Below, one piece after another: positions 1 to 60,280 of a stretch of 60,280 bases of DNA. How positions within the stretch are numbered: the stretch's first letter is position 1; each line of letters begins with the position of its first letter. A model generated the notes under the pieces. That model was not told the DNA's origin. It ran no database searches and was given only the letters and a program-made list of their open reading frames with translations. This stretch comes from Lentisphaerales bacterium. GTDB taxonomy: Bacteria > Verrucomicrobiota > Kiritimatiellia > JAUXFM01. Both the position numbers and the translations under genes were made by a program. Location of the stretch: the NCBI GenBank assembly GCA_030622955.1, contig JAUXFM010000004.1:1-60280 (forward strand), given 5' to 3'.

Positions 1-137
1 ATATTGAGCAGATAAGGTGCTGGATGGACTTTGGTCACCACAAACCGGACAGTAGTGATCTCAAATCACGAGGAAGCAGAAACCAAAGCTTGTCTTTATC
101 GGTCGGTCAATGTAACTACAGCCTACAGTCTAAGGAC

Positions 138-143
138 TATAAT
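138..143 (+). promoter_or_regulatory. Possible -10 box just ahead of rfbB-like gene
   Basis: A perfect TATAAT lies 5 bp before the ATG of the dehydratase gene. An AAGGA stretch a few bases upstream could instead be a ribosome binding site. If the box is a real -10 element, transcription would begin at or near the start codon and the message would be nearly leaderless. No convincing -35 hexamer is visible 17 bp upstream, so this is only a candidate. The remaining sequence from the window start holds no gene that I can see. Confidence 0.3.
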
Positions 144-148
144 CTGAT

Positions 149-1174
149 ATGCAAATACTGGTAACAGGTGGGGCGGGATTCATTGCGAGCAACTTCGTTC
201 GATACATGCTCGAACGTAATCCGGATATCTCTATCGTTAATTTCGATTTACTCACCTATGCGGGGAACCTGGAAAATCTGGCGGATCTCGAGAAGAACGA
301 ACACCATGTTTTCGTGAGGGGTGACATCTGTTCGCGCCAGGATGTAGAAGCCCTTTTCTCCGAGCACCAGTTTGATGCAGTTGCCAATTTCGCGGCACAG
401 ACACATGTCGATCGAAGCCTCATGGATGTCACGCCCTTCATCAACACGAATGTGCTCGGTGTCCAGATCCTGTTGGATGCCTGCAGGGCGAACGGGGTCA
501 ACCGCTACCTCCAGGTCTCGACAGATGAAGTTTACGGGAGTCTGGGCGCAACAGGTCTTTTCACAGAAACTTCCCCCATCAAGCCGAACAACCCCTACTC
601 TGCAACGAAGGCATCCGCAGATTTCCTTGTCCGTGCAGCCCACGAATCGCACGGGCTGGACGCCGTGATCACACGCTGCTCGAACAACTTCGGACCGTAC
701 CAGTTTCCGGAGAAGTTGATCCCGCTCGTAATTGCCAATGCCATGGAGGACAAACGGATTCCTGTTTATGGTGATGGGATGCAGGTGCGCGACTGGATCT
801 ATGTAATTGATCATTGTTCGGCCGTAGAAACGGTGCTTCGCAAGGGGAAGCCCGGCGAAATCTACAATATGGGCGCCCATAAAGATGTCCCGAACATCGA
901 AGTCGTGAAGAGCATTCTCTCCATTCTGAACAAGCCGGAAAGCCTGATTGAACATGTTGAAGACCGGCCCGGCCATGATCGTCGTTACGCAATGGACAGC
1001 TCGAAGATCGAAACGGAACTTGGCTGGTCAGCCGCCCATACGTTCGGAAATGCACTCGAAACAACAGTCAACTGGTATCTCGACAACCGTGATTGGTGGG
1101 AGCGTATCCGTACAGGCGAATATGCGAGCTATTACGAGAAGCTCTACGGGAACCGCGGCAAGCACTGCTCCTGA
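149..1174 (+). CDS. rfbB: dTDP-glucose 4,6-dehydratase
   Basis: Predicted NAD-dependent short-chain (extended SDR) enzyme that converts dTDP-glucose to dTDP-4-keto-6-deoxyglucose, the branch point to dTDP-rhamnose and other deoxysugars of surface glycans. The 341 residues match the usual family length. Visible are the N-terminal glycine-rich Rossmann motif (TGGAGFIAS, about 6-14), the NFDLLTYAGNLENL segment typical of RmlB, the STDEVYG active-site segment (124-130) and the catalytic YSATK (150-154). The gene stands alone: no rmlA, C or D is beside it, unlike the usual rml operon, though the partners may lie upstream of the window. The ATG at 149 places the Rossmann motif correctly at the N-terminus. 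Confidence 0.95.
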   Translation: MQILVTGGAGFIASNFVRYMLERNPDISIVNFDLLTYAGNLENLADLEKNEHHVFVRGDICSRQDVEALFSEHQFDAVANFAAQTHVDRSLMDVTPFINTNVLGVQILLDACRANGVNRYLQVSTDEVYGSLGATGLFTETSPIKPNNPYSATKASADFLVRAAHESHGLDAVITRCSNNFGPYQFPEKLIPLVIANAMEDKRIPVYGDGMQVRDWIYVIDHCSAVETVLRKGKPGEIYNMGAHKDVPNIEVVKSILSILNKPESLIEHVEDRPGHDRRYAMDSSKIETELGWSAAHTFGNALETTVNWYLDNRDWWERIRTGEYASYYEKLYGNRGKHCS

Positions 1175-1365
1175 CGGAGAAGCTCGAAGATCGAAACCCT
1201 AAACAAGCACCCATTGCCGAAATTCGAATCATCAGATTATGACCGAATTGACGCCTTTATTCTTGAATACTAAGATAGTCGTGTTTTGAATTTGTTCCGG
1301 ATTTCTACATAGTTATCGGTTGACCATGTACATGTCTACACGTTTCGTCATACGCAAATAGATGC

Positions 1366-1902
1366 ATGAATGAGAGAACACTTAATTCGAAGCGCGTCTT
1401 CGATGGACGTCTCCTGAAACTTGATGTCGAGACTGTCGAAATTGAGGGCGGCAGGATCTCAGAGAGAGAGATCGTCAGACATCCCGGTGCCGTAACAGTG
1501 CTCGTTCGAATGCCGGACGCGCGTTTTGTATTCATCCGCCAATACCGTAAGCCGATCGAACAGCAACTCCTGGAGGTGGTAGCCGGTTGCCTCGAAGATT
1601 GTGAGGCACCGGAGGCATGTGCAAGAAGGGAAGTGCGGGAAGAGACGGGATATGACGTCACATCGATCCAATCGCTTGGCCTCACCTATCCAGGGCCCGG
1701 ATATTCGGACGAGACGCTGCACATGTTCTTTGCCGAAGTCGGAAATGAGCAAGCCAGTCAGGCATTGGACGAGGACGAGATCATAGAAGTCGTTTACTTG
1801 AGTGAAAGCGCAATAGAAGCTATGATAACGAATAATGAGATCATGGACGCCAAAACGTTGGCCGTTTGGACATTGTTCAAGCAGAAGATTCGGACCCGGT
1901 AA
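1366..1902 (+). CDS. Nudix hydrolase, ADP-ribose pyrophosphatase-like
   Basis: Cytoplasmic Nudix hydrolase of 178 residues, most like ADP-ribose pyrophosphatases (NudF/YqkG type). The complete Nudix box GX5EX7REVxEExGY spans about residues 74-96 and includes the metal-binding REVREETG core. The N-terminal half has the domain-swap strand pattern seen in ADP-ribose pyrophosphatases (FDGRLLKLDVETVEIEGG). A substrate cannot be proven from sequence. The following gene (YihY-like) starts 4 bp after the stop, so the two are probably co-transcribed. The 190 bp upstream hold no gene. Confidence 0.9.
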   Translation: MNERTLNSKRVFDGRLLKLDVETVEIEGGRISEREIVRHPGAVTVLVRMPDARFVFIRQYRKPIEQQLLEVVAGCLEDCEAPEACARREVREETGYDVTSIQSLGLTYPGPGYSDETLHMFFAEVGNEQASQALDEDEIIEVVYLSESAIEAMITNNEIMDAKTLAVWTLFKQKIRTR

Positions 1903-1906
1903 ATAG

Positions 1907-3379
1907 ATGGCAGTTGAACAGAACAAAGATCGTAAAGGCTGGTCTTTCTTCACGGAGCGTCTCTGGGATATTGAAATCGGCTCCATGTCCGCTTTCCGCC
2001 GAGCCGGGGTCCGTCTACTCAGGGTCCTGCATTTGATCTTTAAGGGACTGCATGACGACGAATGTCTGCTTCATGCTTCCGCACTGACCTTCAGCACACT
2101 CCTATCGATTGTGCCGATTCTCGCATTCTCACTAGCGGTAGCGCGCGGGTTCGGCGCTGAGGGCACTGTAGAGAAACAGGTCCGGACTTTCGCCGGGGAA
2201 CAGATCATCATCATGTCGGGTGCAGAGCTGTTGCCGAAACCCGCCGTGACACCGAAGGATGCTGATTCCACAAGCACCGAAGAAAGCCAGGTGATTGAAG
2301 AGACGGGATCGGAAGGCGCAGATGAGGTAATAAAGTTCGCCGATAAGCTGATCACGATCATGTTTGACTATGCGAACAACGCGAACTTCGGCGCATTGGG
2401 GGGTGTCGGTCTCGTGTTCCTGCTTTTCATGGCAATCCAGGTCGTGGGCCTGGTCGAAGCATCGTTCAATAAGGTATGGGGCGTCTCTATCCCTCGCAGC
2501 ATGTTCAGGCGAGCCTTCAGTTATCTTGGCGTCATGGTGGTTGTGCCGATCCTGCTGGTCGCAGCGAGTGCATTGCCGATTGTTGAGATCACCGCCAAGA
2601 TAGTGAATGAGAATACGGCCGCGCTCCTGAAGGAGTTCATGGTGTCCCCACTCTACAGGCGCACGACCACGATCGGACTGATCTGTATTGCCTTTGTCTT
2701 CACGATCCGCTGTATCCCGAACACCAAGGTCCGGGCAATACCTAGCATAGTAGGTGGCGTTGCAAGCGGATTGCTACTGATCGTCTGGCTCTGGATATGT
2801 GTGAAGTTCCAGATCGGCGTCTCACGCAGCAACATCATCTACGGAAGTTTTGCTGCGGTTCCGATAATGCTGGCATGGCTCTATACCAGCTGGGCAATTG
2901 TTCTGCTAGGTGCCGAGATCGCGTTCGCGGTCCAAAACTGCACGACATACAAGATGGAACAGAGAGCACATGCTGCGAGCATGGAATCTAAACTGATCCT
3001 GGCACTCTCCGTGCTTTCCAGAACAGCGGAGTCAATGGTGAGCGATCTACCGAAACTCGACGTGCCCAGCTATGCGCGAGAGAAGAAGGTGCCTGTTCGA
3101 TTAGTGAACGATGTGATCGCCGCACTGGTGAATACAGATCTGCTCGCAGAAGTTTCAAGCAGCCGCGGATCTTACGTAATGCTGAAATCACCCGATGCGC
3201 TCTACGTCCGGGATGTCATCAGCACATTGCTGCGTGCTGGGTCCGCACCAGGTGCGCTTGGGCTCATGGGAATGAATGAGAAAATAGAGAGCGTGCTGAG
3301 CAGGGCGGGTAAAGTGATCGAAACGGAGCTTGAGAACCTGACAGTACGCGATCTAATCAAGACGAAGGATGCTGCATAA
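1907..3379 (+). CDS. YihY/RNase BN-like family inner-membrane protein
   Basis: Polytopic inner-membrane protein of the YihY (formerly 'ribonuclease BN-like') family, 490 residues. The N-terminal half carries the family pattern: HASALTFSTLLSIVPILAF near residue 65, then several hydrophobic segments and a WLYTSWAIVLLGAEIAFA segment near the end of the membrane domain. An insertion of about 45 polar residues sits between the first two membrane segments. The last roughly 130 residues look like a winged-helix module, as in many longer members. Biochemical function of the family is unsettled; the old RNase BN name belongs to a different protein. It lies directly downstream of the Nudix gene. Confidence 0.88.
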   Translation: MAVEQNKDRKGWSFFTERLWDIEIGSMSAFRRAGVRLLRVLHLIFKGLHDDECLLHASALTFSTLLSIVPILAFSLAVARGFGAEGTVEKQVRTFAGEQIIIMSGAELLPKPAVTPKDADSTSTEESQVIEETGSEGADEVIKFADKLITIMFDYANNANFGALGGVGLVFLLFMAIQVVGLVEASFNKVWGVSIPRSMFRRAFSYLGVMVVVPILLVAASALPIVEITAKIVNENTAALLKEFMVSPLYRRTTTIGLICIAFVFTIRCIPNTKVRAIPSIVGGVASGLLLIVWLWICVKFQIGVSRSNIIYGSFAAVPIMLAWLYTSWAIVLLGAEIAFAVQNCTTYKMEQRAHAASMESKLILALSVLSRTAESMVSDLPKLDVPSYAREKKVPVRLVNDVIAALVNTDLLAEVSSSRGSYVMLKSPDALYVRDVISTLLRAGSAPGALGLMGMNEKIESVLSRAGKVIETELENLTVRDLIKTKDAA

Positions 3380-3476
3380 AACTCGCCTCCAGGTGAGTCG
3401 CAATTTCACCCGGCACATTTCACTTCGCAGCAGCACGCGCTGAATGTGAAGAAAGAGCGAACCGATCGAGCGGGGC

Positions 3477-3551
3477 CTGACGATTCTATTCGTTGAAGAT
3501 GATCCATGGACATAGGAGATTCTTGTCGAGGCAATGTCCCAGCTTGAGTGA
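3477..3551 (+). pseudogene. Decayed receiver-domain-like fragment
   Basis: In one frame the sequence reads LTILFVEDDPWT, a TAG, EILVEAMSQLE, then a TGA. This resembles the first strand, acidic pocket and first helix of a response-regulator receiver domain, broken by an in-frame stop. No start, phosphoacceptor aspartate region or output domain follows. It lies between two convergent genes and is most simply a gene remnant, although a match this short could be chance. Confidence 0.3.
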
Positions 3552-3563
3552 GCTGGGCGTTGC
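3531..3563. terminator. Hairpin between convergent genes
   Basis: CCCAGCT-TGAGTG-AGCTGGG forms a 7-bp perfect stem. It extends past one bulged base by GCAATG pairing with CGTTGC (one wobble). It sits between the YihY-like gene (+) and the spermidine-synthase-like gene (-), where a bidirectional terminator would be expected. There is no clear T-run on either side, so intrinsic termination is unproven. Confidence 0.4.
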
Positions 3564-3583
3564 TGATCCGGATCATGTCGAAC

Positions 3584-6199
3584 TCAATGTTCGATAAGCA
3601 GGTCTTGCGTGATCTTGTCTTTCGGATCAAGCTTCGCAGCTTTCCTGAACTTGGCCAATGCGGCGGGAGATTGAAGACCTTCTTTTAACTCAAGCACACG
3701 GCCATCAACGAGATGGCGTGACACTTCACAGGATGTCTCCACCTTGCCACGCATGAAGAACGGAAAGTTGTCGAGATAAGGGAACACCGATTCGCGATGT
3801 TTTATGAGCTCCAAGTAGACAGGCACGAGCAACTCTTCACGCGTTTCATAAAGGCCGGAGCGCGGCGCAACATATTCGAGGTAAGGGAAGTCGTCAGTAT
3901 TCAGAGTATCGTCATCGCCGAGGAACTCTTCGAGGTTTTCGTCACCCATCAGGAAGGAACTTAACAAAAGCTCTGTTCGTTCAAGATAGATCTCGGCTAG
4001 ATCAGCCTGGACGGTCGGCGCATTGATCTTCGCGTTGAGCGCCTTCACATCGACCTTTAACGGCTTGAGCATGCCAAGCACAATCGTCCACTCGTTCCTG
4101 CCGACAGGCGTATGCCATACATAGACGTGTGGCCATACAGCTTTCATGGAGCGAAGCGCAACCTGAAAATCTTCGAGCGAAAGGCCGTGGATAGGAAGCC
4201 AAACGGAGAAGATGCCGTCCGGCTTGAGCTTGCCCTTGCACAGTTCAAAGTAGTTGACTGAATAGAGTCCGCCATTACCCGCACGCCTGGGATGTATGGA
4301 ATCAGAAAGAATAACATCATAGTCATCCTTGCATTTGGCCATGTAGCTGCGTGCGTCATCAATGGTGACGTTGACACGTTTATCGGAAAGAACGCCGTGG
4401 TTCACTTCGAACATGTGGTGGCACGCTTTAATAACGGCTTCAGTTATCTCCACGCAGTTGATCCTGTCGACGGGATGCCGCGTGATCGACCAGGCGGTGC
4501 CGCCGGAGCCGAATCCGATCTGCATGACCTTTTTCGGATCGGGATGAAGGAGCAGGGCAAGATGCGCCTGTAGTTTCTGGGTTGTCTTGAAGCGCAGATC
4601 TGTGCCGGCAACATTCACACCGTTAATCGAGATGGTGCGGTAATCCTTGTACTGCTCGATGGTCACTGTGCCGCCAATGTCTTCCTTCACGTGGATAACC
4701 TTGGCGTACTTGGTGTCGTAAACTTGGTCGAATGTGCCTGGCGTTATGATTCTACGACAGGCAAAGATAATGACAAGAAGCCCGAGGACCAAGAGCAGGG
4801 CACGCTTCCGCACGAAGGCGATCCGCCCTTCCTGTCTGCCAACGAAAGAGAGTGCGATCGCACCAATGATGAAGTTGATGAAAGCCAGGATTTGCAGGCT
4901 CAAGAGCGTCCCGAACTGTGGGACCAAGAAGAAACCGGCTGCCAGTGAGCCAAGGATGGCGCCAAGCGTATCAGCGAAGTAAACGGTGCCGACACCCTTG
5001 CCTATTCCCCCGTGATGCAACGCGTACAACTTGCCGACAAGCGGAAAGATCATGCCGAGCAGGAACGTAAATGGAAGGATGAAGAGCAGGCAGGAGCCCC
5101 CAAGCAGTATTATGAAACTGGCAAGAACACTAAACCTGTGGGTGCCGGTGCCATCAACAAACACCAGGTTTGTCATGCCGCTCATTATAAAGGGAAAGAA
5201 GACGAGTGCGCCGAGGATTATGAAGCTGATAAGGATCTCGCATCCACTGAACATTGTGAGGAGATTCCTGTTCCTGTCGATTCGTCGCGAAATGACTATG
5301 CTCCCCAATGCGAGGCCACAGAGGTAGGTGGTAAGGACGGCAGTGAAGGCGTAAGACGTGCTGCCTATCAGGAAGATCAGCACGCGCATCCAGAGTACTT
5401 CGAATGCGAGCGCATTGAATCCGGATATGGCAAGCAGAACGAGCAAGAGACGCGGAAACCAACGTGGTGACTCTAGCGGAAGAGGCTCTGCTGTCGGGAC
5501 AGCATCCTCTTTGATATCCAGCTCGGCAGTAGGCCGATCCAGAAGGATGGCGATAACGGCGACGACGATGTTTACGGCAACGGCACACCAGGTAGTGTTC
5601 TGGACACCGACGGTCCCGATAAGAATGAAACCTGCTGCTGCGCAACCGACAACTGCGCCGAGCGTATTGAGCCCATAAAGTTGACTCAGGTTCCTGCCCA
5701 GAGAGCCGGTGTTCCTGCTGAGATACCTGGTAAGAATCGGAAGAGTACCACCCATCATGGCCGTAGGTATTATGAGGATACACATGACAAGCAGCGCCTG
5801 CACAAAGCTGACGTGGCGATGGGATGACTCTGTGACATCCACATACCAGCCGTGAAATGGCGTGAGCCATTGCAGGATCCAGGGAAAAAGAATCGCGAAA
5901 ACGGCAATGCCGATTTCAAGGTAGCCGTAGAAGCGGAGCAGTCGCTCCTTTCGATCGGCCAATCTTCCCAGAAAATAGCTACCGAGCGCGAGTCCTGCCA
6001 TGAAACCGGCAAGGACCGTGGCCGTCGCATAAACGGTGCTGCCAAAGAGAAGAGCGAGATGTCGAATCCAGACAACCTCGTAAACGAGGCCACTCAGACC
6101 GGACGCGAAGAACAGGCAGAGAACAGCATGCCTGCGACTGCTATTGCTTGCTGTTGACACGGTTCGAATCTTACAGAGAGGAAGAGGAACGTCAATCAC
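3584..6199 (-). CDS. Membrane-fused spermidine synthase-like protein
   Basis: Large fused protein of 871 residues. The N-terminal roughly 480 residues hold many hydrophobic segments (about 12-14 TM) with short basic loops, as in transporter-like 'fused MFS/spermidine synthase' proteins. The C-terminal part is a Rossmann methyltransferase-type domain of the polyamine synthase family: QIGFGSGGTAW is the SAM-type glycine loop, VNVTIDDARSYM follows, and YDVILSDSIHP holds the catalytic aspartate region. Known relatives are annotated as spermidine synthases, but most have no proven aminopropyltransferase activity. The annotated start is GTG; another in-frame GTG 13 codons in would also keep the first TM. 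It runs convergent to the YihY-like gene and divergent from the next gene. Confidence 0.85.
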   Translation of the reverse strand: MIDVPLPLCKIRTVSTASNSSRRHAVLCLFFASGLSGLVYEVVWIRHLALLFGSTVYATATVLAGFMAGLALGSYFLGRLADRKERLLRFYGYLEIGIAVFAILFPWILQWLTPFHGWYVDVTESSHRHVSFVQALLVMCILIIPTAMMGGTLPILTRYLSRNTGSLGRNLSQLYGLNTLGAVVGCAAAGFILIGTVGVQNTTWCAVAVNIVVAVIAILLDRPTAELDIKEDAVPTAEPLPLESPRWFPRLLLVLLAISGFNALAFEVLWMRVLIFLIGSTSYAFTAVLTTYLCGLALGSIVISRRIDRNRNLLTMFSGCEILISFIILGALVFFPFIMSGMTNLVFVDGTGTHRFSVLASFIILLGGSCLLFILPFTFLLGMIFPLVGKLYALHHGGIGKGVGTVYFADTLGAILGSLAAGFFLVPQFGTLLSLQILAFINFIIGAIALSFVGRQEGRIAFVRKRALLLVLGLLVIIFACRRIITPGTFDQVYDTKYAKVIHVKEDIGGTVTIEQYKDYRTISINGVNVAGTDLRFKTTQKLQAHLALLLHPDPKKVMQIGFGSGGTAWSITRHPVDRINCVEITEAVIKACHHMFEVNHGVLSDKRVNVTIDDARSYMAKCKDDYDVILSDSIHPRRAGNGGLYSVNYFELCKGKLKPDGIFSVWLPIHGLSLEDFQVALRSMKAVWPHVYVWHTPVGRNEWTIVLGMLKPLKVDVKALNAKINAPTVQADLAEIYLERTELLLSSFLMGDENLEEFLGDDDTLNTDDFPYLEYVAPRSGLYETREELLVPVYLELIKHRESVFPYLDNFPFFMRGKVETSCEVSRHLVDGRVLELKEGLQSPAALAKFRKAAKLDPKDKITQDLLIEH

Positions 6200-6324
6200 T
6201 AATGCAGGATTGGACAGGGTGCGGAATGAATTCGATCAGCATTGCAATAAACATGCGACCTCCTATAATTTGATGGTGGGATCAATCGCATGGCAGCAAG
6301 AACCAGTGACGGATGGGGATCTAC

Positions 6325-6891
6325 ATGAAAGCCTATATAATCGTTATCGGCATCCTGATCGCATGCTTAGTCGGATTCTATTATTACTTGGAATCCACCA
6401 AGGAAGAACCGGTGATAATCAAGTATGTCTGCCACACGAATCGTGCCTATGGCGTTGAGTTCGTTCATCCTGAAGGCTGGACAGTTAAGCCGGGAGCCCA
6501 GCATCGTACTCTTGTTCTCGAATGTCCTGAGATGGAAGCCGACTGGCATGCCCGAGTGACGTTCGACAAGCTGCCATACCAATACAAGTACGGATTGGAC
6601 AATCTCGTGTCGGAACGCGTTAAATCACTGGGCCAGCGCAAACCTAATTGCAGGTTGATAGCCAGAAAGAAGTTCGCCTGTACGAGAGGGATGGGTGGCG
6701 TGATGCTCGAGTATACTTACACCCTGAACGGGATCCCGGTGACAGAGCGTGAGGCCTATATTCCATATACACCCAAAGGCAACACGCTCATGGTTGTTAC
6801 ACCCGTGACCGCCAGGTTCATGAATGCCAAGTACATCCCGATGTTCGATACGATTATACGCTCCATCAGAAAACCGGATACAGCGAGGTAA
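6325..6891 (+). CDS. Hypothetical membrane-anchored protein
   Basis: I do not recognise this family. The protein (about 188 residues from the ATG at 6325, which follows a GGATGGGG ribosome-binding-like stretch; the ORF track starts four codons earlier) has one N-terminal hydrophobic segment (about 5-20) acting as signal or anchor. A globular region with three cysteines follows. The segment GVEFVHPEGWTVKPG resembles the opening of PsbP-like or serine-rich lipoprotein folds in which a protein sits against the membrane, but this is only a pattern impression. The nitroreductase gene starts 3 bp downstream, so the two are almost certainly in one transcript. Confidence 0.7.
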   Translation: MKAYIIVIGILIACLVGFYYYLESTKEEPVIIKYVCHTNRAYGVEFVHPEGWTVKPGAQHRTLVLECPEMEADWHARVTFDKLPYQYKYGLDNLVSERVKSLGQRKPNCRLIARKKFACTRGMGGVMLEYTYTLNGIPVTEREAYIPYTPKGNTLMVVTPVTARFMNAKYIPMFDTIIRSIRKPDTAR

Positions 6892-6894
6892 TAA

Positions 6895-7608
6895 ATGACC
6901 GAGAAACAATGCACAGGAGAACCACCGGAGCAGCCACTCGATTTCATCGAGATCGAGCCCGGTGCCATGATTGAACGTGCAGAACTGTTCTATCAAGACA
7001 TCAGGCGCCGCCGAACAGTGCGGGATTTCTCAAATCGACCTGTGCCCCGCGAAATAATCGAGAAAGCCGTGCTGGCGGCGGGTACTGCGCCGAGTGGCGC
7101 GAACAGGCAACCATGGCAATTCGTGGTAGTATCCGATCCTGCGATGAAGCAAAAGATCCGGCTCGCGGCCGAAGAGAGGGAGCGTGACTTCTATTTGAAG
7201 AGCGCACCGAAAGAATGGTTGGACGCGCTGAAGCCGATGGGAACGAACGCGGAGAAACCGTTTCTAGAAAATGCGCCCTACCTGATCGCTATCTTCATAA
7301 AAATGACCGATGTGGGCCGGGACGGTGCGAAGCAGAGGACATACTATCCCTCACGTTCAGTTGGCATCGCAACGGGCATGCTCATCACCGCACTGCATAC
7401 GGCGGGGCTGGCAACCCTGACATATACACCGAGCCCCATGGCTTTTCTTAACGAGATTCTCGGACGGCCCAAGCATGAGCATCCGTTCCTCGTCCTGGTC
7501 ACAGGCTATCCTGCCGAAGCTGCACAGGTACCTTCGATTGACAAGCGATCGCTGGACGAGATCGCAACATTTCTGGATAGCGCAGAAGAGGAAAATGCGG
7601 GCTCGTAA
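6895..7608 (+). CDS. Nitroreductase family FMN-dependent oxidoreductase
   Basis: Predicted FMN-binding oxidoreductase of 237 residues. The family landmarks are present: [15 protein letters not shown] at about 37-51 (the phosphate-binding RRSxRxF segment), [19 protein letters not shown] at about 65-83, and a C-terminal GYPAEAA. The closest general resemblance is to nitroreductases related to iodotyrosine deiodinase/BluB, which also have the APSGANxQPW motif, but substrate cannot be assigned. The enzyme would be cytoplasmic. It starts 3 bp after the preceding membrane-anchored hypothetical protein, suggesting co-expression. Confidence 0.88.
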
Positions 7609-7765
7609 GAAAAACCTGCCTGTTCGCTCTCCGTCAACATACCCGTATACCGGCTGTATCCGGCTGGCCTAACCGGAAATGGTGAATCACCCATCGTGAT
7701 TTCTATTGGCAATAGGGATGCACCTCACCTAGGATCAGATCCTGGGTCAATTGAAAGGGGTGTTC

Positions 7766-9301
7766 ATGCTTGCGAAAGTCTCTTCAGGTGCTGTGTTCGG
7801 TGTCGATGCCTACCTTGTCGAAATAGAAGTTAATGCAGGCAGAGGCGATCCTTCGATTGTCATAGTCGGCCTTCCAGACGCAGCTGTCAAGGAGAGCAAG
7901 GATCGTGTTCGGACAGCGCTGTCCAATTCAGGCTTTGACCCACATGTCGGGCGTACGACAATCAACCTGGCCCCTGCCAACATCAAGAAAGAAGGGCCGA
8001 GTTTTGATCTTCCCATAGCGCTCGGGATGTTGGTGGCACAGAAATCAGTAGAAGCGGCACCTCTCGAGGAGCTTGGTTGCATTGGTGAGCTTGCGCTGAG
8101 TGGTGAGGTGCGCCATGTAAAGGGGGTTCTCCCAATCACGATGAGGATGAAGGAAGATGGAAAACGCGGTATCCTTGTTCCCTCCGCCAATGCCGAGGAA
8201 GCTGCGGTTGTGGCTGGTATAGACCTGTACCCCGTAGCGAATCTGCGTGCTGCCGTAGATTTCCTGGACGGTGTCATTCAGAAAGATCCGTTCAAGATTG
8301 ACCGGGAAGATCTTTACGAGGCCATCGGAAAGAACGGTGAGGGATACCGGGAGGTCAGGGGCCAGGAGCAGGCGAAACGTGCAATTGAAGTTGCGATAGC
8401 CGGTGGTCATAACATCCTGACAATTGGGCCGCCTGGTACCGGCAAGACAATGCTCGCGAAGCGGCTTCCCTCAATATTGCCGCGGATGACAATTGACGAG
8501 GCATTGGAAACAACGCGGATCCACAGCATTGCGGGAATCCTGAAGCCGGGCAAGGCGTTGATCACAACGCGTCCATTCAGGGCGCCGCACCACACGATCT
8601 CTGATGCCGGCCTGCTTGGTGGTGGTGCGAACCCAATGCCAGGTGAAGTGAGCCTGGCGCATAACGGTGTCTTGTTCCTCGACGAGTTACCGGAATTCCA
8701 TCGCAACGTCCTGGAAGTACTGCGTCAGCCACTTGAGGAGGGTTCTGTGACCATTGCACGTGCGGCATCAACGGTGACCTATCCCTGCCGCTTCATCCTG
8801 ATGGCGGCGATGAACCCCTGTCCTTGCGGGTATTTCGGGGATCTCAAGCGTGACTGCAGGTGCAGCCACCGCCAGATTACGAACTATCGCAACAAGATCT
8901 CGGGGCCGTTACTCGACCGGATAGATATTCACATCGAAATCCCGTCGATGACATACGAAGAGTTGTGCGAGGGCACTCGTGGCGAATCGTCCGAGGTGAT
9001 AAGGACGCGTGTGGGCAAGGCTCGTGAGAATCAGCTGGAACGGCTCAGGAGTTGTGCTGGCATCAACTGCAACGCGCAGATGCGACCGAAAGAGCTGCAA
9101 AAGTTCTGCACACTTGATAAAGATGCTGCTGAGCTGATGAAGATGGCCATGTCCGAGCTGGGTTTCAGTGCGCGTGCCTATGACCGTATCCTCAAGGTGT
9201 CGCGGACCATCGCGGATCTCGCGGAGAGTGATGAGATTCAGTCTCAGCACATCAGTGAAGCTGTTCAGTATCGTACTCTTGATCGGCAGTTATGGCGGTA
9301 G
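7766..9301 (+). CDS. comM: ComM/YifB family Mg-chelatase-like AAA+ ATPase
   Basis: AAA+ helicase-like ATPase of the ComM/YifB family, which in competent bacteria extends branch migration during natural transformation. Residues 1-165 form the ChlI-like N-domain. Then come Walker A (IGPPGTGKTMLAKRLP), Walker B (VLFLDELPEF), a sensor region and a cysteine cluster (MNPCPCGYFGD...CRCSH) typical of the family. The last 100 residues are the C-terminal Mg-chelatase domain ending in YRTLDRQLW. The length (511 from this start) is normal. The ORF track begins 5 codons earlier at a GTG or TTG-like start; the ATG at 7766 follows an AAAGGGG ribosome binding site and begins with the family's usual MLAKV. 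Confidence 0.93.
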   Translation: MLAKVSSGAVFGVDAYLVEIEVNAGRGDPSIVIVGLPDAAVKESKDRVRTALSNSGFDPHVGRTTINLAPANIKKEGPSFDLPIALGMLVAQKSVEAAPLEELGCIGELALSGEVRHVKGVLPITMRMKEDGKRGILVPSANAEEAAVVAGIDLYPVANLRAAVDFLDGVIQKDPFKIDREDLYEAIGKNGEGYREVRGQEQAKRAIEVAIAGGHNILTIGPPGTGKTMLAKRLPSILPRMTIDEALETTRIHSIAGILKPGKALITTRPFRAPHHTISDAGLLGGGANPMPGEVSLAHNGVLFLDELPEFHRNVLEVLRQPLEEGSVTIARAASTVTYPCRFILMAAMNPCPCGYFGDLKRDCRCSHRQITNYRNKISGPLLDRIDIHIEIPSMTYEELCEGTRGESSEVIRTRVGKARENQLERLRSCAGINCNAQMRPKELQKFCTLDKDAAELMKMAMSELGFSARAYDRILKVSRTIADLAESDEIQSQHISEAVQYRTLDRQLWR

Positions 9302-9316
9302 AGCACGATCCTGTAG

Positions 9317-9331
9317 TGTAATATTATTACA
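9317..9331. repeat. AT-rich perfect palindrome after comM
   Basis: TGTAATA-T-TATTACA is a perfect 7-bp inverted repeat 15 bp after the comM stop. It is too AT-rich and has too short a spacer for a good terminator. A dyad binding site is the alternative. Nothing else supports either role. Confidence 0.3.
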
Positions 9332-9448
9332 TCCGCGTGCAAAACGGCGCTGTGCAAGGCTGAAAGCAGGAAACAGGGCACTGCATGGCACTAATTTCGC
9401 TGAACGTCGTGAATCACGCTTTGGCGCGTTAGCGACAATAGTGTGCAT

Positions 9449-10178
9449 TCATCTTGTTGTCTTCAGCAGCTTCATCAACTCCCGCTTGATCGAAGCATAC
9501 AGTTCCGGTGTCCAGTCAGGCACTTCCGGCATGTCTGCCGGCAGTTTGTCCGTGCGGAAGTCAACCGGGCTCAGGATCACGGAGATGTTGTCGATTCCCG
9601 TTTCTGCCGCGAGAACAAAGAGTTCTTCGGCTGCCTCGTCACCCATGGCGAGACAGCCGATAGAGCAGCTCTTGCCGTGGATCATGATATCGCACCCAAG
9701 GTCCTCGCGTCCGTCGGTTCCTCTCCTTTGCATTGTCAAACTGGTTCGGGTAGTCCACGCGGAGCGCGAGATGGTACATACTGTTCGGATTGAGGGACTC
9801 AATCCGATACAGCCCCTCTGGCACCTGCATGTCGCCCTCGCGGAGCTTGGGACCAAGGTCTCCACTTGACCCGAGAATCGGATAGCTCTTGAGGTGCCTG
9901 GGTGGGTCGGAGACCCACACCTCTAGGAGGTTGTCTTGCTTGATCCCGACGAGGGCGATCCTCCCCGGCGGGTATGTTACGCCGATCCTTTCAAATTCCG
10001 GCGCGAGTCGTGTTCGAACAACAGTGCCGAATTGCTCAACACGGTCTGCCACCGTCTTCTTCCCGCGCAGCACCTGGATTACCGCAATGACAGGGCGACG
10101 CAACTTCGCGCGAAAGGGAATCGCGCAGACTGCGAGCACGAGGATTGCGAGGAGGATATGGATTCGCTTCATCTTCAT
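9449..10178 (-). pseudogene. L,D-transpeptidase (YafK-like), frameshifted
   Basis: Two overlapping reading frames make up one L,D-transpeptidase-like protein. Frame one (from the ATG at 10178; the ORF track begins 15 codons earlier) gives a signal/anchor segment (about 5-20) and the N-terminal half of the YkuD-type domain, down to MYHLALRVDYPNQFDNAKE. Frame two continues with EDLGCDIMIHGKSCSIGCLAM, which contains the catalytic HGxxxSxGC signature, and ends at 9449. Removing one A from AGGAACC at about 9732-9738 joins them as NAKERTDGREDLG. It is therefore either a real frameshift or a base-calling error. An intact version would cross-link peptidoglycan or attach proteins to it in the periplasm. 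Confidence 0.75.
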
Positions 10179-10219
10179 GAAGACACCGTTAAAATGAGCA
10201 TTTTTCCGGTTAGAATCTT

Positions 10220-10447
10220 TCAAGCATGAGCATGTTCGAGACGCTCAGCAATCCAGACCTTAATTACTGATTGTCTTGGTACACCCAGACGGTCAGCTTC
10301 TCGGTCCAAGGATTGGATCATCCAGACCGGGAAATCGACATTGACTCGCTTCTGCTCTCTCCCAGGTCTTCTGGCCTTAGAATAGTCGAGATGCTTGGTG
10401 ATGTCTTCGCCGTTATCAAACTTCTTATCGAATTCTTTAGCTTTCAT
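10220..10447 (-). CDS. CopG/BrnA-like antitoxin
   Basis: Small 75-residue protein. The C-terminal segment KRVNVDFPVWMIQSLDREADRLGVPRQSVIKVWIAERL has the ribbon-helix-helix pattern of CopG/BrnA-type antitoxins: a beta strand that pairs in the dimer, then two helices. The N-terminal part would bind toxin. Its ATG overlaps the end of the upstream BrnT-like reading frame by 11 bp, the normal toxin-first order of brnTA. In the family the antitoxin represses its own promoter; a dyad overlapping a promoter lies upstream of the toxin. The toxin frame is interrupted, so the antitoxin may now be an orphan. Confidence 0.8.
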   Translation of the reverse strand: MKAKEFDKKFDNGEDITKHLDYSKARRPGREQKRVNVDFPVWMIQSLDREADRLGVPRQSVIKVWIAERLEHAHA

Positions 10448-10697
10448 ACTCTTCTACCTCCTGCTTTCGCGCACAGCGCACAGAAATGATTCGAGTATTG
10501 TCCCCTCGCATCGTGAAAACAGCAGATCAGTGAATGTCTTCAATCTTTCCAGTCAACACGAATCGCTTTTCGACTTGGGTATTCGCGGGGACCTCAATTC
10601 TATCGGGATCTTCCCAAAGGGCTTGCGCCTCTACAAAATCAATACCGTGTTTCCGTTTGTTTGATTCGCTCTTTCTAGTGTCGAACACAAACTTCAT
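10437..10697 (-). pseudogene. BrnT-like toxin with in-frame TGA
   Basis: This gene is missing from the ORF track because it is interrupted. From the ATG at 10697 it reads MKFVFDTRKSESNKRKHGID and continues to KIEDIH, then a TGA (10527-10529), then without frame change SAVFTMRGDNTRIISVRCARKQ to a TAA at 10437. The start (short beta strand, then K..N..KHGI.F) and the end (RIIS.R.A...E...YE) are the signatures of BrnT ribonuclease toxins. The TGA falls where relatives have tryptophan, so a single TGG to TGA change explains it. Either the toxin is inactivated, or TGA readthrough yields a little product. Confidence 0.72.
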
Positions 10698-10708
10698 TGT
10701 GTATAGAT

Positions 10709-10735
10709 ATTATACCTGCACGGTATAGTTGTCAA
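10709..10735 (-). promoter_or_regulatory. Promoter with overlapping dyad upstream of the brnT-like gene
   Basis: On the minus strand a perfect TTGACA (10730-10735) and a perfect TATAAT (10709-10714) are separated by 15 bp; a TAATAT two bases later would give 17 bp. Inside the spacer and touching the -10 box is the inverted repeat TATACC-tgcac-GGTATA (10711-10727). A ribbon-helix-helix antitoxin binding such a dyad would block this promoter, which fits brnTA autorepression. The ATG of the toxin frame is 12 bp downstream of the -10 box. Confidence 0.6.
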
Positions 10736-10772
10736 TCATCTTTTCTTGATTCTAATCGTTCACAATGAGAGT

Positions 10773-10792
10773 TTTTCGCGGCTACGCGAAAA
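10773..10792. terminator. Hairpin TTTTCGCG-GCTA-CGCGAAAA
   Basis: A perfect 8-bp stem with a 4-base loop lies about 30 bp past the stop of the hydrolase-like gene read on the minus strand. The AT base of the stem gives short T or A tracts on both strands, so it could terminate transcription from that gene, but a long T-run is lacking. Confidence 0.4.
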
Positions 10793-10820
10793 TACTTCTC
10801 CATTTTCTTGTTGGGCAATC

Positions 10821-11966
10821 TTATTTCTCTGGCTCGACGAACTTTCCCTTGTCATTCCTGACTGAAGTGACGGAAACGCCGTGGTAGGCGCGTGCTAGAA
10901 CAGCTATGTTTCGGTCATCGCCTTTCAGTTCCTGTACGGAGCGTATCAGTAGCGACTCCAGCGGTAGCAGTGAATCAGCACCAGGTTTTGCGAAGCCATA
11001 CAGCCCGATGCTCTCCTTCAAGGCTGCCGGGACAACGGTGGTTGCGTCCTGCTTATTCCAGTTAGCCAGGCAGGTGATAAGGCGGGTGTGCTTTCCGATC
11101 ATAGGTTTTACAGCCTTCACGCGCTTCAGGTCGCCGCCCTCGTTCATCAGCCAATCCACCTCCTTATACATTCTCGAATTGACGATATGCGGATGCGTCG
11201 GATTAAAGGCTGTTAGCCAGACAATGCACTCTGGATTTGCGGCTTTTTGGATAGTTTTCCAGGCCCTGTCAATGGCCTTTCGGCTATACTCGACATCCTT
11301 CTCTTTGGATAACTTGTTGTTCCCGGGATACTCCTCTCCCATGAGTTGCGCATACAATTCCTTTTCGCACTTCAGCCACACCTTCCGGGTCGGCTGATAA
11401 AACCAGTCAATCATGAACCCGTCAATGCCGGTCAGCCGGACAGCTTCACCGATAGCGGCAGACAAATAGGCGAGATACTCATCGGTATATGGGATATGAC
11501 GATCGCATGGGATTCCATAGCTCAGGTCGGGATGATCCAGGCCCCATTTAGTGTTGGCGCCGATACAGAAGTAGCCCATCACGAGCATACCCTCATCATG
11601 ACCCAACCGTACCATTTCAGGAAGGAAGTCGTGCTTTAACCCCGGCTGCGCAGGCACCGTACCATTTTTATACCAGGCATAACCGTTGCAGGAAACAGCG
11701 AATGTCTGTATGACATTAGCGCCCATCGCCTTGTACCAGGCAACGTGTTTTGCGGGATTTGCATCAGCCCATAAACCCGGTTTCGCAAAACCATTCGGTC
11801 CGCCTGATCCCCAGTTGAAGTCAATGCAATAGGCTTTGATGTCTTTAATCTTTGAGGGTGCGACAGGATGAGTTTCGTCAGAATGTTCGATCGCGCAAGT
11901 GACGGCCGGACTTCCGCTCGCAAGACCCAATAATGCTACAGTAGCTTTCGTGTTCTTCGCGGACAT
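10821..11966 (-). CDS. Putative exported TIM-barrel glycoside hydrolase-like protein
   Basis: Protein of 381 residues with a possible N-terminal export signal (about 1-25, ending in TCA). The body looks like a (beta/alpha)8 sugar-hydrolase barrel: DIKAYCIDFNWG near the start, HVAWYKAMGANVIQTFAVSCNGYAWY, GMLVMGYFCIGANTKW, and ITGIDGFMIDWFYQPTRKVW carrying an acidic residue at a strand end. These are general traits of GH29-related or uncharacterised GHL-type barrels; I cannot assign a family or sugar. No other sugar gene touches it, but GH95 and a sugar-type ABC importer lie within 15 kb. About 120 bp upstream hold no gene. Confidence 0.6.
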   Translation of the reverse strand: MSAKNTKATVALLGLASGSPAVTCAIEHSDETHPVAPSKIKDIKAYCIDFNWGSGGPNGFAKPGLWADANPAKHVAWYKAMGANVIQTFAVSCNGYAWYKNGTVPAQPGLKHDFLPEMVRLGHDEGMLVMGYFCIGANTKWGLDHPDLSYGIPCDRHIPYTDEYLAYLSAAIGEAVRLTGIDGFMIDWFYQPTRKVWLKCEKELYAQLMGEEYPGNNKLSKEKDVEYSRKAIDRAWKTIQKAANPECIVWLTAFNPTHPHIVNSRMYKEVDWLMNEGGDLKRVKAVKPMIGKHTRLITCLANWNKQDATTVVPAALKESIGLYGFAKPGADSLLPLESLLIRSVQELKGDDRNIAVLARAYHGVSVTSVRNDKGKFVEPEK

Positions 11967-12087
11967 GTCTCAAATTCCTTTCGTTCCATTTACTTCTAAT
12001 CCTTCTGCTTGCCCAGAACGTTGGAATGAGCTTTCGGCGCGTATGCGACGATACCGTCGATTTTATTGATACTTCGCTACCGGGGAC

Positions 12088-12561
12088 TTAATGGTTGTTC
12101 TCCGAATAGTTCTCTGAAAGATGCTCGAAGTCATCAAGATCTTTATGCCTTGCAGAGGCCCTTTTGTTTTTGCGGAGGTGGTCTTTGGAGATGATGTTAA
12201 CACGCAGACCATCTATTTTCGCTGTTAGCCGGTCTGCAAAGCATTCATCAAACGAGACACCGTCTATTTCCGTCAAAACCTCGATTCGCATGGGAGGTAC
12301 GCCCATGCGAATAATTTTGCCTCGTTCCTGAAACAACTCTGGTGAGAGCTTGGGGTCGTTCATTCCAAAACGAGAAAATACGTTGACTAGCTTGGTAGCG
12401 TTGTCTGGAGAAATGGTTACAAATATATCCATATCCGCTGTAGCCCGAGGGTAACCATGATATCCTACTGCATAACCACCAATTAGTAGATATGCGACAT
12501 CAGCTTCGTTCAGCAATTTCAAGAATTCTTTGAAGTCGTCCGGAAGTAGTTGATCGACCAT
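12088..12561 (-). CDS. DUF6036-like nucleotidyltransferase
   Basis: Small nucleotidyltransferase-fold protein of about 157 residues. The fold's signature is visible near the N-terminus: LLIGGYAVGYHGYPRATADMDIFV, that is, the GG...G.PR.T.D.D pattern whose two aspartates bind metal. Relatives act as MNT-type toxins, antitoxins or resistance-like transferases; the role here is open. The ORF track start at 12633 would add 24 residues that overlap the upstream small gene. The ATG at 12561 (MVDQLLPDDF) starts right at the conserved first helix and is preferred. It overlaps the upstream small gene by about 60 bp, so the two are translated as a pair. Confidence 0.78.
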   Translation of the reverse strand: MVDQLLPDDFKEFLKLLNEADVAYLLIGGYAVGYHGYPRATADMDIFVTISPDNATKLVNVFSRFGMNDPKLSPELFQERGKIIRMGVPPMRIEVLTEIDGVSFDECFADRLTAKIDGLRVNIISKDHLRKNKRASARHKDLDDFEHLSENYSENNH

Positions 12562-12685
12562 ACGCAACCTGTCTATCAATTTGTATTGCCCGCAATCTAT
12601 CTTGAGGGGACTGTTTATTCCAATACTCAGCATCAGATGAGTCTTTTAGATCGACAACTGACAATTGACTTCTGTCCATTTTCAT
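12500..12685 (-). CDS. Small partner of the nucleotidyltransferase
   Basis: A 61-residue protein whose sequence DAEYWNKQSPQDRLRAIQIDRQ followed by GRLQRILEIAER is the pattern I associate with short proteins encoded just upstream of DUF6036-type nucleotidyltransferases (YW..K.P.ERL.A.E..R...YG......RLQR.LE). Its frame overlaps the start of the nucleotidyltransferase, indicating translational coupling. By arrangement it could be the antitoxin-like or regulatory half of a two-gene module. This is inference from gene order; no DNA-binding motif is visible. Confidence 0.6.
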   Translation of the reverse strand: MKMDRSQLSVVDLKDSSDAEYWNKQSPQDRLRAIQIDRQVAYGRSTTSGRLQRILEIAERS

Positions 12686-12741
12686 AAATAAATGTTACTC
12701 CAAATAACCGTTGAATACAAGAGTAGCTCTTGATGTTTTTA

Positions 12742-13265
12742 AACGGAGAATCGGGACAGGGAGAGTCCTCGCGGACTCTCTCCTCCCACAACACGGCCAT
12801 ACGGATCACGTAGCACGGCGTTTCCGTTACACGTTAATATGGAGCAAGGGTAAACCCATGCTGACGAAATAGCGAGTAGTGAGTGAATAGGCCAGTGCAG
12901 GGCTGCGGCTGAGTCGCCATGGGCCGTGATGTGACTTACATATGTTCCATGCAAGTTCACGGCTGACGCCTCGCTTCCGCAGTTGCCTGTATCCGCCTCG
13001 TCCCCACTGTTTCCACATGTAGCAGCGAAGACGCTTTTTGATCCATGCGGTCAGTTCCCGAAACGTCTGCTTGTTAAAGGCGTAGTCAAAATACTGCCGC
13101 CAGCCTTGCAGGTACGTCGCCACTTCCTCGATGATCTGTTCTATTCGGCGCCCTCGGTTGCGGCCCGTCAATTCACGAATGCGGTTCTTCAGCCGCCGGT
13201 TGCTCTTGTCGCTGACAAAGACCCGACCTGCCTTCCAATACTGAACCCGAGAAGCGAGCGATGAC
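12742..13265 (-). mobile_element. 5'-truncated group II intron remnant
   Basis: The minus strand carries the last part of a group II intron reverse transcriptase. The open frame runs from about 13265 through YWKAGRVFVSDKSN and the maturase (GIIM) domain (RRIEQIIEEVATYLQGWRQYF...WIKKRLRCYMWKQW) to a TAA near 12834. It is followed by the intron 3' RNA region: a GTGGGAGG segment, a perfect GAGAGTCC-GCGA-GGACTCTC hairpin with a GNRA loop, and a TCCCGATT-like end. The RT finger and palm domains and RNA domains I-IV are missing, so the copy cannot move by itself. The ORF track start for this protein is an internal TTG. Confidence 0.75.
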
Positions 13266-13511
13266 GAGGTTTTGGATATAAGGGACAGATATAAGAGAGA
13301 ACGGTGTCAAAGGTTGAGGAGTTGGATATCAAATAGTGTTTGACCGGGGATCGCAAATACAAGATGGATAAAGACGCTATTGTTTTCGATAAGAAAAAGG
13401 CAAGAACTGAATTGACAAGTATAAGAATGGACGGATCCCTGTAAATTCTGTACTGTGCCTAGTCATAATTGAGTCGATAGAAGAACGATTGAGGAATGAG
13501 GAACAGACCAT

Positions 13512-14711
13512 ATGGGTATGTTTGAAACCACGGGCAAGGCTGGGCGCAAGGGGCGTAGCCCAAATACACTGGCAAAACTTGAGCGTCTGAATAAGACACT
13601 GAGGCACGAGGAGCCGGATCGGGTCCCAATCAGCGATTTCTTCTGGGGCAGCTTTATCACGCAGTGGCGCAAGGACCTGGGTTTGCCGGATGATGCCAGT
13701 CCATATTACCACTACGATATGGATTGGATCGCCACTGTCCCAAACATGGACCCATGGATTCGCTCGTTCGAGACCCTCAGCGAAAGCGACGAGGAGGTCG
13801 TGGTAAAAACTGGGTTCGGCGCAATCATGCGCAAGAAGTTTGACCTGCCAATGCCAGAGATGGCCGAATGGGAGACTGACACATTCGAGAAACTGGAGGC
13901 GGCTGAATTTGATGCGCCGGATGATCCCCGTCGTTTCTTCGAAGCGGGCGACAATCAAATCGCGGGTGTAGGGGATGGGTTCGAACGGAACTCTCCTGCC
14001 TGGGTCGAAACGGTTAAGACGTTACGTCCCGATTTCCCTGTCTACGGGAGCATAATCGAAGTCGCCGAGTGTTTAACGCGTCTGATCGGTCAGCAGAACA
14101 CGATGTTGTGGATGGGGATGCATCCAGATCGCATGGGTGCAGTTATCAACAGGATCGGTGAGTTCTATCTGCAAAGTGCCGTGGCCGCGATGAATGCTGC
14201 CGACGGTCTGCTCGACGGCTTTGTGATCTGGGGTGATGTGGCGTACCGAAATGGGCCCTTCTTTTCGCCGGATTACTGGCGCGAACACTTCAAGCCATGG
14301 GTGAAGGCGATTGCAACGGAAGCGCATTCGCGCGATCTGCCGGTGATCTATCACGGTTGCGGTTGCGTACATAAGCTACTCGAGGACTACATTGAAGCGG
14401 GTATAGACGCATACAACCCGTTCGAGGCAAAGGCCGACATGGATGCCGTCGATTTACGGCGCGAGTACGGGCACCGACTGGGTATCTGCGGCAACAGCGA
14501 TATCCGTGTGTGGGAGCGTGGAGATCGCGATGAGGTTAAGCGCGAGGTGCTGCGGAAGTTGAATGCCGCAAAGGGCGGCGGTTACATCTTTCAGTCAGAC
14601 CACTCGGTAGCGACCGATGTATCGGGCGAGACGTATGATTACATCGTGAAACTCGTACGGGAATATGGCAAATACCCGCTGGATCTTGGTGAATTTGATG
14701 AGGATATTTGA
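13512..14711 (+). CDS. UroD/MtaA-family protein 1 (methyltransferase-like)
   Basis: A 399-residue protein of the uroporphyrinogen decarboxylase/cobalamin-dependent methyltransferase (MtaA, MtbA, CmuA) superfamily. The TIM-barrel opening segment is recognisable: LNKTLRHEEPDRVPISDFFWG at about 18-38. Near the C-terminal half, LPVIYHGCGCVHKL followed by LGICGN matches the H-x-C...C zinc-binding pattern of the methyl-transferring members rather than true HemE. This argues for corrinoid- or thiol-linked methyl transfer, not heme synthesis. A GAGGAATGAGG ribosome binding site precedes the ATG. It opens an operon with a second UroD-like gene 2 bp downstream and a sugar-type ABC importer. The substrate is unknown. 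Confidence 0.8.
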   Translation: MGMFETTGKAGRKGRSPNTLAKLERLNKTLRHEEPDRVPISDFFWGSFITQWRKDLGLPDDASPYYHYDMDWIATVPNMDPWIRSFETLSESDEEVVVKTGFGAIMRKKFDLPMPEMAEWETDTFEKLEAAEFDAPDDPRRFFEAGDNQIAGVGDGFERNSPAWVETVKTLRPDFPVYGSIIEVAECLTRLIGQQNTMLWMGMHPDRMGAVINRIGEFYLQSAVAAMNAADGLLDGFVIWGDVAYRNGPFFSPDYWREHFKPWVKAIATEAHSRDLPVIYHGCGCVHKLLEDYIEAGIDAYNPFEAKADMDAVDLRREYGHRLGICGNSDIRVWERGDRDEVKREVLRKLNAAKGGGYIFQSDHSVATDVSGETYDYIVKLVREYGKYPLDLGEFDEDI

Positions 14712-14713
14712 TT

Positions 14714-16012
14714 ATGCTACATGACCCGGAGCATGTCGAAGTAGTGGCGGACGCGGAGCGCGTCGAGATGCCAGACCCGGATCGTGAATTGCTGCGCCAA
14801 CTTGCTTTAGAAGTTGCTGAGATTGCCACACTTCCTGTGCATGCCGAAAAGGCACAACTCTGGACCGGCCTCAATGATCTAAAGTCCAGTCGCCCAATGA
14901 TCTATATCAACGAGATCTGCTGGAACGAGATGAATGTCGATGATGAGTTGACGCTGCAATGCAAGCACCCATGGGCCAGACGTCAAGAAAACGGGATGCG
15001 GCATCAACTGTACCTTTGGCGGCATATGCCCGGAGATATGGTTTTCAGTGACCACTTCAATTGCCCACTTGCAGTGCGGAGCACGAGCTTCGGGATATCT
15101 GAGGATGTCGATATTGTCAAGACGGACGATACGAACTCAACTGTGTCGCGCCATTTCAAGGTGCAGATCCAGACTGAAGACGATCTTGAAAAGATCCGTA
15201 TGCCGACGATCACCTATGACAAGCAGATCACTGCACGGCAATATGAAGCGATGTGCGATCTCTATGAGGGAATAATGCCAGTCCAGAAGACTGGGCAGAG
15301 GCATATATGGTTCACGCCATGGGATTTTCTGATTCGCTGGTATGGCATTGAAGCGGCGATGTTGGACATGATCGACAGGCCGGATTTTGTGCATGCAGCG
15401 GTCGCGCGCATGGTTGACGCGTGGATGATTGAATTGGATCAGTTTGAAGAGCTCAACGTGCTTGCACTGGATTCGGTGAACGAACGGGTCGGATCGGGCG
15501 GATACGGTTACGTCTCGTGCCTTCCGGGCGACAATTACAATAGCGCCCATGTCCACCCGCATAATATGTGGGGATGCTCAAACGCGCAGATCTTCTCTGA
15601 GGTCTCGCCGCAGATGCACTGGGACTTTGCAATCGAACATGATCTGCGCTGGCTTAAGCGATGGGGTTTGACCTACTACGGATGCTGTGAGCCGCTGGAC
15701 GGGAAGATGGATCTAATGCGACGCATTCCGAACCTGCGCAAAATATCGATCAGCCCATGGTGCAACTTCAAGCGTGCGATCGATGAGATCGGAGACGACT
15801 ATGTCATTAGTTTTAAGCCCAGTCCTGCAATCCTGGCAACGGACACATGGAACCCGGGCGCTGCACGGCGTGACATTAGAGAGATCCTCGATCTGGCTGG
15901 TGGCAAATGCCATATCGAAATCGTCATGAAAGACATCTCAACCGTACGCTACCAGCCGCAACGACTGTGGGAATGGTCAGAGATCGCCATGGAGGAGTCG
16001 TTGCGTGGCTGA
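14714..16012 (+). CDS. UroD-like protein 2, divergent
   Basis: A 432-residue protein with UroD-superfamily features but more divergent than its neighbours. Residues MPDPDRELLRQLALEV and the strand/loop pattern from the middle onward fit a barrel. Possible metal-site residues are WGLTYYGCCEPLD and ISISPWCNF near the C-terminus, in place of the H-x-C arrangement. The ORF track starts at a TTG that overlaps the previous stop; the ATG at 14714, 2 bp after that stop, is preferred. Its TGA overlaps the GTG of the ABC ATPase gene. It may be a partner or second-step enzyme to UroD-like protein 1. Confidence 0.65.
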   Translation: MLHDPEHVEVVADAERVEMPDPDRELLRQLALEVAEIATLPVHAEKAQLWTGLNDLKSSRPMIYINEICWNEMNVDDELTLQCKHPWARRQENGMRHQLYLWRHMPGDMVFSDHFNCPLAVRSTSFGISEDVDIVKTDDTNSTVSRHFKVQIQTEDDLEKIRMPTITYDKQITARQYEAMCDLYEGIMPVQKTGQRHIWFTPWDFLIRWYGIEAAMLDMIDRPDFVHAAVARMVDAWMIELDQFEELNVLALDSVNERVGSGGYGYVSCLPGDNYNSAHVHPHNMWGCSNAQIFSEVSPQMHWDFAIEHDLRWLKRWGLTYYGCCEPLDGKMDLMRRIPNLRKISISPWCNFKRAIDEIGDDYVISFKPSPAILATDTWNPGAARRDIREILDLAGGKCHIEIVMKDISTVRYQPQRLWEWSEIAMEESLRG

Positions 16013-17519
16013 GAACCTGGACATCGCGCTCCGGATGGAACAAGTTACCAAGCGATATCCTGGTACGCTGGCCGTTGACTCTGTTGATTTTGAAGCTCAT
16101 GCCGGTGAAATCCATGCGCTGCTGGGCGAGAATGGTTCCGGCAAGTCCACGCTGATGAATGTTCTGGCCGGCTGTTTCACTGACTATACCGGCACGATCA
16201 GCCTGGGCGGAAAACCAGTTGTCCTCCATTCTCCTGTTGCAGCCAAGCGGCGGGGCATACAGATGATTCACCAAGAGTTGAGTCTTGCCCGCGCACTCAG
16301 TATTGCCGAGAATCTCATGGCCGGGCGGCTACCCTCGAAGTACGGACTGCTTGACAGGCGCAAGCTGATGTCAGAATCGCGAGCACTGCTGGCACGAGTA
16401 GGGCTCGGGCATCTCGATCCGAGAAAACCGGTCAGCGATATCGATCAGCACGAAGCACAGTGTGTTGAAATTGCAAAAGCGTTGGGCAACAACCCGTGCA
16501 TTCTTGTCATGGACGAACCCACGTCCGCACTGAGTCGTAACGAAGTGGAATTGCTGTTCAAGATTATCCGCGACCTGAAGCAACATGGCCTGGCAATTGT
16601 CTATATCTCACATCATCTCCCTGAGATCACGGAAATCGCCGACAAGATAACCGTGCTGCGTGACGGCAAGAAGATTGCCACACGTTCTGCCGTTGGGGTG
16701 ACTCACGACGAGCTGGTTGACCTCATGGTGGGCGGAGCGGCGAGTGGCGAGCTGTATGAACACAAAACGGCACGATCTCCGGGTGCCCCAAAGCTAGAGG
16801 CGCGTCAGCTGACCCGTTATGGGTTCTTTCATGAGGTGTCATTCATGGTGTGCAAGGGAGAGATCCTGGGTATCGGCGGTTTGGCGGGGGCAGGAAGAAC
16901 TGAACTTGCACGAGCTCTGGTGGCGGTGGACCGCGTTGATCGCGGAGAGATATTGCTGGACGGTAAACAAGTCCGTCCCCGTCATCTCGACGAAGCTATC
17001 CGAATGGGATTAGCCTACGTGCCAGAGGATCGCAAACAGCTTGGCTTGGCGATTCGACATTCAACCCGCGAGAACGTTCTCGCCGCCATTCTGCCGAAAC
17101 TGACCCGGTTCGGCATCTTTTCCCAAGGACTTGGCGATACGACGCTTAAGGACATGATTCAGCGGTTACAGGTCAATCCTCCCGTTCCTGACATTCCAAT
17201 CCGTAGTTTATCAGGCGGGAATCAGCAGAAGGTCCTGTTGGCCAAGTGGCTTGCCTCGAATCCGCAAGTGCTGATCCTTGATGAACCCACGCGTGGTGTG
17301 GATATTGGTGCGAAAGTTGTTATTCATAGGGCAATCGAAGAGGCCGCCAAGAACGGCACTGCGGTAATTCTGATTTCATCGGATCTTCCTGAATTGGTAA
17401 GTCTGGCTGACCGGATCATGATAATGCGACATGGTCGGATCATCCGTGAGATGCCTGGCAGCGCCCTGAGTGAGGAATCTGTCCTGCTCGCGGCTAATGG
17501 TGGAGAGATCGATGAGTAG
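16005..17519 (+). CDS. Ribose-type sugar ABC importer, double ATPase
   Basis: ATP-binding subunit of the RbsA/MglA/AraG type, 504 residues with two nucleotide-binding domains. Domain 1 has Walker A GENGSGKST (about 41-49) and Walker B ILVMDEPTSALS. Domain 2 has the degenerate Walker A GLAGAGRTEL usual for this class, the signature SLSGGNQQKV and ILDEPTRGVD. It would energise uptake of a monosaccharide or similar solute at the inner membrane. The start is a GTG preceded by GGAGGAG and overlaps the previous gene by 8 bp; its own stop overlaps the next permease by 8 bp. Substrate cannot be told from the ATPase. Confidence 0.93.
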   Translation: MAENLDIALRMEQVTKRYPGTLAVDSVDFEAHAGEIHALLGENGSGKSTLMNVLAGCFTDYTGTISLGGKPVVLHSPVAAKRRGIQMIHQELSLARALSIAENLMAGRLPSKYGLLDRRKLMSESRALLARVGLGHLDPRKPVSDIDQHEAQCVEIAKALGNNPCILVMDEPTSALSRNEVELLFKIIRDLKQHGLAIVYISHHLPEITEIADKITVLRDGKKIATRSAVGVTHDELVDLMVGGAASGELYEHKTARSPGAPKLEARQLTRYGFFHEVSFMVCKGEILGIGGLAGAGRTELARALVAVDRVDRGEILLDGKQVRPRHLDEAIRMGLAYVPEDRKQLGLAIRHSTRENVLAAILPKLTRFGIFSQGLGDTTLKDMIQRLQVNPPVPDIPIRSLSGGNQQKVLLAKWLASNPQVLILDEPTRGVDIGAKVVIHRAIEEAAKNGTAVILISSDLPELVSLADRIMIMRHGRIIREMPGSALSEESVLLAANGGEIDE

Positions 17520-18510
17520 ACATACTAACTCCATTCGGCGCATTTTCGGTCTACTGTTGCACCGCGCGGGCATCCTTGTTGCGCTTCTTGCGTTGCTGGG
17601 TATAGGGGCAATGGTCAACCCCGAGTTTTGCACCATTGGCAACCTGCTGAACACGATCGACAGTGTCATGTTGTTGGGTGTTGTCGTTGTTGGTGTGGCA
17701 TTCGTTACTTATTCGGGCCACTTCGCGGATCTATCTGTACCAACGACAATGGCTTTCTCCGGCGTAATGACCGTGGAAATGTTGAAGTTCGGGTTCGTGC
17801 CTGCGATTCTTGCCGGACTGTTGACTGGATTGTGCATAGGTCTCGTGAACGGGATCATGATTGGCAAGCTCAGGGTTAATTCGATCCTCTGGACGTTGGC
17901 AATGTCGTATCTGACCATGGGGCTCATGCGCTGGATATGGCTCAATAAACAGATCTACCCGGACCTGCAGAGTGGTGGCACCAATGCCGGGCATCTCTTC
18001 GATGAGCTCTATCGTCACAGTATTGTCGGTCGGGTCACGCTGCCGATGGTGATTCTGGTCTTGATGGCAGTGGTGGGTCATTTGATTCTTACGCGAACAG
18101 TCTTTGGCCAGCAGCTGAAGCTGATTGGGTCGAATCCTGATATGGCAGAGATGACCGGGGTCCGACGGTCAAGAGTTATCGGTATGGCATTTGTGCTTTC
18201 TGCAGTCGCATCCTCGATTGGCGGGATACTGATCACATCACTCTCCAAAGTGGGCGCGTACTATAATGGTGAAGGGTATGACTTTGATGCCGTAACGGCA
18301 GTCGTGCTCGGCGGGGTGAGCCTGGCCGGTGGGCGCGGGAGTGTTCTCGGTGCGCTTGGGGGAGTGCTCGTGCTCGGCTTGATGAGCAACATCATGACAC
18401 TTGCCGGTGTTGACACATTTGCCCAGCAGATTGTTAAAGGGATCGTCTTTGTTATCGTCGTCGGAGCGACCTCGCTGGTGGCTAGAAGACTGGGGCGTGA
18501 AGATGATTAG
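17512..18510 (+). CDS. Sugar ABC importer permease (RbsC-like) 1
   Basis: Inner-membrane permease of the ribose-type family (BPD_transp_2), about 332 residues with 8-10 hydrophobic segments. The ATG at 17512 follows GGTGGAGAG and gives the usual short basic N-terminus (MSRHTNSIRRIFG); the ORF track start 14 codons upstream lies inside the ATPase gene. The conserved cytoplasmic loop GMAFVLSAVASSIGGILI and the family's AVTAVVLGGVSLAGGRGSVLGALGG near the C-terminus are both present. It overlaps both neighbours by 8 bp. It forms a heterodimer with the next permease, since two non-identical permeases are encoded. Confidence 0.92.
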   Translation: MSRHTNSIRRIFGLLLHRAGILVALLALLGIGAMVNPEFCTIGNLLNTIDSVMLLGVVVVGVAFVTYSGHFADLSVPTTMAFSGVMTVEMLKFGFVPAILAGLLTGLCIGLVNGIMIGKLRVNSILWTLAMSYLTMGLMRWIWLNKQIYPDLQSGGTNAGHLFDELYRHSIVGRVTLPMVILVLMAVVGHLILTRTVFGQQLKLIGSNPDMAEMTGVRRSRVIGMAFVLSAVASSIGGILITSLSKVGAYYNGEGYDFDAVTAVVLGGVSLAGGRGSVLGALGGVLVLGLMSNIMTLAGVDTFAQQIVKGIVFVIVVGATSLVARRLGREDD

Positions 18511-19537
18511 CAAGAAGGTCACAACAGTACTCGCGGTGATCGACCGGTACAGGATCTACTTGTTGCTGTTGTTGGTGTTTGGGGTCATGTCATGTGTCGC
18601 GCCGCGTTTTCTCAATACGTTCAACATGACCGTGATAATGAAGTCCATGTGTCTGAATGCGACGGTTGCGATTGGTTTTACGCTCGTCCTTCTCAGTGGC
18701 GAGTTGGACCTTTCTATAGGATCTTCAGTAACGCTTGGTGCAATGCTCACAATTGGCCTCCAACCACAGCTCGGATGGATCGGAAGCGTCACTGTGGCGC
18801 TGGTTGCTGGCGCTCTCGTTGGTCTCGTCAACGGTCTACTGGTTATGAAAGCAAGAATCAACTCATTCATAGCAACCCTTGCGACCATGACGATTCTGCA
18901 GGGGATCATCTACATCTACAGTCACGGTTCTTCGCTCAGCGTAACCACTGACAGCGCATTCGCGCTGGCAGATATGCTGGAGAAGCAGATTGCACCGTGG
19001 GTTACGCCACTGATTATCATTACGCTGGCACTGGTGTTCGGCTCGCAGGCTGTGCTGAGTTGGACAAAGTGGGGACGTAACTTCTTCCTGGTTGGCGGAA
19101 ACAAAGAGACCGCGTGGTTCTCGGGCGTGAGCCCCACTCGTTACATTGTTGCCGCGTTTATGGTGTCCGGCGTCATGTCTGCGCTGGGCGGCGCGCTCTG
19201 CAGCATGGCGATGTGTTCGGCCACGACCGATCTGGGTGCTGCCTGCTTGATGGATGTCATAGCCGCAACAATTGTAGGTGGCACGGCTATGGCCGGAGGC
19301 AAGGGAAGCATCGTGCGCAGCGCAGTGGCCGTGCTAATGTTTGCGATGCTGTTCAACGGCTTCAACCGGTTGGGCTATCCGAGTGAACTTAAAGTGTTGG
19401 TGGCGGGCCTCGTGCTGGCACTGGTGGTTATTCATGAAGCAGTGATGGCCCGACGGCGAGAGCGTGTGAGAGGCCAGAGACCGATATTGATGGATGAATT
19501 GAGGACGACTGTACTTAATAAGGAGACGACCACATGA
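18503..19537 (+). CDS. Sugar ABC importer permease (RbsC-like) 2
   Basis: Second permease of the same importer, about 344 residues, again with the BPD_transp_2 pattern: TLVLLSGELDLSIGSSV near residue 65 and MDVIAATIVGGTAMAGGKGS near 250. The ATG at 18503 follows GGGGCGTGAAG and is preferred over the ORF track start, which lies 34 codons upstream inside the previous permease. The C-terminus has a basic cytoplasmic tail (MARRRERVRGQRP). Its stop overlaps the start of the binding-protein gene by 4 bp (ATGA). In many ribose-type systems one permease forms a homodimer; here two different ones imply a heterodimer. Confidence 0.92.
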   Translation: MISKKVTTVLAVIDRYRIYLLLLLVFGVMSCVAPRFLNTFNMTVIMKSMCLNATVAIGFTLVLLSGELDLSIGSSVTLGAMLTIGLQPQLGWIGSVTVALVAGALVGLVNGLLVMKARINSFIATLATMTILQGIIYIYSHGSSLSVTTDSAFALADMLEKQIAPWVTPLIIITLALVFGSQAVLSWTKWGRNFFLVGGNKETAWFSGVSPTRYIVAAFMVSGVMSALGGALCSMAMCSATTDLGAACLMDVIAATIVGGTAMAGGKGSIVRSAVAVLMFAMLFNGFNRLGYPSELKVLVAGLVLALVVIHEAVMARRRERVRGQRPILMDELRTTVLNKETTT

Positions 19538-20718
19538 AGAAGATGCACGTTATCTCGTTGATGCTGGCGATGATCTGCCTGGCCGGTTGTGGCAGGAATG
19601 GCGACACCGCGCCTGATACAGAGGCAAATGCCGGGGCCAATCTCGAAGCGTCTCTGGCGATTGATATCGCAGGGTTGAAATCAGAAGATGGCCAGCCGCT
19701 GTTGTTGGACCTTGAAAAGAAGACCCCGCCGCCACGCCCGAACGATCCCGCGTCTCTCCCCGACACCGATCCGATGCATTGGTACGATATGGAATATGCC
19801 GGATGGAGTGTTGATAAAGTCAACATTCCGCCATCACCGAAGAGCGGCGCCATAGGCAAGCGAGTTATTGCTATTATCAACGGAGATCATCCCTATCTTA
19901 CTGCCTACAGCACCGGCATAAAGAAGGTCGCTGACGCGTACAAGATGAATCTCAAGATCCTGTCGCCTAACTGGAAAGTGGACGTACAAAATCAGATGCT
20001 CGCAGAAGCGGTGAATGACCAGCCCGACATGATCATCCTCGTAGCACTTGATGCTAAGGTCGGCGTGCAGCAGGTGCGCAAGGTTAACCGCGCAGGCATT
20101 CCGATCATTCTCAGCAACATGCTTCCGGATTCTGAAGCCATGCGCTACGCAATCTGTTGGACCGGTCCGGATGATTGGGGGCAGTTCCGTATGCTCGCAC
20201 GAGAGTGGGCGGATAAGCTGGGCAAGAAGGGCGGGGTTGCCTATATTCGTCACGCACCTGGTGGTTCGCCATTCTTTGCTCGTACCTATGCTCCGATTTC
20301 TGAACTGTCCGGCTACGCGCCCGACATCAAGGTGCTCGATATGCAGGCACCGGGCTTTGAAGCGGCCAAAACGCAGCAGGTTGTTGCAGACTGGATCATG
20401 CGGTTTGGGAAAGACCTGACAGGCATTTGTGCTGCTGATGATTCTGCTCAGGCTATTGGCATTATCGAGGCTTGCAAGAAGGCCGGCAGGACTGATATTG
20501 TTGTCGTCGCGGCGGGCAACAGCAAGGTCGGCATGGACGCGGTTAAGGCAGGCGATATATTTGCCATCACCTATCAGTCAGCTGAGGCCGATGGCGCAGT
20601 GGCGATCAAGGCTTCCGTCGATTGGTTCAACGGAGTGGATGTAGAACCGGTCCGTTATCTGCCCAAGCACATTATCAGTGTTACGGATGTTGATGAGTTT
20701 ATGCCGGCGCAGTGGTAG
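19534..20718 (+). CDS. Sugar-type ABC substrate-binding lipoprotein
   Basis: Substrate-binding protein of the Peripla_BP_4 (ribose/galactose-like) class, 394 residues. A lipoprotein signal is visible (MISLMLAMICLAGCGRNG, lipobox LAGC near residue 20). A low-complexity linker of about 60 residues follows, then the two-lobed fold beginning KRVIAIINGDHPYLTAYSTGIKKVA. The long linker is unusual for the family. The start overlaps the upstream permease stop. It captures the ligand outside the inner membrane for the two permeases. The ligand cannot be named; the flanking UroD-like genes suggest it could carry a methyl group, but that is inference. Confidence 0.9.
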   Translation: MKKMHVISLMLAMICLAGCGRNGDTAPDTEANAGANLEASLAIDIAGLKSEDGQPLLLDLEKKTPPPRPNDPASLPDTDPMHWYDMEYAGWSVDKVNIPPSPKSGAIGKRVIAIINGDHPYLTAYSTGIKKVADAYKMNLKILSPNWKVDVQNQMLAEAVNDQPDMIILVALDAKVGVQQVRKVNRAGIPIILSNMLPDSEAMRYAICWTGPDDWGQFRMLAREWADKLGKKGGVAYIRHAPGGSPFFARTYAPISELSGYAPDIKVLDMQAPGFEAAKTQQVVADWIMRFGKDLTGICAADDSAQAIGIIEACKKAGRTDIVVVAAGNSKVGMDAVKAGDIFAITYQSAEADGAVAIKASVDWFNGVDVEPVRYLPKHIISVTDVDEFMPAQW

Positions 20719-20750
20719 TCGGTCGGGGTTGGACGAGAAAGGGAACAACT

Positions 20751-21794
20751 ATGAATTCTAGAGAACGAGTCCTTACTGCGTTTGATTTCGATGAGCCGGA
20801 TCGGGTGCCGATGTGGCATGGGTTGTCGGATAGGTTCATCGCCAAGGCAAACAGTGAACTTGGGTTGGCCGATGAAGAGGCGTTGCGGAAGCGGCTGGGC
20901 GACGATTTCAGACGTGTGTTCGCGAGTTATAACGTGCCGGATGTGCCATTACCTGATGGCGTAATGAGTCGCACAATCTTCGGCGTCGATCGACTGGGCT
21001 ATGAGTATGGCCAACCGGCATCGCATCCGCTTGATGAAGCAACGCTGGATGATGTGAACAATTACCCGTGGCCTGATCCTGCTTGCGTCGATGTTTCCGG
21101 TATTCGTGATGCTGCCACCGCATGGCGTGATGAGTATGCGATCCTTGGCGGGGACTGGTCGCCATTCTGGCATGACGCTATCGATTTGCTGGGCATGGAG
21201 AATCTCTACATCAAGATGTATGAGAAGCCTGATTTGGTCGATTCACTGATGACCCATATGGTCAACTTCTATGTCGAGTCGAGTCGCAGGATCTTTGAAG
21301 AGGCTGGCGATCTGATAGATGTTTCCTTTATAGGCAACGATCTTGGTGGTCAGACCGGACCTTTGCTTGGTCCGGAGCTGTTCGAGCGATTCGTGTTGCC
21401 GCATATCAAGCGGCTTATTGATCTTGGGCACGAGTATGACCTCAAGATCCAGATGCACTGCTGTGGTGGCTTTGAGCCATTGATCGAGATGCTCATATCT
21501 GCCGGGCTCGATTCTCTGCATGCGATTCAGCCAAGCTGCCACGGCATGGATCTCGCAGCATTGAAGAAGAACTATGGGGATCGTATCGTGCTAAACGGGG
21601 CAATTGATTCGCATCATATATTGATTGATGGCACACCCGATACGATCAGAGATGATACAGGCCAGGTACTTTCGATCATGAAACCAGGTGGTGGGTATAT
21701 TGCCGGTGCCAGCCATGACTGGGTGCTTGAAGAGACGCCAGTTGAAAATATGGTTGCGATGGCAGATGCGGTTATGGAATTTGGTGGGTATTGA
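20751..21794 (+). CDS. UroD/MtaA-family protein 3
   Basis: Third UroD-superfamily protein of the operon, 347 residues. It opens with the typical SRERVLTAFDFDEPDRVPMWHG (about 2-23). The metal-site region reads LKIQMHCCGGFEPLIE, an H-C-C cluster like that of MtaA-type proteins. The later cysteine found in protein 1 (GICGN) is replaced by asparagine (VLNGAID), so its metal ligation or activity may differ. The ATG at 20751 follows GAAAGGGA and lies 32 bp after the binding-protein stop; the ORF track start 13 codons upstream is not preferred. It is the last gene of the operon; about 380 bp without a gene follow. Confidence 0.8.
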   Translation: MNSRERVLTAFDFDEPDRVPMWHGLSDRFIAKANSELGLADEEALRKRLGDDFRRVFASYNVPDVPLPDGVMSRTIFGVDRLGYEYGQPASHPLDEATLDDVNNYPWPDPACVDVSGIRDAATAWRDEYAILGGDWSPFWHDAIDLLGMENLYIKMYEKPDLVDSLMTHMVNFYVESSRRIFEEAGDLIDVSFIGNDLGGQTGPLLGPELFERFVLPHIKRLIDLGHEYDLKIQMHCCGGFEPLIEMLISAGLDSLHAIQPSCHGMDLAALKKNYGDRIVLNGAIDSHHILIDGTPDTIRDDTGQVLSIMKPGGGYIAGASHDWVLEETPVENMVAMADAVMEFGGY

Positions 21795-22176
21795 AAAAGA
21801 AGAAACTGATGCAGATATAACGAAGATCATCTGATACCCGAATGCCCACGGGATGAACATTTGTTTGAGACGTTGCTCTATGTACGGTTCCATGCGCACA
21901 CCTCGCCAGGCCCGACGACCAGAATAATCAATGCCCTTCTCTTCATGACGTTCTGCCGCTCACCGCATTGAGATAATGATAAGCGGAAAAGCCTACTTCG
22001 CGCGATGCTTCGGCCTGGCAAGCATAACGCCGAGACAGGTGAGGGTTAGATCCCCCCCCCCCCACAAGGGGTCCAATCACTCGAAAGAGTTATTGGCCCA
22101 ATCCACGTATTCCCCCTATAATCGGCGCGATGCAGAAGGTGCAGCCAAATCGACTAAATGCAGAAGAGGAGGCAAG
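21795..22176. other. Non-coding gap with a 12-base C run
   Basis: No gene is supported here. The stretch contains a run of 12 cytosines (22052-22063), which is either a slippage-prone tract or a sequencing uncertainty. A long ORF in the track begins inside this gap, but its first 67 codons lack coding character, and the true gene starts at 22177. Confidence 0.6.
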
Positions 22177-22656
22177 ATGAAGAAATCTATGTTCATTGGT
22201 ATTGCGGTTATGAGTGTTCTGTTGTTCGTCACGGGATCGCTCGCGACAGAAGACGAGGACGACCAGAAGCGGTTTCGCAGGATGATGCAGGAAAGAGGCA
22301 TACGGGGTCTACTTTCAAATTACCAGTTGTCTTTCCCAAACGGAGGCCTGGTAGCGCAGACCCTCCTCTTCATGACGCCGGAATTCAAAGACAGCATAGT
22401 TGTCAAGGGCACCAAGGGGAAACTGGACACAGAGGCGACCATGAAAAAGCTCACCGCCAAACTTGGGGCGGGTGATTCGAAACTTAAACTCGCCAAGCGC
22501 AAAACATATGTCGAGCACGATGGTGGCGCTAGTTTCGAGATGGAGATCTTGTTCGAGGACGGTTCCAAGGTTACGAAGGACTTCACCGTGATGCCGAACA
22601 AGGATCCGATCACGAGTAAGAGCAGTATCAAATGGGTCGTCAGCGATATTAAGTGA
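22177..22656 (+). CDS. Small exported hypothetical protein
   Basis: Not a family I recognise. From the ATG at 22177, which follows AGAGGAGGCAAG, the product is about 159 residues with an N-terminal signal peptide (MKKSMFIGIAVMSVLLFVTGSLATED). The mature part is small, charged and rich in lysine: a helix near DDQKRFRRMMQERG and strands such as AQTLLFMTPEFKDSIVVKG. It begins a cluster of three small exported proteins. The signal has no lipobox cysteine, so it is probably periplasmic. Function unknown. Confidence 0.65.
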   Translation: MKKSMFIGIAVMSVLLFVTGSLATEDEDDQKRFRRMMQERGIRGLLSNYQLSFPNGGLVAQTLLFMTPEFKDSIVVKGTKGKLDTEATMKKLTAKLGAGDSKLKLAKRKTYVEHDGGASFEMEILFEDGSKVTKDFTVMPNKDPITSKSSIKWVVSDIK

Positions 22657-22657
22657 G

Positions 22658-22849
22658 TGACACTACTACAAACCTGGCGACAGAGAAACACTTCTCTACA
22701 CGCTATGGTCAAGCACTGAGTACAAGATTCTGCCCGGCGCCTACGATATCAAGGTTGAGCGCAAGACGGATGAAGGCATGGAATTGAAATGGATTGAGAA
22801 GGTGAGTATTCTGGCAGGAGAAAGAAGAGAGAAGAAAGTTCTCTTCTAG
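22658..22849 (+). pseudogene. C-terminal fragment of a vWA-associated-type protein
   Basis: Directly after the preceding gene one frame reads HYYKPGDRETLLYTLWSS, STEYKILPGAYDIKVERKTDEG and WIEKVSILAGERREKKVLF, ending in TAG. The pattern PGxYDIxVxR...W...V.I..GE..E..V.F is that of beta-sandwich C-terminal regions found after von Willebrand A-type domains and similar. It has no start codon of its own and is preceded by a TGA. It is best read as a remnant of a lost gene. Confidence 0.45.
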
Positions 22850-22877
22850 AATTTCATAAACACGAAAGGAGATTCTG

Positions 22878-23186
22878 ATGAACAGGAACCTGGTAATGAT
22901 GATGGTGATCGCTGTTGTCGCGGTCGGACTTGTAACGGGATGCGGAAAGAAAGTCGGCAAGCTTAGTGAAGCAGACTTCATAGAATTAAACGCGCAGGCA
23001 ATGGCCATCGGCTCTACGGAAAGAGATGCGGAGAAGATGAATGCAAAACTGGAAGCACTTTTTACTAAATACGACATGACACAGGAAGAGATGAACAAGA
23101 TCTCGAGTGGACCGGAAGGCGACGATATCAGGGAACGGCTTGGACCACAAATCATGAAGCGCGCACTGGAGCTTGGGTCTAAATAG
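22878..23186 (+). CDS. Small lipoprotein
   Basis: A 102-residue lipoprotein: signal segment MNRNLVMMMVIAVVAVGLVTGCG with lipobox VTGC at about 19-22. The mature part is about 80 residues of mostly helical, highly charged sequence (KLSEADFIELNAQAMAIGSTERDAEKMNAKL). An AAAGGAGATTCTG stretch upstream gives a good ribosome binding site. No recognised domain. Likely anchored to the inner or outer membrane and possibly oligomeric through its helices. Neighbours are two other small exported proteins of similar style. Confidence 0.7.
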   Translation: MNRNLVMMMVIAVVAVGLVTGCGKKVGKLSEADFIELNAQAMAIGSTERDAEKMNAKLEALFTKYDMTQEEMNKISSGPEGDDIRERLGPQIMKRALELGSK

Positions 23187-23249
23187 GAAACAACTGCGTA
23201 CGACAAGAGACATGTGGCAATGGAAAGAAGAAACAGGAGGAAGCGGATT

Positions 23250-23648
23250 ATGAGGAAATGGTACGCGATATTAGTGGTCGGAATAGTTGCTTGTTCGTTT
23301 GTTTGCGGATGTGGTGACAAGGAAGAGAAGGTGCCGGCAGTTACCGCCAAGCAATTGGAGAACTTGAAAAAGATGAGCGAGGCGGCAACGACCACCGCAG
23401 AACCAACTAGTACTGCTCTTCAATCAATTGCGCATTGCAGTATCGCAATTGCATATATAAAGAGCGCGAAGAACCGGTTTGCTTCGAAGAACCCGGACTT
23501 CGACCGACATGCGCCTCTGACCGTGGCGCAAATTGATCCGTTCATGGCTGACGGCAGGACCTTTGCTGGCCTGGAATGCCCGAAGGGCGGCAAGTACTCA
23601 GTAAATACGCTGGCCAAGGAAGCTTCATGCAGCAAGTGCACGCAGTAG
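23250..23648 (+). CDS. Small cysteine-containing lipoprotein
   Basis: From the ATG at 23250 (after AACAGGAGGAAGC) the product is about 132 residues. It starts with a lipoprotein signal (MRKWYAILVVGIVACSFVCGCG, lipobox VCGC). It ends in ECPKGGKYSVNTLAKEASCSKC, in which cysteines are spaced like a pseudopilin-type or zinc-ribbon end. The ORF track starts 12 codons upstream, before the true signal. The C-terminus resembles the CP.GG.Y.......C.C pattern seen in some short pilin-like proteins, but no N-methylation motif is present. Function unknown. Confidence 0.65.
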   Translation: MRKWYAILVVGIVACSFVCGCGDKEEKVPAVTAKQLENLKKMSEAATTTAEPTSTALQSIAHCSIAIAYIKSAKNRFASKNPDFDRHAPLTVAQIDPFMADGRTFAGLECPKGGKYSVNTLAKEASCSKCTQ

Positions 23649-23684
23649 CGTGCAGCAGGCGGGCGGAGAGTAAGAAATGAGGCT

Positions 23685-23694
23685 GGGGGGGGGG
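23685..23694. repeat. 10-base G run
   Basis: A run of 10 guanines lies just downstream of the small lipoprotein gene. With the 12-base C run at 22052 it brackets the three-gene cluster in opposite polarity. Such tracts slip easily, both in cells and in sequencing. Confidence 0.5.
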
Positions 23695-23704
23695 ACGACT
23701 AGCC

Positions 23705-23727
23705 CTGATCTACCGAGCAGAGATCAG
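23705..23727. terminator. Hairpin between convergent genes
   Basis: CTGATCT-accgagcag-AGATCAG forms a perfect 7-bp stem between the stop of the + strand lipoprotein gene and the stop of the - strand thioredoxin-like gene. No T-run follows on either strand, so it is at best a weak or factor-assisted terminator. Confidence 0.35.
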
Positions 23728-23740
23728 TAACTGGATACGC

Positions 23741-24910
23741 TTACCTCTCGAGATAAGCAATCAAGACCGCCAATCCCACAAAGAACAGACCTAGAATCAC
23801 TTTGCTCAGGACAACATTGCACTTGCTCCAGTTGAGAAGCCTCTCTGTTTTCAGGCCCTGGGAGACGGCAACGAAGACAACAACCAGTGGCACAATGAAC
23901 ATGCCATTGTAAAGCAACAGATACTTCCACGCCGTCATGTCGTTCGGCACGAGCTTAATTATGCTGACCAGAACAGGTATGTATAGCTGCCCCGTGCAGA
24001 TGCTTTCAAGTGCTGTAACCGCTGTGCCGATCATTAATCCGGCCAGGATCAGATTCCCCATGCCCAGCCCCGCCTTCATAATCCTATGCGTCAACATCTT
24101 GATACTGGCCGGCAACTGAAGCGTTACTGCCGCGGCGTCCCTTTCTATTCTGTATCTGTAAGCGTCTCTGAACGAGAGAATGGCAAGCACCGCCAGGATT
24201 CCAGCCATGACGATGCCAAAGCCTTGTCTCGCGTAATCGAATGAGTCCAGTAGATACAAAGCACGAAGTAATGCGAAACCGATTGCCGTGTAGGTGACAA
24301 AAGATGCAACACAGAACGAGACCCCCATGAGAATCAACGCTCTGCCACGAACCCTCGATACTGCCAAGAGTGAAAGGAAGAAGACGAGTGTCCCAATCGC
24401 GCAGGGATTCACGCCATCGCCCAGACCCGCGATCATCAGACCGGGAATCGTCCATTGCGACATCCTCTGCCTCAGAATTGAAACATCCATCCCCTCTTCT
24501 CCAGGTCTCACAATCGGTTTCGGCTGAACCCAGCCCGGAGCCATTCGCAATGCAACAGATTCATCAATCCGACCGAACATGTCTTTCTTGATCTTCTTGA
24601 ATCCGTTGAACACATATTGGTAGTCGACCACCATACATACCGGCTCATTCTTTGTGATCTTCAGAGCATCCTGGTATCTTGCCAGGATCAGGACATTTGC
24701 TTCCTCGTTCACGTTATAGCGATTGACTTTGCAGAACCCCTCAAATCGTTCCTCCAACTCCGGCATTACCTGCTGCTTGACGTGCAGACAGTCCGGACAG
24801 CCCGGCTCAAAGAAATAATCGATTACAACAAGCGAGATCTCAGAATTCTTCGCCATCGCAGGAGCGCACAAAGCGATCAACAGAAACAGAATTCTCAGCA
24901 CAGCTCTCAT
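23741..24910 (-). CDS. Thioredoxin-like plus DsbD/CcdA-type membrane protein
   Basis: Fused exported thiol-redox protein of about 389 residues from the ATG at 24910 (the ORF track starts at an upstream TTG). A signal segment is followed by a thioredoxin-like domain with a CPDC active site (FFEPGCPDCLHVKQQ, about 30-45). After a linker, about six TM segments follow with DGVNPCAIGTLVFFLSLL near their start, like the first helix of CcdA/DsbD in which the Pro-Cys carries electrons across the membrane. It probably moves reducing equivalents to periplasmic proteins. A second TM cysteine is present (ESICTGQLYIPV). Close relatives occur as stand-alone redox proteins in many anaerobes. Confidence 0.8.
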   Translation of the reverse strand: MRAVLRILFLLIALCAPAMAKNSEISLVVIDYFFEPGCPDCLHVKQQVMPELEERFEGFCKVNRYNVNEEANVLILARYQDALKITKNEPVCMVVDYQYVFNGFKKIKKDMFGRIDESVALRMAPGWVQPKPIVRPGEEGMDVSILRQRMSQWTIPGLMIAGLGDGVNPCAIGTLVFFLSLLAVSRVRGRALILMGVSFCVASFVTYTAIGFALLRALYLLDSFDYARQGFGIVMAGILAVLAILSFRDAYRYRIERDAAAVTLQLPASIKMLTHRIMKAGLGMGNLILAGLMIGTAVTALESICTGQLYIPVLVSIIKLVPNDMTAWKYLLLYNGMFIVPLVVVFVAVSQGLKTERLLNWSKCNVVLSKVILGLFFVGLAVLIAYLER

Positions 24911-25065
24911 AGCCAGCAGTATAGTAATGGTGAGCGCCAACAGAAACAATTATTGGCCACAAAGAAACCCCGCCATGGCTTCAGTGATAACGCACATGTT
25001 GTATCTTTCCGCAGCAATAGTTCCACGCTACGGCGTCATGAACGAGCTCAAGCCCTGTGGATGAA

Positions 25066-27432
25066 TCAGCTAGCAACAAGCTGCTCATCCAGCTTCACGA
25101 TCTGGCCTGCGGTCAGCTCAAGTTCCGCTCTCTGTTCGCCATATCGAACCTGCACCTTGCCCACACGCCCGGCTTTGATGCGGGCCTCTGTGAGGGCACC
25201 GCCAGCCCATGCGATATCCACTTCGAATCCACCACGTGCACACAAGCCCTTGACCTCACCTTCAGCCCAAGCGGTTGGAAGAGCGGGCAGGATGTCGAGC
25301 GAACCCCAATGGGACTGCAGGAACAGCTCGGCAACACCGGCAGTAGCTCCAAAATTCCCGTCAATCTGGAACGGCGGATGTGCATCGAAGAAATTCAGGT
25401 ACAGACCGCCACCTCTGCTCTTAACTTCGGGCTCCTTAAGAATCATCAACTGACGCAATACTTCAAGCGCATGATCCCCATCGCGCATCCGCGCCCAGAG
25501 ACAGGTACGCCAGCCCATGCCCCACCCCGTAGTCTTGTCACCACGCCTTATCAAGGATCTGCGCACGGCATTGATAAGCGCCTGATCCTTCTCGGGTGTG
25601 AATCCACAACCTGGATAGACGTCATACAGATGTGAGACATGCCGATGGGTCGGCTCGGCCTCTTCGAAGTCCTCAAGGTATTCAAGAAGCTGACCTTCAC
25701 TACCAACAGTATGCGGCGCCAAACGTGAGAGCTTGCCAGCAATTTCCTCGATTACCGCATCGTCGGTCATCCCAAGATGGGCCGCTGCAGAGATCGTGTT
25801 CACAAACACCTCGCGCACGATGCTCTGGTCCATCGCGGAGCCTTCACTCGCTTCTACTTTCTCGCCCGTACCCGGATCAATGAAACTATTTTCTGGGGAT
25901 GTTGCGGGACTGGTCACAAGCATGCCAGCTTTGTTCTCGACAAGATAATCGAGATAGAACAACGCACAACTCTTCAATACGGGAAAAGCCCTCTCCTTCA
26001 GGAACGCTTTGTCACCGGAAAACAGATAGGATTCCCACAAGTGGCGACTGAGCCAGCCCAAACTCATAGGCCAGAAAGCCCAGCGCGTCTCGAACCCGAC
26101 GTAGCCGGGCCAGCGCCATAGATCGGTGTTATGATGAGAACAACTACCGCGACAGCCGTATAACTCACTTGCAGCTCTTTTTCCGCTCTTCGCGAGTTCA
26201 CACACCATATCCAGCATAGGCTGGTCACACTCGGACAAGTTGCAGGTCTGTGCCGGCCAGTAGTTCATCTCTGTGTTGATGTTGATGGTGTAGCGCCCAC
26301 TCCACGGCGGGCTGACCTTGTCGTTCCAGATGCCCTGCAGGTTCGATGGCTCGCAGCCTGCCCGTGAACAGGCAATAAGCAAATATCGACCATACTGGAA
26401 GAGCAGCGAAACCAAGTCCTGATCCTGCTCGGGTGATGGATTTGCTCTCAATCTTTCCTCTATCGAGACATCCGATCCGCTTCCCCTACCCAGTCGAAGC
26501 TGGACCCTATCATAAAGTGCAGCGTGATCGAGCCGATGCTCTTCCTGCAATGCTGACCAACCTCTGCCGGCCGCAGACCGGATCAGTTTCTCTGCCTTCT
26601 TGCCGGGCTTAACGCCATCACTGCCGGGCTGACGGTCATGTCCACAAAAATCGGTTGCTATGGCGATGTAGAGAGTAATTTCATCTGCACCGGTGACTCG
26701 CAGCATCCCATCCTCCGCTTCCGTTACTGCATTGGCCCCTTTTGCAACGGCGAACAACCGGTTCTGGTATCGAACGGCTGGGCTCTTACGCTTCTCTTCG
26801 GCCCAAACGTCGTCTTCGGTGTAACCTTGCCGTGCAGCCGGATTCATTGAGGCGCATCGACCATCGTATGCAATGGTATCGGCAGTTGCCTGGCTGGCCA
26901 CGAAATGTTGCATGGGCGAGGTCATATGTGCGCTGAAACTGAGTCCACCTGCCTCAGAACAGGCTAGAGACACGCACATGACCTGTGCGGGGTACGAGAC
27001 GAAAGTTTCTCGCGAATACGTGATGCCATCGCAATCGAAGCATACGGTTGTCATGCCGGCGCTCAGCGACAGATCACGCCTGTAATTGGTGACATTATCC
27101 GACGGTAACTCGAAGTCAAGGAACAAGCTCCCTGCAGTCTGGTACGCCTGACATTCATCACGTTCATGAAGAATGTTCTCATCGATGAACCGCACTGCCT
27201 CCGTGTATTTCTCTTCCCTGATCAGTTGTCGTGCATCTTCGACCAGTTTCGGAGTCTCCGGATTGAACTCATATTCACCCGGTCCGGACCAGAGTTGGTC
27301 ATGATTGAGTTGGTATTCTTCGCGTTCAACGCCGCCATAAACCATCGCGCCCAGGTGTCCGTTTCCGAGTGGGAGCGCGGCTTCCCAATATGCAGCAGGC
27401 TTTTTGTGCCAGAGAATGTCGTTGTTGCTCAT
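25066..27432 (-). CDS. Glycoside hydrolase family 95 (alpha-L-fucosidase type)
   Basis: A 788-residue enzyme clearly of family GH95, whose members mainly cleave alpha-1,2-L-fucose and sometimes L-galactose by inversion. Landmarks: the N-terminal LWHKKPAAYWEAALPLGNGHLGAMVYGGV, the catalytic-barrel segment NINTEMNYWPAQTCNLSEC, MLVTSPATSPENSF, and HRHVSHLYDVYPGCGF near residue 600. The length is normal. No signal peptide is visible, so it is probably cytoplasmic and acts on imported oligosaccharides, unlike exported GH95 forms. AGGA precedes the ATG at 27432. It stands alone on the minus strand. Confidence 0.93.
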   Translation of the reverse strand: MSNNDILWHKKPAAYWEAALPLGNGHLGAMVYGGVEREEYQLNHDQLWSGPGEYEFNPETPKLVEDARQLIREEKYTEAVRFIDENILHERDECQAYQTAGSLFLDFELPSDNVTNYRRDLSLSAGMTTVCFDCDGITYSRETFVSYPAQVMCVSLACSEAGGLSFSAHMTSPMQHFVASQATADTIAYDGRCASMNPAARQGYTEDDVWAEEKRKSPAVRYQNRLFAVAKGANAVTEAEDGMLRVTGADEITLYIAIATDFCGHDRQPGSDGVKPGKKAEKLIRSAAGRGWSALQEEHRLDHAALYDRVQLRLGRGSGSDVSIEERLRANPSPEQDQDLVSLLFQYGRYLLIACSRAGCEPSNLQGIWNDKVSPPWSGRYTININTEMNYWPAQTCNLSECDQPMLDMVCELAKSGKRAASELYGCRGSCSHHNTDLWRWPGYVGFETRWAFWPMSLGWLSRHLWESYLFSGDKAFLKERAFPVLKSCALFYLDYLVENKAGMLVTSPATSPENSFIDPGTGEKVEASEGSAMDQSIVREVFVNTISAAAHLGMTDDAVIEEIAGKLSRLAPHTVGSEGQLLEYLEDFEEAEPTHRHVSHLYDVYPGCGFTPEKDQALINAVRRSLIRRGDKTTGWGMGWRTCLWARMRDGDHALEVLRQLMILKEPEVKSRGGGLYLNFFDAHPPFQIDGNFGATAGVAELFLQSHWGSLDILPALPTAWAEGEVKGLCARGGFEVDIAWAGGALTEARIKAGRVGKVQVRYGEQRAELELTAGQIVKLDEQLVAS

Positions 27433-27725
27433 ATATAGTTCCTATAATTTAATTTCTTCTTCACACTTCCTGGCTCTACGGTTTTTGATGTCAATCACAT
27501 TGATGATGCGTTTGATCAATCTAGGGAATGTTTTAGATGCGAAACATGGTTGTTGGATCTGGCTAGCTCACAGCTATGGGTGAATGCAATGCTGGTGAGT
27601 GATGCTGCTCCCGGCAGGACCATGCCAACGGCGGGTTCCATGGGCGAGATCAAGGGCAATGAACAACCTATCGTTCCTTCCTATCCCCTTCTCATCCGAA
27701 GACGAGGAGGAGTGGGTGCGTAGTA
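27433..27725. other. Gap between GH95 and tRNA-Thr
   Basis: About 290 bp with no supportable gene. It should contain the GH95 promoter and the downstream end of the tRNA transcript, but I see no clear promoter or terminator. Confidence 0.5.
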
Positions 27726-27801
27726 TGGAGCCAACGGTCGGGATCGAACCGACGACCTGTTCATTACGAATGAACTGCTCTGCCAACTGAGCTACGTTGG
27801 C
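27726..27801 (-). tRNA. tRNA-Thr (anticodon CGT)
   Basis: Read on the minus strand, the acceptor GCCAACG pairs with CGTTGGC. The D arm is GCTC...GAGC, the anticodon stem is GTTCA/TGAAC with loop TTCGTAA (anticodon CGT, reading ACG). The T arm is GTCGG-TTCGATC-CCGAC. The discriminator is T, followed by an encoded CCA. All positions fit a standard 76-base tRNA. The 5' end lies only 15 bp from a MITE-like element, which must therefore hold or displace the tRNA promoter. Confidence 0.95.
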
Positions 27802-27816
27802 TCCGAAAAAGCCTGG

Positions 27817-28090
27817 CAGCCTACTGAAGAACTCAGGTGATCCGCGTTGCTGGGTGTTTTCGTCTCTGGCAAGGCGCGTGGCGCATGCGCATACCTGTAA
27901 GGTCTGTGCTGCGGCACGGAACGCCGACAGAGTCGAAAACACAAGCAACCCTATGGGCGCAGCGCATTTCTGCCCACCAGCATTGTTCGCGCTCCTCGGC
28001 GATGCCTACGGCATCGCCTGCGTCACGCTGCCTTGCTGGTCTATCATAAATGCCCCACGCGCGGCCATCTGAGTTCTTCAACAGGCTGCA
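27817..28090. mobile_element. MITE-like element with terminal inverted repeats
   Basis: The ends at about 27817-27845 and 28058-28090 are inverted copies of each other; both contain CAGCCTRYTGAAGAACTCAG and then diverge towards the inside. The roughly 274-bp element has no transposase frame. A small imperfect palindrome, GGCGATGCCTACGGCATCGCC, lies near 27998. The TIR core (TGTTGAAGAACT-type) is a type I have seen in full-length insertion sequences, so a related transposase may act in trans. No target duplication is obvious. Confidence 0.7.
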
Positions 28091-28203
28091 ACATAATACA
28101 ATATTCTGCTGCCTGCGCAACCATTTCCAGTGCCATTTCGGATTTGGGCTTTCGGATTGCGAATTCCATTCTGCCTACTGGACAGGTGGGTGTTGTCTTT
28201 TTC

Positions 28204-28229
28204 GGCGCCCCGGGCCGTGGCGCCCTACC
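28204..28229. repeat. Palindromic intergenic repeat, copy 1
   Basis: GGCGCC-9 bases-GGCGCC forms a stem with a C/G-rich loop and is followed directly by CTACC. The layout (GC palindrome plus CTACC) matches the next entry and the copy at 48.5 kb, suggesting one dispersed repeat family with variable stems. Confidence 0.5.
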
Positions 28230-28265
28230 TAGCGTGAAAGCAATGGCTATGGATATGTCTTTCTT

Positions 28266-28294
28266 GCGGACGGCTGGGACCGCCGTCCCTACCC
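28266..28294. repeat. Palindromic intergenic repeat, copy 2
   Basis: GGACGGC-tgggacc-GCCGTCC is a perfect 7-bp stem, preceded by GC and followed by CTACCC. It shares GCGGACGGC and GTCCCTACCC with the copy at 48522. It is positioned about 20 bp beyond the holA stop on the minus strand and might end that transcript. Confidence 0.6.
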
Positions 28295-28314
28295 GATATG
28301 TGATCAGTCCCTGA

Positions 28315-29448
28315 TCACTGTCCCGCCTTACGGTGGGAGCGTGGCCGGAGCATCCTGATGAGCAACAGTTCGAGTGTGATGTGCTGCGGCACGGAACTGG
28401 AAACCATCTTCTCGTGTGCGGTCAGGGCGAGATTCCTGCAATAATGAAGCTCTTTACGCGAAAACGTTTTCGCCTGTGCAGCCAACAGAAAACTGCGGTA
28501 AGGATGAGTCTTTCTCGGATCGCGCCCAAAATGCTCTGTGAAAGCGGTTTCAACCTGGTCCGGTAGTTTCTTCCACTGAACAGAGTTGCCATGCCCGAAT
28601 TCGAGCCACCTTTCATCAAGCGCTTCGCGATAAATCGTCAAGTCGCGCAGCCGTCCCTCAATGCTCATGATAAGGCGTACGGGATTCTCGCCCTGAAAAA
28701 GGAGCTGCCGAAGAATCCGCAGGGCCTTCGCAAGATCCTTGGTGCCGACCGCATCGGCCAGGTCCCACGCCGGCACGTCACGCGAGCAAGAGGTTATGGC
28801 AAGGACATCATCCCGGCACACGCGTTTTTTGTCGCCAAGATAGACAGCCAGCTTCTCCACTTCGTTCACGATTTGTCGAGTATCGGTCCCGGCCCTTTCA
28901 ATAAATGCCTGCATGACATCGCTACGATCGACGGTCAGGCCTGCCTGCCTGAACACCTCGCGCGCGGTATCTCCCGCGTTACGCTCAGCGGTATAGGGTT
29001 TCTTGGCGGCATCGGCAAATTCATGGACGGTCCCCTTCTCTGAGCATGCCTTGGCAAAAGCACGTCGCTTATCGACATTGGTAGCCGATATCACAAAACT
29101 AATGTTGCCGGGTAAGCCTTCCTTGATGAGATCGGCCATCTCGGCCACACGGTTCTTCACTTCCTCGGAGCGTCCGCATCCGGCGTCGGAGAGGAAGTTC
29201 GCGCCACAGAGCCAGACAACCTTTCGACTATCGAAGAAGCCGACCGTCTGGATGGCTTCCAAACAGCAGGAGATAATCGTCTGTGCTTCACCGACATTGT
29301 CGGCCTGCCCGTGGATAATCTCGAGTCCCAGTGTTCTCTCTTCGGGCGGACAGAGCTCTTCAGCGATTTTCCTGGCCTTGGCGGTCGTGGTGAATTCATC
29401 ACCGCCAAACACCAGAAAGATGCCTGTTTTATTGGCTGTTTCGCTCAT
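28315..29448 (-). CDS. holA: DNA polymerase III delta subunit
   Basis: Clamp-loader delta subunit, about 377 residues. Recognised by the N-terminal P-loop-like remnant segment (IFLVFGGDEFTTTAKARKIAEEL), the middle region (VGFFDSRKVVWLCGANFLSD..., NISFVISATNVDKRRAF) and the C-terminal collar domain region (AVGTKDLAKALRILRQLLFQGENPVRLIMSI). As a member it opens the sliding clamp with gamma/tau and delta'. The ATG at 29448, after GGTGGCAAG, removes 58 unlikely residues from the ORF track version and starts just before the conserved first strand. It is divergent from the YqfF-like gene, with about 200 bp between. Confidence 0.85.
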   Translation of the reverse strand: MSETANKTGIFLVFGGDEFTTTAKARKIAEELCPPEERTLGLEIIHGQADNVGEAQTIISCCLEAIQTVGFFDSRKVVWLCGANFLSDAGCGRSEEVKNRVAEMADLIKEGLPGNISFVISATNVDKRRAFAKACSEKGTVHEFADAAKKPYTAERNAGDTAREVFRQAGLTVDRSDVMQAFIERAGTDTRQIVNEVEKLAVYLGDKKRVCRDDVLAITSCSRDVPAWDLADAVGTKDLAKALRILRQLLFQGENPVRLIMSIEGRLRDLTIYREALDERWLEFGHGNSVQWKKLPDQVETAFTEHFGRDPRKTHPYRSFLLAAQAKTFSRKELHYCRNLALTAHEKMVSSSVPQHITLELLLIRMLRPRSHRKAGQ

Positions 29449-29647
29449 TAACTTGCCACCGAGAGTCCGAAATGGTATCTTGCGTATCGCATTTGATACC
29501 AACAATAGGCTGGATTTCAGGTGCTTATCAAGGCTGTTTTGGCTGAGGCGTGATGAAAGACGCAGAGATACTTTCAAGGCAGGCAGCCCCATAGGCGTCG
29601 ATCGGACATAGAGCAAACCCACATTCTTTCAGGAAATTGATCGTTAC

Positions 29648-31285
29648 ATGGCTAGTCCCATATCAAAATCGAGAGCGCAGAAAGCCAAGAAGCGCATCAA
29701 GGAGGCCAAAAAAACGTCTAATGGCGACTCTTCCTGGCTGAACCGCCCCACAACAGGCCTCCTGATAGGCGCCTTGACATGGCTCTGCGCCGTGGCTCTA
29801 CTCAAGGTGGGGCAAGGCAATGAACTGGCTGCGGCTGCGCGCATATTCTCGCTTACCGGGAATGCTGCCTTCCTTCTTCTGGCCCTGATAGCATGCGGGG
29901 TCTATCTGCACACTGTACGCCAAAGCGTGCTCCACCAGAACTCGAAATTGCTGATGATGATGCTCGTCTCGCTGCTAACCCTGATCCCGGCGAAATTCAT
30001 ACTGTACCTGGCCGGAAACGTTGTTGATGAGCTGCCACTGGGCATTTCATTCAGCGAGGTAGCCCCTTTCCTCTTTCCGTTCATTCTGGCGCCACTCCTG
30101 GTCACCATCTTGACCGATGGCGTTGTGGGGATAACGCTGGGGATATGGGTCAGCCTTGTGATGTCAATCATGGCGGGAAACAGTTTCACCGTATTCCTTA
30201 CCGGGATGATAGCAACAACGCTCACGGTCCACGTGGCTCGACGTGTCAGGCGGCGGATGAAGGTTTTCCGGATAGGGTTCATGATAAGCGTTGTGCAGAT
30301 GCTGGTAGTGGTCAGTATGGCGGCAATCGGAACCGGCATGCCCGACCCTATGCTGGTATTCTACCAGGCCATGGCTTGCCTGGTCAGCGGGTTCTTCTGT
30401 GCATTTGTGTTGCTCCTATTCCTTCCTCTCTTTGAAGGTCTCTTCAAGATAACGACTGACATCACTCTGCTCGAGCTCTCAGACCTTGGTCACAAGATCC
30501 TGCAGCGACTCGCGATCGAAGCGCCGGGCACCTATCACCACAGTCTCGTGGTGGCGAACCTGGCCCAGGGCGCCGCGGACCAGATCGACGCTAACTCGCT
30601 GGTGGCAAGAGTCGGATCCTATTTTCACGACATCGGCAAGCTCACGAAGCCCGATTTCTTTGCCGAGAATATCCGTATGAGAACAAATCCACACGATGAG
30701 CTTGCGCCCAGCATGAGCACGCTGGTTGTCAGCTCTCACGTCAAGGAAGGTATCAGCCTGGCCATGCTCAATAACCTGCCGGACTGTATCATTGACATTA
30801 TCCGGGAGCATCATGGGACCTGCCTGATCTCCTATTTCCACCAGAAAGCCAAGCAACAGATGGAGCTGGTCCTGTCAGCCACGAATGGAAAGACCAACGG
30901 TTCCTCTCTTGATGAGTCATCTTTCCGCTACCCTGGCCCGAGACCCAGGTCACGTGAGTCCGCCATTATCCACCTTGCAGACGCCGTTGAGGCCGCATCG
31001 CGGTCGATGGAGAAACCGACCGCAAGCAATATCGACAACCTCGTTACAGAGATTGTGAATACTCGCCTGGTAGATGGTCAGCTCGACCTCTGCAGCATGA
31101 GCCTGTCCGAACTGACACAGGTCCGTCGCTCATTTGTGTTCACGCTCACTAACATGATGCATGCCCGAGTGGCATATCCCAAAGATGAAGATCGCGATAA
31201 ACAACAGTCAAACAGCAGTCCGGCTTCGGAAGACAAGAATAGAGCAACTGGTCCAGCGCCTGATGAGGTTGGCCAGCAGTCTTGA
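29648..31285 (+). CDS. YqfF/PgpH-like 7TM-HD phosphodiesterase
   Basis: Membrane HD-domain protein of 545 residues related to PgpH/YqfF, which degrade cyclic di-AMP. An N-terminal block of about 7-8 TM segments (residues 40-285) is followed by the cytoplasmic HD domain: GTYHHSLVVANLAQGA, VGSYFHDIGKL (the HD pair) and IIREHHGTCLISYF. The large extracellular 7TMR-HDED domain of full-length PgpH, normally between the first TM and the rest, is absent, so the protein is about 200 residues shorter. Whether it still senses a ligand is open. It overlaps ybeY downstream by about 100 bp. Confidence 0.85.
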   Translation: MASPISKSRAQKAKKRIKEAKKTSNGDSSWLNRPTTGLLIGALTWLCAVALLKVGQGNELAAAARIFSLTGNAAFLLLALIACGVYLHTVRQSVLHQNSKLLMMMLVSLLTLIPAKFILYLAGNVVDELPLGISFSEVAPFLFPFILAPLLVTILTDGVVGITLGIWVSLVMSIMAGNSFTVFLTGMIATTLTVHVARRVRRRMKVFRIGFMISVVQMLVVVSMAAIGTGMPDPMLVFYQAMACLVSGFFCAFVLLLFLPLFEGLFKITTDITLLELSDLGHKILQRLAIEAPGTYHHSLVVANLAQGAADQIDANSLVARVGSYFHDIGKLTKPDFFAENIRMRTNPHDELAPSMSTLVVSSHVKEGISLAMLNNLPDCIIDIIREHHGTCLISYFHQKAKQQMELVLSATNGKTNGSSLDESSFRYPGPRPRSRESAIIHLADAVEAASRSMEKPTASNIDNLVTEIVNTRLVDGQLDLCSMSLSELTQVRRSFVFTLTNMMHARVAYPKDEDRDKQQSNSSPASEDKNRATGPAPDEVGQQS

Positions 31286-31646
31286 TCCGGCCACCCGCTG
31301 GAACGAGATCTCGATTCTGTTGACAGACAACGAAGGTATCGCAGCGCTGAACAAGCGTTACCTTGACAAAGACGGCCCAACGGATGTTCTATGTTTCAGG
31401 TATGAGCCGGGTCCGTCCGACAAGGCCGCCTGTGACGGCGAGCTTATCGTGAACGTAGAGCGTGCCCTCGAAGTTGGGCCGGCTCATTCAGGCGTTCCGG
31501 AAGAGCTTGCTCTCTACATCGCACATGGTTGCGACCATTTGGCGGGCCAGGATGACCAGACCGGCGCCGATTTCACGCAGATGCGTGAACGCGAGCTGGC
31601 CTGGCTGAAAGAAGAAGCGGCAAGCATTACGGAAATTATCGAATAA
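31185..31646 (+). CDS. ybeY: Endoribonuclease YbeY
   Basis: Predicted metal-dependent rRNA maturation and 70S quality-control RNase. From the ATG at 31185 the protein has 153 residues, the normal length, with the usual opening MKIAINNS. The zinc site region reads HGCDHLAGQDDQTGADF, where the family has HGxLHLxGYDH. The first two histidines are kept, but the third ligand is aspartate instead of histidine. The gene overlaps the YqfF-like gene by 101 bp in a different frame; the ORF track start 8 codons earlier only adds residues from that overlap. DUF502 follows 11 bp later. Confidence 0.85.
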   Translation: MKIAINNSQTAVRLRKTRIEQLVQRLMRLASSLDPATRWNEISILLTDNEGIAALNKRYLDKDGPTDVLCFRYEPGPSDKAACDGELIVNVERALEVGPAHSGVPEELALYIAHGCDHLAGQDDQTGADFTQMRERELAWLKEEAASITEIIE

Positions 31647-31657
31647 GGACAAAGTGC

Positions 31658-32422
31658 ATGTTAAAGAGAATAATGAAATCTATCCGAGCCAACATTCTTG
31701 TTGGCGTTTTCCTTACTATTCCAATCGTTGTAACGATTCTCATCTTCAAGTTCCTTGTCGGCCTCGCTACCGACTGGCTTGTCCACAACGATAAGATCGA
31801 GAACCTCCTGGGAGGAAGGATGATAAGCATCCTTGGGCTTAGAATCATAACGCTCGCCGCGATAGTGCTAGCCTTCTATTTTGTCGGCCTTTTCGTGCGC
31901 AATATGCTCGGCAAACGGGTCTTCCAGCTCGGGGATCATATCCTTACACGGATTCCGATCATCAAGGGAATCTATGTGTCTATCCGCCAGATCAGTGAAT
32001 CACTCTTTACTCAGAGAAACACACTCTTCAAGGAAGTGGTCCTCGTGGAGTATCCGAGGAAGGGGCTGTATTCACTGGCTTTTGTCACTGCGGAAGCTCC
32101 GCTTGCAGTTGCCAGCAAGATGGCCGATGGCCGAAAAGGAAAGCCCTGTGTCAGCCTTTTCATTTCGACGACGCCTAACCCGACATCTGGTGTTTTCATT
32201 CTCGTACCCCGCTCTGAGGTAATTTCCCTGGATATTCCGGTAACCGATGCACTCACATTCATCATGTCGGCCGGTGCTGTTGCGCCGGGTGATGAAAGAA
32301 CCAACCGCCTCACCCTGCTCGACAAGCTCGAAGCCTGGTTGAAACATGGTGATGCATCACCGACGCAGAAGACAACACCAGCCTTACCGGAACATGATGA
32401 TGCCACACCGCCAACCACCTGA
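31658..32422 (+). CDS. DUF502 family membrane protein
   Basis: Membrane protein of 254 residues of the DUF502 family, whose function is unknown. Two strong TM segments lie near the N-terminus (about 12-32 and 53-75), and FLTIPIVVTILIFKFL and GLFVRNMLGKRVFQLGDHILTRIPIIKGIYVSIRQI are the family's best-conserved stretches. The C-terminal part after TPNPTSGVFILVPRSEV is soluble. An AAGGAC precedes the ATG. In this window it sits between ybeY and mgtE in one run of + strand genes with short gaps, suggesting one transcript. Confidence 0.85.
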   Translation: MLKRIMKSIRANILVGVFLTIPIVVTILIFKFLVGLATDWLVHNDKIENLLGGRMISILGLRIITLAAIVLAFYFVGLFVRNMLGKRVFQLGDHILTRIPIIKGIYVSIRQISESLFTQRNTLFKEVVLVEYPRKGLYSLAFVTAEAPLAVASKMADGRKGKPCVSLFISTTPNPTSGVFILVPRSEVISLDIPVTDALTFIMSAGAVAPGDERTNRLTLLDKLEAWLKHGDASPTQKTTPALPEHDDATPPTT

Positions 32423-33773
32423 AATCGATGTACTCGATCTGATCGATGACGAGGAATGGCCACAGGTGGCGTCAATCCTCGCTGATCTCCATCCTGCAGA
32501 TATCGCAGAGATCATCAATCGGGCCTCCTCAGATGCACATGAGAAGCTCTTCGCAATGGTCTTGACAGACCTTAAAGCGGACGTCCTTTCAGAGCTCAAG
32601 GGCATTGCCGGTGAGGATATCCTCGAGTCACTGAGTGAACTCGAGATCTCCACCATCGTTCAGGACATGGCGCCGGATGATGCCGCCGACATGCTGGCCG
32701 ATCTTCCTGACGAACGCTCGGAACAGATTCTCGACCTGATGAAGAAAGAGGATTCTGAAGATGTCAGGGAGCTTCTGAAATACGAAGAAGATACAGCCGG
32801 CGGCATCATGACCCCGGATGTCGTAGCGATGAAGGAGAACCAGACAGTTGCTGAAGCTATCCATGAAATAGCTTATTTCGAAACCGATGAGCCACTTTAC
32901 AACGTGAACGTAGTAGACCATGGCGATGTACTGACCGGCTTCGTTGATATATGGGAACTCCTGCGCGAGCGGGACAAGGGTCGACCACTGCGTGATCTGG
33001 CCGAGCGGGATTTCGTTGCCGCAACGGTCGACATGGACCAGGAAGAGGTAGCTCATTTGCTGAGCAAATACCATCTCACCGCCATCCCCGTGGTGGATAA
33101 CATCGGCACGCTGGTCGGCCGTGTTACTGCCGACGATGTTATCGATGTTATCGAAGAAGAGGCCTCTGAAGACATATTCCGCCTGGCAGGTTCGGATGAT
33201 ATTGAACTTGAGCAGTCCTCCATTTTCAGGACCTGCCTTGTTCGTTTGCCCTGGTTGTTCATCACGCTCTTTGGCGGATTCATAACCAGCGCTGTAATGA
33301 GTCGATACCAGGCCAGCATCTCGGAGATCATCATCCTGGCCGCGTTCGTGCCGGTCGTCATGGCCATGGGCGGCAACACGGGCATCCAATCTTCCACCCT
33401 GATCGTGCGGAGCATCGCTCTTGGTTCTCTCAAAGGAAGAAGTGTTGCCAGGATCCTGCTAAAAGAGATAATGGTCGGCGCGCTGATGGGACTTGCTTGC
33501 AGCGCCATAATTGGCATCTGGGCCCATATATTCTCAGGCATGAGCAAGACCTCCACATTCACACCGTTTCAAATATCTACGGTCGTCGCCGTTGCGATGT
33601 TCTGCGCTATGACATTTGCGGCCACTGCCGGAGCGCTTGTACCGATAGTCCTGAACAGGCTGCGCATAGACGCTGCCGTTGCGTCGGGGCCCTTCGTAAC
33701 AATCATGAATGACATTACCGCGCTCCTGATCTATTTCGCGGTCACAGTGACATTTGTAAATGCGTTCGCCTAG
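32394..33773 (+). CDS. mgtE: Magnesium transporter MgtE
   Basis: Mg2+ channel/transporter of the MgtE family, about 459 residues. Order: acidic N-domain of superhelix repeats (HPADIAEIIN, LADLPDERSEQILDLMKKEDSEDV), two CBS domains (YEEDTAGGIMTPDVVAM... and AVVDNIGTLVGRVTADDVIDVI), then five TM helices with the conserved MAMGGNTGIQSSTL in the pore region. The N-domain and CBS form the Mg2+ gate. The ORF track start at 32346 lies deep inside DUF502 and adds unlikely residues; the ATG cluster at 32394-32400 is preferred. The stop codon TAG is contributed by the terminal CTAG of a MITE-like element. Confidence 0.88.
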   Translation: MMMPHRQPPEIDVLDLIDDEEWPQVASILADLHPADIAEIINRASSDAHEKLFAMVLTDLKADVLSELKGIAGEDILESLSELEISTIVQDMAPDDAADMLADLPDERSEQILDLMKKEDSEDVRELLKYEEDTAGGIMTPDVVAMKENQTVAEAIHEIAYFETDEPLYNVNVVDHGDVLTGFVDIWELLRERDKGRPLRDLAERDFVAATVDMDQEEVAHLLSKYHLTAIPVVDNIGTLVGRVTADDVIDVIEEEASEDIFRLAGSDDIELEQSSIFRTCLVRLPWLFITLFGGFITSAVMSRYQASISEIIILAAFVPVVMAMGGNTGIQSSTLIVRSIALGSLKGRSVARILLKEIMVGALMGLACSAIIGIWAHIFSGMSKTSTFTPFQISTVVAVAMFCAMTFAATAGALVPIVLNRLRIDAAVASGPFVTIMNDITALLIYFAVTVTFVNAFA

Positions 33774-33929
33774 AGCGGTTGAAGAAATACTGTAGCCGGA
33801 GGGGCGTTGCGAATTGTGCATGATCAAGGAAGGCGAAGCAGGCATAGCAGGGCTATTCCGATGCAGCATGACAGAGAGCATGCGCAATGCAGTAGCCAAA
33901 ACGACTACAGTATTTGTGAAACTGCTCTA
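33770..33929. mobile_element. 160-bp MITE-like element ending in CTAG
   Basis: Both ends begin with CTAGAGCRGTT and reach a shared AAATACTGTAG about 15 bp inside, as inverted copies (33770-33795 and 33904-33929). The interior of about 108 bp has no coding frame. The left CTAG includes the mgtE stop. CTAG is a known duplicated target of some IS481-type elements, so either it is a target duplication or part of the TIR. No transposase is present. Confidence 0.7.
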
Positions 33930-34096
33930 GCGGCGGCGTCAAAGGATCCGCTGGGAGTTCTTAATCATGATCTTGCTCATAATCAGAGACGATTAAGATC
34001 ACTGTTGCGATTGAGAACATGAAATAACAGAGTGCCGAAGCGTGGCCCTGTAGATCATACAATTGACCAATTAACGGATACCCGAATTTTCAGACG
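33930..34096. other. Gap before recO
   Basis: Together with the MITE this makes about 320 bp without a gene. Beyond the element I see no gene, promoter or hairpin I can support. Confidence 0.5.
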
Positions 34097-34906
34097 ATGA
34101 TACATAGAACAGAAGCTGTGGTTTTGCGGGTGGCGCCTTTCTCAAAGACGTCACACGTCGTTACGTGGCTGACGCCTTCTCACGGCAAGATAGCCACTGT
34201 CGTTAAAGGTGCACAACGGCCGAAGAGCTGGTTGCTCGGCCAATACGATCTTTTCTATACCTGTGAGCTTCTCTTCTACGAGCGGCGTGGTGGTGGCTTG
34301 CACGTTATGCGAGAGTGTTCTCCGCTGGCCACTAGAACCAGCTTCAGAACGAACTGGCGTGCCTGTGCATGTGCTTCCTACCTGTGCGACCTCATACTAA
34401 GGATCAGTCCGTCAGATACTGAGCAGGCCGAGCTCTACTCAATTTTTACCGCTGCGCTGGATCTGCTGGGTAGTGGCGAGATAACGCAACAATTCCTGTT
34501 GTGGATTGAATTGAAAGTGCTGCGCGTCCTCGGCGTTTCGCCACGGCTTTCCCACTGTCTCAGATGCGCATCGGAGCTGACAGGCAGGAAGAGATCCGGA
34601 ATGCTGTTCTCTCTGCCGGGCGGCGGGATTCTATGTGCCGATTGTCAGAGAGATCATCATGGCAGGGCGGCACCAATACAGCCTGACGTACTGGCAATAA
34701 TGCAGAAATGGCAGAGTTCGGATAAGTCACACATTGTACGTAAGATCCGCTGCACAAAGGAGCAGCTGACAGGAATCAGCTCGATAATCGGCTCTTTTCT
34801 CGATTACCACCTTGATATTCCTCCGCATAACCGCGATATTGCCCTCTTACTAACACGAATGGATCTCAAACAGGGGCATAAGCTCAGATCGGAAAACAAA
34901 GCATGA
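34097..34906 (+). CDS. recO: DNA repair protein RecO
   Basis: RecFOR-pathway mediator that loads RecA and anneals ssDNA. The 269 residues are of normal length. The N-terminal OB-fold segment TEAVVLRVAPFSKTSHVVTWLTPSHGKIATVVKGAQRPKS (about 4-43) is typical. The C-terminal part has the zinc-binding cysteines HCLRCASEL and GGILCADCQRDH. It runs straight into the parvulin-type gene with a 4-bp ATGA overlap, so they share a transcript. Confidence 0.92.
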   Translation: MIHRTEAVVLRVAPFSKTSHVVTWLTPSHGKIATVVKGAQRPKSWLLGQYDLFYTCELLFYERRGGGLHVMRECSPLATRTSFRTNWRACACASYLCDLILRISPSDTEQAELYSIFTAALDLLGSGEITQQFLLWIELKVLRVLGVSPRLSHCLRCASELTGRKRSGMLFSLPGGGILCADCQRDHHGRAAPIQPDVLAIMQKWQSSDKSHIVRKIRCTKEQLTGISSIIGSFLDYHLDIPPHNRDIALLLTRMDLKQGHKLRSENKA

Positions 34907-35934
34907 GAAAGACGGTACATACAATCCTGGCGCTTGCCATGGTAATCGCGATGGGTGGCGGCTGCAGCAAGGAAGAAGAGAAGAAGGATTCCACGGCAAA
35001 GATGCCGTCCGTTACTAAGGAGCCAATTGCAATAACCGCACCGTTTCTTCCAGCCATGGATAACGCACCATTCCTTGTGCAGGTGAATGATCACAAGCTC
35101 ACGATGTCGGAGGCTATGCCGGAAATAACGATGCGCACACAGCAGTATCTTGCCCCCATGCGCTCCACTATAACTTCGATTCAGGAGCTGAATCTCCTTA
35201 CACAGAAAGCACAGCGTGATGCCGTCAGCAACGTCGTGAACCAGTTCATAGCGGAGGCCTCTCTTCTCATAGCGGTTGAGTCATCAAAGGTTAAGGTTGA
35301 TGAGGCGGATATTGCCAAGTTCACCAAAGGTGCAGGCCCAGTTCCGTCGGGGATGCCGCAGGAAGAACTCACCCAGCGTGTAAAGATAGCAAAGTTCATC
35401 GAGGCGAAAATGGCCGGGCTCGCAGACCCACCCGACATCGAGATCAAGAAGCTCTACGACAAGAGCTCAGCTCAGCTGAGGATGCCTGAATCTGTCGAGG
35501 CGCGTCACATTCTCATCAAAATTGAAGAAGCCGACAGTGAGCGCACCAAGAAGTCCAAGCGAAAGAAGATCGAAAAACTCCGCAAGGAACTCGTTAAGGG
35601 GGAAGATTTTGCGAAGCTTGCCCGCAAGAACTCCGATTGTCCAAGCGGCCAGGATGGCGGCAAACTGAAGCCATTCGGACGCAAGGCAATGGTCAAGGAG
35701 TTCGAGGACGCCGCTTTCTCCCAGAAGATAGGTGTTCTTGGGCCCGTCGTTGAAACGGCATTCGGCTTCCATATTATTGAGGTCCTGGCCCGCAATAAAG
35801 AACAGATAGTCCCGCTTGAGCAAGTCAGGCCACGGATCGTGGAATTCCTCAAGTACAACATCTTGCTTGATGCCCTTCGGAACAAACTGGATATCAAGTA
35901 CGGCAAGGAATACTCAAAGGCAATAGGCGGGTAA
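34903..35934 (+). CDS. Parvulin-type peptidyl-prolyl isomerase lipoprotein (SurA/PrsA-like)
   Basis: Envelope folding factor of 343 residues. It has a lipoprotein signal (MVIAMGGGCSKEEE, cysteine near residue 23), an N-terminal SurA/PrsA-like helical chaperone region, and one parvulin domain (about 199-310): VEARHILIKIEEAD, FAKLARKNSDCPSGQDGGKLKPFGR and TAFGFHIIEVL are the rotamase signatures. It should assist folding of exported proteins outside the inner membrane. Its TAA directly abuts, without a base between, the TAA of the convergent MORN-repeat gene. Overlap with recO shows co-expression. Confidence 0.9.
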   Translation: MRKTVHTILALAMVIAMGGGCSKEEEKKDSTAKMPSVTKEPIAITAPFLPAMDNAPFLVQVNDHKLTMSEAMPEITMRTQQYLAPMRSTITSIQELNLLTQKAQRDAVSNVVNQFIAEASLLIAVESSKVKVDEADIAKFTKGAGPVPSGMPQEELTQRVKIAKFIEAKMAGLADPPDIEIKKLYDKSSAQLRMPESVEARHILIKIEEADSERTKKSKRKKIEKLRKELVKGEDFAKLARKNSDCPSGQDGGKLKPFGRKAMVKEFEDAAFSQKIGVLGPVVETAFGFHIIEVLARNKEQIVPLEQVRPRIVEFLKYNILLDALRNKLDIKYGKEYSKAIGG

Positions 35935-37224
35935 TTACTGGCCCGTATTCTGCGCGCCAACGAAATTGCCGTTCTTCCAGCAGCCTTTCAGCTTGGCCCC
36001 GTCAGGATAGGTGTAGACAGCGTTCCCATCACGCTTGCCGTTCCTGAACTCACCTTCGTAGATGGCTCCGCTCGCCGATGTGTAGATGCCGCGGCCATGT
36101 TTCTTACCCTTGCTGAATTTTCCCTCATATCGGCTTCCATCACTGTAGACGTAGCGCCCCTGGCCATCGCGCAGGTCTTTCTTGAATTCACCATTATAGG
36201 TGTCGCCATTCTCGAAAGTCAGGATGCCGGTGCCTTCCTTGAGGTTGTTGTGATAGTATCCCTCATACTGGTATTTGCCGGAGGATACAAGCATGCCCTT
36301 ACCATGTCGTAGGTTGTTCAGGAATGACCCACTGTAGACATCCCCGTTCCCATACGTCAGCGTACCGTCGCCGTGACGCATATCGTCTTTGAACGATCCC
36401 TCATAGACATCACCGGATGCATGGGTGAAAATGCCTCGACCATGGCAGAATTCATTCTTGAATTGTCCTTTGTATTTGTCACCATTGGCAAACTTGATCT
36501 CTTTAACATCATCCAGTGCATCAAGATCGAGTTTTGGTCGGTCGATCTCCAGGGGGTTTGCGACATGCACAACAGGTCTGTTCACATTATTTGATGGCAC
36601 AATTGACGCAGGCGTTACATTGCCTGGCTTCATAATGCCCACCATTGACAGCATCTCCCTGTATGTCTTGCGCAATTCCGCGAGTTCCTTCTCTCGCTCG
36701 ATCCTGGTCTTTTCCAGTTCCGCCAATTGCTCACGGAGCGTGCGAAGCTCTGCGGAATCTTTCTCACTATTCACCGCCACCCATTCACTGAACCGCTTAA
36801 GATTAGATTTGAGGATGGTTCTTTCCTTCAGGCGCCTTACTTCGGTATGTTTCACAGCTGCAATGGTATTGGAACCTTCGCTCTCGATCGCCCTGATCTT
36901 GCCGGCCATTGCCTGTGCGTCGCGCGTGGCCTTCGCCGTTTGCACCTCGATCTTGTCCACTCGCTTGAAGGTTTCGTTGGTATGCCGCATGACGAATACA
37001 CCGACGAGCAGAAAGACCCCAAGGATGACCAGCACGGTACAAAGGAATATGGACGAGACCCAGAGCAGCGATTTCCTGTTCCGCATACGCTCCTGCAACA
37101 TGTAATTCTGCACCATCTCGAGGCTCGCAACATGATGCACGGGCACATTGCTCCCTTGGCCCGCCTCTTCATCGTGCTTCACCGGGGGCTTACTGTATTC
37201 ACCATCTATTTGATCCGAATTCAT
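35935..37224 (-). CDS. Membrane-anchored coiled-coil protein with MORN repeats
   Basis: Protein of 429 residues in three parts. Residues 1-80 hold a cytoplasmic polar segment and one TM helix (about 49-72, LLWVSSIFLCTVLVILGVFLLVGVFV). Residues 80-205 form a coiled coil (KRVDKIEVQTAKATRDAQ to LRKTYREM). After a linker, residues about 250-415 carry seven full MORN repeats and one partial (YxGxFxxxxxHGxGxxxxxxGD). MORN repeats are usually scaffold or membrane-binding modules. It is the last gene of the pseudopilin secretion operon, 13 bp after GspM, where GspC or a secretin might be expected, so I infer a structural role in that machine. Confidence 0.85.
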   Translation of the reverse strand: MNSDQIDGEYSKPPVKHDEEAGQGSNVPVHHVASLEMVQNYMLQERMRNRKSLLWVSSIFLCTVLVILGVFLLVGVFVMRHTNETFKRVDKIEVQTAKATRDAQAMAGKIRAIESEGSNTIAAVKHTEVRRLKERTILKSNLKRFSEWVAVNSEKDSAELRTLREQLAELEKTRIEREKELAELRKTYREMLSMVGIMKPGNVTPASIVPSNNVNRPVVHVANPLEIDRPKLDLDALDDVKEIKFANGDKYKGQFKNEFCHGRGIFTHASGDVYEGSFKDDMRHGDGTLTYGNGDVYSGSFLNNLRHGKGMLVSSGKYQYEGYYHNNLKEGTGILTFENGDTYNGEFKKDLRDGQGRYVYSDGSRYEGKFSKGKKHGRGIYTSASGAIYEGEFRNGKRDGNAVYTYPDGAKLKGCWKNGNFVGAQNTGQ

Positions 37225-37236
37225 GACTGGCGGCAG

Positions 37237-37821
37237 CTATTCCTGCTTTTCTTCGGGTTCAGCATCCATCGGGATCGCTATCCTGGTTATAAGCATGGCG
37301 CCCGTCACCTGGCCTGCTTTCTTCTTCGGCGCAACGCTCAATTCTCTTATCCTGAGAAGCTGAGTTGATCTGGGCGATCTGTGCAGTTGATGGCAGAAAG
37401 TGATCAACTGCTGCATTGTACCCACCACCTCGGCTCTGACAACGAATTCATGATAATACTCACTCACGCGAGTTTCACCCGATTTCATGTTTTGGATTGA
37501 TATACCGTTCCTGTTGGCAAGCGTATCGATCTCATCCTGCATTTCGTTAAGGATTGTGGAAGGTGACTGTACATCAGGCATATGCTGCTTGACGTTGTTG
37601 TAGATACGCTCAACTTCGGCGACATAGTTACTGGCAACAATTGTTTTGCAGAATCTCAGTTCGTTTTCTGTAAATGCGATATCGCGATCGATGTTCTTGA
37701 TCTTCAGCATGGCGGGCTGCAGCACCACGAGCTTGGCGAGCATGAGCAGGATGAATACGCCGGCGACTCCAAGGCCGGCACGTTCGCGAGGCGCCAGTTT
37801 TGTGAGTTTGATCGGGCTCAT
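37237..37821 (-). CDS. GspM/PilO-like assembly platform protein
   Basis: 194-residue bitopic protein: short cytoplasmic N-terminus, one TM (about 14-33), then a coiled coil and a ferredoxin-like C-terminal region. This is the layout of GspM and PilO. The sequence itself is weakly conserved; the call rests mainly on position. It overlaps the GspL/PilM-like gene by 4 bp (ATGA) and precedes the MORN protein. Role: bind GspL/PilM-like protein and form the inner-membrane platform that holds the pseudopilus. Confidence 0.72.
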   Translation of the reverse strand: MSPIKLTKLAPRERAGLGVAGVFILLMLAKLVVLQPAMLKIKNIDRDIAFTENELRFCKTIVASNYVAEVERIYNNVKQHMPDVQSPSTILNEMQDEIDTLANRNGISIQNMKSGETRVSEYYHEFVVRAEVVGTMQQLITFCHQLHRSPRSTQLLRIRELSVAPKKKAGQVTGAMLITRIAIPMDAEPEEKQE

Positions 37822-39260
37822 TGCTGGCCCTCCAGAGCGCAGGATATGTCAAATGCAACCTGGCCCTTCGCACTCTTCTGATCGCCCTTTGCGTCACAAA
37901 ACAGATCCGAATCCTCAAGCATGCTGATAAAATCATTCACATCACCAAACTTCTTGCCCATGCCTTTCAGCGCCACCCGGCCGTCCTCCCCGACGAATAC
38001 CGAGGCAAGGTGGATGGTCTGTGGTATCAGAGCATGCAGTTCACGGACCACGTTTATAGGGGCTCTTCTTGCATCCAGTCGGCTGTGCAGTTCCTTGGCA
38101 ATGGCAAGATCTCCGGCCACACGATTTGCTTCAGGCCGTATCTTCTCAAGCTCTTTCTTCAGTTCATCGAGTCGGGCTGTCCGCTGGCAAAGCATTAACG
38201 TAATGAGCATGGAGGCAGCAATCAAGACGGACATGACCAGGATCCCGAGTGCGGTCAGGCTCTTCGCTTTCTGCTGCAATGATTTCCTCAAACGTACAGC
38301 ATCGGGTACGAGATTGAATTCCAGATTCCCGATCGACGCACCCATGCCAACCAGGGGCGCGAGGGAGATCGCATGGTATTCGGCCTGCTGCAGGTCAGGT
38401 TTACGAGTTACGAGTTTGGCGGACCCAAAACTATCCACCGTTTCAACTGGTGCTTCAAGAGTCGGCTCAAGCTCATCGGCCAATCCTTCAATATTCTGCG
38501 CCGCACCCGTCAGGATGACCCTGCTAATGGTGGCGTCATGATTCTCACCGTTGAATATCTCGATGGATCTGCCGATTTCGGCTACGAACTTTTCCCGCGC
38601 TACAGCGGGATCTTCAAGGAGCTGTTCGGCACCGATCAGGATGCTCCTCGAGAAAAGAACTTTGTCGCCGTCCATCACGGCCGAATCTGCATAGGTAGCA
38701 TCAATATCGATGACCATTACCGTTTTGGCATTATTACCCGGCATGTTAAACATCGACCAGTTGAGAAGCCCCTCAGTACTGACCGACATTGCGTCGATCG
38801 CCAAACCGGCTTCCTCCAGAAGGTGGAACCGCTCACGCACGATGCTCTGCTGGGCAATGACAAGCATGACCTTGGTATATCCGGATGGATCGGCGCCTAT
38901 GATCCTGTAACCGGAAACGATTTCATCGCGGGAATAGGGAGTTTGTTTCCCGATCTGCAGGTCCACCATGTCCGCTATCTCGGCTACATCGGTGGAGGGC
39001 AATTCAAGAAAACGAATGTTTGCCATCTGGCGCGGCAGGCAGCCGACAATGGGCCCTCTGGCAAACTTTCCCGCTTTGAGGGCTTTGCTTATGCTCTGGC
39101 CCATCGATTCTGAGAAGGAGGAGAAACGTTCAAGATGTAGACGGGAAATGCGGCCACCACCACGCGCAGGCTCCACCTGTATCATCTTGACCCATTCGTT
39201 GCCGATTTCTATGACAACGACGGGCTTCTTTGACTGCGCTGATTGCTTCTTATTATTCAT
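37818..39260 (-). CDS. GspL/PilM-PilN-like assembly protein
   Basis: About 480 residues. The N-terminal 300 form an actin-like ATPase fold as in PilM and the cytoplasmic domain of GspL (VVVIEIGNEWVKMIQV, TVMVIDIDATYADSAVMDGDK, RVILTGAAQNIEGLADEL). A TM segment follows (LGILVMSVLIAASMLITLMLC, about 355), then a periplasmic domain as in GspL/PilN. Having both in one chain fits GspL or a PilM-PilN fusion. The ATG at 39260 overlaps the GspK stop by 8 bp and removes four codons of the ORF track start. It links the GspE ATPase to the platform. Confidence 0.85.
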   Translation of the reverse strand: MNNKKQSAQSKKPVVVIEIGNEWVKMIQVEPARGGGRISRLHLERFSSFSESMGQSISKALKAGKFARGPIVGCLPRQMANIRFLELPSTDVAEIADMVDLQIGKQTPYSRDEIVSGYRIIGADPSGYTKVMLVIAQQSIVRERFHLLEEAGLAIDAMSVSTEGLLNWSMFNMPGNNAKTVMVIDIDATYADSAVMDGDKVLFSRSILIGAEQLLEDPAVAREKFVAEIGRSIEIFNGENHDATISRVILTGAAQNIEGLADELEPTLEAPVETVDSFGSAKLVTRKPDLQQAEYHAISLAPLVGMGASIGNLEFNLVPDAVRLRKSLQQKAKSLTALGILVMSVLIAASMLITLMLCQRTARLDELKKELEKIRPEANRVAGDLAIAKELHSRLDARRAPINVVRELHALIPQTIHLASVFVGEDGRVALKGMGKKFGDVNDFISMLEDSDLFCDAKGDQKSAKGQVAFDISCALEGQQ

Positions 39261-40272
39261 GCCAATAGACAAGCTTTCTTTTCCGCTTATCGTAGACGAA
39301 CTCTATTCGCCTCGTCGCTGGATTCTCATTCCCGACCTGCCCAACGGCCGTACCCCTGAAGCAGGATGCCCCTACCGACATACGTTTGCCCATCTTTGCA
39401 AGCAACGCCCTCTCTTCATCCGAGACTGCCGAATACGAGCTGATCTGCTTAAGAATACCGGCTGCGCCCTCGCTTGTGAAAGCGTGGCCGGCATCCCTGT
39501 AATTCTCGATTTTTGCCACTACCGCTTCCATGGTGGTGGCATCCGCAGACCCGGCAGCATGTGCCAGACTCATCAGCACCACTGGATCGGCCGTGTTGAC
39601 GTTGACCTTACCATGGCCGTAAACGGTGATGCGACCCCTAATTCCCTCAAAGAACTCCTCGGTCATGTCTTTAACAAGCAGGATTTCTTCCGGGAACCTG
39701 AAATCACCATCCCTGCATTCATAGGGTGATTTCAGCCCTGCGTAATAGCTGTTCTCAGCTCCGCCGTCAAGCGGTTCGGTATCCGGATCCCGCCAATCCA
39801 GGACATTTGCGGCGATACTGTTGGCCTTGATGGCATCACAATCTGTCGCCTGCACCAGCAGGGATGCAATGAGTGCCCTGTCGGCCTTGTTGATATTGAT
39901 CCGCCGTTCTTCATTCTCGAGGCCGCTGTTGGTAACGATATTGTCCCTGTCCGAGACAGTCCTGTGATAGACCATTGCGCTCCCCTGTGCCAATATCAAC
40001 TCTTCGCCGCCCAGCCCTCTACTTGTGGGACTGGATTCAGATTCGGCCCTGTACCATACATCAGTTACGGTCATCGTTTCGGCTATCGCATATTCCACGG
40101 CACTCCTGGCAAGAAGATAGGATTGTTCGTTTCGCTTGAGCCATGACACGGAATTTATGTTCGCCGATACGTAGGAGCTTACCGCCACCGCCAATATTGC
40201 AAGTGAGAACAGAACACATGTGGCAAGGATAAGTATGCTGCCGCCACGTTCTCTATGGTGATTCTTTCGCAT
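39253..40272 (-). CDS. GspK-like minor pseudopilin
   Basis: 339-residue large pseudopilin, the tip component of the pseudopilus. The N-terminus RGGSILILATCVLFSLAILAVAVSSYV is the hydrophobic pilin helix after a glycine; the typical F-E at +1/+5 is not kept, which is common in GspK. The body carries helix-hairpin-helix-like segments (ININKADRALIASLLVQA..., VNVNTADPVVLMSLA) that mark GspK of this type. It lies between GspJ and GspL-like genes. Its length matches GspK and exceeds that of other pseudopilins. Confidence 0.85.
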   Translation of the reverse strand: MRKNHHRERGGSILILATCVLFSLAILAVAVSSYVSANINSVSWLKRNEQSYLLARSAVEYAIAETMTVTDVWYRAESESSPTSRGLGGEELILAQGSAMVYHRTVSDRDNIVTNSGLENEERRININKADRALIASLLVQATDCDAIKANSIAANVLDWRDPDTEPLDGGAENSYYAGLKSPYECRDGDFRFPEEILLVKDMTEEFFEGIRGRITVYGHGKVNVNTADPVVLMSLAHAAGSADATTMEAVVAKIENYRDAGHAFTSEGAAGILKQISSYSAVSDEERALLAKMGKRMSVGASCFRGTAVGQVGNENPATRRIEFVYDKRKRKLVYWHE

Positions 40273-40282
40273 AATACTGGTG

Positions 40283-40891
40283 CTACATTCCTTTCAATAG
40301 GACCACCCGATCGATCCTCACTGTCCTGCTGCCCTTCTTGAACGTGATAGTCGCTTTGACTCCTGTGGGCAGCTCTCCGCCTTCCTGCGCTTTCTCCTGC
40401 CACTCCGGTTCATCATCCTTTGCGCCATCTTCCTCGGCCTGAAACCAGTAGGCGTAGTGAACAGTCTCGAGGGCAGACACAAGCCGCTCAGTTCCACCCT
40501 CTGCCGGAGCAGGCTCCGTGAACGGCCAGGCCGCACGATCCAGCGCCCCGCTCTTTTTGTCGAAGGTGTATTTGACGCGTGCAACAATAGGGCCGGAATC
40601 GTTTCTCTTGCCGAGCCCATCGACGAGTGAAGTGAAGAAAATGGTATTGCCGCCGCCCTGGAACTCAGGCGAATGGACCGGCACCGCGTTCATCAAATCC
40701 TTCTCCAGGAGTTCCAGTGCCAGGGCTACTTCGAGATCCGGCTGGTTGAACGTTCTGGCCTTATCCAGGGCGCTGAATCCTGTCGCCATGCTGGCCATGA
40801 TGCTGCCTATGATAATTGCTGTGATAACAACCACTACCAGCATTTCTATGAGCGTGAAAGCACCGCTGTTCTGTTTTCTGCAGTTCTGCAC
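40283..40891 (-). CDS. GspJ-like minor pseudopilin
   Basis: Minor pseudopilin of about 202 residues with the prepilin cleavage motif SGAFTLIEMLVVVVITAIII (A-F, E at +5). The ORF track starts at a TTG overlapping the gspI-like gene. A GTG at 40891, preceded by AAGGAAT, gives a short leader and lies 2 bp after the gspI-like stop; both are possible. The soluble part is beta-rich. With GspI and GspK homologues on both sides it probably forms the pseudopilus tip. No divergent TM is predicted beyond the N-terminal helix. Confidence 0.82.
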   Translation of the reverse strand: MQNCRKQNSGAFTLIEMLVVVVITAIIIGSIMASMATGFSALDKARTFNQPDLEVALALELLEKDLMNAVPVHSPEFQGGGNTIFFTSLVDGLGKRNDSGPIVARVKYTFDKKSGALDRAAWPFTEPAPAEGGTERLVSALETVHYAYWFQAEEDGAKDDEPEWQEKAQEGGELPTGVKATITFKKGSRTVRIDRVVLLKGM

Positions 40892-40892
40892 T

Positions 40893-41333
40893 CTATTCCT
40901 TTTTTTCAACCCTTACGTAAACCGACTGGCAGTACCGCAGATCAGGCTGCTCCTTGCGCCACACCGTCAGGTTTATCTCGAGCAGGTCACCCGACCCATC
41001 CGCCAGTTCAGCCACCTGTGCCACTTCCTGCTTCCACCGGAAGTTACGCCCCGCGCATTCGGCGCCACCCTTACCGTCAACAGGAATGAAAGTTTCGTCC
41101 CGCTGCATCTCCTGTTCGAGTTCCGTGAATTTGCTGGAAATCAATTCCGTGGCGCACATCCGATCCTTTGTGCGATCGAGCGCAGATAACGATCTCTGGA
41201 AGCAGGTCAGAACGGCAACGATCCCGACCGATAGAATTGCAATGGTGATCAGGACCTCAACGAGGGTGAACCCGACGGCATGAGAACCTGGGTTCTGCCG
41301 ATCTACATGGAGCCTGGATTGAGCGTCAGCCAT
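40893..41333 (-). CDS. GspI-like minor pseudopilin
   Basis: 146-residue pseudopilin. The prepilin motif HAVGFTLVEVLITIAILSVGIVAV (G-F cleavage, E at +5) is near residue 21 and gives a 20-residue leader, longer than usual but common in such operons. The remainder is a small alpha/beta pilin body. The length and place between GspG and GspJ fit GspI. It would need a prepilin peptidase, which is not encoded in the window. Confidence 0.82.
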   Translation of the reverse strand: MADAQSRLHVDRQNPGSHAVGFTLVEVLITIAILSVGIVAVLTCFQRSLSALDRTKDRMCATELISSKFTELEQEMQRDETFIPVDGKGGAECAGRNFRWKQEVAQVAELADGSGDLLEINLTVWRKEQPDLRYCQSVYVRVEKKE

Positions 41334-41352
41334 AGCGCGGCTTGTCTGTCCA

Positions 41353-41757
41353 CTACTTTCTTACGTCGTCCTCGTTGCCGTCCAGCCCGTCAGGACCAAG
41401 TGACCATATCTGGATACCTGCGCCATTGGGACTCGCTTCATTCTTATAATGGTATTCATTGCCCCATGGATCTTCCAGTTTGTCCAGGTAGGGCCCTTTC
41501 CAGTCCGTCGCCGTGGCGGGCTTCTTGAGCAGCGCCTTCAGTCCCTGCTGCGTGGTGGGATATGCGTTATTGTCGAGACGGTAGAGTTTGAGCACAGTTT
41601 CGATGTTCTTCATGTCGCCTTTGGTGATCTCTTTCAGTGCCTCCTCCTGGCGCCCGATGAGATTGGGCACTATCATGCCGGCCAATGCGGCTATGATAAT
41701 TACAACTATCATGAGCTCTATCAGGGTGAAGCCGCCTCTCGCTCCTTCAGATTTCAT
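41353..41757 (-). CDS. gspG: Major pseudopilin GspG
   Basis: Major pseudopilin of about 134 residues. Prepilin motif RGGFTLIELMIVVIIIAALAGM, then the GspG-specific C-terminal half: NAYPTTQQGLKALLKKP, GPYLDKLEDPWGNEYHYKN and SLGPDGLDGNEDD, where the acidic loop binds calcium in known GspG. These identify T2SS GspG rather than a type IV pilin. The ATG at 41757 follows GAGGGGGACGAG; the ORF track start 28 codons upstream is not preferred because it runs through the intergenic region. Confidence 0.92.
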   Translation of the reverse strand: MKSEGARGGFTLIELMIVVIIIAALAGMIVPNLIGRQEEALKEITKGDMKNIETVLKLYRLDNNAYPTTQQGLKALLKKPATATDWKGPYLDKLEDPWGNEYHYKNEASPNGAGIQIWSLGPDGLDGNEDDVRK

Positions 41758-41795
41758 ACTCGTCCCCCTCGTCGCAACGACGCTGAACAAATTTC

Positions 41796-42611
41796 TTATT
41801 GTTTCCTCTTGGCGGGCGCCGAAAGAACATGTGCCTTCCACGCTTCCTCCAGCGCTACTATATTACGCACAGATTGTGGATAGGTAAATCTCAAAGCATC
41901 ATCCAATTTCCCTCCTGAGCGTAGCGAACGGCACAGCTTCCCGAACTTCTCTGACCCATGCTGCTCTATCAGATACCCCACAAGGCTTATTGCCTGGGCA
42001 TAGAAATCGGCAGGATTCTCGCTCTTTCGAAGCTCCTGCGGAGTCATATTGCCCAGCTCCGACACCGACATGAGCTTGCCTTTCTTTGCCAGGGTTCTTG
42101 CATGTTCAATGCGTATACTGCGGTTCCCCTTCTCTTCCCATTGTGCTATTCCCTCATCCAGCCACAGTGGCACCTCGCCCTTGAAGCCCAGGAAATCTCT
42201 CAGTATCAGGTGTGTCAGCTCATGCGGCAGGACGGTGTCCAGAAACGTCATGCTGGTGGCGTAGCTGTCTATCTGCTTCATGGCGTAGTTCGCCCTACCA
42301 CGCGACCATCCAGGAGCGCCAGTTGCCTTCATATACGCAGCATGGTTTTCGTGCAAATAGATTTTCGCCCTGTTCTCCCACAGCCAGAAGTTGTCATGTC
42401 TATTGTGGCCCAAATCTTCAGCGATCTGCCGATAGTATTTCTCGGCACGGGAAGCTATGCTTTCGGCAAGCTTCTTCTCGCCCTTGTAATGGACAATGAA
42501 ATGCTTCCCTTTGATCTCCTGCCACTTCTCTGCATCCTCTTCGGCAAGGGAATGCTGCGGAAGGAGAGCAGTGAGAATCACGAGCAGGCCGGCGAGGAGT
42601 TGAGATCTCAT
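41796..42611 (-). CDS. Exported peptidase MA-like (gluzincin) metalloprotease
   Basis: Exported protein of about 271 residues from the ATG at 42611, which follows GAGGCACTCT; the longer ORF adds 14 residues before the signal. The signal peptide is MRSQLLAGLLVILTALLPQHSLAEED. A zinc peptidase site follows: PHELTHLILRDFLGFKGEVPLWLDEGIAQWEE, the HExxH helix plus a downstream glutamate of gluzincins. The family is often called peptidase MA-like. It lies inside the secretion operon between GspF and GspG, an unusual partner, and could process secreted or envelope proteins. Confidence 0.85.
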   Translation of the reverse strand: MRSQLLAGLLVILTALLPQHSLAEEDAEKWQEIKGKHFIVHYKGEKKLAESIASRAEKYYRQIAEDLGHNRHDNFWLWENRAKIYLHENHAAYMKATGAPGWSRGRANYAMKQIDSYATSMTFLDTVLPHELTHLILRDFLGFKGEVPLWLDEGIAQWEEKGNRSIRIEHARTLAKKGKLMSVSELGNMTPQELRKSENPADFYAQAISLVGYLIEQHGSEKFGKLCRSLRSGGKLDDALRFTYPQSVRNIVALEEAWKAHVLSAPAKRKQ

Positions 42612-42844
42612 AGAGTGCCTCAATTCAAGTCGATAGAGGTGACATCTTTTCATAACCTGCTAACTGATAACCAATAACGGCTGTCCGGTTGATCGGACCG
42701 CAATGGCAACAGATTTCAGATGCGCGGAACCTGCACTGATTGCTGGTCACCGATTGCTGTCGCCCATCTGCCACCGTTCCCCAACAACTCAACCGGCGTC
42801 CCTCGACCTGTCCTACATTGCTTTAGCACAAATGGCCAGCAACA
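42612..42844. other. Gap in the secretion operon
   Basis: About 230 bp between the GspF and peptidase genes. It contains a small hairpin, GTCCG-gttgat-CGGAC (42683-42698), and a sequence CGACCTGTCCTACATTGCTT (near 42803) that resembles one at 46068. No gene is visible. Confidence 0.4.
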
Positions 42845-44050
42845 CTACCCAATCGTCTTCCCGATCTCAAAGATGGGGAGCAGCATTGCAAAGACTATCA
42901 GGCCGACAACGGCGCCGATGATGAGAATGAGCAGTGGCTCTATCAGGGTTGTAACAGTTCTCGTCTGCTGATCTACTTCCTGGTCATAGAACTCGGCCAC
43001 CTCGGCCAACACTTCTTCCAGTCCGCCGGTTTCTTCACCGACCGCTATCATGTTGGACAGGAAGACCGGAAAGTGTTTTGCATGTTTCATGCCATCAGCA
43101 ATACGGGCGCCGCGATGCACAACACCCACTCTGACCTCCTCTATTTCCTGCTTCAATATACTGTTACGCATGGTCTCAGAGCTCAGTGCGAGGGCCCGAT
43201 CAATCGTAATGCCGCTTTCGATCAACAGTGATAATGTTCGCGCAAAACGTGCGATATCTGCATTCCGGGAGAATCCTCTGAGCACCGGCATGCTCAGTTG
43301 GATCGCATCCCACATTGTTCTGCCTGCACCTCCAGAAATCATTCGCTTCAGCATCAGAATAAAAAGCATGACTCCAATGACCAGCCAGTGCCAGCTCCCT
43401 GAAATGATCTTGCTCGCGCCAAATAGGATTGCGGTGGGAAGTGGCAACTCCTGGCCTTTGAACAGTGGCATGATCCGAGGCATGAAGAACGCCACCATGA
43501 CGAATACGGTAGCAATCCCTACGATGAGTACGAGTGTAGGATAAGTGAGCGCCGACTGAACTTTGCGACGCAGGACTTCTTCCTTCTCACGCGCTTCAGC
43601 AAGCCGGCGCAGGATCTTGTCAAGAATACCTGCTGATTCTCCCGATTTGACCATGCTGACATAAAGCCCCGGGAAAAGCCGGGGGTATTTCTTGAGTGCT
43701 TCCGAAAGCATCCCGCCATCACGGATCGTATTTCCAAGATCCGTTACCACCCGCAGAAGCTTCTTGTTCTCGGTCTGTTCGCCTATGGTCACAAGCGCCC
43801 TGAGAATTGGGACGCCGGCACGCAGCAGGCTCGCGAGCTGGCGGGTAAAGATATTGATGTCCCTCGCGCGAATTCTTGCACTGATGAACTCGTGAGAGCT
43901 GCGCTCATCGATCGCGTTTTCCGTGACCGATATGGGGCTCTGCCCGCGCCTGTCGATCTCGGCGAGAACCGCAGCCCTGTTATCGGCAATGATCTCACCT
44001 TCGATGGTGTTATCAGGCCCATCTTTTGCTTTGTATGTGAATGTAGGCAT
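42845..44050 (-). CDS. gspF: Type II secretion inner-membrane protein GspF
   Basis: 401 residues, the normal length. Two T2SSF domains, each with a conserved helical core (FTRQLASLLRAGVPILRALVTIGEQ near 70, and FARTLSLLIESGITIDRALALSSE near 275), and three TM segments. The N-terminus MPTFTYKAKDG is typical. GspF couples the ATPase GspE to pseudopilus assembly in the inner membrane. It follows GspE with a 253-bp gap holding simple repeats. Confidence 0.93.
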   Translation of the reverse strand: MPTFTYKAKDGPDNTIEGEIIADNRAAVLAEIDRRGQSPISVTENAIDERSSHEFISARIRARDINIFTRQLASLLRAGVPILRALVTIGEQTENKKLLRVVTDLGNTIRDGGMLSEALKKYPRLFPGLYVSMVKSGESAGILDKILRRLAEAREKEEVLRRKVQSALTYPTLVLIVGIATVFVMVAFFMPRIMPLFKGQELPLPTAILFGASKIISGSWHWLVIGVMLFILMLKRMISGGAGRTMWDAIQLSMPVLRGFSRNADIARFARTLSLLIESGITIDRALALSSETMRNSILKQEIEEVRVGVVHRGARIADGMKHAKHFPVFLSNMIAVGEETGGLEEVLAEVAEFYDQEVDQQTRTVTTLIEPLLILIIGAVVGLIVFAMLLPIFEIGKTIG

Positions 44051-44303
44051 TTCAGGAAGGTATCAGGTGTTCCACCTTCGCCTGTTGGGTTTCGGCGCGA
44101 CCAGCCCAAGCTGGCAGGGCTCAGGGTTCAGGAAGGAACTGGTTTCAGGTTTCAGACTCATCCTTCAGCCCTCTCTTAAGTTCAGGTTTCAAATCGATGG
44201 ATTCACTTGTCCTTCGTAGCTTCATGCGTAGTAGAATCCTTCAGCCCTCTCCCTTGCCGGGCTCCGCAACTCAGGTTTCAGGTCTCCGCCTTCAGCCTTC
44301 TCT
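44051..44303. repeat. Degenerate short repeats between gspE and gspF
   Basis: The 253 bp hold several diverged copies of TTCAGGTTTCAG-like and CCTTCAGCCCTCTC-like units (for example near 44140, 44162, 44240, 44270 and 44292) plus a TCCTTCGTAGCTTCATGCG stretch. I see no gene. The pattern resembles low-complexity intergenic decay. Confidence 0.5.
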
Positions 44304-45932
44304 TTAGATGCTTGTTACACGGATGACTTCTTCAAGAGTTGTAATTCCACGGGCAGCTTTTTCCTGTCCATCCTGGGCCAGGCTCACCATGCCCAGCGCC
44401 ATGGCCTTCTCACGCAACACTGTGGAAGAAGCCCTGTCGAGGATGAGTTCCTGGATCTCCGGCTTGAGTGGCAGGAATTCGCAGACGGCAATGCGTCCGC
44501 TGTATCCGGTTTGTTTGCAGGCTTTGCATCCCGTACCGCGATACCGGGTTGCCCCATCAATTTCATAGCTTTCCTTGCACTTCGTACAGATCGTTTTGAC
44601 AAGGCGTTGTGCGGCGAACGCACGCACGGTTGAGGTGATGAGATAGGGATCAATGCCCATATCAATGAGCCGTACAGCGCCACTCGCCGCGTCGTTCGTA
44701 TGTAGGGTGCTGAGAACAAGATGCCCCGTCATGGCTGTCTGGATCGCAATTTCGGCCGTCTCCCTGTCACGTACTTCACCCACCATCATGATGTCAGGGT
44801 CATGTCGAAGCATGCTTCGTAATGCCGTTGCGAAGGTAAGTCCTATCTTCGGATTGATCTGCGTTTGCGTTATTCCTTTGAGCTCGTACTCAACAGGATC
44901 CTCGATAGTTATTATCTTCCTGCCAGGTTGATTGAGCTGCCTGAGGCAGGCATAAAGTGTCGTGCTTTTACCGCTCCCCGTTGGACCCGTGACAAATATC
45001 AGCCCATGTGGCTGATTGATCAATTCACCGAGTGCAGCCCGATGAGCAGGAGAGAGTCCCAGTTCTTCCAAATTGAAGAGCATAGTGGTCGGCAGGATCC
45101 TGATCACAACGTTCTCGCCATGCAGGGCCGGGACAACTGATATTCTGAGATCGTAGTTTTTTCCACCAACAGTGACCCTGGACCTTCCATCCTGCGGGAT
45201 TCTGCGTTCTACGATGTTGAGACGAGCCATGAGCTTGATGCGTGAAATTATTGCCGGGTACAGGACCCTTATGTTCGATGCCACGTGTGCCGGGTACAGC
45301 ACACCGTCAATCCGGCGCCGCACGTCCACGGAATCACGACCGGCCTCGAAGTGGATATCCGTTGCCCGCTCATCAATGGCTTCCTGCAGAAGCTGGTTGA
45401 CCAGGCTGACAACCGAGGCGTCATCTGCCATCTTCGCCAGGTCATGCGATTCGGCGACGGGTTCCGCCTCTTCATGCGAAGATTCCTGCAGAATCTTCTC
45501 AACGGTATCGGCCCCTATTCCGTAGGAGCGTCTGATGGCATCGAGTATGTCTGACCTACAGGCAAGCACCCGCTCCACCTGGTAGCCAAGATTCGTCTGG
45601 ATATCCTCGACCGGCGACATGTCCAGGGGATCCGACAAGGCTATTGTCAGGACAGGTGCCTGCAACCGGACAGGCATGATCAAGTAGTGTGATGCGAACT
45701 TGGCCGACACAGACCTGATCGCCGCATCATCAATGACCAGCTCGCCCAGGGCCACAAAGTTCAGGCCATGTTGATCCGCAAGCAACCTCAGGAGCGGTTC
45801 TTCTTCAACAAAGCCGTTCTCCACCAGGACCAGGGGCAAAGACCTGTAGGTCTGCCGAGATATCGTCAGGGCTTTCTCAAGATCTTTCTTGGAAAGCATG
45901 CCCTGCTTGACCAGGTTGGCTTCGAGTTTCAT
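44304..45932 (-). CDS. gspE: Type II secretion/pilus assembly ATPase GspE
   Basis: 542-residue assembly ATPase. N-terminal MshEN-type domain (about 1-150), then the core: Walker A GPTGSGKSTTLYA, Asp box ITIEDPVEYEL, Walker B MMVGEVRDRETAEIA and His box STLHTND. A four-cysteine zinc motif (CTKCKESYEI...GTGCKACKQTGY) follows, as in GspE and PilB. It powers pseudopilus extension from the cytoplasm. It is the first gene of this operon; about 180 bp separate its start from the stop of atpD-like beta upstream, so it may have its own promoter. Confidence 0.93.
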   Translation of the reverse strand: MKLEANLVKQGMLSKKDLEKALTISRQTYRSLPLVLVENGFVEEEPLLRLLADQHGLNFVALGELVIDDAAIRSVSAKFASHYLIMPVRLQAPVLTIALSDPLDMSPVEDIQTNLGYQVERVLACRSDILDAIRRSYGIGADTVEKILQESSHEEAEPVAESHDLAKMADDASVVSLVNQLLQEAIDERATDIHFEAGRDSVDVRRRIDGVLYPAHVASNIRVLYPAIISRIKLMARLNIVERRIPQDGRSRVTVGGKNYDLRISVVPALHGENVVIRILPTTMLFNLEELGLSPAHRAALGELINQPHGLIFVTGPTGSGKSTTLYACLRQLNQPGRKIITIEDPVEYELKGITQTQINPKIGLTFATALRSMLRHDPDIMMVGEVRDRETAEIAIQTAMTGHLVLSTLHTNDAASGAVRLIDMGIDPYLITSTVRAFAAQRLVKTICTKCKESYEIDGATRYRGTGCKACKQTGYSGRIAVCEFLPLKPEIQELILDRASSTVLREKAMALGMVSLAQDGQEKAARGITTLEEVIRVTSI

Positions 45933-46114
45933 TTCAAATTGTCCGTCCTAATTATAGCGATTCACGAATGATCTGTCTATTTGTCGATCCTGTATTCGCT
46001 CGATATTCCGGTACTGTTCTTGTTTAATTGGTCTGGACCCATCCCGACAACTAAACACCTCTTCTTCGACCTATCCTGCATAACCTTGGCCGCAGTAGGA
46101 GCCAACAACTAAAC

Positions 46115-47542
<1,428 letters not shown>

Positions 47543-47557
47543 TCACATGAAACTTCT

Positions 47558-48505
47558 CTAAGCTGCTTTACCGGCCTCCTTGGCCAATGCCTGCTTCTTC
47601 TTCTTGGCCTTGAGTTTCTTCTTTTCCTTGATGTTCTTGGCCGCGAAACATTCGCGCATGCCCTTGTCGATCTGCTCGTGAACAGCCTTGAATGCCTGGT
47701 GCTGCACCTTCTTGAATGTCTTTTCAACTGCCTGTTGACTGCCTTCAAGATGCATTGCCCTGGCAGAGAATTCCGCCAGCTTACTGTCCTCGAACACTTC
47801 GTAGAGTTTGGATGTGACCCATACTCCGGCAAGATACTCAAGCATATCGGAGAAAGATGATTCAATAATGACGTTCCGCGCTTCTGCCATCATCCCCCCG
47901 CTTTTGCCCCGACCGGACAGCTCGCTCTCGACGTCCTTGTCGAAGAGTTCTGCACAAGGCAGGATGTTGACCACCTCGATTGTCTGCGAAGAGAATGACA
48001 ACGCCTTCGGGTAGGCAACGGCAACCTTGCCCATCCTCCCGGCAAGGACCTCATCAACAATATAATCCTTCACTTCCACCGCCTGCTCATAAATGGTCTC
48101 CGGTGCAATGCCGGGAAAGAATTTGTGCGCCCTGCCCTGATCTCCAAACGTGCTGTTGCCCTTGTCGCCTATTACCAGGAGTGCTGTCTTGTCATCCGGC
48201 AGGTTTCCCTGGCAGTCCATTGCTGCACGGATCACGCCCTGGTTCAGTCCGCCCATGAACCCGGAATCTGATGTAACCACTACGATACCCATGACATCAG
48301 ACACCTCTCTTACGAAAGGATTTTCAACATCGATCAGGTTGACAACCCGGAAGAATCCCGAGAAAGCATCCATAAAAGCGTCAAACCGCTCCTTCTGTTT
48401 TTCCAGGACGTGATACTGCGAGCTGGCCACATTTTTGAGTGTCTCTACGAGGCTCAGCAGGTCACCGTTAAACTGCAGCTCTTTTCTCAATTCCGTTAAC
48501 TGCAT
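47558..48505 (-). CDS. F-type ATPase gamma subunit, divergent
   Basis: Central-stalk subunit of 315 residues, slightly long. The N-terminal helix (LTELRKELQFNGDLLSLVETLKNVASSQYHVLEK) and the C-terminal helix (FSARAMHLEGSQQAVEKTFKKVQHQAF) follow the gamma pattern. The highly conserved C-terminal RQAxITxELxEI is replaced by HQAFKAVHEQIDKGM. After it comes a 30-residue lysine-rich tail (KEKKKLKAKKKKQA), not usual in gamma. GGGAG precedes the ATG. Upstream are a GC palindrome and the heptamer array. Confidence 0.88.
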   Translation of the reverse strand: MQLTELRKELQFNGDLLSLVETLKNVASSQYHVLEKQKERFDAFMDAFSGFFRVVNLIDVENPFVREVSDVMGIVVVTSDSGFMGGLNQGVIRAAMDCQGNLPDDKTALLVIGDKGNSTFGDQGRAHKFFPGIAPETIYEQAVEVKDYIVDEVLAGRMGKVAVAYPKALSFSSQTIEVVNILPCAELFDKDVESELSGRGKSGGMMAEARNVIIESSFSDMLEYLAGVWVTSKLYEVFEDSKLAEFSARAMHLEGSQQAVEKTFKKVQHQAFKAVHEQIDKGMRECFAAKNIKEKKKLKAKKKKQALAKEAGKAA

Positions 48506-48521
48506 CAGTTACTCCCGAAAG

Positions 48522-48550
48522 GCGGACGGCCCGGCGGTCCGTCCCTACCC
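48522..48550. repeat. Palindromic intergenic repeat, copy 3
   Basis: GGACGG-9 bases-CCGTCC, followed by CTACCC and preceded by GC, matches the copy at 28266 in both flanks. It lies directly upstream of the gamma ribosome binding site, so the hairpin could affect gamma and beta translation. Confidence 0.6.
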
Positions 48551-48590
48551 AACATCCCCTCAATTACTGGCTCCTGACTTCCATCCTCTG

Positions 48591-48730
48591 TCCTCCGTCA
48601 TCCGTCCTCCGTCATCCGTCCTCCGTCATCCGTCCTCCGTCCTCCGTCATCCGTCATCCGTCATCCGTCATCCGTCCTCCGCCTTCCGTCATCCGTCATC
48701 CGCCTTCCGTCCTCCGTCCCCCGTCCTCCG
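48591..48730. repeat. Tandem array of 20 heptamers (TCMTCCG)
   Basis: Twenty uninterrupted 7-bp units, mostly TCCTCCG and TCATCCG with a few CCTTCCG and TCCCCCG variants, occupy the whole space between the b-delta stop (48733) and the region before gamma. A heptamer array changes frame if it gains or loses units, but here it is non-coding, so copy number would alter spacing and RNA structure only. It is not a CRISPR: there are no spacers. Confidence 0.95.
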
Positions 48731-48732
48731 CA

Positions 48733-49494
48733 TCACGCATGCGCAGTCTTCTTAACCTCTGCCGATGCTTCCTTCAGCCTGTTGGACAGGCTTCCGTCAA
48801 TCTCAAGGCTGCCAAGCTTGAAGATCATGCCTCCGAGCAGTTCTTCATCGATCTTCTCCTCAACTTTTATCTCGGCGCCAAACTTGTTCTTCAGCAGTTC
48901 TTCGAGTCTCTGCTTCTGCTCGGGGACAATCGCATGACTTGTTGTAAATTGCACATCGTCGGTATCAACCGTAATGCTAGCCGCATCAAGATCGTCCAGT
49001 GCGTCGAGCAACTCACCGATGAAATGCTTGTTGAGTTCTGCATTCATTTCCTCGCTGAACACAAGCTTGAAGACCTCAGTTCCATAATCTACGGCTTTTT
49101 CTTCCATGTCCTGCGCGATCTGGGTTCTGAGTCTTTCCTCATTTTTGCGGGCCGTTGCCATTATCTTCTCACTTTCCTTCCCGGCTTCGGCGAGCATCTG
49201 CTCTCTGGTCCTGGCGAGTTCCTCTTCGGATTTCTCTCTTTGCTCCTGGAGTTTTTCTTCCGCTTCCTTCTGCTTTGCTTCGAATTCCTTCTTGTGTCCT
49301 TCGATCTCCTGTCGGATAGACTGTTCTTTCTTCTTCACCTCGGCTTCCACCTGCTTCAACCTGTTGATCGCATTCATTGTGTCGCCGAGCAGCATCTTCT
49401 TGAGAAAGAAAACAATGCCAACCAGGACAGTCAGATGGAGCAGCACGAGTGGTATAAGGATGCGCAACATCCCTGATAGGTTTCCTAGGTCCAT
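48733..49494 (-). CDS. F-type ATPase b-delta fusion subunit
   Basis: 253-residue stator protein that joins b and delta. Residues 11-31 are a TM helix, 40-135 a long charged coiled coil as in subunit b. Residues about 170-250 match the delta C-terminal domain: VQFTTSHAIVPEQKQRLEELL followed by ELLGGMIFKLGSLEIDGSLSNRL, with the GG and DGS landmarks at 221 and 233. The delta N-terminal helical bundle that binds alpha is short or absent. Separate b and delta are usual; fusions are known in some other lineages (e.g. mycobacteria). The ATG lies 60 bp after subunit c. Confidence 0.88.
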   Translation of the reverse strand: MDLGNLSGMLRILIPLVLLHLTVLVGIVFFLKKMLLGDTMNAINRLKQVEAEVKKKEQSIRQEIEGHKKEFEAKQKEAEEKLQEQREKSEEELARTREQMLAEAGKESEKIMATARKNEERLRTQIAQDMEEKAVDYGTEVFKLVFSEEMNAELNKHFIGELLDALDDLDAASITVDTDDVQFTTSHAIVPEQKQRLEELLKNKFGAEIKVEEKIDEELLGGMIFKLGSLEIDGSLSNRLKEASAEVKKTAHA

Positions 49495-49554
49495 TTCGTC
49501 TTACCTCGTCTTATTTCATGTTTATCAGCATTTAAAACAGTGACCATATGCCTG

Positions 49555-49770
49555 CTATCCTCTGCCAAACAGCTGAAAAAGAATCAGGAGCGCTATAACT
49601 GCGATCGCCTCCGCAAAGATCAGGGAAATTATCATCGCCTGCAGTATCTTTGGTGCGGCCGACGGGTTCCTGCCCAGCGCCCTGATGCTGGCATATCCGA
49701 TGGCCGCAATGACGGCTGACGGTCCGATAATCGTCAGGAACATCACGAGAAATATGACGAAATTTTCCAA
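49555..49770 (-). CDS. F-type ATPase subunit c
   Basis: Ring subunit, 71 residues, one hairpin of two TM helices. The polar loop is GRNPSAA (R34-N35-P36), and the carboxylate for ion binding is E54 in LIFAEAIAVIALL. The proline of helix one is kept, but the polar Na+-ligand positions (Q32 and S66 in Ilyobacter-type rings) are isoleucine and alanine here, which favours protons. The start is a TTG after GGACAGGAGCG; the next ATG would remove part of helix one. The reading frame is clear and the c-ring thus should assemble. Confidence 0.9.
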   Translation of the reverse strand: MENFVIFLVMFLTIIGPSAVIAAIGYASIRALGRNPSAAPKILQAMIISLIFAEAIAVIALLILFQLFGRG

Positions 49771-49794
49771 TCTCAGTTCGCTCCTGTCCTCGCA

Positions 49795-50022
49795 TCATTC
49801 TTCGACCAGGATCATGCATTCATCCTTGTCAAACTTGATCATTCCCTTCTTGATCGGAATGGTTTCCTTCCAATCAACTACAACATCGCCCTTCTTGAGC
49901 AGACTGACTATCGGTGCGTGGTAATCCTGCAGTTCGAACTCAGCAAGGTCGCCCGGCAAAAATACGCTCTTGGCCTCCCCCTCAAAAATCACGTGTTTGG
50001 GACTGAGTATCGTCACCTTCAT
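49795..50022 (-). CDS. F-type ATPase epsilon subunit, short
   Basis: 75-residue epsilon with only the N-terminal beta-sandwich: MKVTILSPKHVIFEGEAKSVFLPGDLAEFELQDYHAPIVSLLKKGDV is classic. The C-terminal two-helix domain, which in many bacteria inhibits ATP hydrolysis, is missing; the protein is about 55-60 residues shorter than usual. An enzyme lacking this brake could hydrolyse ATP freely. It lies 5 bp after alpha-2 and before c, an unusual place. Confidence 0.9.
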   Translation of the reverse strand: MKVTILSPKHVIFEGEAKSVFLPGDLAEFELQDYHAPIVSLLKKGDVVVDWKETIPIKKGMIKFDKDECMILVEE

Positions 50023-50027
50023 ATACT

Positions 50028-51560
50028 TTACGCTTCAGTAGCCTGCTCCCCAGCATCGTCACCAGCACCTTCGAGGAGCACGCCAGCCGTACTGTCAAAA
50101 TATGCCTCGATCAGTTTCCGCATTGCGTTCTCGATTTCGGGCGTCACATCGTCGGCCGACTCGATGGCAGAGAGCAGCGCCTGGTCATGTCCCCTGGCAA
50201 AATCAAATATGTCCTTACAGAATATCTTTCTCTCTGCTCCAGAGCGCGCCTGAAGCATGCCTGAAGATACTGCATAGAGAAGAATGACCTCCTCTTCGAG
50301 CGAGACTGGGTTCGCTTCGCCCTGTTGAAAGATGCTGCGTATGACCTCGCCCTTTTTCACTGCCCGATCGGCTTCTTCGGAAAGGCCGGACGAGAGCTTG
50401 CTCAGTTTAACGATCTCATTATAGCGTGCGTAGTCAGCACGCAGGTCCTTGCCAAGCGTCCTCATGATGGTGGGCTGCGCTTTACCTCCAACAATGGAAA
50501 TAGAGACCGGCACATCGATGGCCGGGCGGAATCCTTCACCGAAGATGCTACTGCTCAGGCATATCTGACCGTCACACATGGAAGAAAGGTTTGAGGGGAT
50601 ATAGCCGGTAAGATCATTCTGCAGTGTTTCAGCAATACCGAGGAACGTGATAGACCCGTCGCCGTGGTCCTTGTTGAATTTGCCCGCCCTCTCCATGAGC
50701 TGGGTCTGGACATAGAAGATATCACCCGGATATGCCTCGCGGCCGGGCGGTCGCTCCAGCAGCAGCGAAAGCTGCCTGTATGCCCAGGCATGTTTTGTCA
50801 GGTCATCGAACACCACCAGTACATCGTGACCTTTCCGTGCGAAGTAATCTGCAATCGATGCGGCTGCGAATGGCACAATGTACTGCTCACCGACCGGCGA
50901 GTTATCCGTGGCCGCGATGATAGTGGTATAGTCGAATGTGCCCTTCTTCTGGAACAGGCCGGCAATTTTCTCGAGGCCCGAAACCGACTTGCCGAGACAG
51001 CAGTAAATACAGATAACATCACGATCCTTCTGATTGAGAATTGCATCCACCGCTATGGCTGTCTTGCCGGTCATGCGGTCACCCAGGATCAACTGTCGCT
51101 GGCCCTTGGCCAGGGGAATGAGCATGTCTACAATCTTGGTGCCAGTTGGCATGAACTGATCGATAGTTGCGCGATCTGTAATTGGCGGGGAGTCCCTGAA
51201 GACTGCCACATGCTCATCAGCTTCTACAGGTTCCTTGCCGTCAATCGGGTTCCCTAGCGCACCGACCATTCTCCCGATAAGGCCATCACCCACGGGAATT
51301 GTGAATGGTTCACTGACTCCAATGACTTCCTTGCCCATCTTGAGTTTGCTGGGATCGCCAAGTGCCAGTGCCAGGACTTCGTCTTCGTCATAGCCCATGA
51401 TGATTCCCTTGACCCCGTCACCCATATCGAGAATTTGCCCGTTCAGGCAGGTGGGAAGCCCTTCAATGCGAACGATGATCTCTTTGATATCCTTGATCAC
51501 GCCCTTTTCCTGGACCTTGATCTTAAACAGCGGTATCGGAGAACTGGCTGAGCTGCTCAT
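50028..51560 (-). CDS. F-type ATPase alpha-like subunit 2 (no arginine finger)
   Basis: 510 residues, alpha-type. Walker A GDRMTGKT at 160-167, FDDLTKHAWAYRQLSLLLERPPGREAYPGDIFY in the centre. The arginine finger that in alpha completes the beta catalytic site (VSRVGG motif) is replaced: PVSISIVGG, with I356 in place of Arg. The N-terminus begins near the beta-barrel and lacks the extra segment that binds delta in canonical alpha, although it has a short serine-rich head. It overlaps alpha-1 by 38 bp. It is clearly a paralogue of alpha-1, not a frameshift product. Confidence 0.9.
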   Translation of the reverse strand: MSSSASSPIPLFKIKVQEKGVIKDIKEIIVRIEGLPTCLNGQILDMGDGVKGIIMGYDEDEVLALALGDPSKLKMGKEVIGVSEPFTIPVGDGLIGRMVGALGNPIDGKEPVEADEHVAVFRDSPPITDRATIDQFMPTGTKIVDMLIPLAKGQRQLILGDRMTGKTAIAVDAILNQKDRDVICIYCCLGKSVSGLEKIAGLFQKKGTFDYTTIIAATDNSPVGEQYIVPFAAASIADYFARKGHDVLVVFDDLTKHAWAYRQLSLLLERPPGREAYPGDIFYVQTQLMERAGKFNKDHGDGSITFLGIAETLQNDLTGYIPSNLSSMCDGQICLSSSIFGEGFRPAIDVPVSISIVGGKAQPTIMRTLGKDLRADYARYNEIVKLSKLSSGLSEEADRAVKKGEVIRSIFQQGEANPVSLEEEVILLYAVSSGMLQARSGAERKIFCKDIFDFARGHDQALLSAIESADDVTPEIENAMRKLIEAYFDSTAGVLLEGAGDDAGEQATEA

Positions 51561-52986
51561 CTAGGGCCTCCTTAATTTCCTCCGTCATCGTTTTTGTATC
51601 TATCAGAGATTGAACAATCTCAGGGCGGCGGTTCTTGACCTGTGCAACGAACGCACTCAATTTACGACTGACATCACGCGGCGCGGTTCCCTGCAGAAAA
51701 CCTTTCTCAAGAGCATGGAGGATCATGACCTGTTCCTGGAGCGGAACAGGTTCGTTCTCATTCTGCTTGAGCAATTCTTCGAGGCATCTCCCCTTCTGAA
51801 GACGTTCCTCAACGGCCTCGGACACACCGGCCTTGATCCTGGTCATCTTCTCCAGTTCCTTGTGTCGGATATAGTCCATCTTCAGCATGCTGGACTGTTT
51901 TTTCATAGCAGGCCACTGCACCTTGCTACCGATACGAGAGACCGACAGGCCCATATCAATGGCGGGCTTGAAACCCTCGCCGAACAGGGAGGCATTGAGG
52001 TATATCTGGCCGTCGGTCATCGAAATGATGTTTGACGGTATGTAGCCGGCAAAGTCACCCTCGAGTGTTTCGACGATCGGAAGATGTGTCATGCTGCCCC
52101 CGCCACGCTCTTCTTTCATCTTGCCGGCACGTTCGACAAGCTGTGAATGAATGTAGAAAATGTCGCCGGGATAGGCGTCGCGACCCGGCGCGCGCTCGAG
52201 CAAGAGTGATATCTGGCGATATGCCCATGCATGCTTGGTGAAGTCATCGAAGACCAGCAGGACATCCATGTTTTTTTCATGCGTGAAGTACTCTCCCACG
52301 CTCGCAGCCACGTAGGGCGAAAGATACTGCTGGCCCATGGGGTCCGCTGCAGTCGCAGCGACTATGATGCCGTACTCCCATATGTTATGAGTATTAAAAA
52401 CCTCGATGACCTTGTTCAGGGCCGCTTCTGATTTGCCTATACAGGAATAGATGCAGATCACGCCCTCATTCTTCTGGTTGATCATCGCATCGAGACCAAC
52501 CGACGTCTTGCCGGTCATGCGGTCGCCAAGAATGAGCATCCTCTGACCTTTACCCACAGGTAGCGTCATATCGACCATCTTCACACCTGTCTGCAGGACG
52601 TCGTCAAGCGGTACCCGCTCAAGAACAGTGGGCGCAATATTGAAGATCGGCCAGCGTCTTGTTTCTTTAATGGGGCCATTGCCATCAATTGGTTCGCCGA
52701 GCGCATTGATAATCCTTCCCGTAAAGGCATCTCCGACAGGGACCTGGAACTCGTCGATTGTGGTAGTAACCTTGTCCCCTGGCTTGATGGCGCCCGTCTG
52801 CTTCACGAGCAGTACAAGAACGTAATCTGCATCGAATCCCACAATGACGCCACGTGATGATTCCCCGATAGTGACCATCTGGCCATTCATGCAGTTGGTC
52901 AGCCCGATCACGTTGACAACATCCTGCCTGATCTCTGCGACAGAGCCATGTTCCTTGAGTTGCAGGAGATTTATCTTGAACGCCAT
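51523..52986 (-). CDS. F-type ATPase alpha-like subunit 1
   Basis: 487 residues. Walker A GDRMTGKT (154-161; canonical GDRQTGKT), DVLLVFDDFTKHAWAYRQIS (241-260) and the arginine finger in GLSVSRIGSK (R351) are present. The first about 20 residues of canonical alpha, which contact delta, are absent; the protein starts almost at the beta-barrel. The usual glutamine in GQKRS is lysine (GKSEAAL). It is the more canonical of two alphas in this operon and should pair with beta to form competent sites. It follows the membrane-anchored protein by 4 bp. Confidence 0.92.
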   Translation of the reverse strand: MAFKINLLQLKEHGSVAEIRQDVVNVIGLTNCMNGQMVTIGESSRGVIVGFDADYVLVLLVKQTGAIKPGDKVTTTIDEFQVPVGDAFTGRIINALGEPIDGNGPIKETRRWPIFNIAPTVLERVPLDDVLQTGVKMVDMTLPVGKGQRMLILGDRMTGKTSVGLDAMINQKNEGVICIYSCIGKSEAALNKVIEVFNTHNIWEYGIIVAATAADPMGQQYLSPYVAASVGEYFTHEKNMDVLLVFDDFTKHAWAYRQISLLLERAPGRDAYPGDIFYIHSQLVERAGKMKEERGGGSMTHLPIVETLEGDFAGYIPSNIISMTDGQIYLNASLFGEGFKPAIDMGLSVSRIGSKVQWPAMKKQSSMLKMDYIRHKELEKMTRIKAGVSEAVEERLQKGRCLEELLKQNENEPVPLQEQVMILHALEKGFLQGTAPRDVSRKLSAFVAQVKNRRPEIVQSLIDTKTMTEEIKEALDEQLSQFSDTAV

Positions 52987-52990
52987 ACTA

Positions 52991-54379
52991 TTATTCCTGA
53001 CCGCTGTCTCCGAGTTTCTCTGACTTGCTCTTGCCGAACCACCTTAGGAAGAATAATAGACTGACCAAGCCCAGGAATCCAAGAACGATATAGATGATTA
53101 TCCACGTTGTTCTGGGATCAGGCGCTTTGACGCTCAGCATTGGTGTCGTCCATTTGGGCTCTTTCTTTCTCCTGAGCACCTCTTCAAGCCTATCGAGTTT
53201 GCCCTTGATCTTTCCCAGCTTACGCGTTTGAACGCGGAAGAAATCGACGTATTCCGGGCCCAGTGTTTCCGGCTTCGTCTCCGCTGTGATCTGGTTCAGC
53301 TCTTCGATTATGCCAGCAACGTGCAACTGCAGATCTTCGTGCCCCTCTTCGGCGCTCACGACGGCCAGAAGGTTAGTAGCGATGGAAGTAAACTCAATTA
53401 TGTAATCGCCATTGATATCCCATTTGTCCTTTATCAGGACAGGGAACTCCTTCTTCTCCCTGGCGGCCAGCTCCAGGTCATTGATGTAAACGTAGGTTCG
53501 CTTACGTCTGGCATCGTATCCCACTTTCAGCATGTCCGGATCGACAACATCCTCAACGCCGATCTCCTCGGGAAGATCTCTTCGCACGGAAATGACCCTG
53601 TTGGTGAGTGGCGAAGTGTTCTCGACTTCGATCTTCATAACGGCGGATTTGTAGCCGCCGCTTGGCACCTTGCGCTCATCGCGTTCCCATTCCACTTCCG
53701 AGACAATGGGATCGATTGGCGCAACATCTATTCCCTCCATGATCAGGAAGTTTTCAAGTTGTCCGAGATTCTTGACCGCCTTCCCGTAGATCTTGCGGGT
53801 GGTCGAGTATGCCCTGATATGCTGCAGGGGCGGCACCATGCCGATGGCATTCTCTTCCTGTATTACCAGGAGCTGGTTCAGATCCATAACGACCTTGTCC
53901 CTGATATTGGTGGCCGTGCCCATGAATTCGCTCTCCTTCTTCTTGAGCTTCGTCACGGCTTCCGTGGCCCTTGTCTTCAGGGTCTCAATCTTGTCGGCAG
54001 GGAAAGTCCATACGTCCTCGAGCACAACTTCGAGATTCTTGACGCTCTGTGCGGAATTGGTACCCAGCTCTACTTCGCCCCGGACAAAATAGCGGTCTTC
54101 CTTAATGTTATAGCCTATGTTAAGACCGGCGCTGTCAGTGACATTTTCAGGGCGGATACCGACAGGCAGGTCCCGTTTGACAGACACTTTCTGCTCTTTG
54201 GCGTTGGGCCTGTTCACCACCCGAATCCGCATTATGATCTCCGCCGCCCGGGCAGGCGGGACATACCCCACAGCGAGTGCCAGGACAACGAGCAATGAGA
54301 TAAACATACCGCGCTCTATCGCAGGATTCCTGCCCGATGTACGGGTACAGAACAATAGTAGTGGTCGTTTGCCTGTCAT
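52991..54379 (-). CDS. Duplicated-domain exported protein with C-terminal TM, ATPase-linked
   Basis: 462 residues, no recognised family. A signal peptide (MFISLLVVLALAVGYVPPARA, from internal Met 25; an ATG at 54307 may be the real start) is followed by two copies of one unit. Each has a beta-rich head with RDLPxxI...D.V.D...LxxGY and a helical or coiled-coil tail (RDKVVMDLNQLLVIQEEN; HVAGIIEELNQITAET). One TM lies at about 424-447 with a 15-residue basic tail inside. It lies 4 bp from alpha-1, so it is co-transcribed with the ATPase. It is not subunit a: only one internal TM. Confidence 0.8.
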   Translation of the reverse strand: MTGKRPLLLFCTRTSGRNPAIERGMFISLLVVLALAVGYVPPARAAEIIMRIRVVNRPNAKEQKVSVKRDLPVGIRPENVTDSAGLNIGYNIKEDRYFVRGEVELGTNSAQSVKNLEVVLEDVWTFPADKIETLKTRATEAVTKLKKKESEFMGTATNIRDKVVMDLNQLLVIQEENAIGMVPPLQHIRAYSTTRKIYGKAVKNLGQLENFLIMEGIDVAPIDPIVSEVEWERDERKVPSGGYKSAVMKIEVENTSPLTNRVISVRRDLPEEIGVEDVVDPDMLKVGYDARRKRTYVYINDLELAAREKKEFPVLIKDKWDINGDYIIEFTSIATNLLAVVSAEEGHEDLQLHVAGIIEELNQITAETKPETLGPEYVDFFRVQTRKLGKIKGKLDRLEEVLRRKKEPKWTTPMLSVKAPDPRTTWIIIYIVLGFLGLVSLLFFLRWFGKSKSEKLGDSGQE

Positions 54380-54445
54380 GCCAGATTCATGCTAACAGCA
54401 ATTAACCCTTGAAGCAAAAGGTTTTGGGACGGTAGAAGAGGGCCG

Positions 54446-57400
54446 CTACTCTGCGGCTTCCAGCCAGTCCTGGATGACCGGCTGGTTGATCTGTTCGTCC
54501 ATCAACATGCGCATGAGCGACATGTCTGCTTTCACACCTGCGAGAGCATTATAAAGATCTGCAAGGGATTCCTCATTAAACGAACCCTTGCCGGGCGGCG
54601 CGGTCGCAGGTTTCCCGAGAAGGGGATCTGCACCTTCCTCCTTGGCCCACTTGTTGATATTCGCAATTGCATCCTTGAGGCCATCAACAAGAGCATCGTT
54701 GTTGATACCCGTTGAGATAGACGCTACGCTTCTCTGCATCTCCTCGACCCGCTTCGTAAGCGCCTTGATATGAGTGGCCGCCTCTTCAAACTCGCCATCG
54801 CCCATGGAGGTTTTAACGGCCTGGACACCGCTGGCAGCGGAACCTGCCAGTGTCTTGGCAGAGCTGGCAGCTTTCTTCGCTCCGAAAGCGTCGTCACCCA
54901 CCCCGTCCAGTGAATTGTCAACATGATGAAGCACACCGAAGACGGTTTCCGACTCCCAAGTATCGGCAGGGTTGCCTATATTCTGGCTTATGACTGTCAA
55001 GGAGTTCGAAGTGGTCTCCTGCATATCATGCATCTTCTGCATGGAGCTGGATGCTGAAGCATGAAGGGTTTTCAGTTCTGTCAGACCGGAATCCACTGTG
55101 GTCATTCCTGATTCTATCGTGGCAAGGCTGGTCTCCACAGCCGTCAGATCCGTCCCCGCGAGGTTCGTGATGGCGGCCTGGAGCTGATCGACAACATTGC
55201 TCATATTGGCCCAGTCGACGCCTGCGAGCACGGCGAGGTTGGCTGCCATATTGGTCACCTCGGTGTAGATGGTACTGACCTGGTTCGACACTGCATTAAC
55301 CGCGCTGAGAATTGTTGCGATGTTGGTAACGCTGGATTCTATGGTACTTATTTGCGACGCGAGCTGCTGCAAGCTGGCCGTTGTGATCTCAATCACCATG
55401 CGGTCACGCGGCGATGTAGCTACAGCTGGATCGTCGACACATTCGATAGTGTAGTCGCCCACACCCCAGGTACATGCGATCTCGTAGTTGTAGAGTCCTC
55501 CATTGATCGTGGCCATGCTATTACTGTGCACCATGGTCCCACTGCTGTCATAAGCCGTTATCGAAGGCGTCAGGCCAGTTCCCGACTTGTAGAGGATCAG
55601 GTTGGTGCTGTTCAGCATCACCGTCGTGGGTCTCGTCAGGATACGTGCTCCACGCCATTCGACCTGGGTCTCTATGCGGGCGACTATTGAACTTATGGCC
55701 GTGATCGATGGTCCGATAGAAGCGATATTGGTCACAACGCCATCGAGCGTGGCGAATGCATTGGTATAGGTTTTCACAATCGAAACAAGGTTCGTGACCT
55801 CGCTCTCCACTCGACCGACGCTGCTGGTGAGATTTGTCAGCAGGCTTGTGGCGCCTGCCCTGAACGTACCCTGCTGAGTGGCGAGAACATCAAGGTTTGT
55901 TCTCACCCGGAAGACATTGCTCTGTATTGCCGATTCGACGTTCGCAATTTGTGTCTGCAGCGTCAGCAGTTCGGCAGAAGCTGCAGCCAGCCTGACAGTA
56001 TAAGAGACAGCCGAAGAATAGCTGGCACCCGAGAAATTCACGTCCACCTTGGCAAAATAAGTCTCACCAGGGGTCAGCGTTGCCGTGACATTGTCCCAGT
56101 ACAACCGGAAGATGCCGCTTGCCAGTGGCGCGCTGCTGTTGAGCGTATAGATCTCTGTCCCGGCAGTGTCATAGAAATGGATCGCACAACTGTCCGGCGT
56201 AGCCAGGACATCACCGCCCCTTTCGAGCCATGCATGGATGGTAAGGTTTGTGCTGACATCGTTGTAGACAATATCCGCCATGACATGGTAATCCGGCTCA
56301 ATCTCTGATTTGGCCATGGCCACATCGATCGTCCGTGACGGCCTGGATATCCAGTCGAACACGACCTTGTCATGAAAGAACTCCCTGTACCACACGGTAT
56401 CGAAATGGCCATACGGATACATATGATTCATTGGCGATGTCATGCTCGACCTGGTCCATCCTGAACTGTCAGTTACGGCCAGTTGTGTAAGGTTGCTCCC
56501 CGTGTTCTGGTCATAGACATGCCAGGCAATGGTAAAGTACCGGATACTTAACATCCCCTCGATATCGTCGAACGGACCGTGGAAATCATATGCATAGTTG
56601 TTCGTATAGTTCCTGTCCTGGATTCTCAGCCAGACGGTATCGCTCTGAACGTCAGGGACAGTCATGACATACTGGTTCGGTTTCTGCATGCCACCCAGAC
56701 AGGGCACAGAACTGGTATTCACCTGGGTCCAGTTACCCGGCGCTCGCGTGGGATCGATTGAGTAATAGAAATCAACATTGCTGACGTTGCCCCAGCCGTA
56801 CCAGGTCACAAGCGTCGGTTCCAGCGCATAGAACACCGATCCATTGGTCGGGGTCAGGATTTGGAATTTGGGCGACAGATAGAAGACCTGTGACGTATCC
56901 TGGATACCGGCAGTAGCAGTGTTGGTGATGTATATCTTGGCCGCTCCGAGCTGGGATGGATCGGAGGGGATCCAGTTCAATGTGCGGATGTTGTTCGACG
57001 ATTGGATTGCGCCAACAATAGGCTGGTATGTCAGAAAATCATTCGTCGAATATACCACGGCCCAACCTTCGCCCATGCTGCCACCCATGCTCCAGCTCAC
57101 AACATTGGTCTCACTCACCCGCCAGAATTCGCCTGCGGCAGGGGAAAGGATCTTAATCAGCGGATTTGCAACAATCTCGATGGCTGCAGAATCACCGAAG
57201 TAGCCGCCCGTATCCGTGACCCTCACGATCATACTTGTCCCGACCGCATTACTCGGGACAACCCACCAGTAGAGCGAACCCGCAACATTATTCGTACTCC
57301 AGACGGGCACGCCATTGGAGAACACCTCGATGGTGTTGGTGCCATCAGTACCGACCGATGTCCATTGGATCAAATTCGTCTCACCGACAGCCCAGATATC

Positions 57401-60280
57401 GCTGCCGATCGGTCTGGTGACCTTGACACCACCGACGGTGAAGACAGCTGACTCTGCAAATCGCGGCGCACCAGCAACAGTGTAAGCAATACGGATCTGT
57501 GCGTTCGTTGAAGGAGTTCTGGTAGCCTCGACGATCCAATTGGTAGCATTCAGGCCGTCACTGATACCAATGTTCTGTGCGATCGGATTGGCGGTATCCC
57601 AGCTCCCGCCGCCGTCAGACGAGTAGTGAATATCACCGAGGATATCGACCGCTGCCGCAACAAACCTGATCTGTTGCGTGCTGCCAAGTTCCCAGTTATC
57701 GCCCGTTGTCGGATTGGCGATCTTGACTCCGCGCAGCGTAAATGGCTTGGAAAGTGTCTCATACCCAACGTCGACAGGATAACCCGGCGAATTCGTAATG
57801 TGAATCTTCAGCAGGGCATTGGTTGTCGGGGGCAGGTTCACGTCAACGCTCCATGCATTGGATACAATCTGGCCTACAGGAATATCTATGGCCGTAAAGC
57901 TCGGCATTTCGTATGTGGCGCCACCATTCGTTGAGATATAGAACCTGGCGCCCGCATTGATTCCGATACCAGCCTCAATCCACCATATGGTGTAAGCCTG
58001 CCCGATATCCACGGCAGACGCAGTGGTCGGATCCGTGATCTTGATGCCACGCGCAACGAATGTGCCGGAATAATTCGCGTATATGCCGGATGCCGGCAGA
58101 CCTGCGGTATACCTAATCCTTGCGTTCTCGGATGGATCGAGATCAGCAGTCATGCCCGCCGTCCAGTTGTAACTGTTAATGCCCGGCGCAGTTTCGTTGT
58201 TGAAATCGGTCAGAATATTGACCCAGTTCCCCGTTCCATTGGGGGAATAATCAACGTCCATGGTATTGTCCAGGGTCCCTGCCGATACCCACGACAGGCC
58301 TGTAACCACCGGTGTGTTCACCGTATAGATGGCATTATTGGTCGGTTTCAAGCCAAGCAAGCCGACCACGGTAAAGTCATAATCGGAGATATCGTACATG
58401 TTCGAGACCGCCGGATCCGTGGCGATAATCCTGAGCCGGCCTTCCACTGTCGGGTACGTCGGCGTATAAAGATTTGTCCTGGCAGCAAGCGGGAAATTGG
58501 ACGAGGTCATATCTATCCAGGGCCCGTTCGTGCCCCGGTTTGAGATCTGGACCACGCAGCTCTCCCCCGGTCCTGCGGCAGCATAGTTCCAGGAACTCGT
58601 CTGGATTGTACTCATGATCCATTTTAGCTCACCAAAAGTACCATTCGGATAATTGACCTTCACGCCCGCGATATTGAATGACTCTGAGACGCCATTCAGA
58701 ACACCTGCCGTCTTCTGTATCTTGATCTTCGCATTGATCGAGGGGGCTGACGGTATATCCGACCAGACAAAAAAGTTGGTTACAGCAATGTTGTTCGTGT
58801 TGGGATAACCCACAACAGGAGTGAGCCTGTTCTGTGTCAGGAAATCGTTTGTTGACCAGAAGATATCAACCAATGGACCTGCGCCACCTGCAGTCCAGGC
58901 AATGACATTGGTCGTCCCGACCTGCCACGCTGCGTTGTTGCTGGGCGCCTTGATGTCAATATCAGCAATCGTAAAGAGATCCGATATACCCCAGGCTCGA
59001 CTATTGGTGCCGGACGTGAGTTTTATGATGCAGGTCGGGCTAGGGTTACTCGCAGCTATCGTCCAGATATGACTGTTGGCGCCATTGGTATTCGGCCAAT
59101 TCGTAAACGTAGACCAATTCGTACCACCATCGAGGGAAAGCTCAAATGTTGCCGAGCTGTTATCGCCTGCCGACTCCCACACAATGTTGGTAATGGTGCG
59201 CCTGCCCCATTCATCTCCGCCACGGGGGCTCGTGATCCGCATACCTGCGAGCACAAAATCCCTGTCAGATGAGTCGCCCTTGAAGTTAGGCGTTGTAGCG
59301 AGACTGATCCTCACACGTGCCTGGGTCGAGAGAAGCGAAGGATCCGTCTTGGGGATCGCCCATATGTTGACATTGTTGGTGGAGTTCACGACATTCGCAA
59401 TGTTCGTGAAGATCACGTTGTAATTGTTCCCGCCATCACTGCTGAAATGGATATCTACGGCGGCAATGCCGGGTGGCGACGCCCACACGATGTAATTCGT
59501 CTCGCCGTTGTACCAGACCTCGCCACCGTTCGGCGAAAGAAGATGCAACCTGTCACGCAACTGGAAATCGCTATCTGAGACATCCCAGATCGTGCTCGGG
59601 TTATCGGAATCCTCGATCTTGATCCGCATATTATTCCTGACGCCCAGCACCCAGGGAGTAGCCCAGGGATAATTGCTGTTGTTCGGGACACCTGCTGCGA
59701 TGGCCGTCCAGTTGGTCCCGCTATTCACGGAATAATAGAGGTCCACATTTGCGGCGGTGATCCCGTCCGTTACCCAGCGGATGTTGTTTGTCACGCCTGC
59801 AAGCCACGCATCATCACCAACTTCTGTGCCGTCCGGTTCGGTCAGGACAATCCTGCCGCCAGCGCCAATTGTCCTGATCTCATCAACCCCGACCTGGTGC
59901 GCTCCATCTGAATCCAGCCAGGTCTTTACCCTGAAGTTGATTCCCGTTTCGTTATATAGCTCCTCATAAAAAGAGTCGATATTCGCGTTGATCACGTTTT
60001 GTGACGAGGTATTCAGCCCATATCCCCACCCCATCGAATTCGTCCATTCAGAACCGCTCCAGTAGTACCAGGTCGGTGCAAGCCCGCTATCGCCCGAGAT
60101 CTGGTACTGCACTGCCGTATTTGTTTCCGCGTTAATGATATGCTGGAAGGATATGAGGCGGCCGGAGAAGTACTTGGTAAAAGTTTGTTTGGGCTCACCG
60201 GTCGGCTGGTCACTCGGATAGCTCGATGCTTCAACGCTCACGCCCTGCAGGACCGGCGCATACTTATGATGCTCGGTCTC
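54446..60280 (-). CDS. Giant Ig-like repeat and coiled-coil protein, 5' end outside window
   Basis: At least 1,944 residues. The track places the start at a GTG (60241), but the frame stays open to the window edge (ETEHHKYAPVLQG...), so the true N-terminus and any signal peptide lie outside. From about residue 125 there are eleven roughly 95-115-residue beta-sandwich repeats with the pattern I..P..G..W..G.TN.I.W, similar to FlgD-like/Ig-like modules. Then a mixed domain (about 1270-1500), coiled coil, one more beta domain (near 1625) and a long coiled coil to the C-terminus. No TM is seen. The stop is 66 bp before the next ATPase-linked gene. Confidence 0.8.
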   Translation of the reverse strand, partial: ETEHHKYAPVLQGVSVEASSYPSDQPTGEPKQTFTKYFSGRLISFQHIINAETNTAVQYQISGDSGLAPTWYYWSGSEWTNSMGWGYGLNTSSQNVINANIDSFYEELYNETGINFRVKTWLDSDGAHQVGVDEIRTIGAGGRIVLTEPDGTEVGDDAWLAGVTNNIRWVTDGITAANVDLYYSVNSGTNWTAIAAGVPNNSNYPWATPWVLGVRNNMRIKIEDSDNPSTIWDVSDSDFQLRDRLHLLSPNGGEVWYNGETNYIVWASPPGIAAVDIHFSSDGGNNYNVIFTNIANVVNSTNNVNIWAIPKTDPSLLSTQARVRISLATTPNFKGDSSDRDFVLAGMRITSPRGGDEWGRRTITNIVWESAGDNSSATFELSLDGGTNWSTFTNWPNTNGANSHIWTIAASNPSPTCIIKLTSGTNSRAWGISDLFTIADIDIKAPSNNAAWQVGTTNVIAWTAGGAGPLVDIFWSTNDFLTQNRLTPVVGYPNTNNIAVTNFFVWSDIPSAPSINAKIKIQKTAGVLNGVSESFNIAGVKVNYPNGTFGELKWIMSTIQTSSWNYAAAGPGESCVVQISNRGTNGPWIDMTSSNFPLAARTNLYTPTYPTVEGRLRIIATDPAVSNMYDISDYDFTVVGLLGLKPTNNAIYTVNTPVVTGLSWVSAGTLDNTMDVDYSPNGTGNWVNILTDFNNETAPGINSYNWTAGMTADLDPSENARIRYTAGLPASGIYANYSGTFVARGIKITDPTTASAVDIGQAYTIWWIEAGIGINAGARFYISTNGGATYEMPSFTAIDIPVGQIVSNAWSVDVNLPPTTNALLKIHITNSPGYPVDVGYETLSKPFTLRGVKIANPTTGDNWELGSTQQIRFVAAAVDILGDIHYSSDGGGSWDTANPIAQNIGISDGLNATNWIVEATRTPSTNAQIRIAYTVAGAPRFAESAVFTVGGVKVTRPIGSDIWAVGETNLIQWTSVGTDGTNTIEVFSNGVPVWSTNNVAGSLYWWVVPSNAVGTSMIVRVTDTGGYFGDSAAIEIVANPLIKILSPAAGEFWRVSETNVVSWSMGGSMGEGWAVVYSTNDFLTYQPIVGAIQSSNNIRTLNWIPSDPSQLGAAKIYITNTATAGIQDTSQVFYLSPKFQILTPTNGSVFYALEPTLVTWYGWGNVSNVDFYYSIDPTRAPGNWTQVNTSSVPCLGGMQKPNQYVMTVPDVQSDTVWLRIQDRNYTNNYAYDFHGPFDDIEGMLSIRYFTIAWHVYDQNTGSNLTQLAVTDSSGWTRSSMTSPMNHMYPYGHFDTVWYREFFHDKVVFDWISRPSRTIDVAMAKSEIEPDYHVMADIVYNDVSTNLTIHAWLERGGDVLATPDSCAIHFYDTAGTEIYTLNSSAPLASGIFRLYWDNVTATLTPGETYFAKVDVNFSGASYSSAVSYTVRLAAASAELLTLQTQIANVESAIQSNVFRVRTNLDVLATQQGTFRAGATSLLTNLTSSVGRVESEVTNLVSIVKTYTNAFATLDGVVTNIASIGPSITAISSIVARIETQVEWRGARILTRPTTVMLNSTNLILYKSGTGLTPSITAYDSSGTMVHSNSMATINGGLYNYEIACTWGVGDYTIECVDDPAVATSPRDRMVIEITTASLQQLASQISTIESSVTNIATILSAVNAVSNQVSTIYTEVTNMAANLAVLAGVDWANMSNVVDQLQAAITNLAGTDLTAVETSLATIESGMTTVDSGLTELKTLHASASSSMQKMHDMQETTSNSLTVISQNIGNPADTWESETVFGVLHHVDNSLDGVGDDAFGAKKAASSAKTLAGSAASGVQAVKTSMGDGEFEEAATHIKALTKRVEEMQRSVASISTGINNDALVDGLKDAIANINKWAKEEGADPLLGKPATAPPGKGSFNEESLADLYNALAGVKADMSLMRMLMDEQINQPVIQDWLEAAE

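Follow-up and report, generated by a model that had tools for sequence, protein, structure and literature searches.

The window analysed here, the entire contig C45 of 60,280 bases from a draft assembly (200 contigs, 2.65 Mb), ends in a reading frame for a giant protein. The question raised by this locus is whether the giant stands on its own in the cell envelope or works together with the genes that follow it. Comparison of the giant, its neighbours and their relatives in other genomes suggests that a repurposed ATP-synthase engine may drive this very long secreted protein.

Architecture of the giant protein

The frame at 54446-60280 (minus strand) encodes 1,944 aa and is free of stop codons up to the contig end; since the window is the whole contig, the giant is truncated by the end of the contig and not by a stop. 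A sequence-only reading of this DNA had proposed that the protein is cut by the window edge and that the start at 60241 is not the true one. Both proposals were borne out, the GTG at 60241 being only the first internal start codon. Named records with a related ATPase gene, the neighbour of the giant, assign the group to Kiritimatiellota/Lentisphaerota. Relatives of the giant are present in at least 7 further families of its class; where complete, their frames of about 3,250-4,200 aa show that the frame continues upstream. An N-terminal profile of these relatives, 1440 positions long, was searched against the own assembly; its alignment to the window protein begins at the start of that protein and only at profile position 1310, which indicates that about 1,310 N-terminal residues (the signal peptide and LamG domains) are missing and lie in an assembly gap. 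The relatives' profile (five rows) gave no other match to this missing part elsewhere in the assembly, nor did the N-terminal part of one relative when used as query against the same genome.

Full-length relatives start with a signal-peptide-like segment followed by four Laminin_G_3 (lectin-like) domains, and their Ig-like repeats match the Kre9_KNH or Reelin type in Pfam-type domain searches. The combination expected of a giant adhesin, a signal peptide with lectin and Ig domains, is found in these full-length relatives and is not readable in the window protein, which itself lacks the N-terminus. The signal peptide that had been suggested as a check is therefore seen in the relatives, and it is these, rather than the window genome, that contradict the alternative of a cytosolic protein with a nearby upstream stop and no signal peptide.

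The retained part of the giant carries an array of eleven Ig-like repeats of about 100 aa, from residue 144 to about 1240 (56561-59851, minus strand), which begin at residues 144, 245, 347, 441, 540, 642, 746, 852, 952, 1042 and 1139 and are thus spaced 90-106 aa apart. In an AlphaFold2 model of residues 745-1944, repeats 7-11 and further beta domains were obtained with a pLDDT of mostly 75-90, and Foldseek with this model matched tandem Ig proteins (contactin, titin, DSCAM) at E-values down to 6e-19. By repeat starts, model and structure matches, the earlier count of eleven beta-sandwich repeats was right, and so was their fold. Long coiled coils had been placed behind the repeats; in the helical C-terminal region (54449-55978, minus strand) AlphaFold2 does predict long helices, with low confidence, at about residues 1435-1543 and 1638-1931, broken up by one well-modelled beta domain at about residues 1553-1633 (55382-55624). 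Pfam matches of the giant to baculovirus and NPV coiled-coil families were far below the cut-off and were discounted.

Among the Foldseek matches, at rank 19 (E 5e-15), was a fragment of the grappling-hook protein GhpA of Aureispira (PDB 9flw), another giant bacterial protein with a tandem Ig-like fold. The likeness, known from structure comparison, is one of fold only. No rotary ATPase is, to our knowledge, linked to GhpA.

The ATPase and secretion genes next to the giant

Downstream of the giant, after a gap of 66 bases in which no terminator-like site was found, lies a gene designated tm462 (52991-54379, minus strand). According to TM prediction and AlphaFold2 (pLDDT 88.7), its product has a signal-peptide-like N-terminus, two tandem copies of a unit made of a beta-sandwich and a three-helix bundle, and a C-terminal TM helix, so that a large part of it would be extracytoplasmic. 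It matched no Pfam family above the cut-off, and Foldseek found no structure in the PDB at E <= 0.001. A 3,677-aa frame in L093/L119, which looked like a fusion of the giant and tm462, crosses a scaffold N block and was rejected as an artefact.

tm462 is followed on the minus strand by alpha1, alpha2, epsilon, c, b/delta, gamma and beta of an F-type ATPase, and then by type II secretion genes. The catalytic core of an F1 is present: in beta (46115-47509) the active-site residues are intact, and the Walker Lys and the catalytic Glu and Arg are invariant in 69/69 sequences. Alpha1 (51523-52986) has an intact Walker A motif and arginine finger, the latter kept in all 84 alpha1 sequences (84/84), whereas alpha2 (50028-51560) has Ile at the arginine-finger site in 28/28 sequences (the window copy and 27 relatives). 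Beta sites in contact with alpha2 should consequently be weak or inactive, which would make the head asymmetric. In an alpha tree, built without mycoplasma sequences, alpha2 forms a single clade (support 100/100) joined to the alpha1 of Kiritimatiellota (98/72), as expected for a duplication on that line; two Kiritimatiellota loci, L033 and L036, show no alpha2. The epsilon subunit (49795-50022) is short, at 75 aa, and is without the C-terminal helical domain, which in typical F-ATPases inhibits hydrolysis. The c subunit (49555-49770) has two TM helices and its carboxylate, the peripheral stalk is represented by a b/delta fusion (48733-49494; PF00430 and PF00213), and gamma is encoded at 47558-48505 (PF00231). 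The window genome has two further ATP-synt_ab genes on G000:C198 and one on G000:C101.

The genes that follow, likewise on the minus strand, encode a GspE-type secretion ATPase (44304-45932), GspF (42845-44050), an MA-superfamily peptidase that is conserved in the cluster (41796-42653), the major pseudopilin GspG (41353-41841; 128.7 bits, NCBIfam cut-off 88.85), the minor pseudopilin GspI (40893-41333; 47.2 bits, cut-off 44.35), GspJ-like (40283-40909) and GspK-like (39253-40272) pseudopilins, a PilM/GspL-like protein (37818-39272) and a GspM-like protein (37237-37821). The pseudopilins mark the cluster as type II secretion, and GspE, GspF, GspG, GspI and GspK-type genes are all present, with only GspG and GspI scoring above the cut-off; the GspJ-like, PilM/GspL-like and GspM-like proteins likewise score below theirs. 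Behind the Gsp genes, at 35935-37224 (minus strand), lies a gene for a 429-aa protein with one TM segment, a coiled coil and, by eye, MORN-like repeats.

About 80 loci from Kiritimatiellota, Omnitrophota and one record named Elusimicrobia are arranged, over the length that each contig covers, as giant, tm462, alpha, epsilon, c, b/delta, gamma, beta, GspE, GspF. In both phyla most loci continue behind the ATPase with GspE, GspF, GspG and other Gsp genes, and these neighbours allow a pure export role, with the rotary ATPase and the type II genes energising secretion or assembly of a giant that is itself a passive adhesin or coat. A very large cargo, made with the signal-peptide-like N-terminus seen in the relatives, could need such extra power. 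However, type II systems have an ATPase of their own, GspE, which is encoded in the window; we know of no type II system that uses an F-type ATPase; and tm462, with its large extracytoplasmic part, is encoded between the giant and the ATPase. An export machine of this kind therefore seems unlikely to us.

Exchangeable giants and the missing subunit a

The reading in which the ATPase drives the giant draws on how firmly the two are associated. In many Kiritimatiellota contigs tm462 and the ATPase genes come immediately after the giant. Among the first 57 genomes of the class, the sample used for this test, a giant was present in 10/10 genomes with tm462 and, as a weak match, in 1/47 without it (Fisher 2.5e-10, shared ancestry being ignored). 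The cluster was present in 41/288 sampled genomes of the class; being found in only about one seventh of them, it is accessory. A giant was detectable in 30/41 tm462-positive genomes (one very weak tm462 match included), and no giant relative was detectable in the other 11/41, several of which are incomplete. In G038 and G043 the giant and the ATPase cluster are both present without being adjacent. A conserved protein of 572-591 aa occupies the position of the giant, upstream of tm462, in the Kiritimatiellota loci L027, L031 and L034; by eye it appears unrelated to the giant. Locus L122 of G038 is arranged in the same manner, yet this genome keeps a giant elsewhere.

In Omnitrophota, nearly every locus whose contig extends upstream of tm462 has a different giant there. 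Its body consists of nearly uninterrupted 13-residue INW repeats, [GN][IV]NWxDLxxLSxA, over thousands of residues: the giants of L116, L117 and L118, all truncated at the N-terminal end, contain 296, 442 and 298 copies in 4,176, 6,079 and 4,257 aa, respectively. These repeat giants matched no credible Pfam family, and hits to Ntox33 and Lysostaphin_N were discounted as products of the 13-residue periodicity. The C-terminal ends of both kinds of giant do correspond. In the window the conserved tail (..LMDEQINQPVIQDWLEAAE) is encoded at 54449-54583 (minus strand), and in a profile alignment the last 120 aa of the two kinds aligned with their ends in register (hhalign probability 96%, E 1.4e-9). 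Coiled-coil C-termini can give false profile matches; neighbouring helical segments, used as comparison, gave probabilities of 0.3-0.7%. With tails that align and bodies that are unrelated, a common C-terminal tail carries exchangeable bodies.

These observations bear on the original interpretation of the giant as an envelope filament or adhesin. Its part on export and an adhesin-like build holds for the relatives, with their signal peptide, LamG domains and Ig-like stalk; the conserved ATPase and secretion cluster was missed, so that the adhesin reading, though reasonable on the domains, appears incomplete. The stronger form, a stand-alone adhesin or filament without a mechanical link to the ATPase, gains from these same domains and from the two genomes in which giant and cluster lie apart. 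Against it, the co-occurrence holds even where the genes are unlinked, and the Omnitrophota giants, with their unrelated bodies, have nothing in common with the Kiritimatiellota ones beyond the C-terminal tail and their place in the cluster. We think it improbable; an adhesin or filament acted on by an ATP-driven machine would fit the gene content better than a free-standing envelope filament.

Whether such a machine would be coupled to ions was judged from subunit a and the c-ring. Subunit a (PF00119) was absent from every cluster locus examined. In the window genome its sole match lies on contig C49, next to a canonical alpha/beta pair, and in the other genomes that have subunit a it sits on a different contig from tm462. 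PF00119 was unmatched in 13/47 cluster-positive genomes, and in family f24 (G038, G081, G110, G146 and G206) the cluster is present with no subunit a found genome-wide in 5/5 genomes, three of which are at least 92% complete. The c-ring carboxylate is kept in the window and in most relatives; 6/25 distinct Kiritimatiellota sequences and 2/52 from Omnitrophota (L094 being counted as Omnitrophota) have lost it. In these eight distinct c sequences (L022, L028, L033, L036, L038/L098, L100, L054 and L060), which fall on several separate branches of the alpha1 tree, the residue at this site is Met, Gln, Val or Ile. L060 also carries another c-like gene, in which Glu is retained. Some Omnitrophota loci, among them L056, L063 and L075, have a diverged second c-like gene behind c, so that the ring may be mixed.

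The missing subunit a and the loss of the carboxylate together argue that, in some lineages at least, ATP is hydrolysed without coupling to ions. A subunit a might be too diverged for detection, and a scheme in which ions have no role leaves the carboxylate kept in most c sequences without an explanation. That the cluster is an ordinary second ion pump or synthase, which takes its subunit a from the canonical F-type operon, with the giant merely as a neighbour, agrees with this carboxylate and with the subunit a encoded elsewhere in most cluster genomes, the window's included, but is very unlikely in view of family f24, the several lineages without the carboxylate, and a linkage and co-occurrence with giants that are conserved in two phyla.

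Comparison with known ATPases and a possible mechanism

Part of this ATPase has already been reported, in Omnitrophota. A non-respiratory F-type ATPase next to pilus-type genes was described there and called 'symbiotic' type 2/3, its alpha clustering with mycoplasma type 2/3 in a phylogeny, and a role in attachment to or motility on host cells was proposed (Seymour et al. 2023, PMC10066038). The Omnitrophota loci found here, with a second alpha beside pilus or secretion genes, fit the available portions of that account, by description rather than locus by locus; the window itself is from Kiritimatiellota. The neighbouring genes are given there as a type IVa pilus, whereas by score those in the window belong to type II secretion, GspG and GspI passing the cut-off. 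In those portions of the paper giant ORFs are a separate feature, and tm462, alpha2, the loss of subunit a and a Kiritimatiellota cluster are not mentioned. Our literature search, of incomplete coverage, found no published link of the giants to the ATPase, and no report of tm462, of a Kiritimatiellota branch with alpha2, of the loss of subunit a and carboxylate, or of one tail on two unrelated giant bodies.

Ordinary bacterial F1Fo/N-type synthases have alpha, beta, gamma, epsilon, c, b and delta subunits homologous to those of the cluster, and ordinary F1 structures are the best-scoring matches of cluster alpha1 and beta. The cluster differs from them in having no subunit a, a duplicated alpha without arginine finger, a truncated epsilon, in some cases a c without carboxylate, and a fixed linkage to tm462 and the giant.

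The F1-like X0 ATPases of mycoplasmas act on surface proteins (PMC12994834): M. mobile glides by means of type 2 (G1), and MIB-MIP function depends on type 3 (PMC3369863, PMC11864180, PMC12994834). As in the window, an extra F1-like ATPase would serve surface proteins rather than ATP synthesis, and the cluster includes a large protein with a signal peptide and C-terminal TM segments. However, the mycoplasma cluster has seven genes, for alpha, beta, gamma, an epsilon-like and three unrelated proteins, and contains a 12-TM protein and no b. The window cluster has c, b/delta and tm462 and no 12-TM or other multi-TM protein, and because of this different gene content we do not place it in mycoplasma type 2/3. 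The beta of M. mobile G1, moreover, scores far below ordinary F1 betas. The best reading may be that the window cluster is analogous to the gliding and MIB-MIP ATPases and built from different parts.

In our proposal the giant is secreted and serves as the working arm of a rotary machine that is driven by ATP and uncoupled from ions; the proposal is built on gene content and predicted structure, and we consider it evenly balanced between right and wrong. The C-terminal tail of the giant would stay by the inner membrane, probably held by tm462, and the Ig-like stalk and lectin-like N-terminal end would project outwards, probably aided by the type II secretion system encoded alongside. ATP hydrolysis by alpha1, alpha2 and beta in the cytoplasm would turn gamma, epsilon and the c-ring while the b/delta stalk holds; as there is no subunit a, this rotation is proposed to be uncoupled from ion flow. 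Torque or a conformational cycle may then be relayed through the c-ring and tm462 to the giant, which would be pulled, wound or reset so that the cell could attach, glide, or capture a surface or polymer. Contact between giant, tm462 and ATPase, the direction of energy flow, the site of the giant and any movement are parts of the scheme that we infer. More tentative, and less likely than not, is the proposal of a distinct rotary class: a channel-less F-type ATPase with an asymmetric alpha1/alpha2 head that would mechanically drive interchangeable giants through one conserved C-terminal coupling tail in two phyla.

If this is correct, two large phyla with mostly uncultured members would have converted rotary ATPases, otherwise ion-coupled energy converters, into machines that mechanically drive giant surface proteins, separately from the mycoplasma case. 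Many unexplained giant genes of Omnitrophota would gain a partner and a testable function. The role of an F1 without a channel would also become open to experiment, with family f24 and the lineages without the carboxylate as natural test cases.
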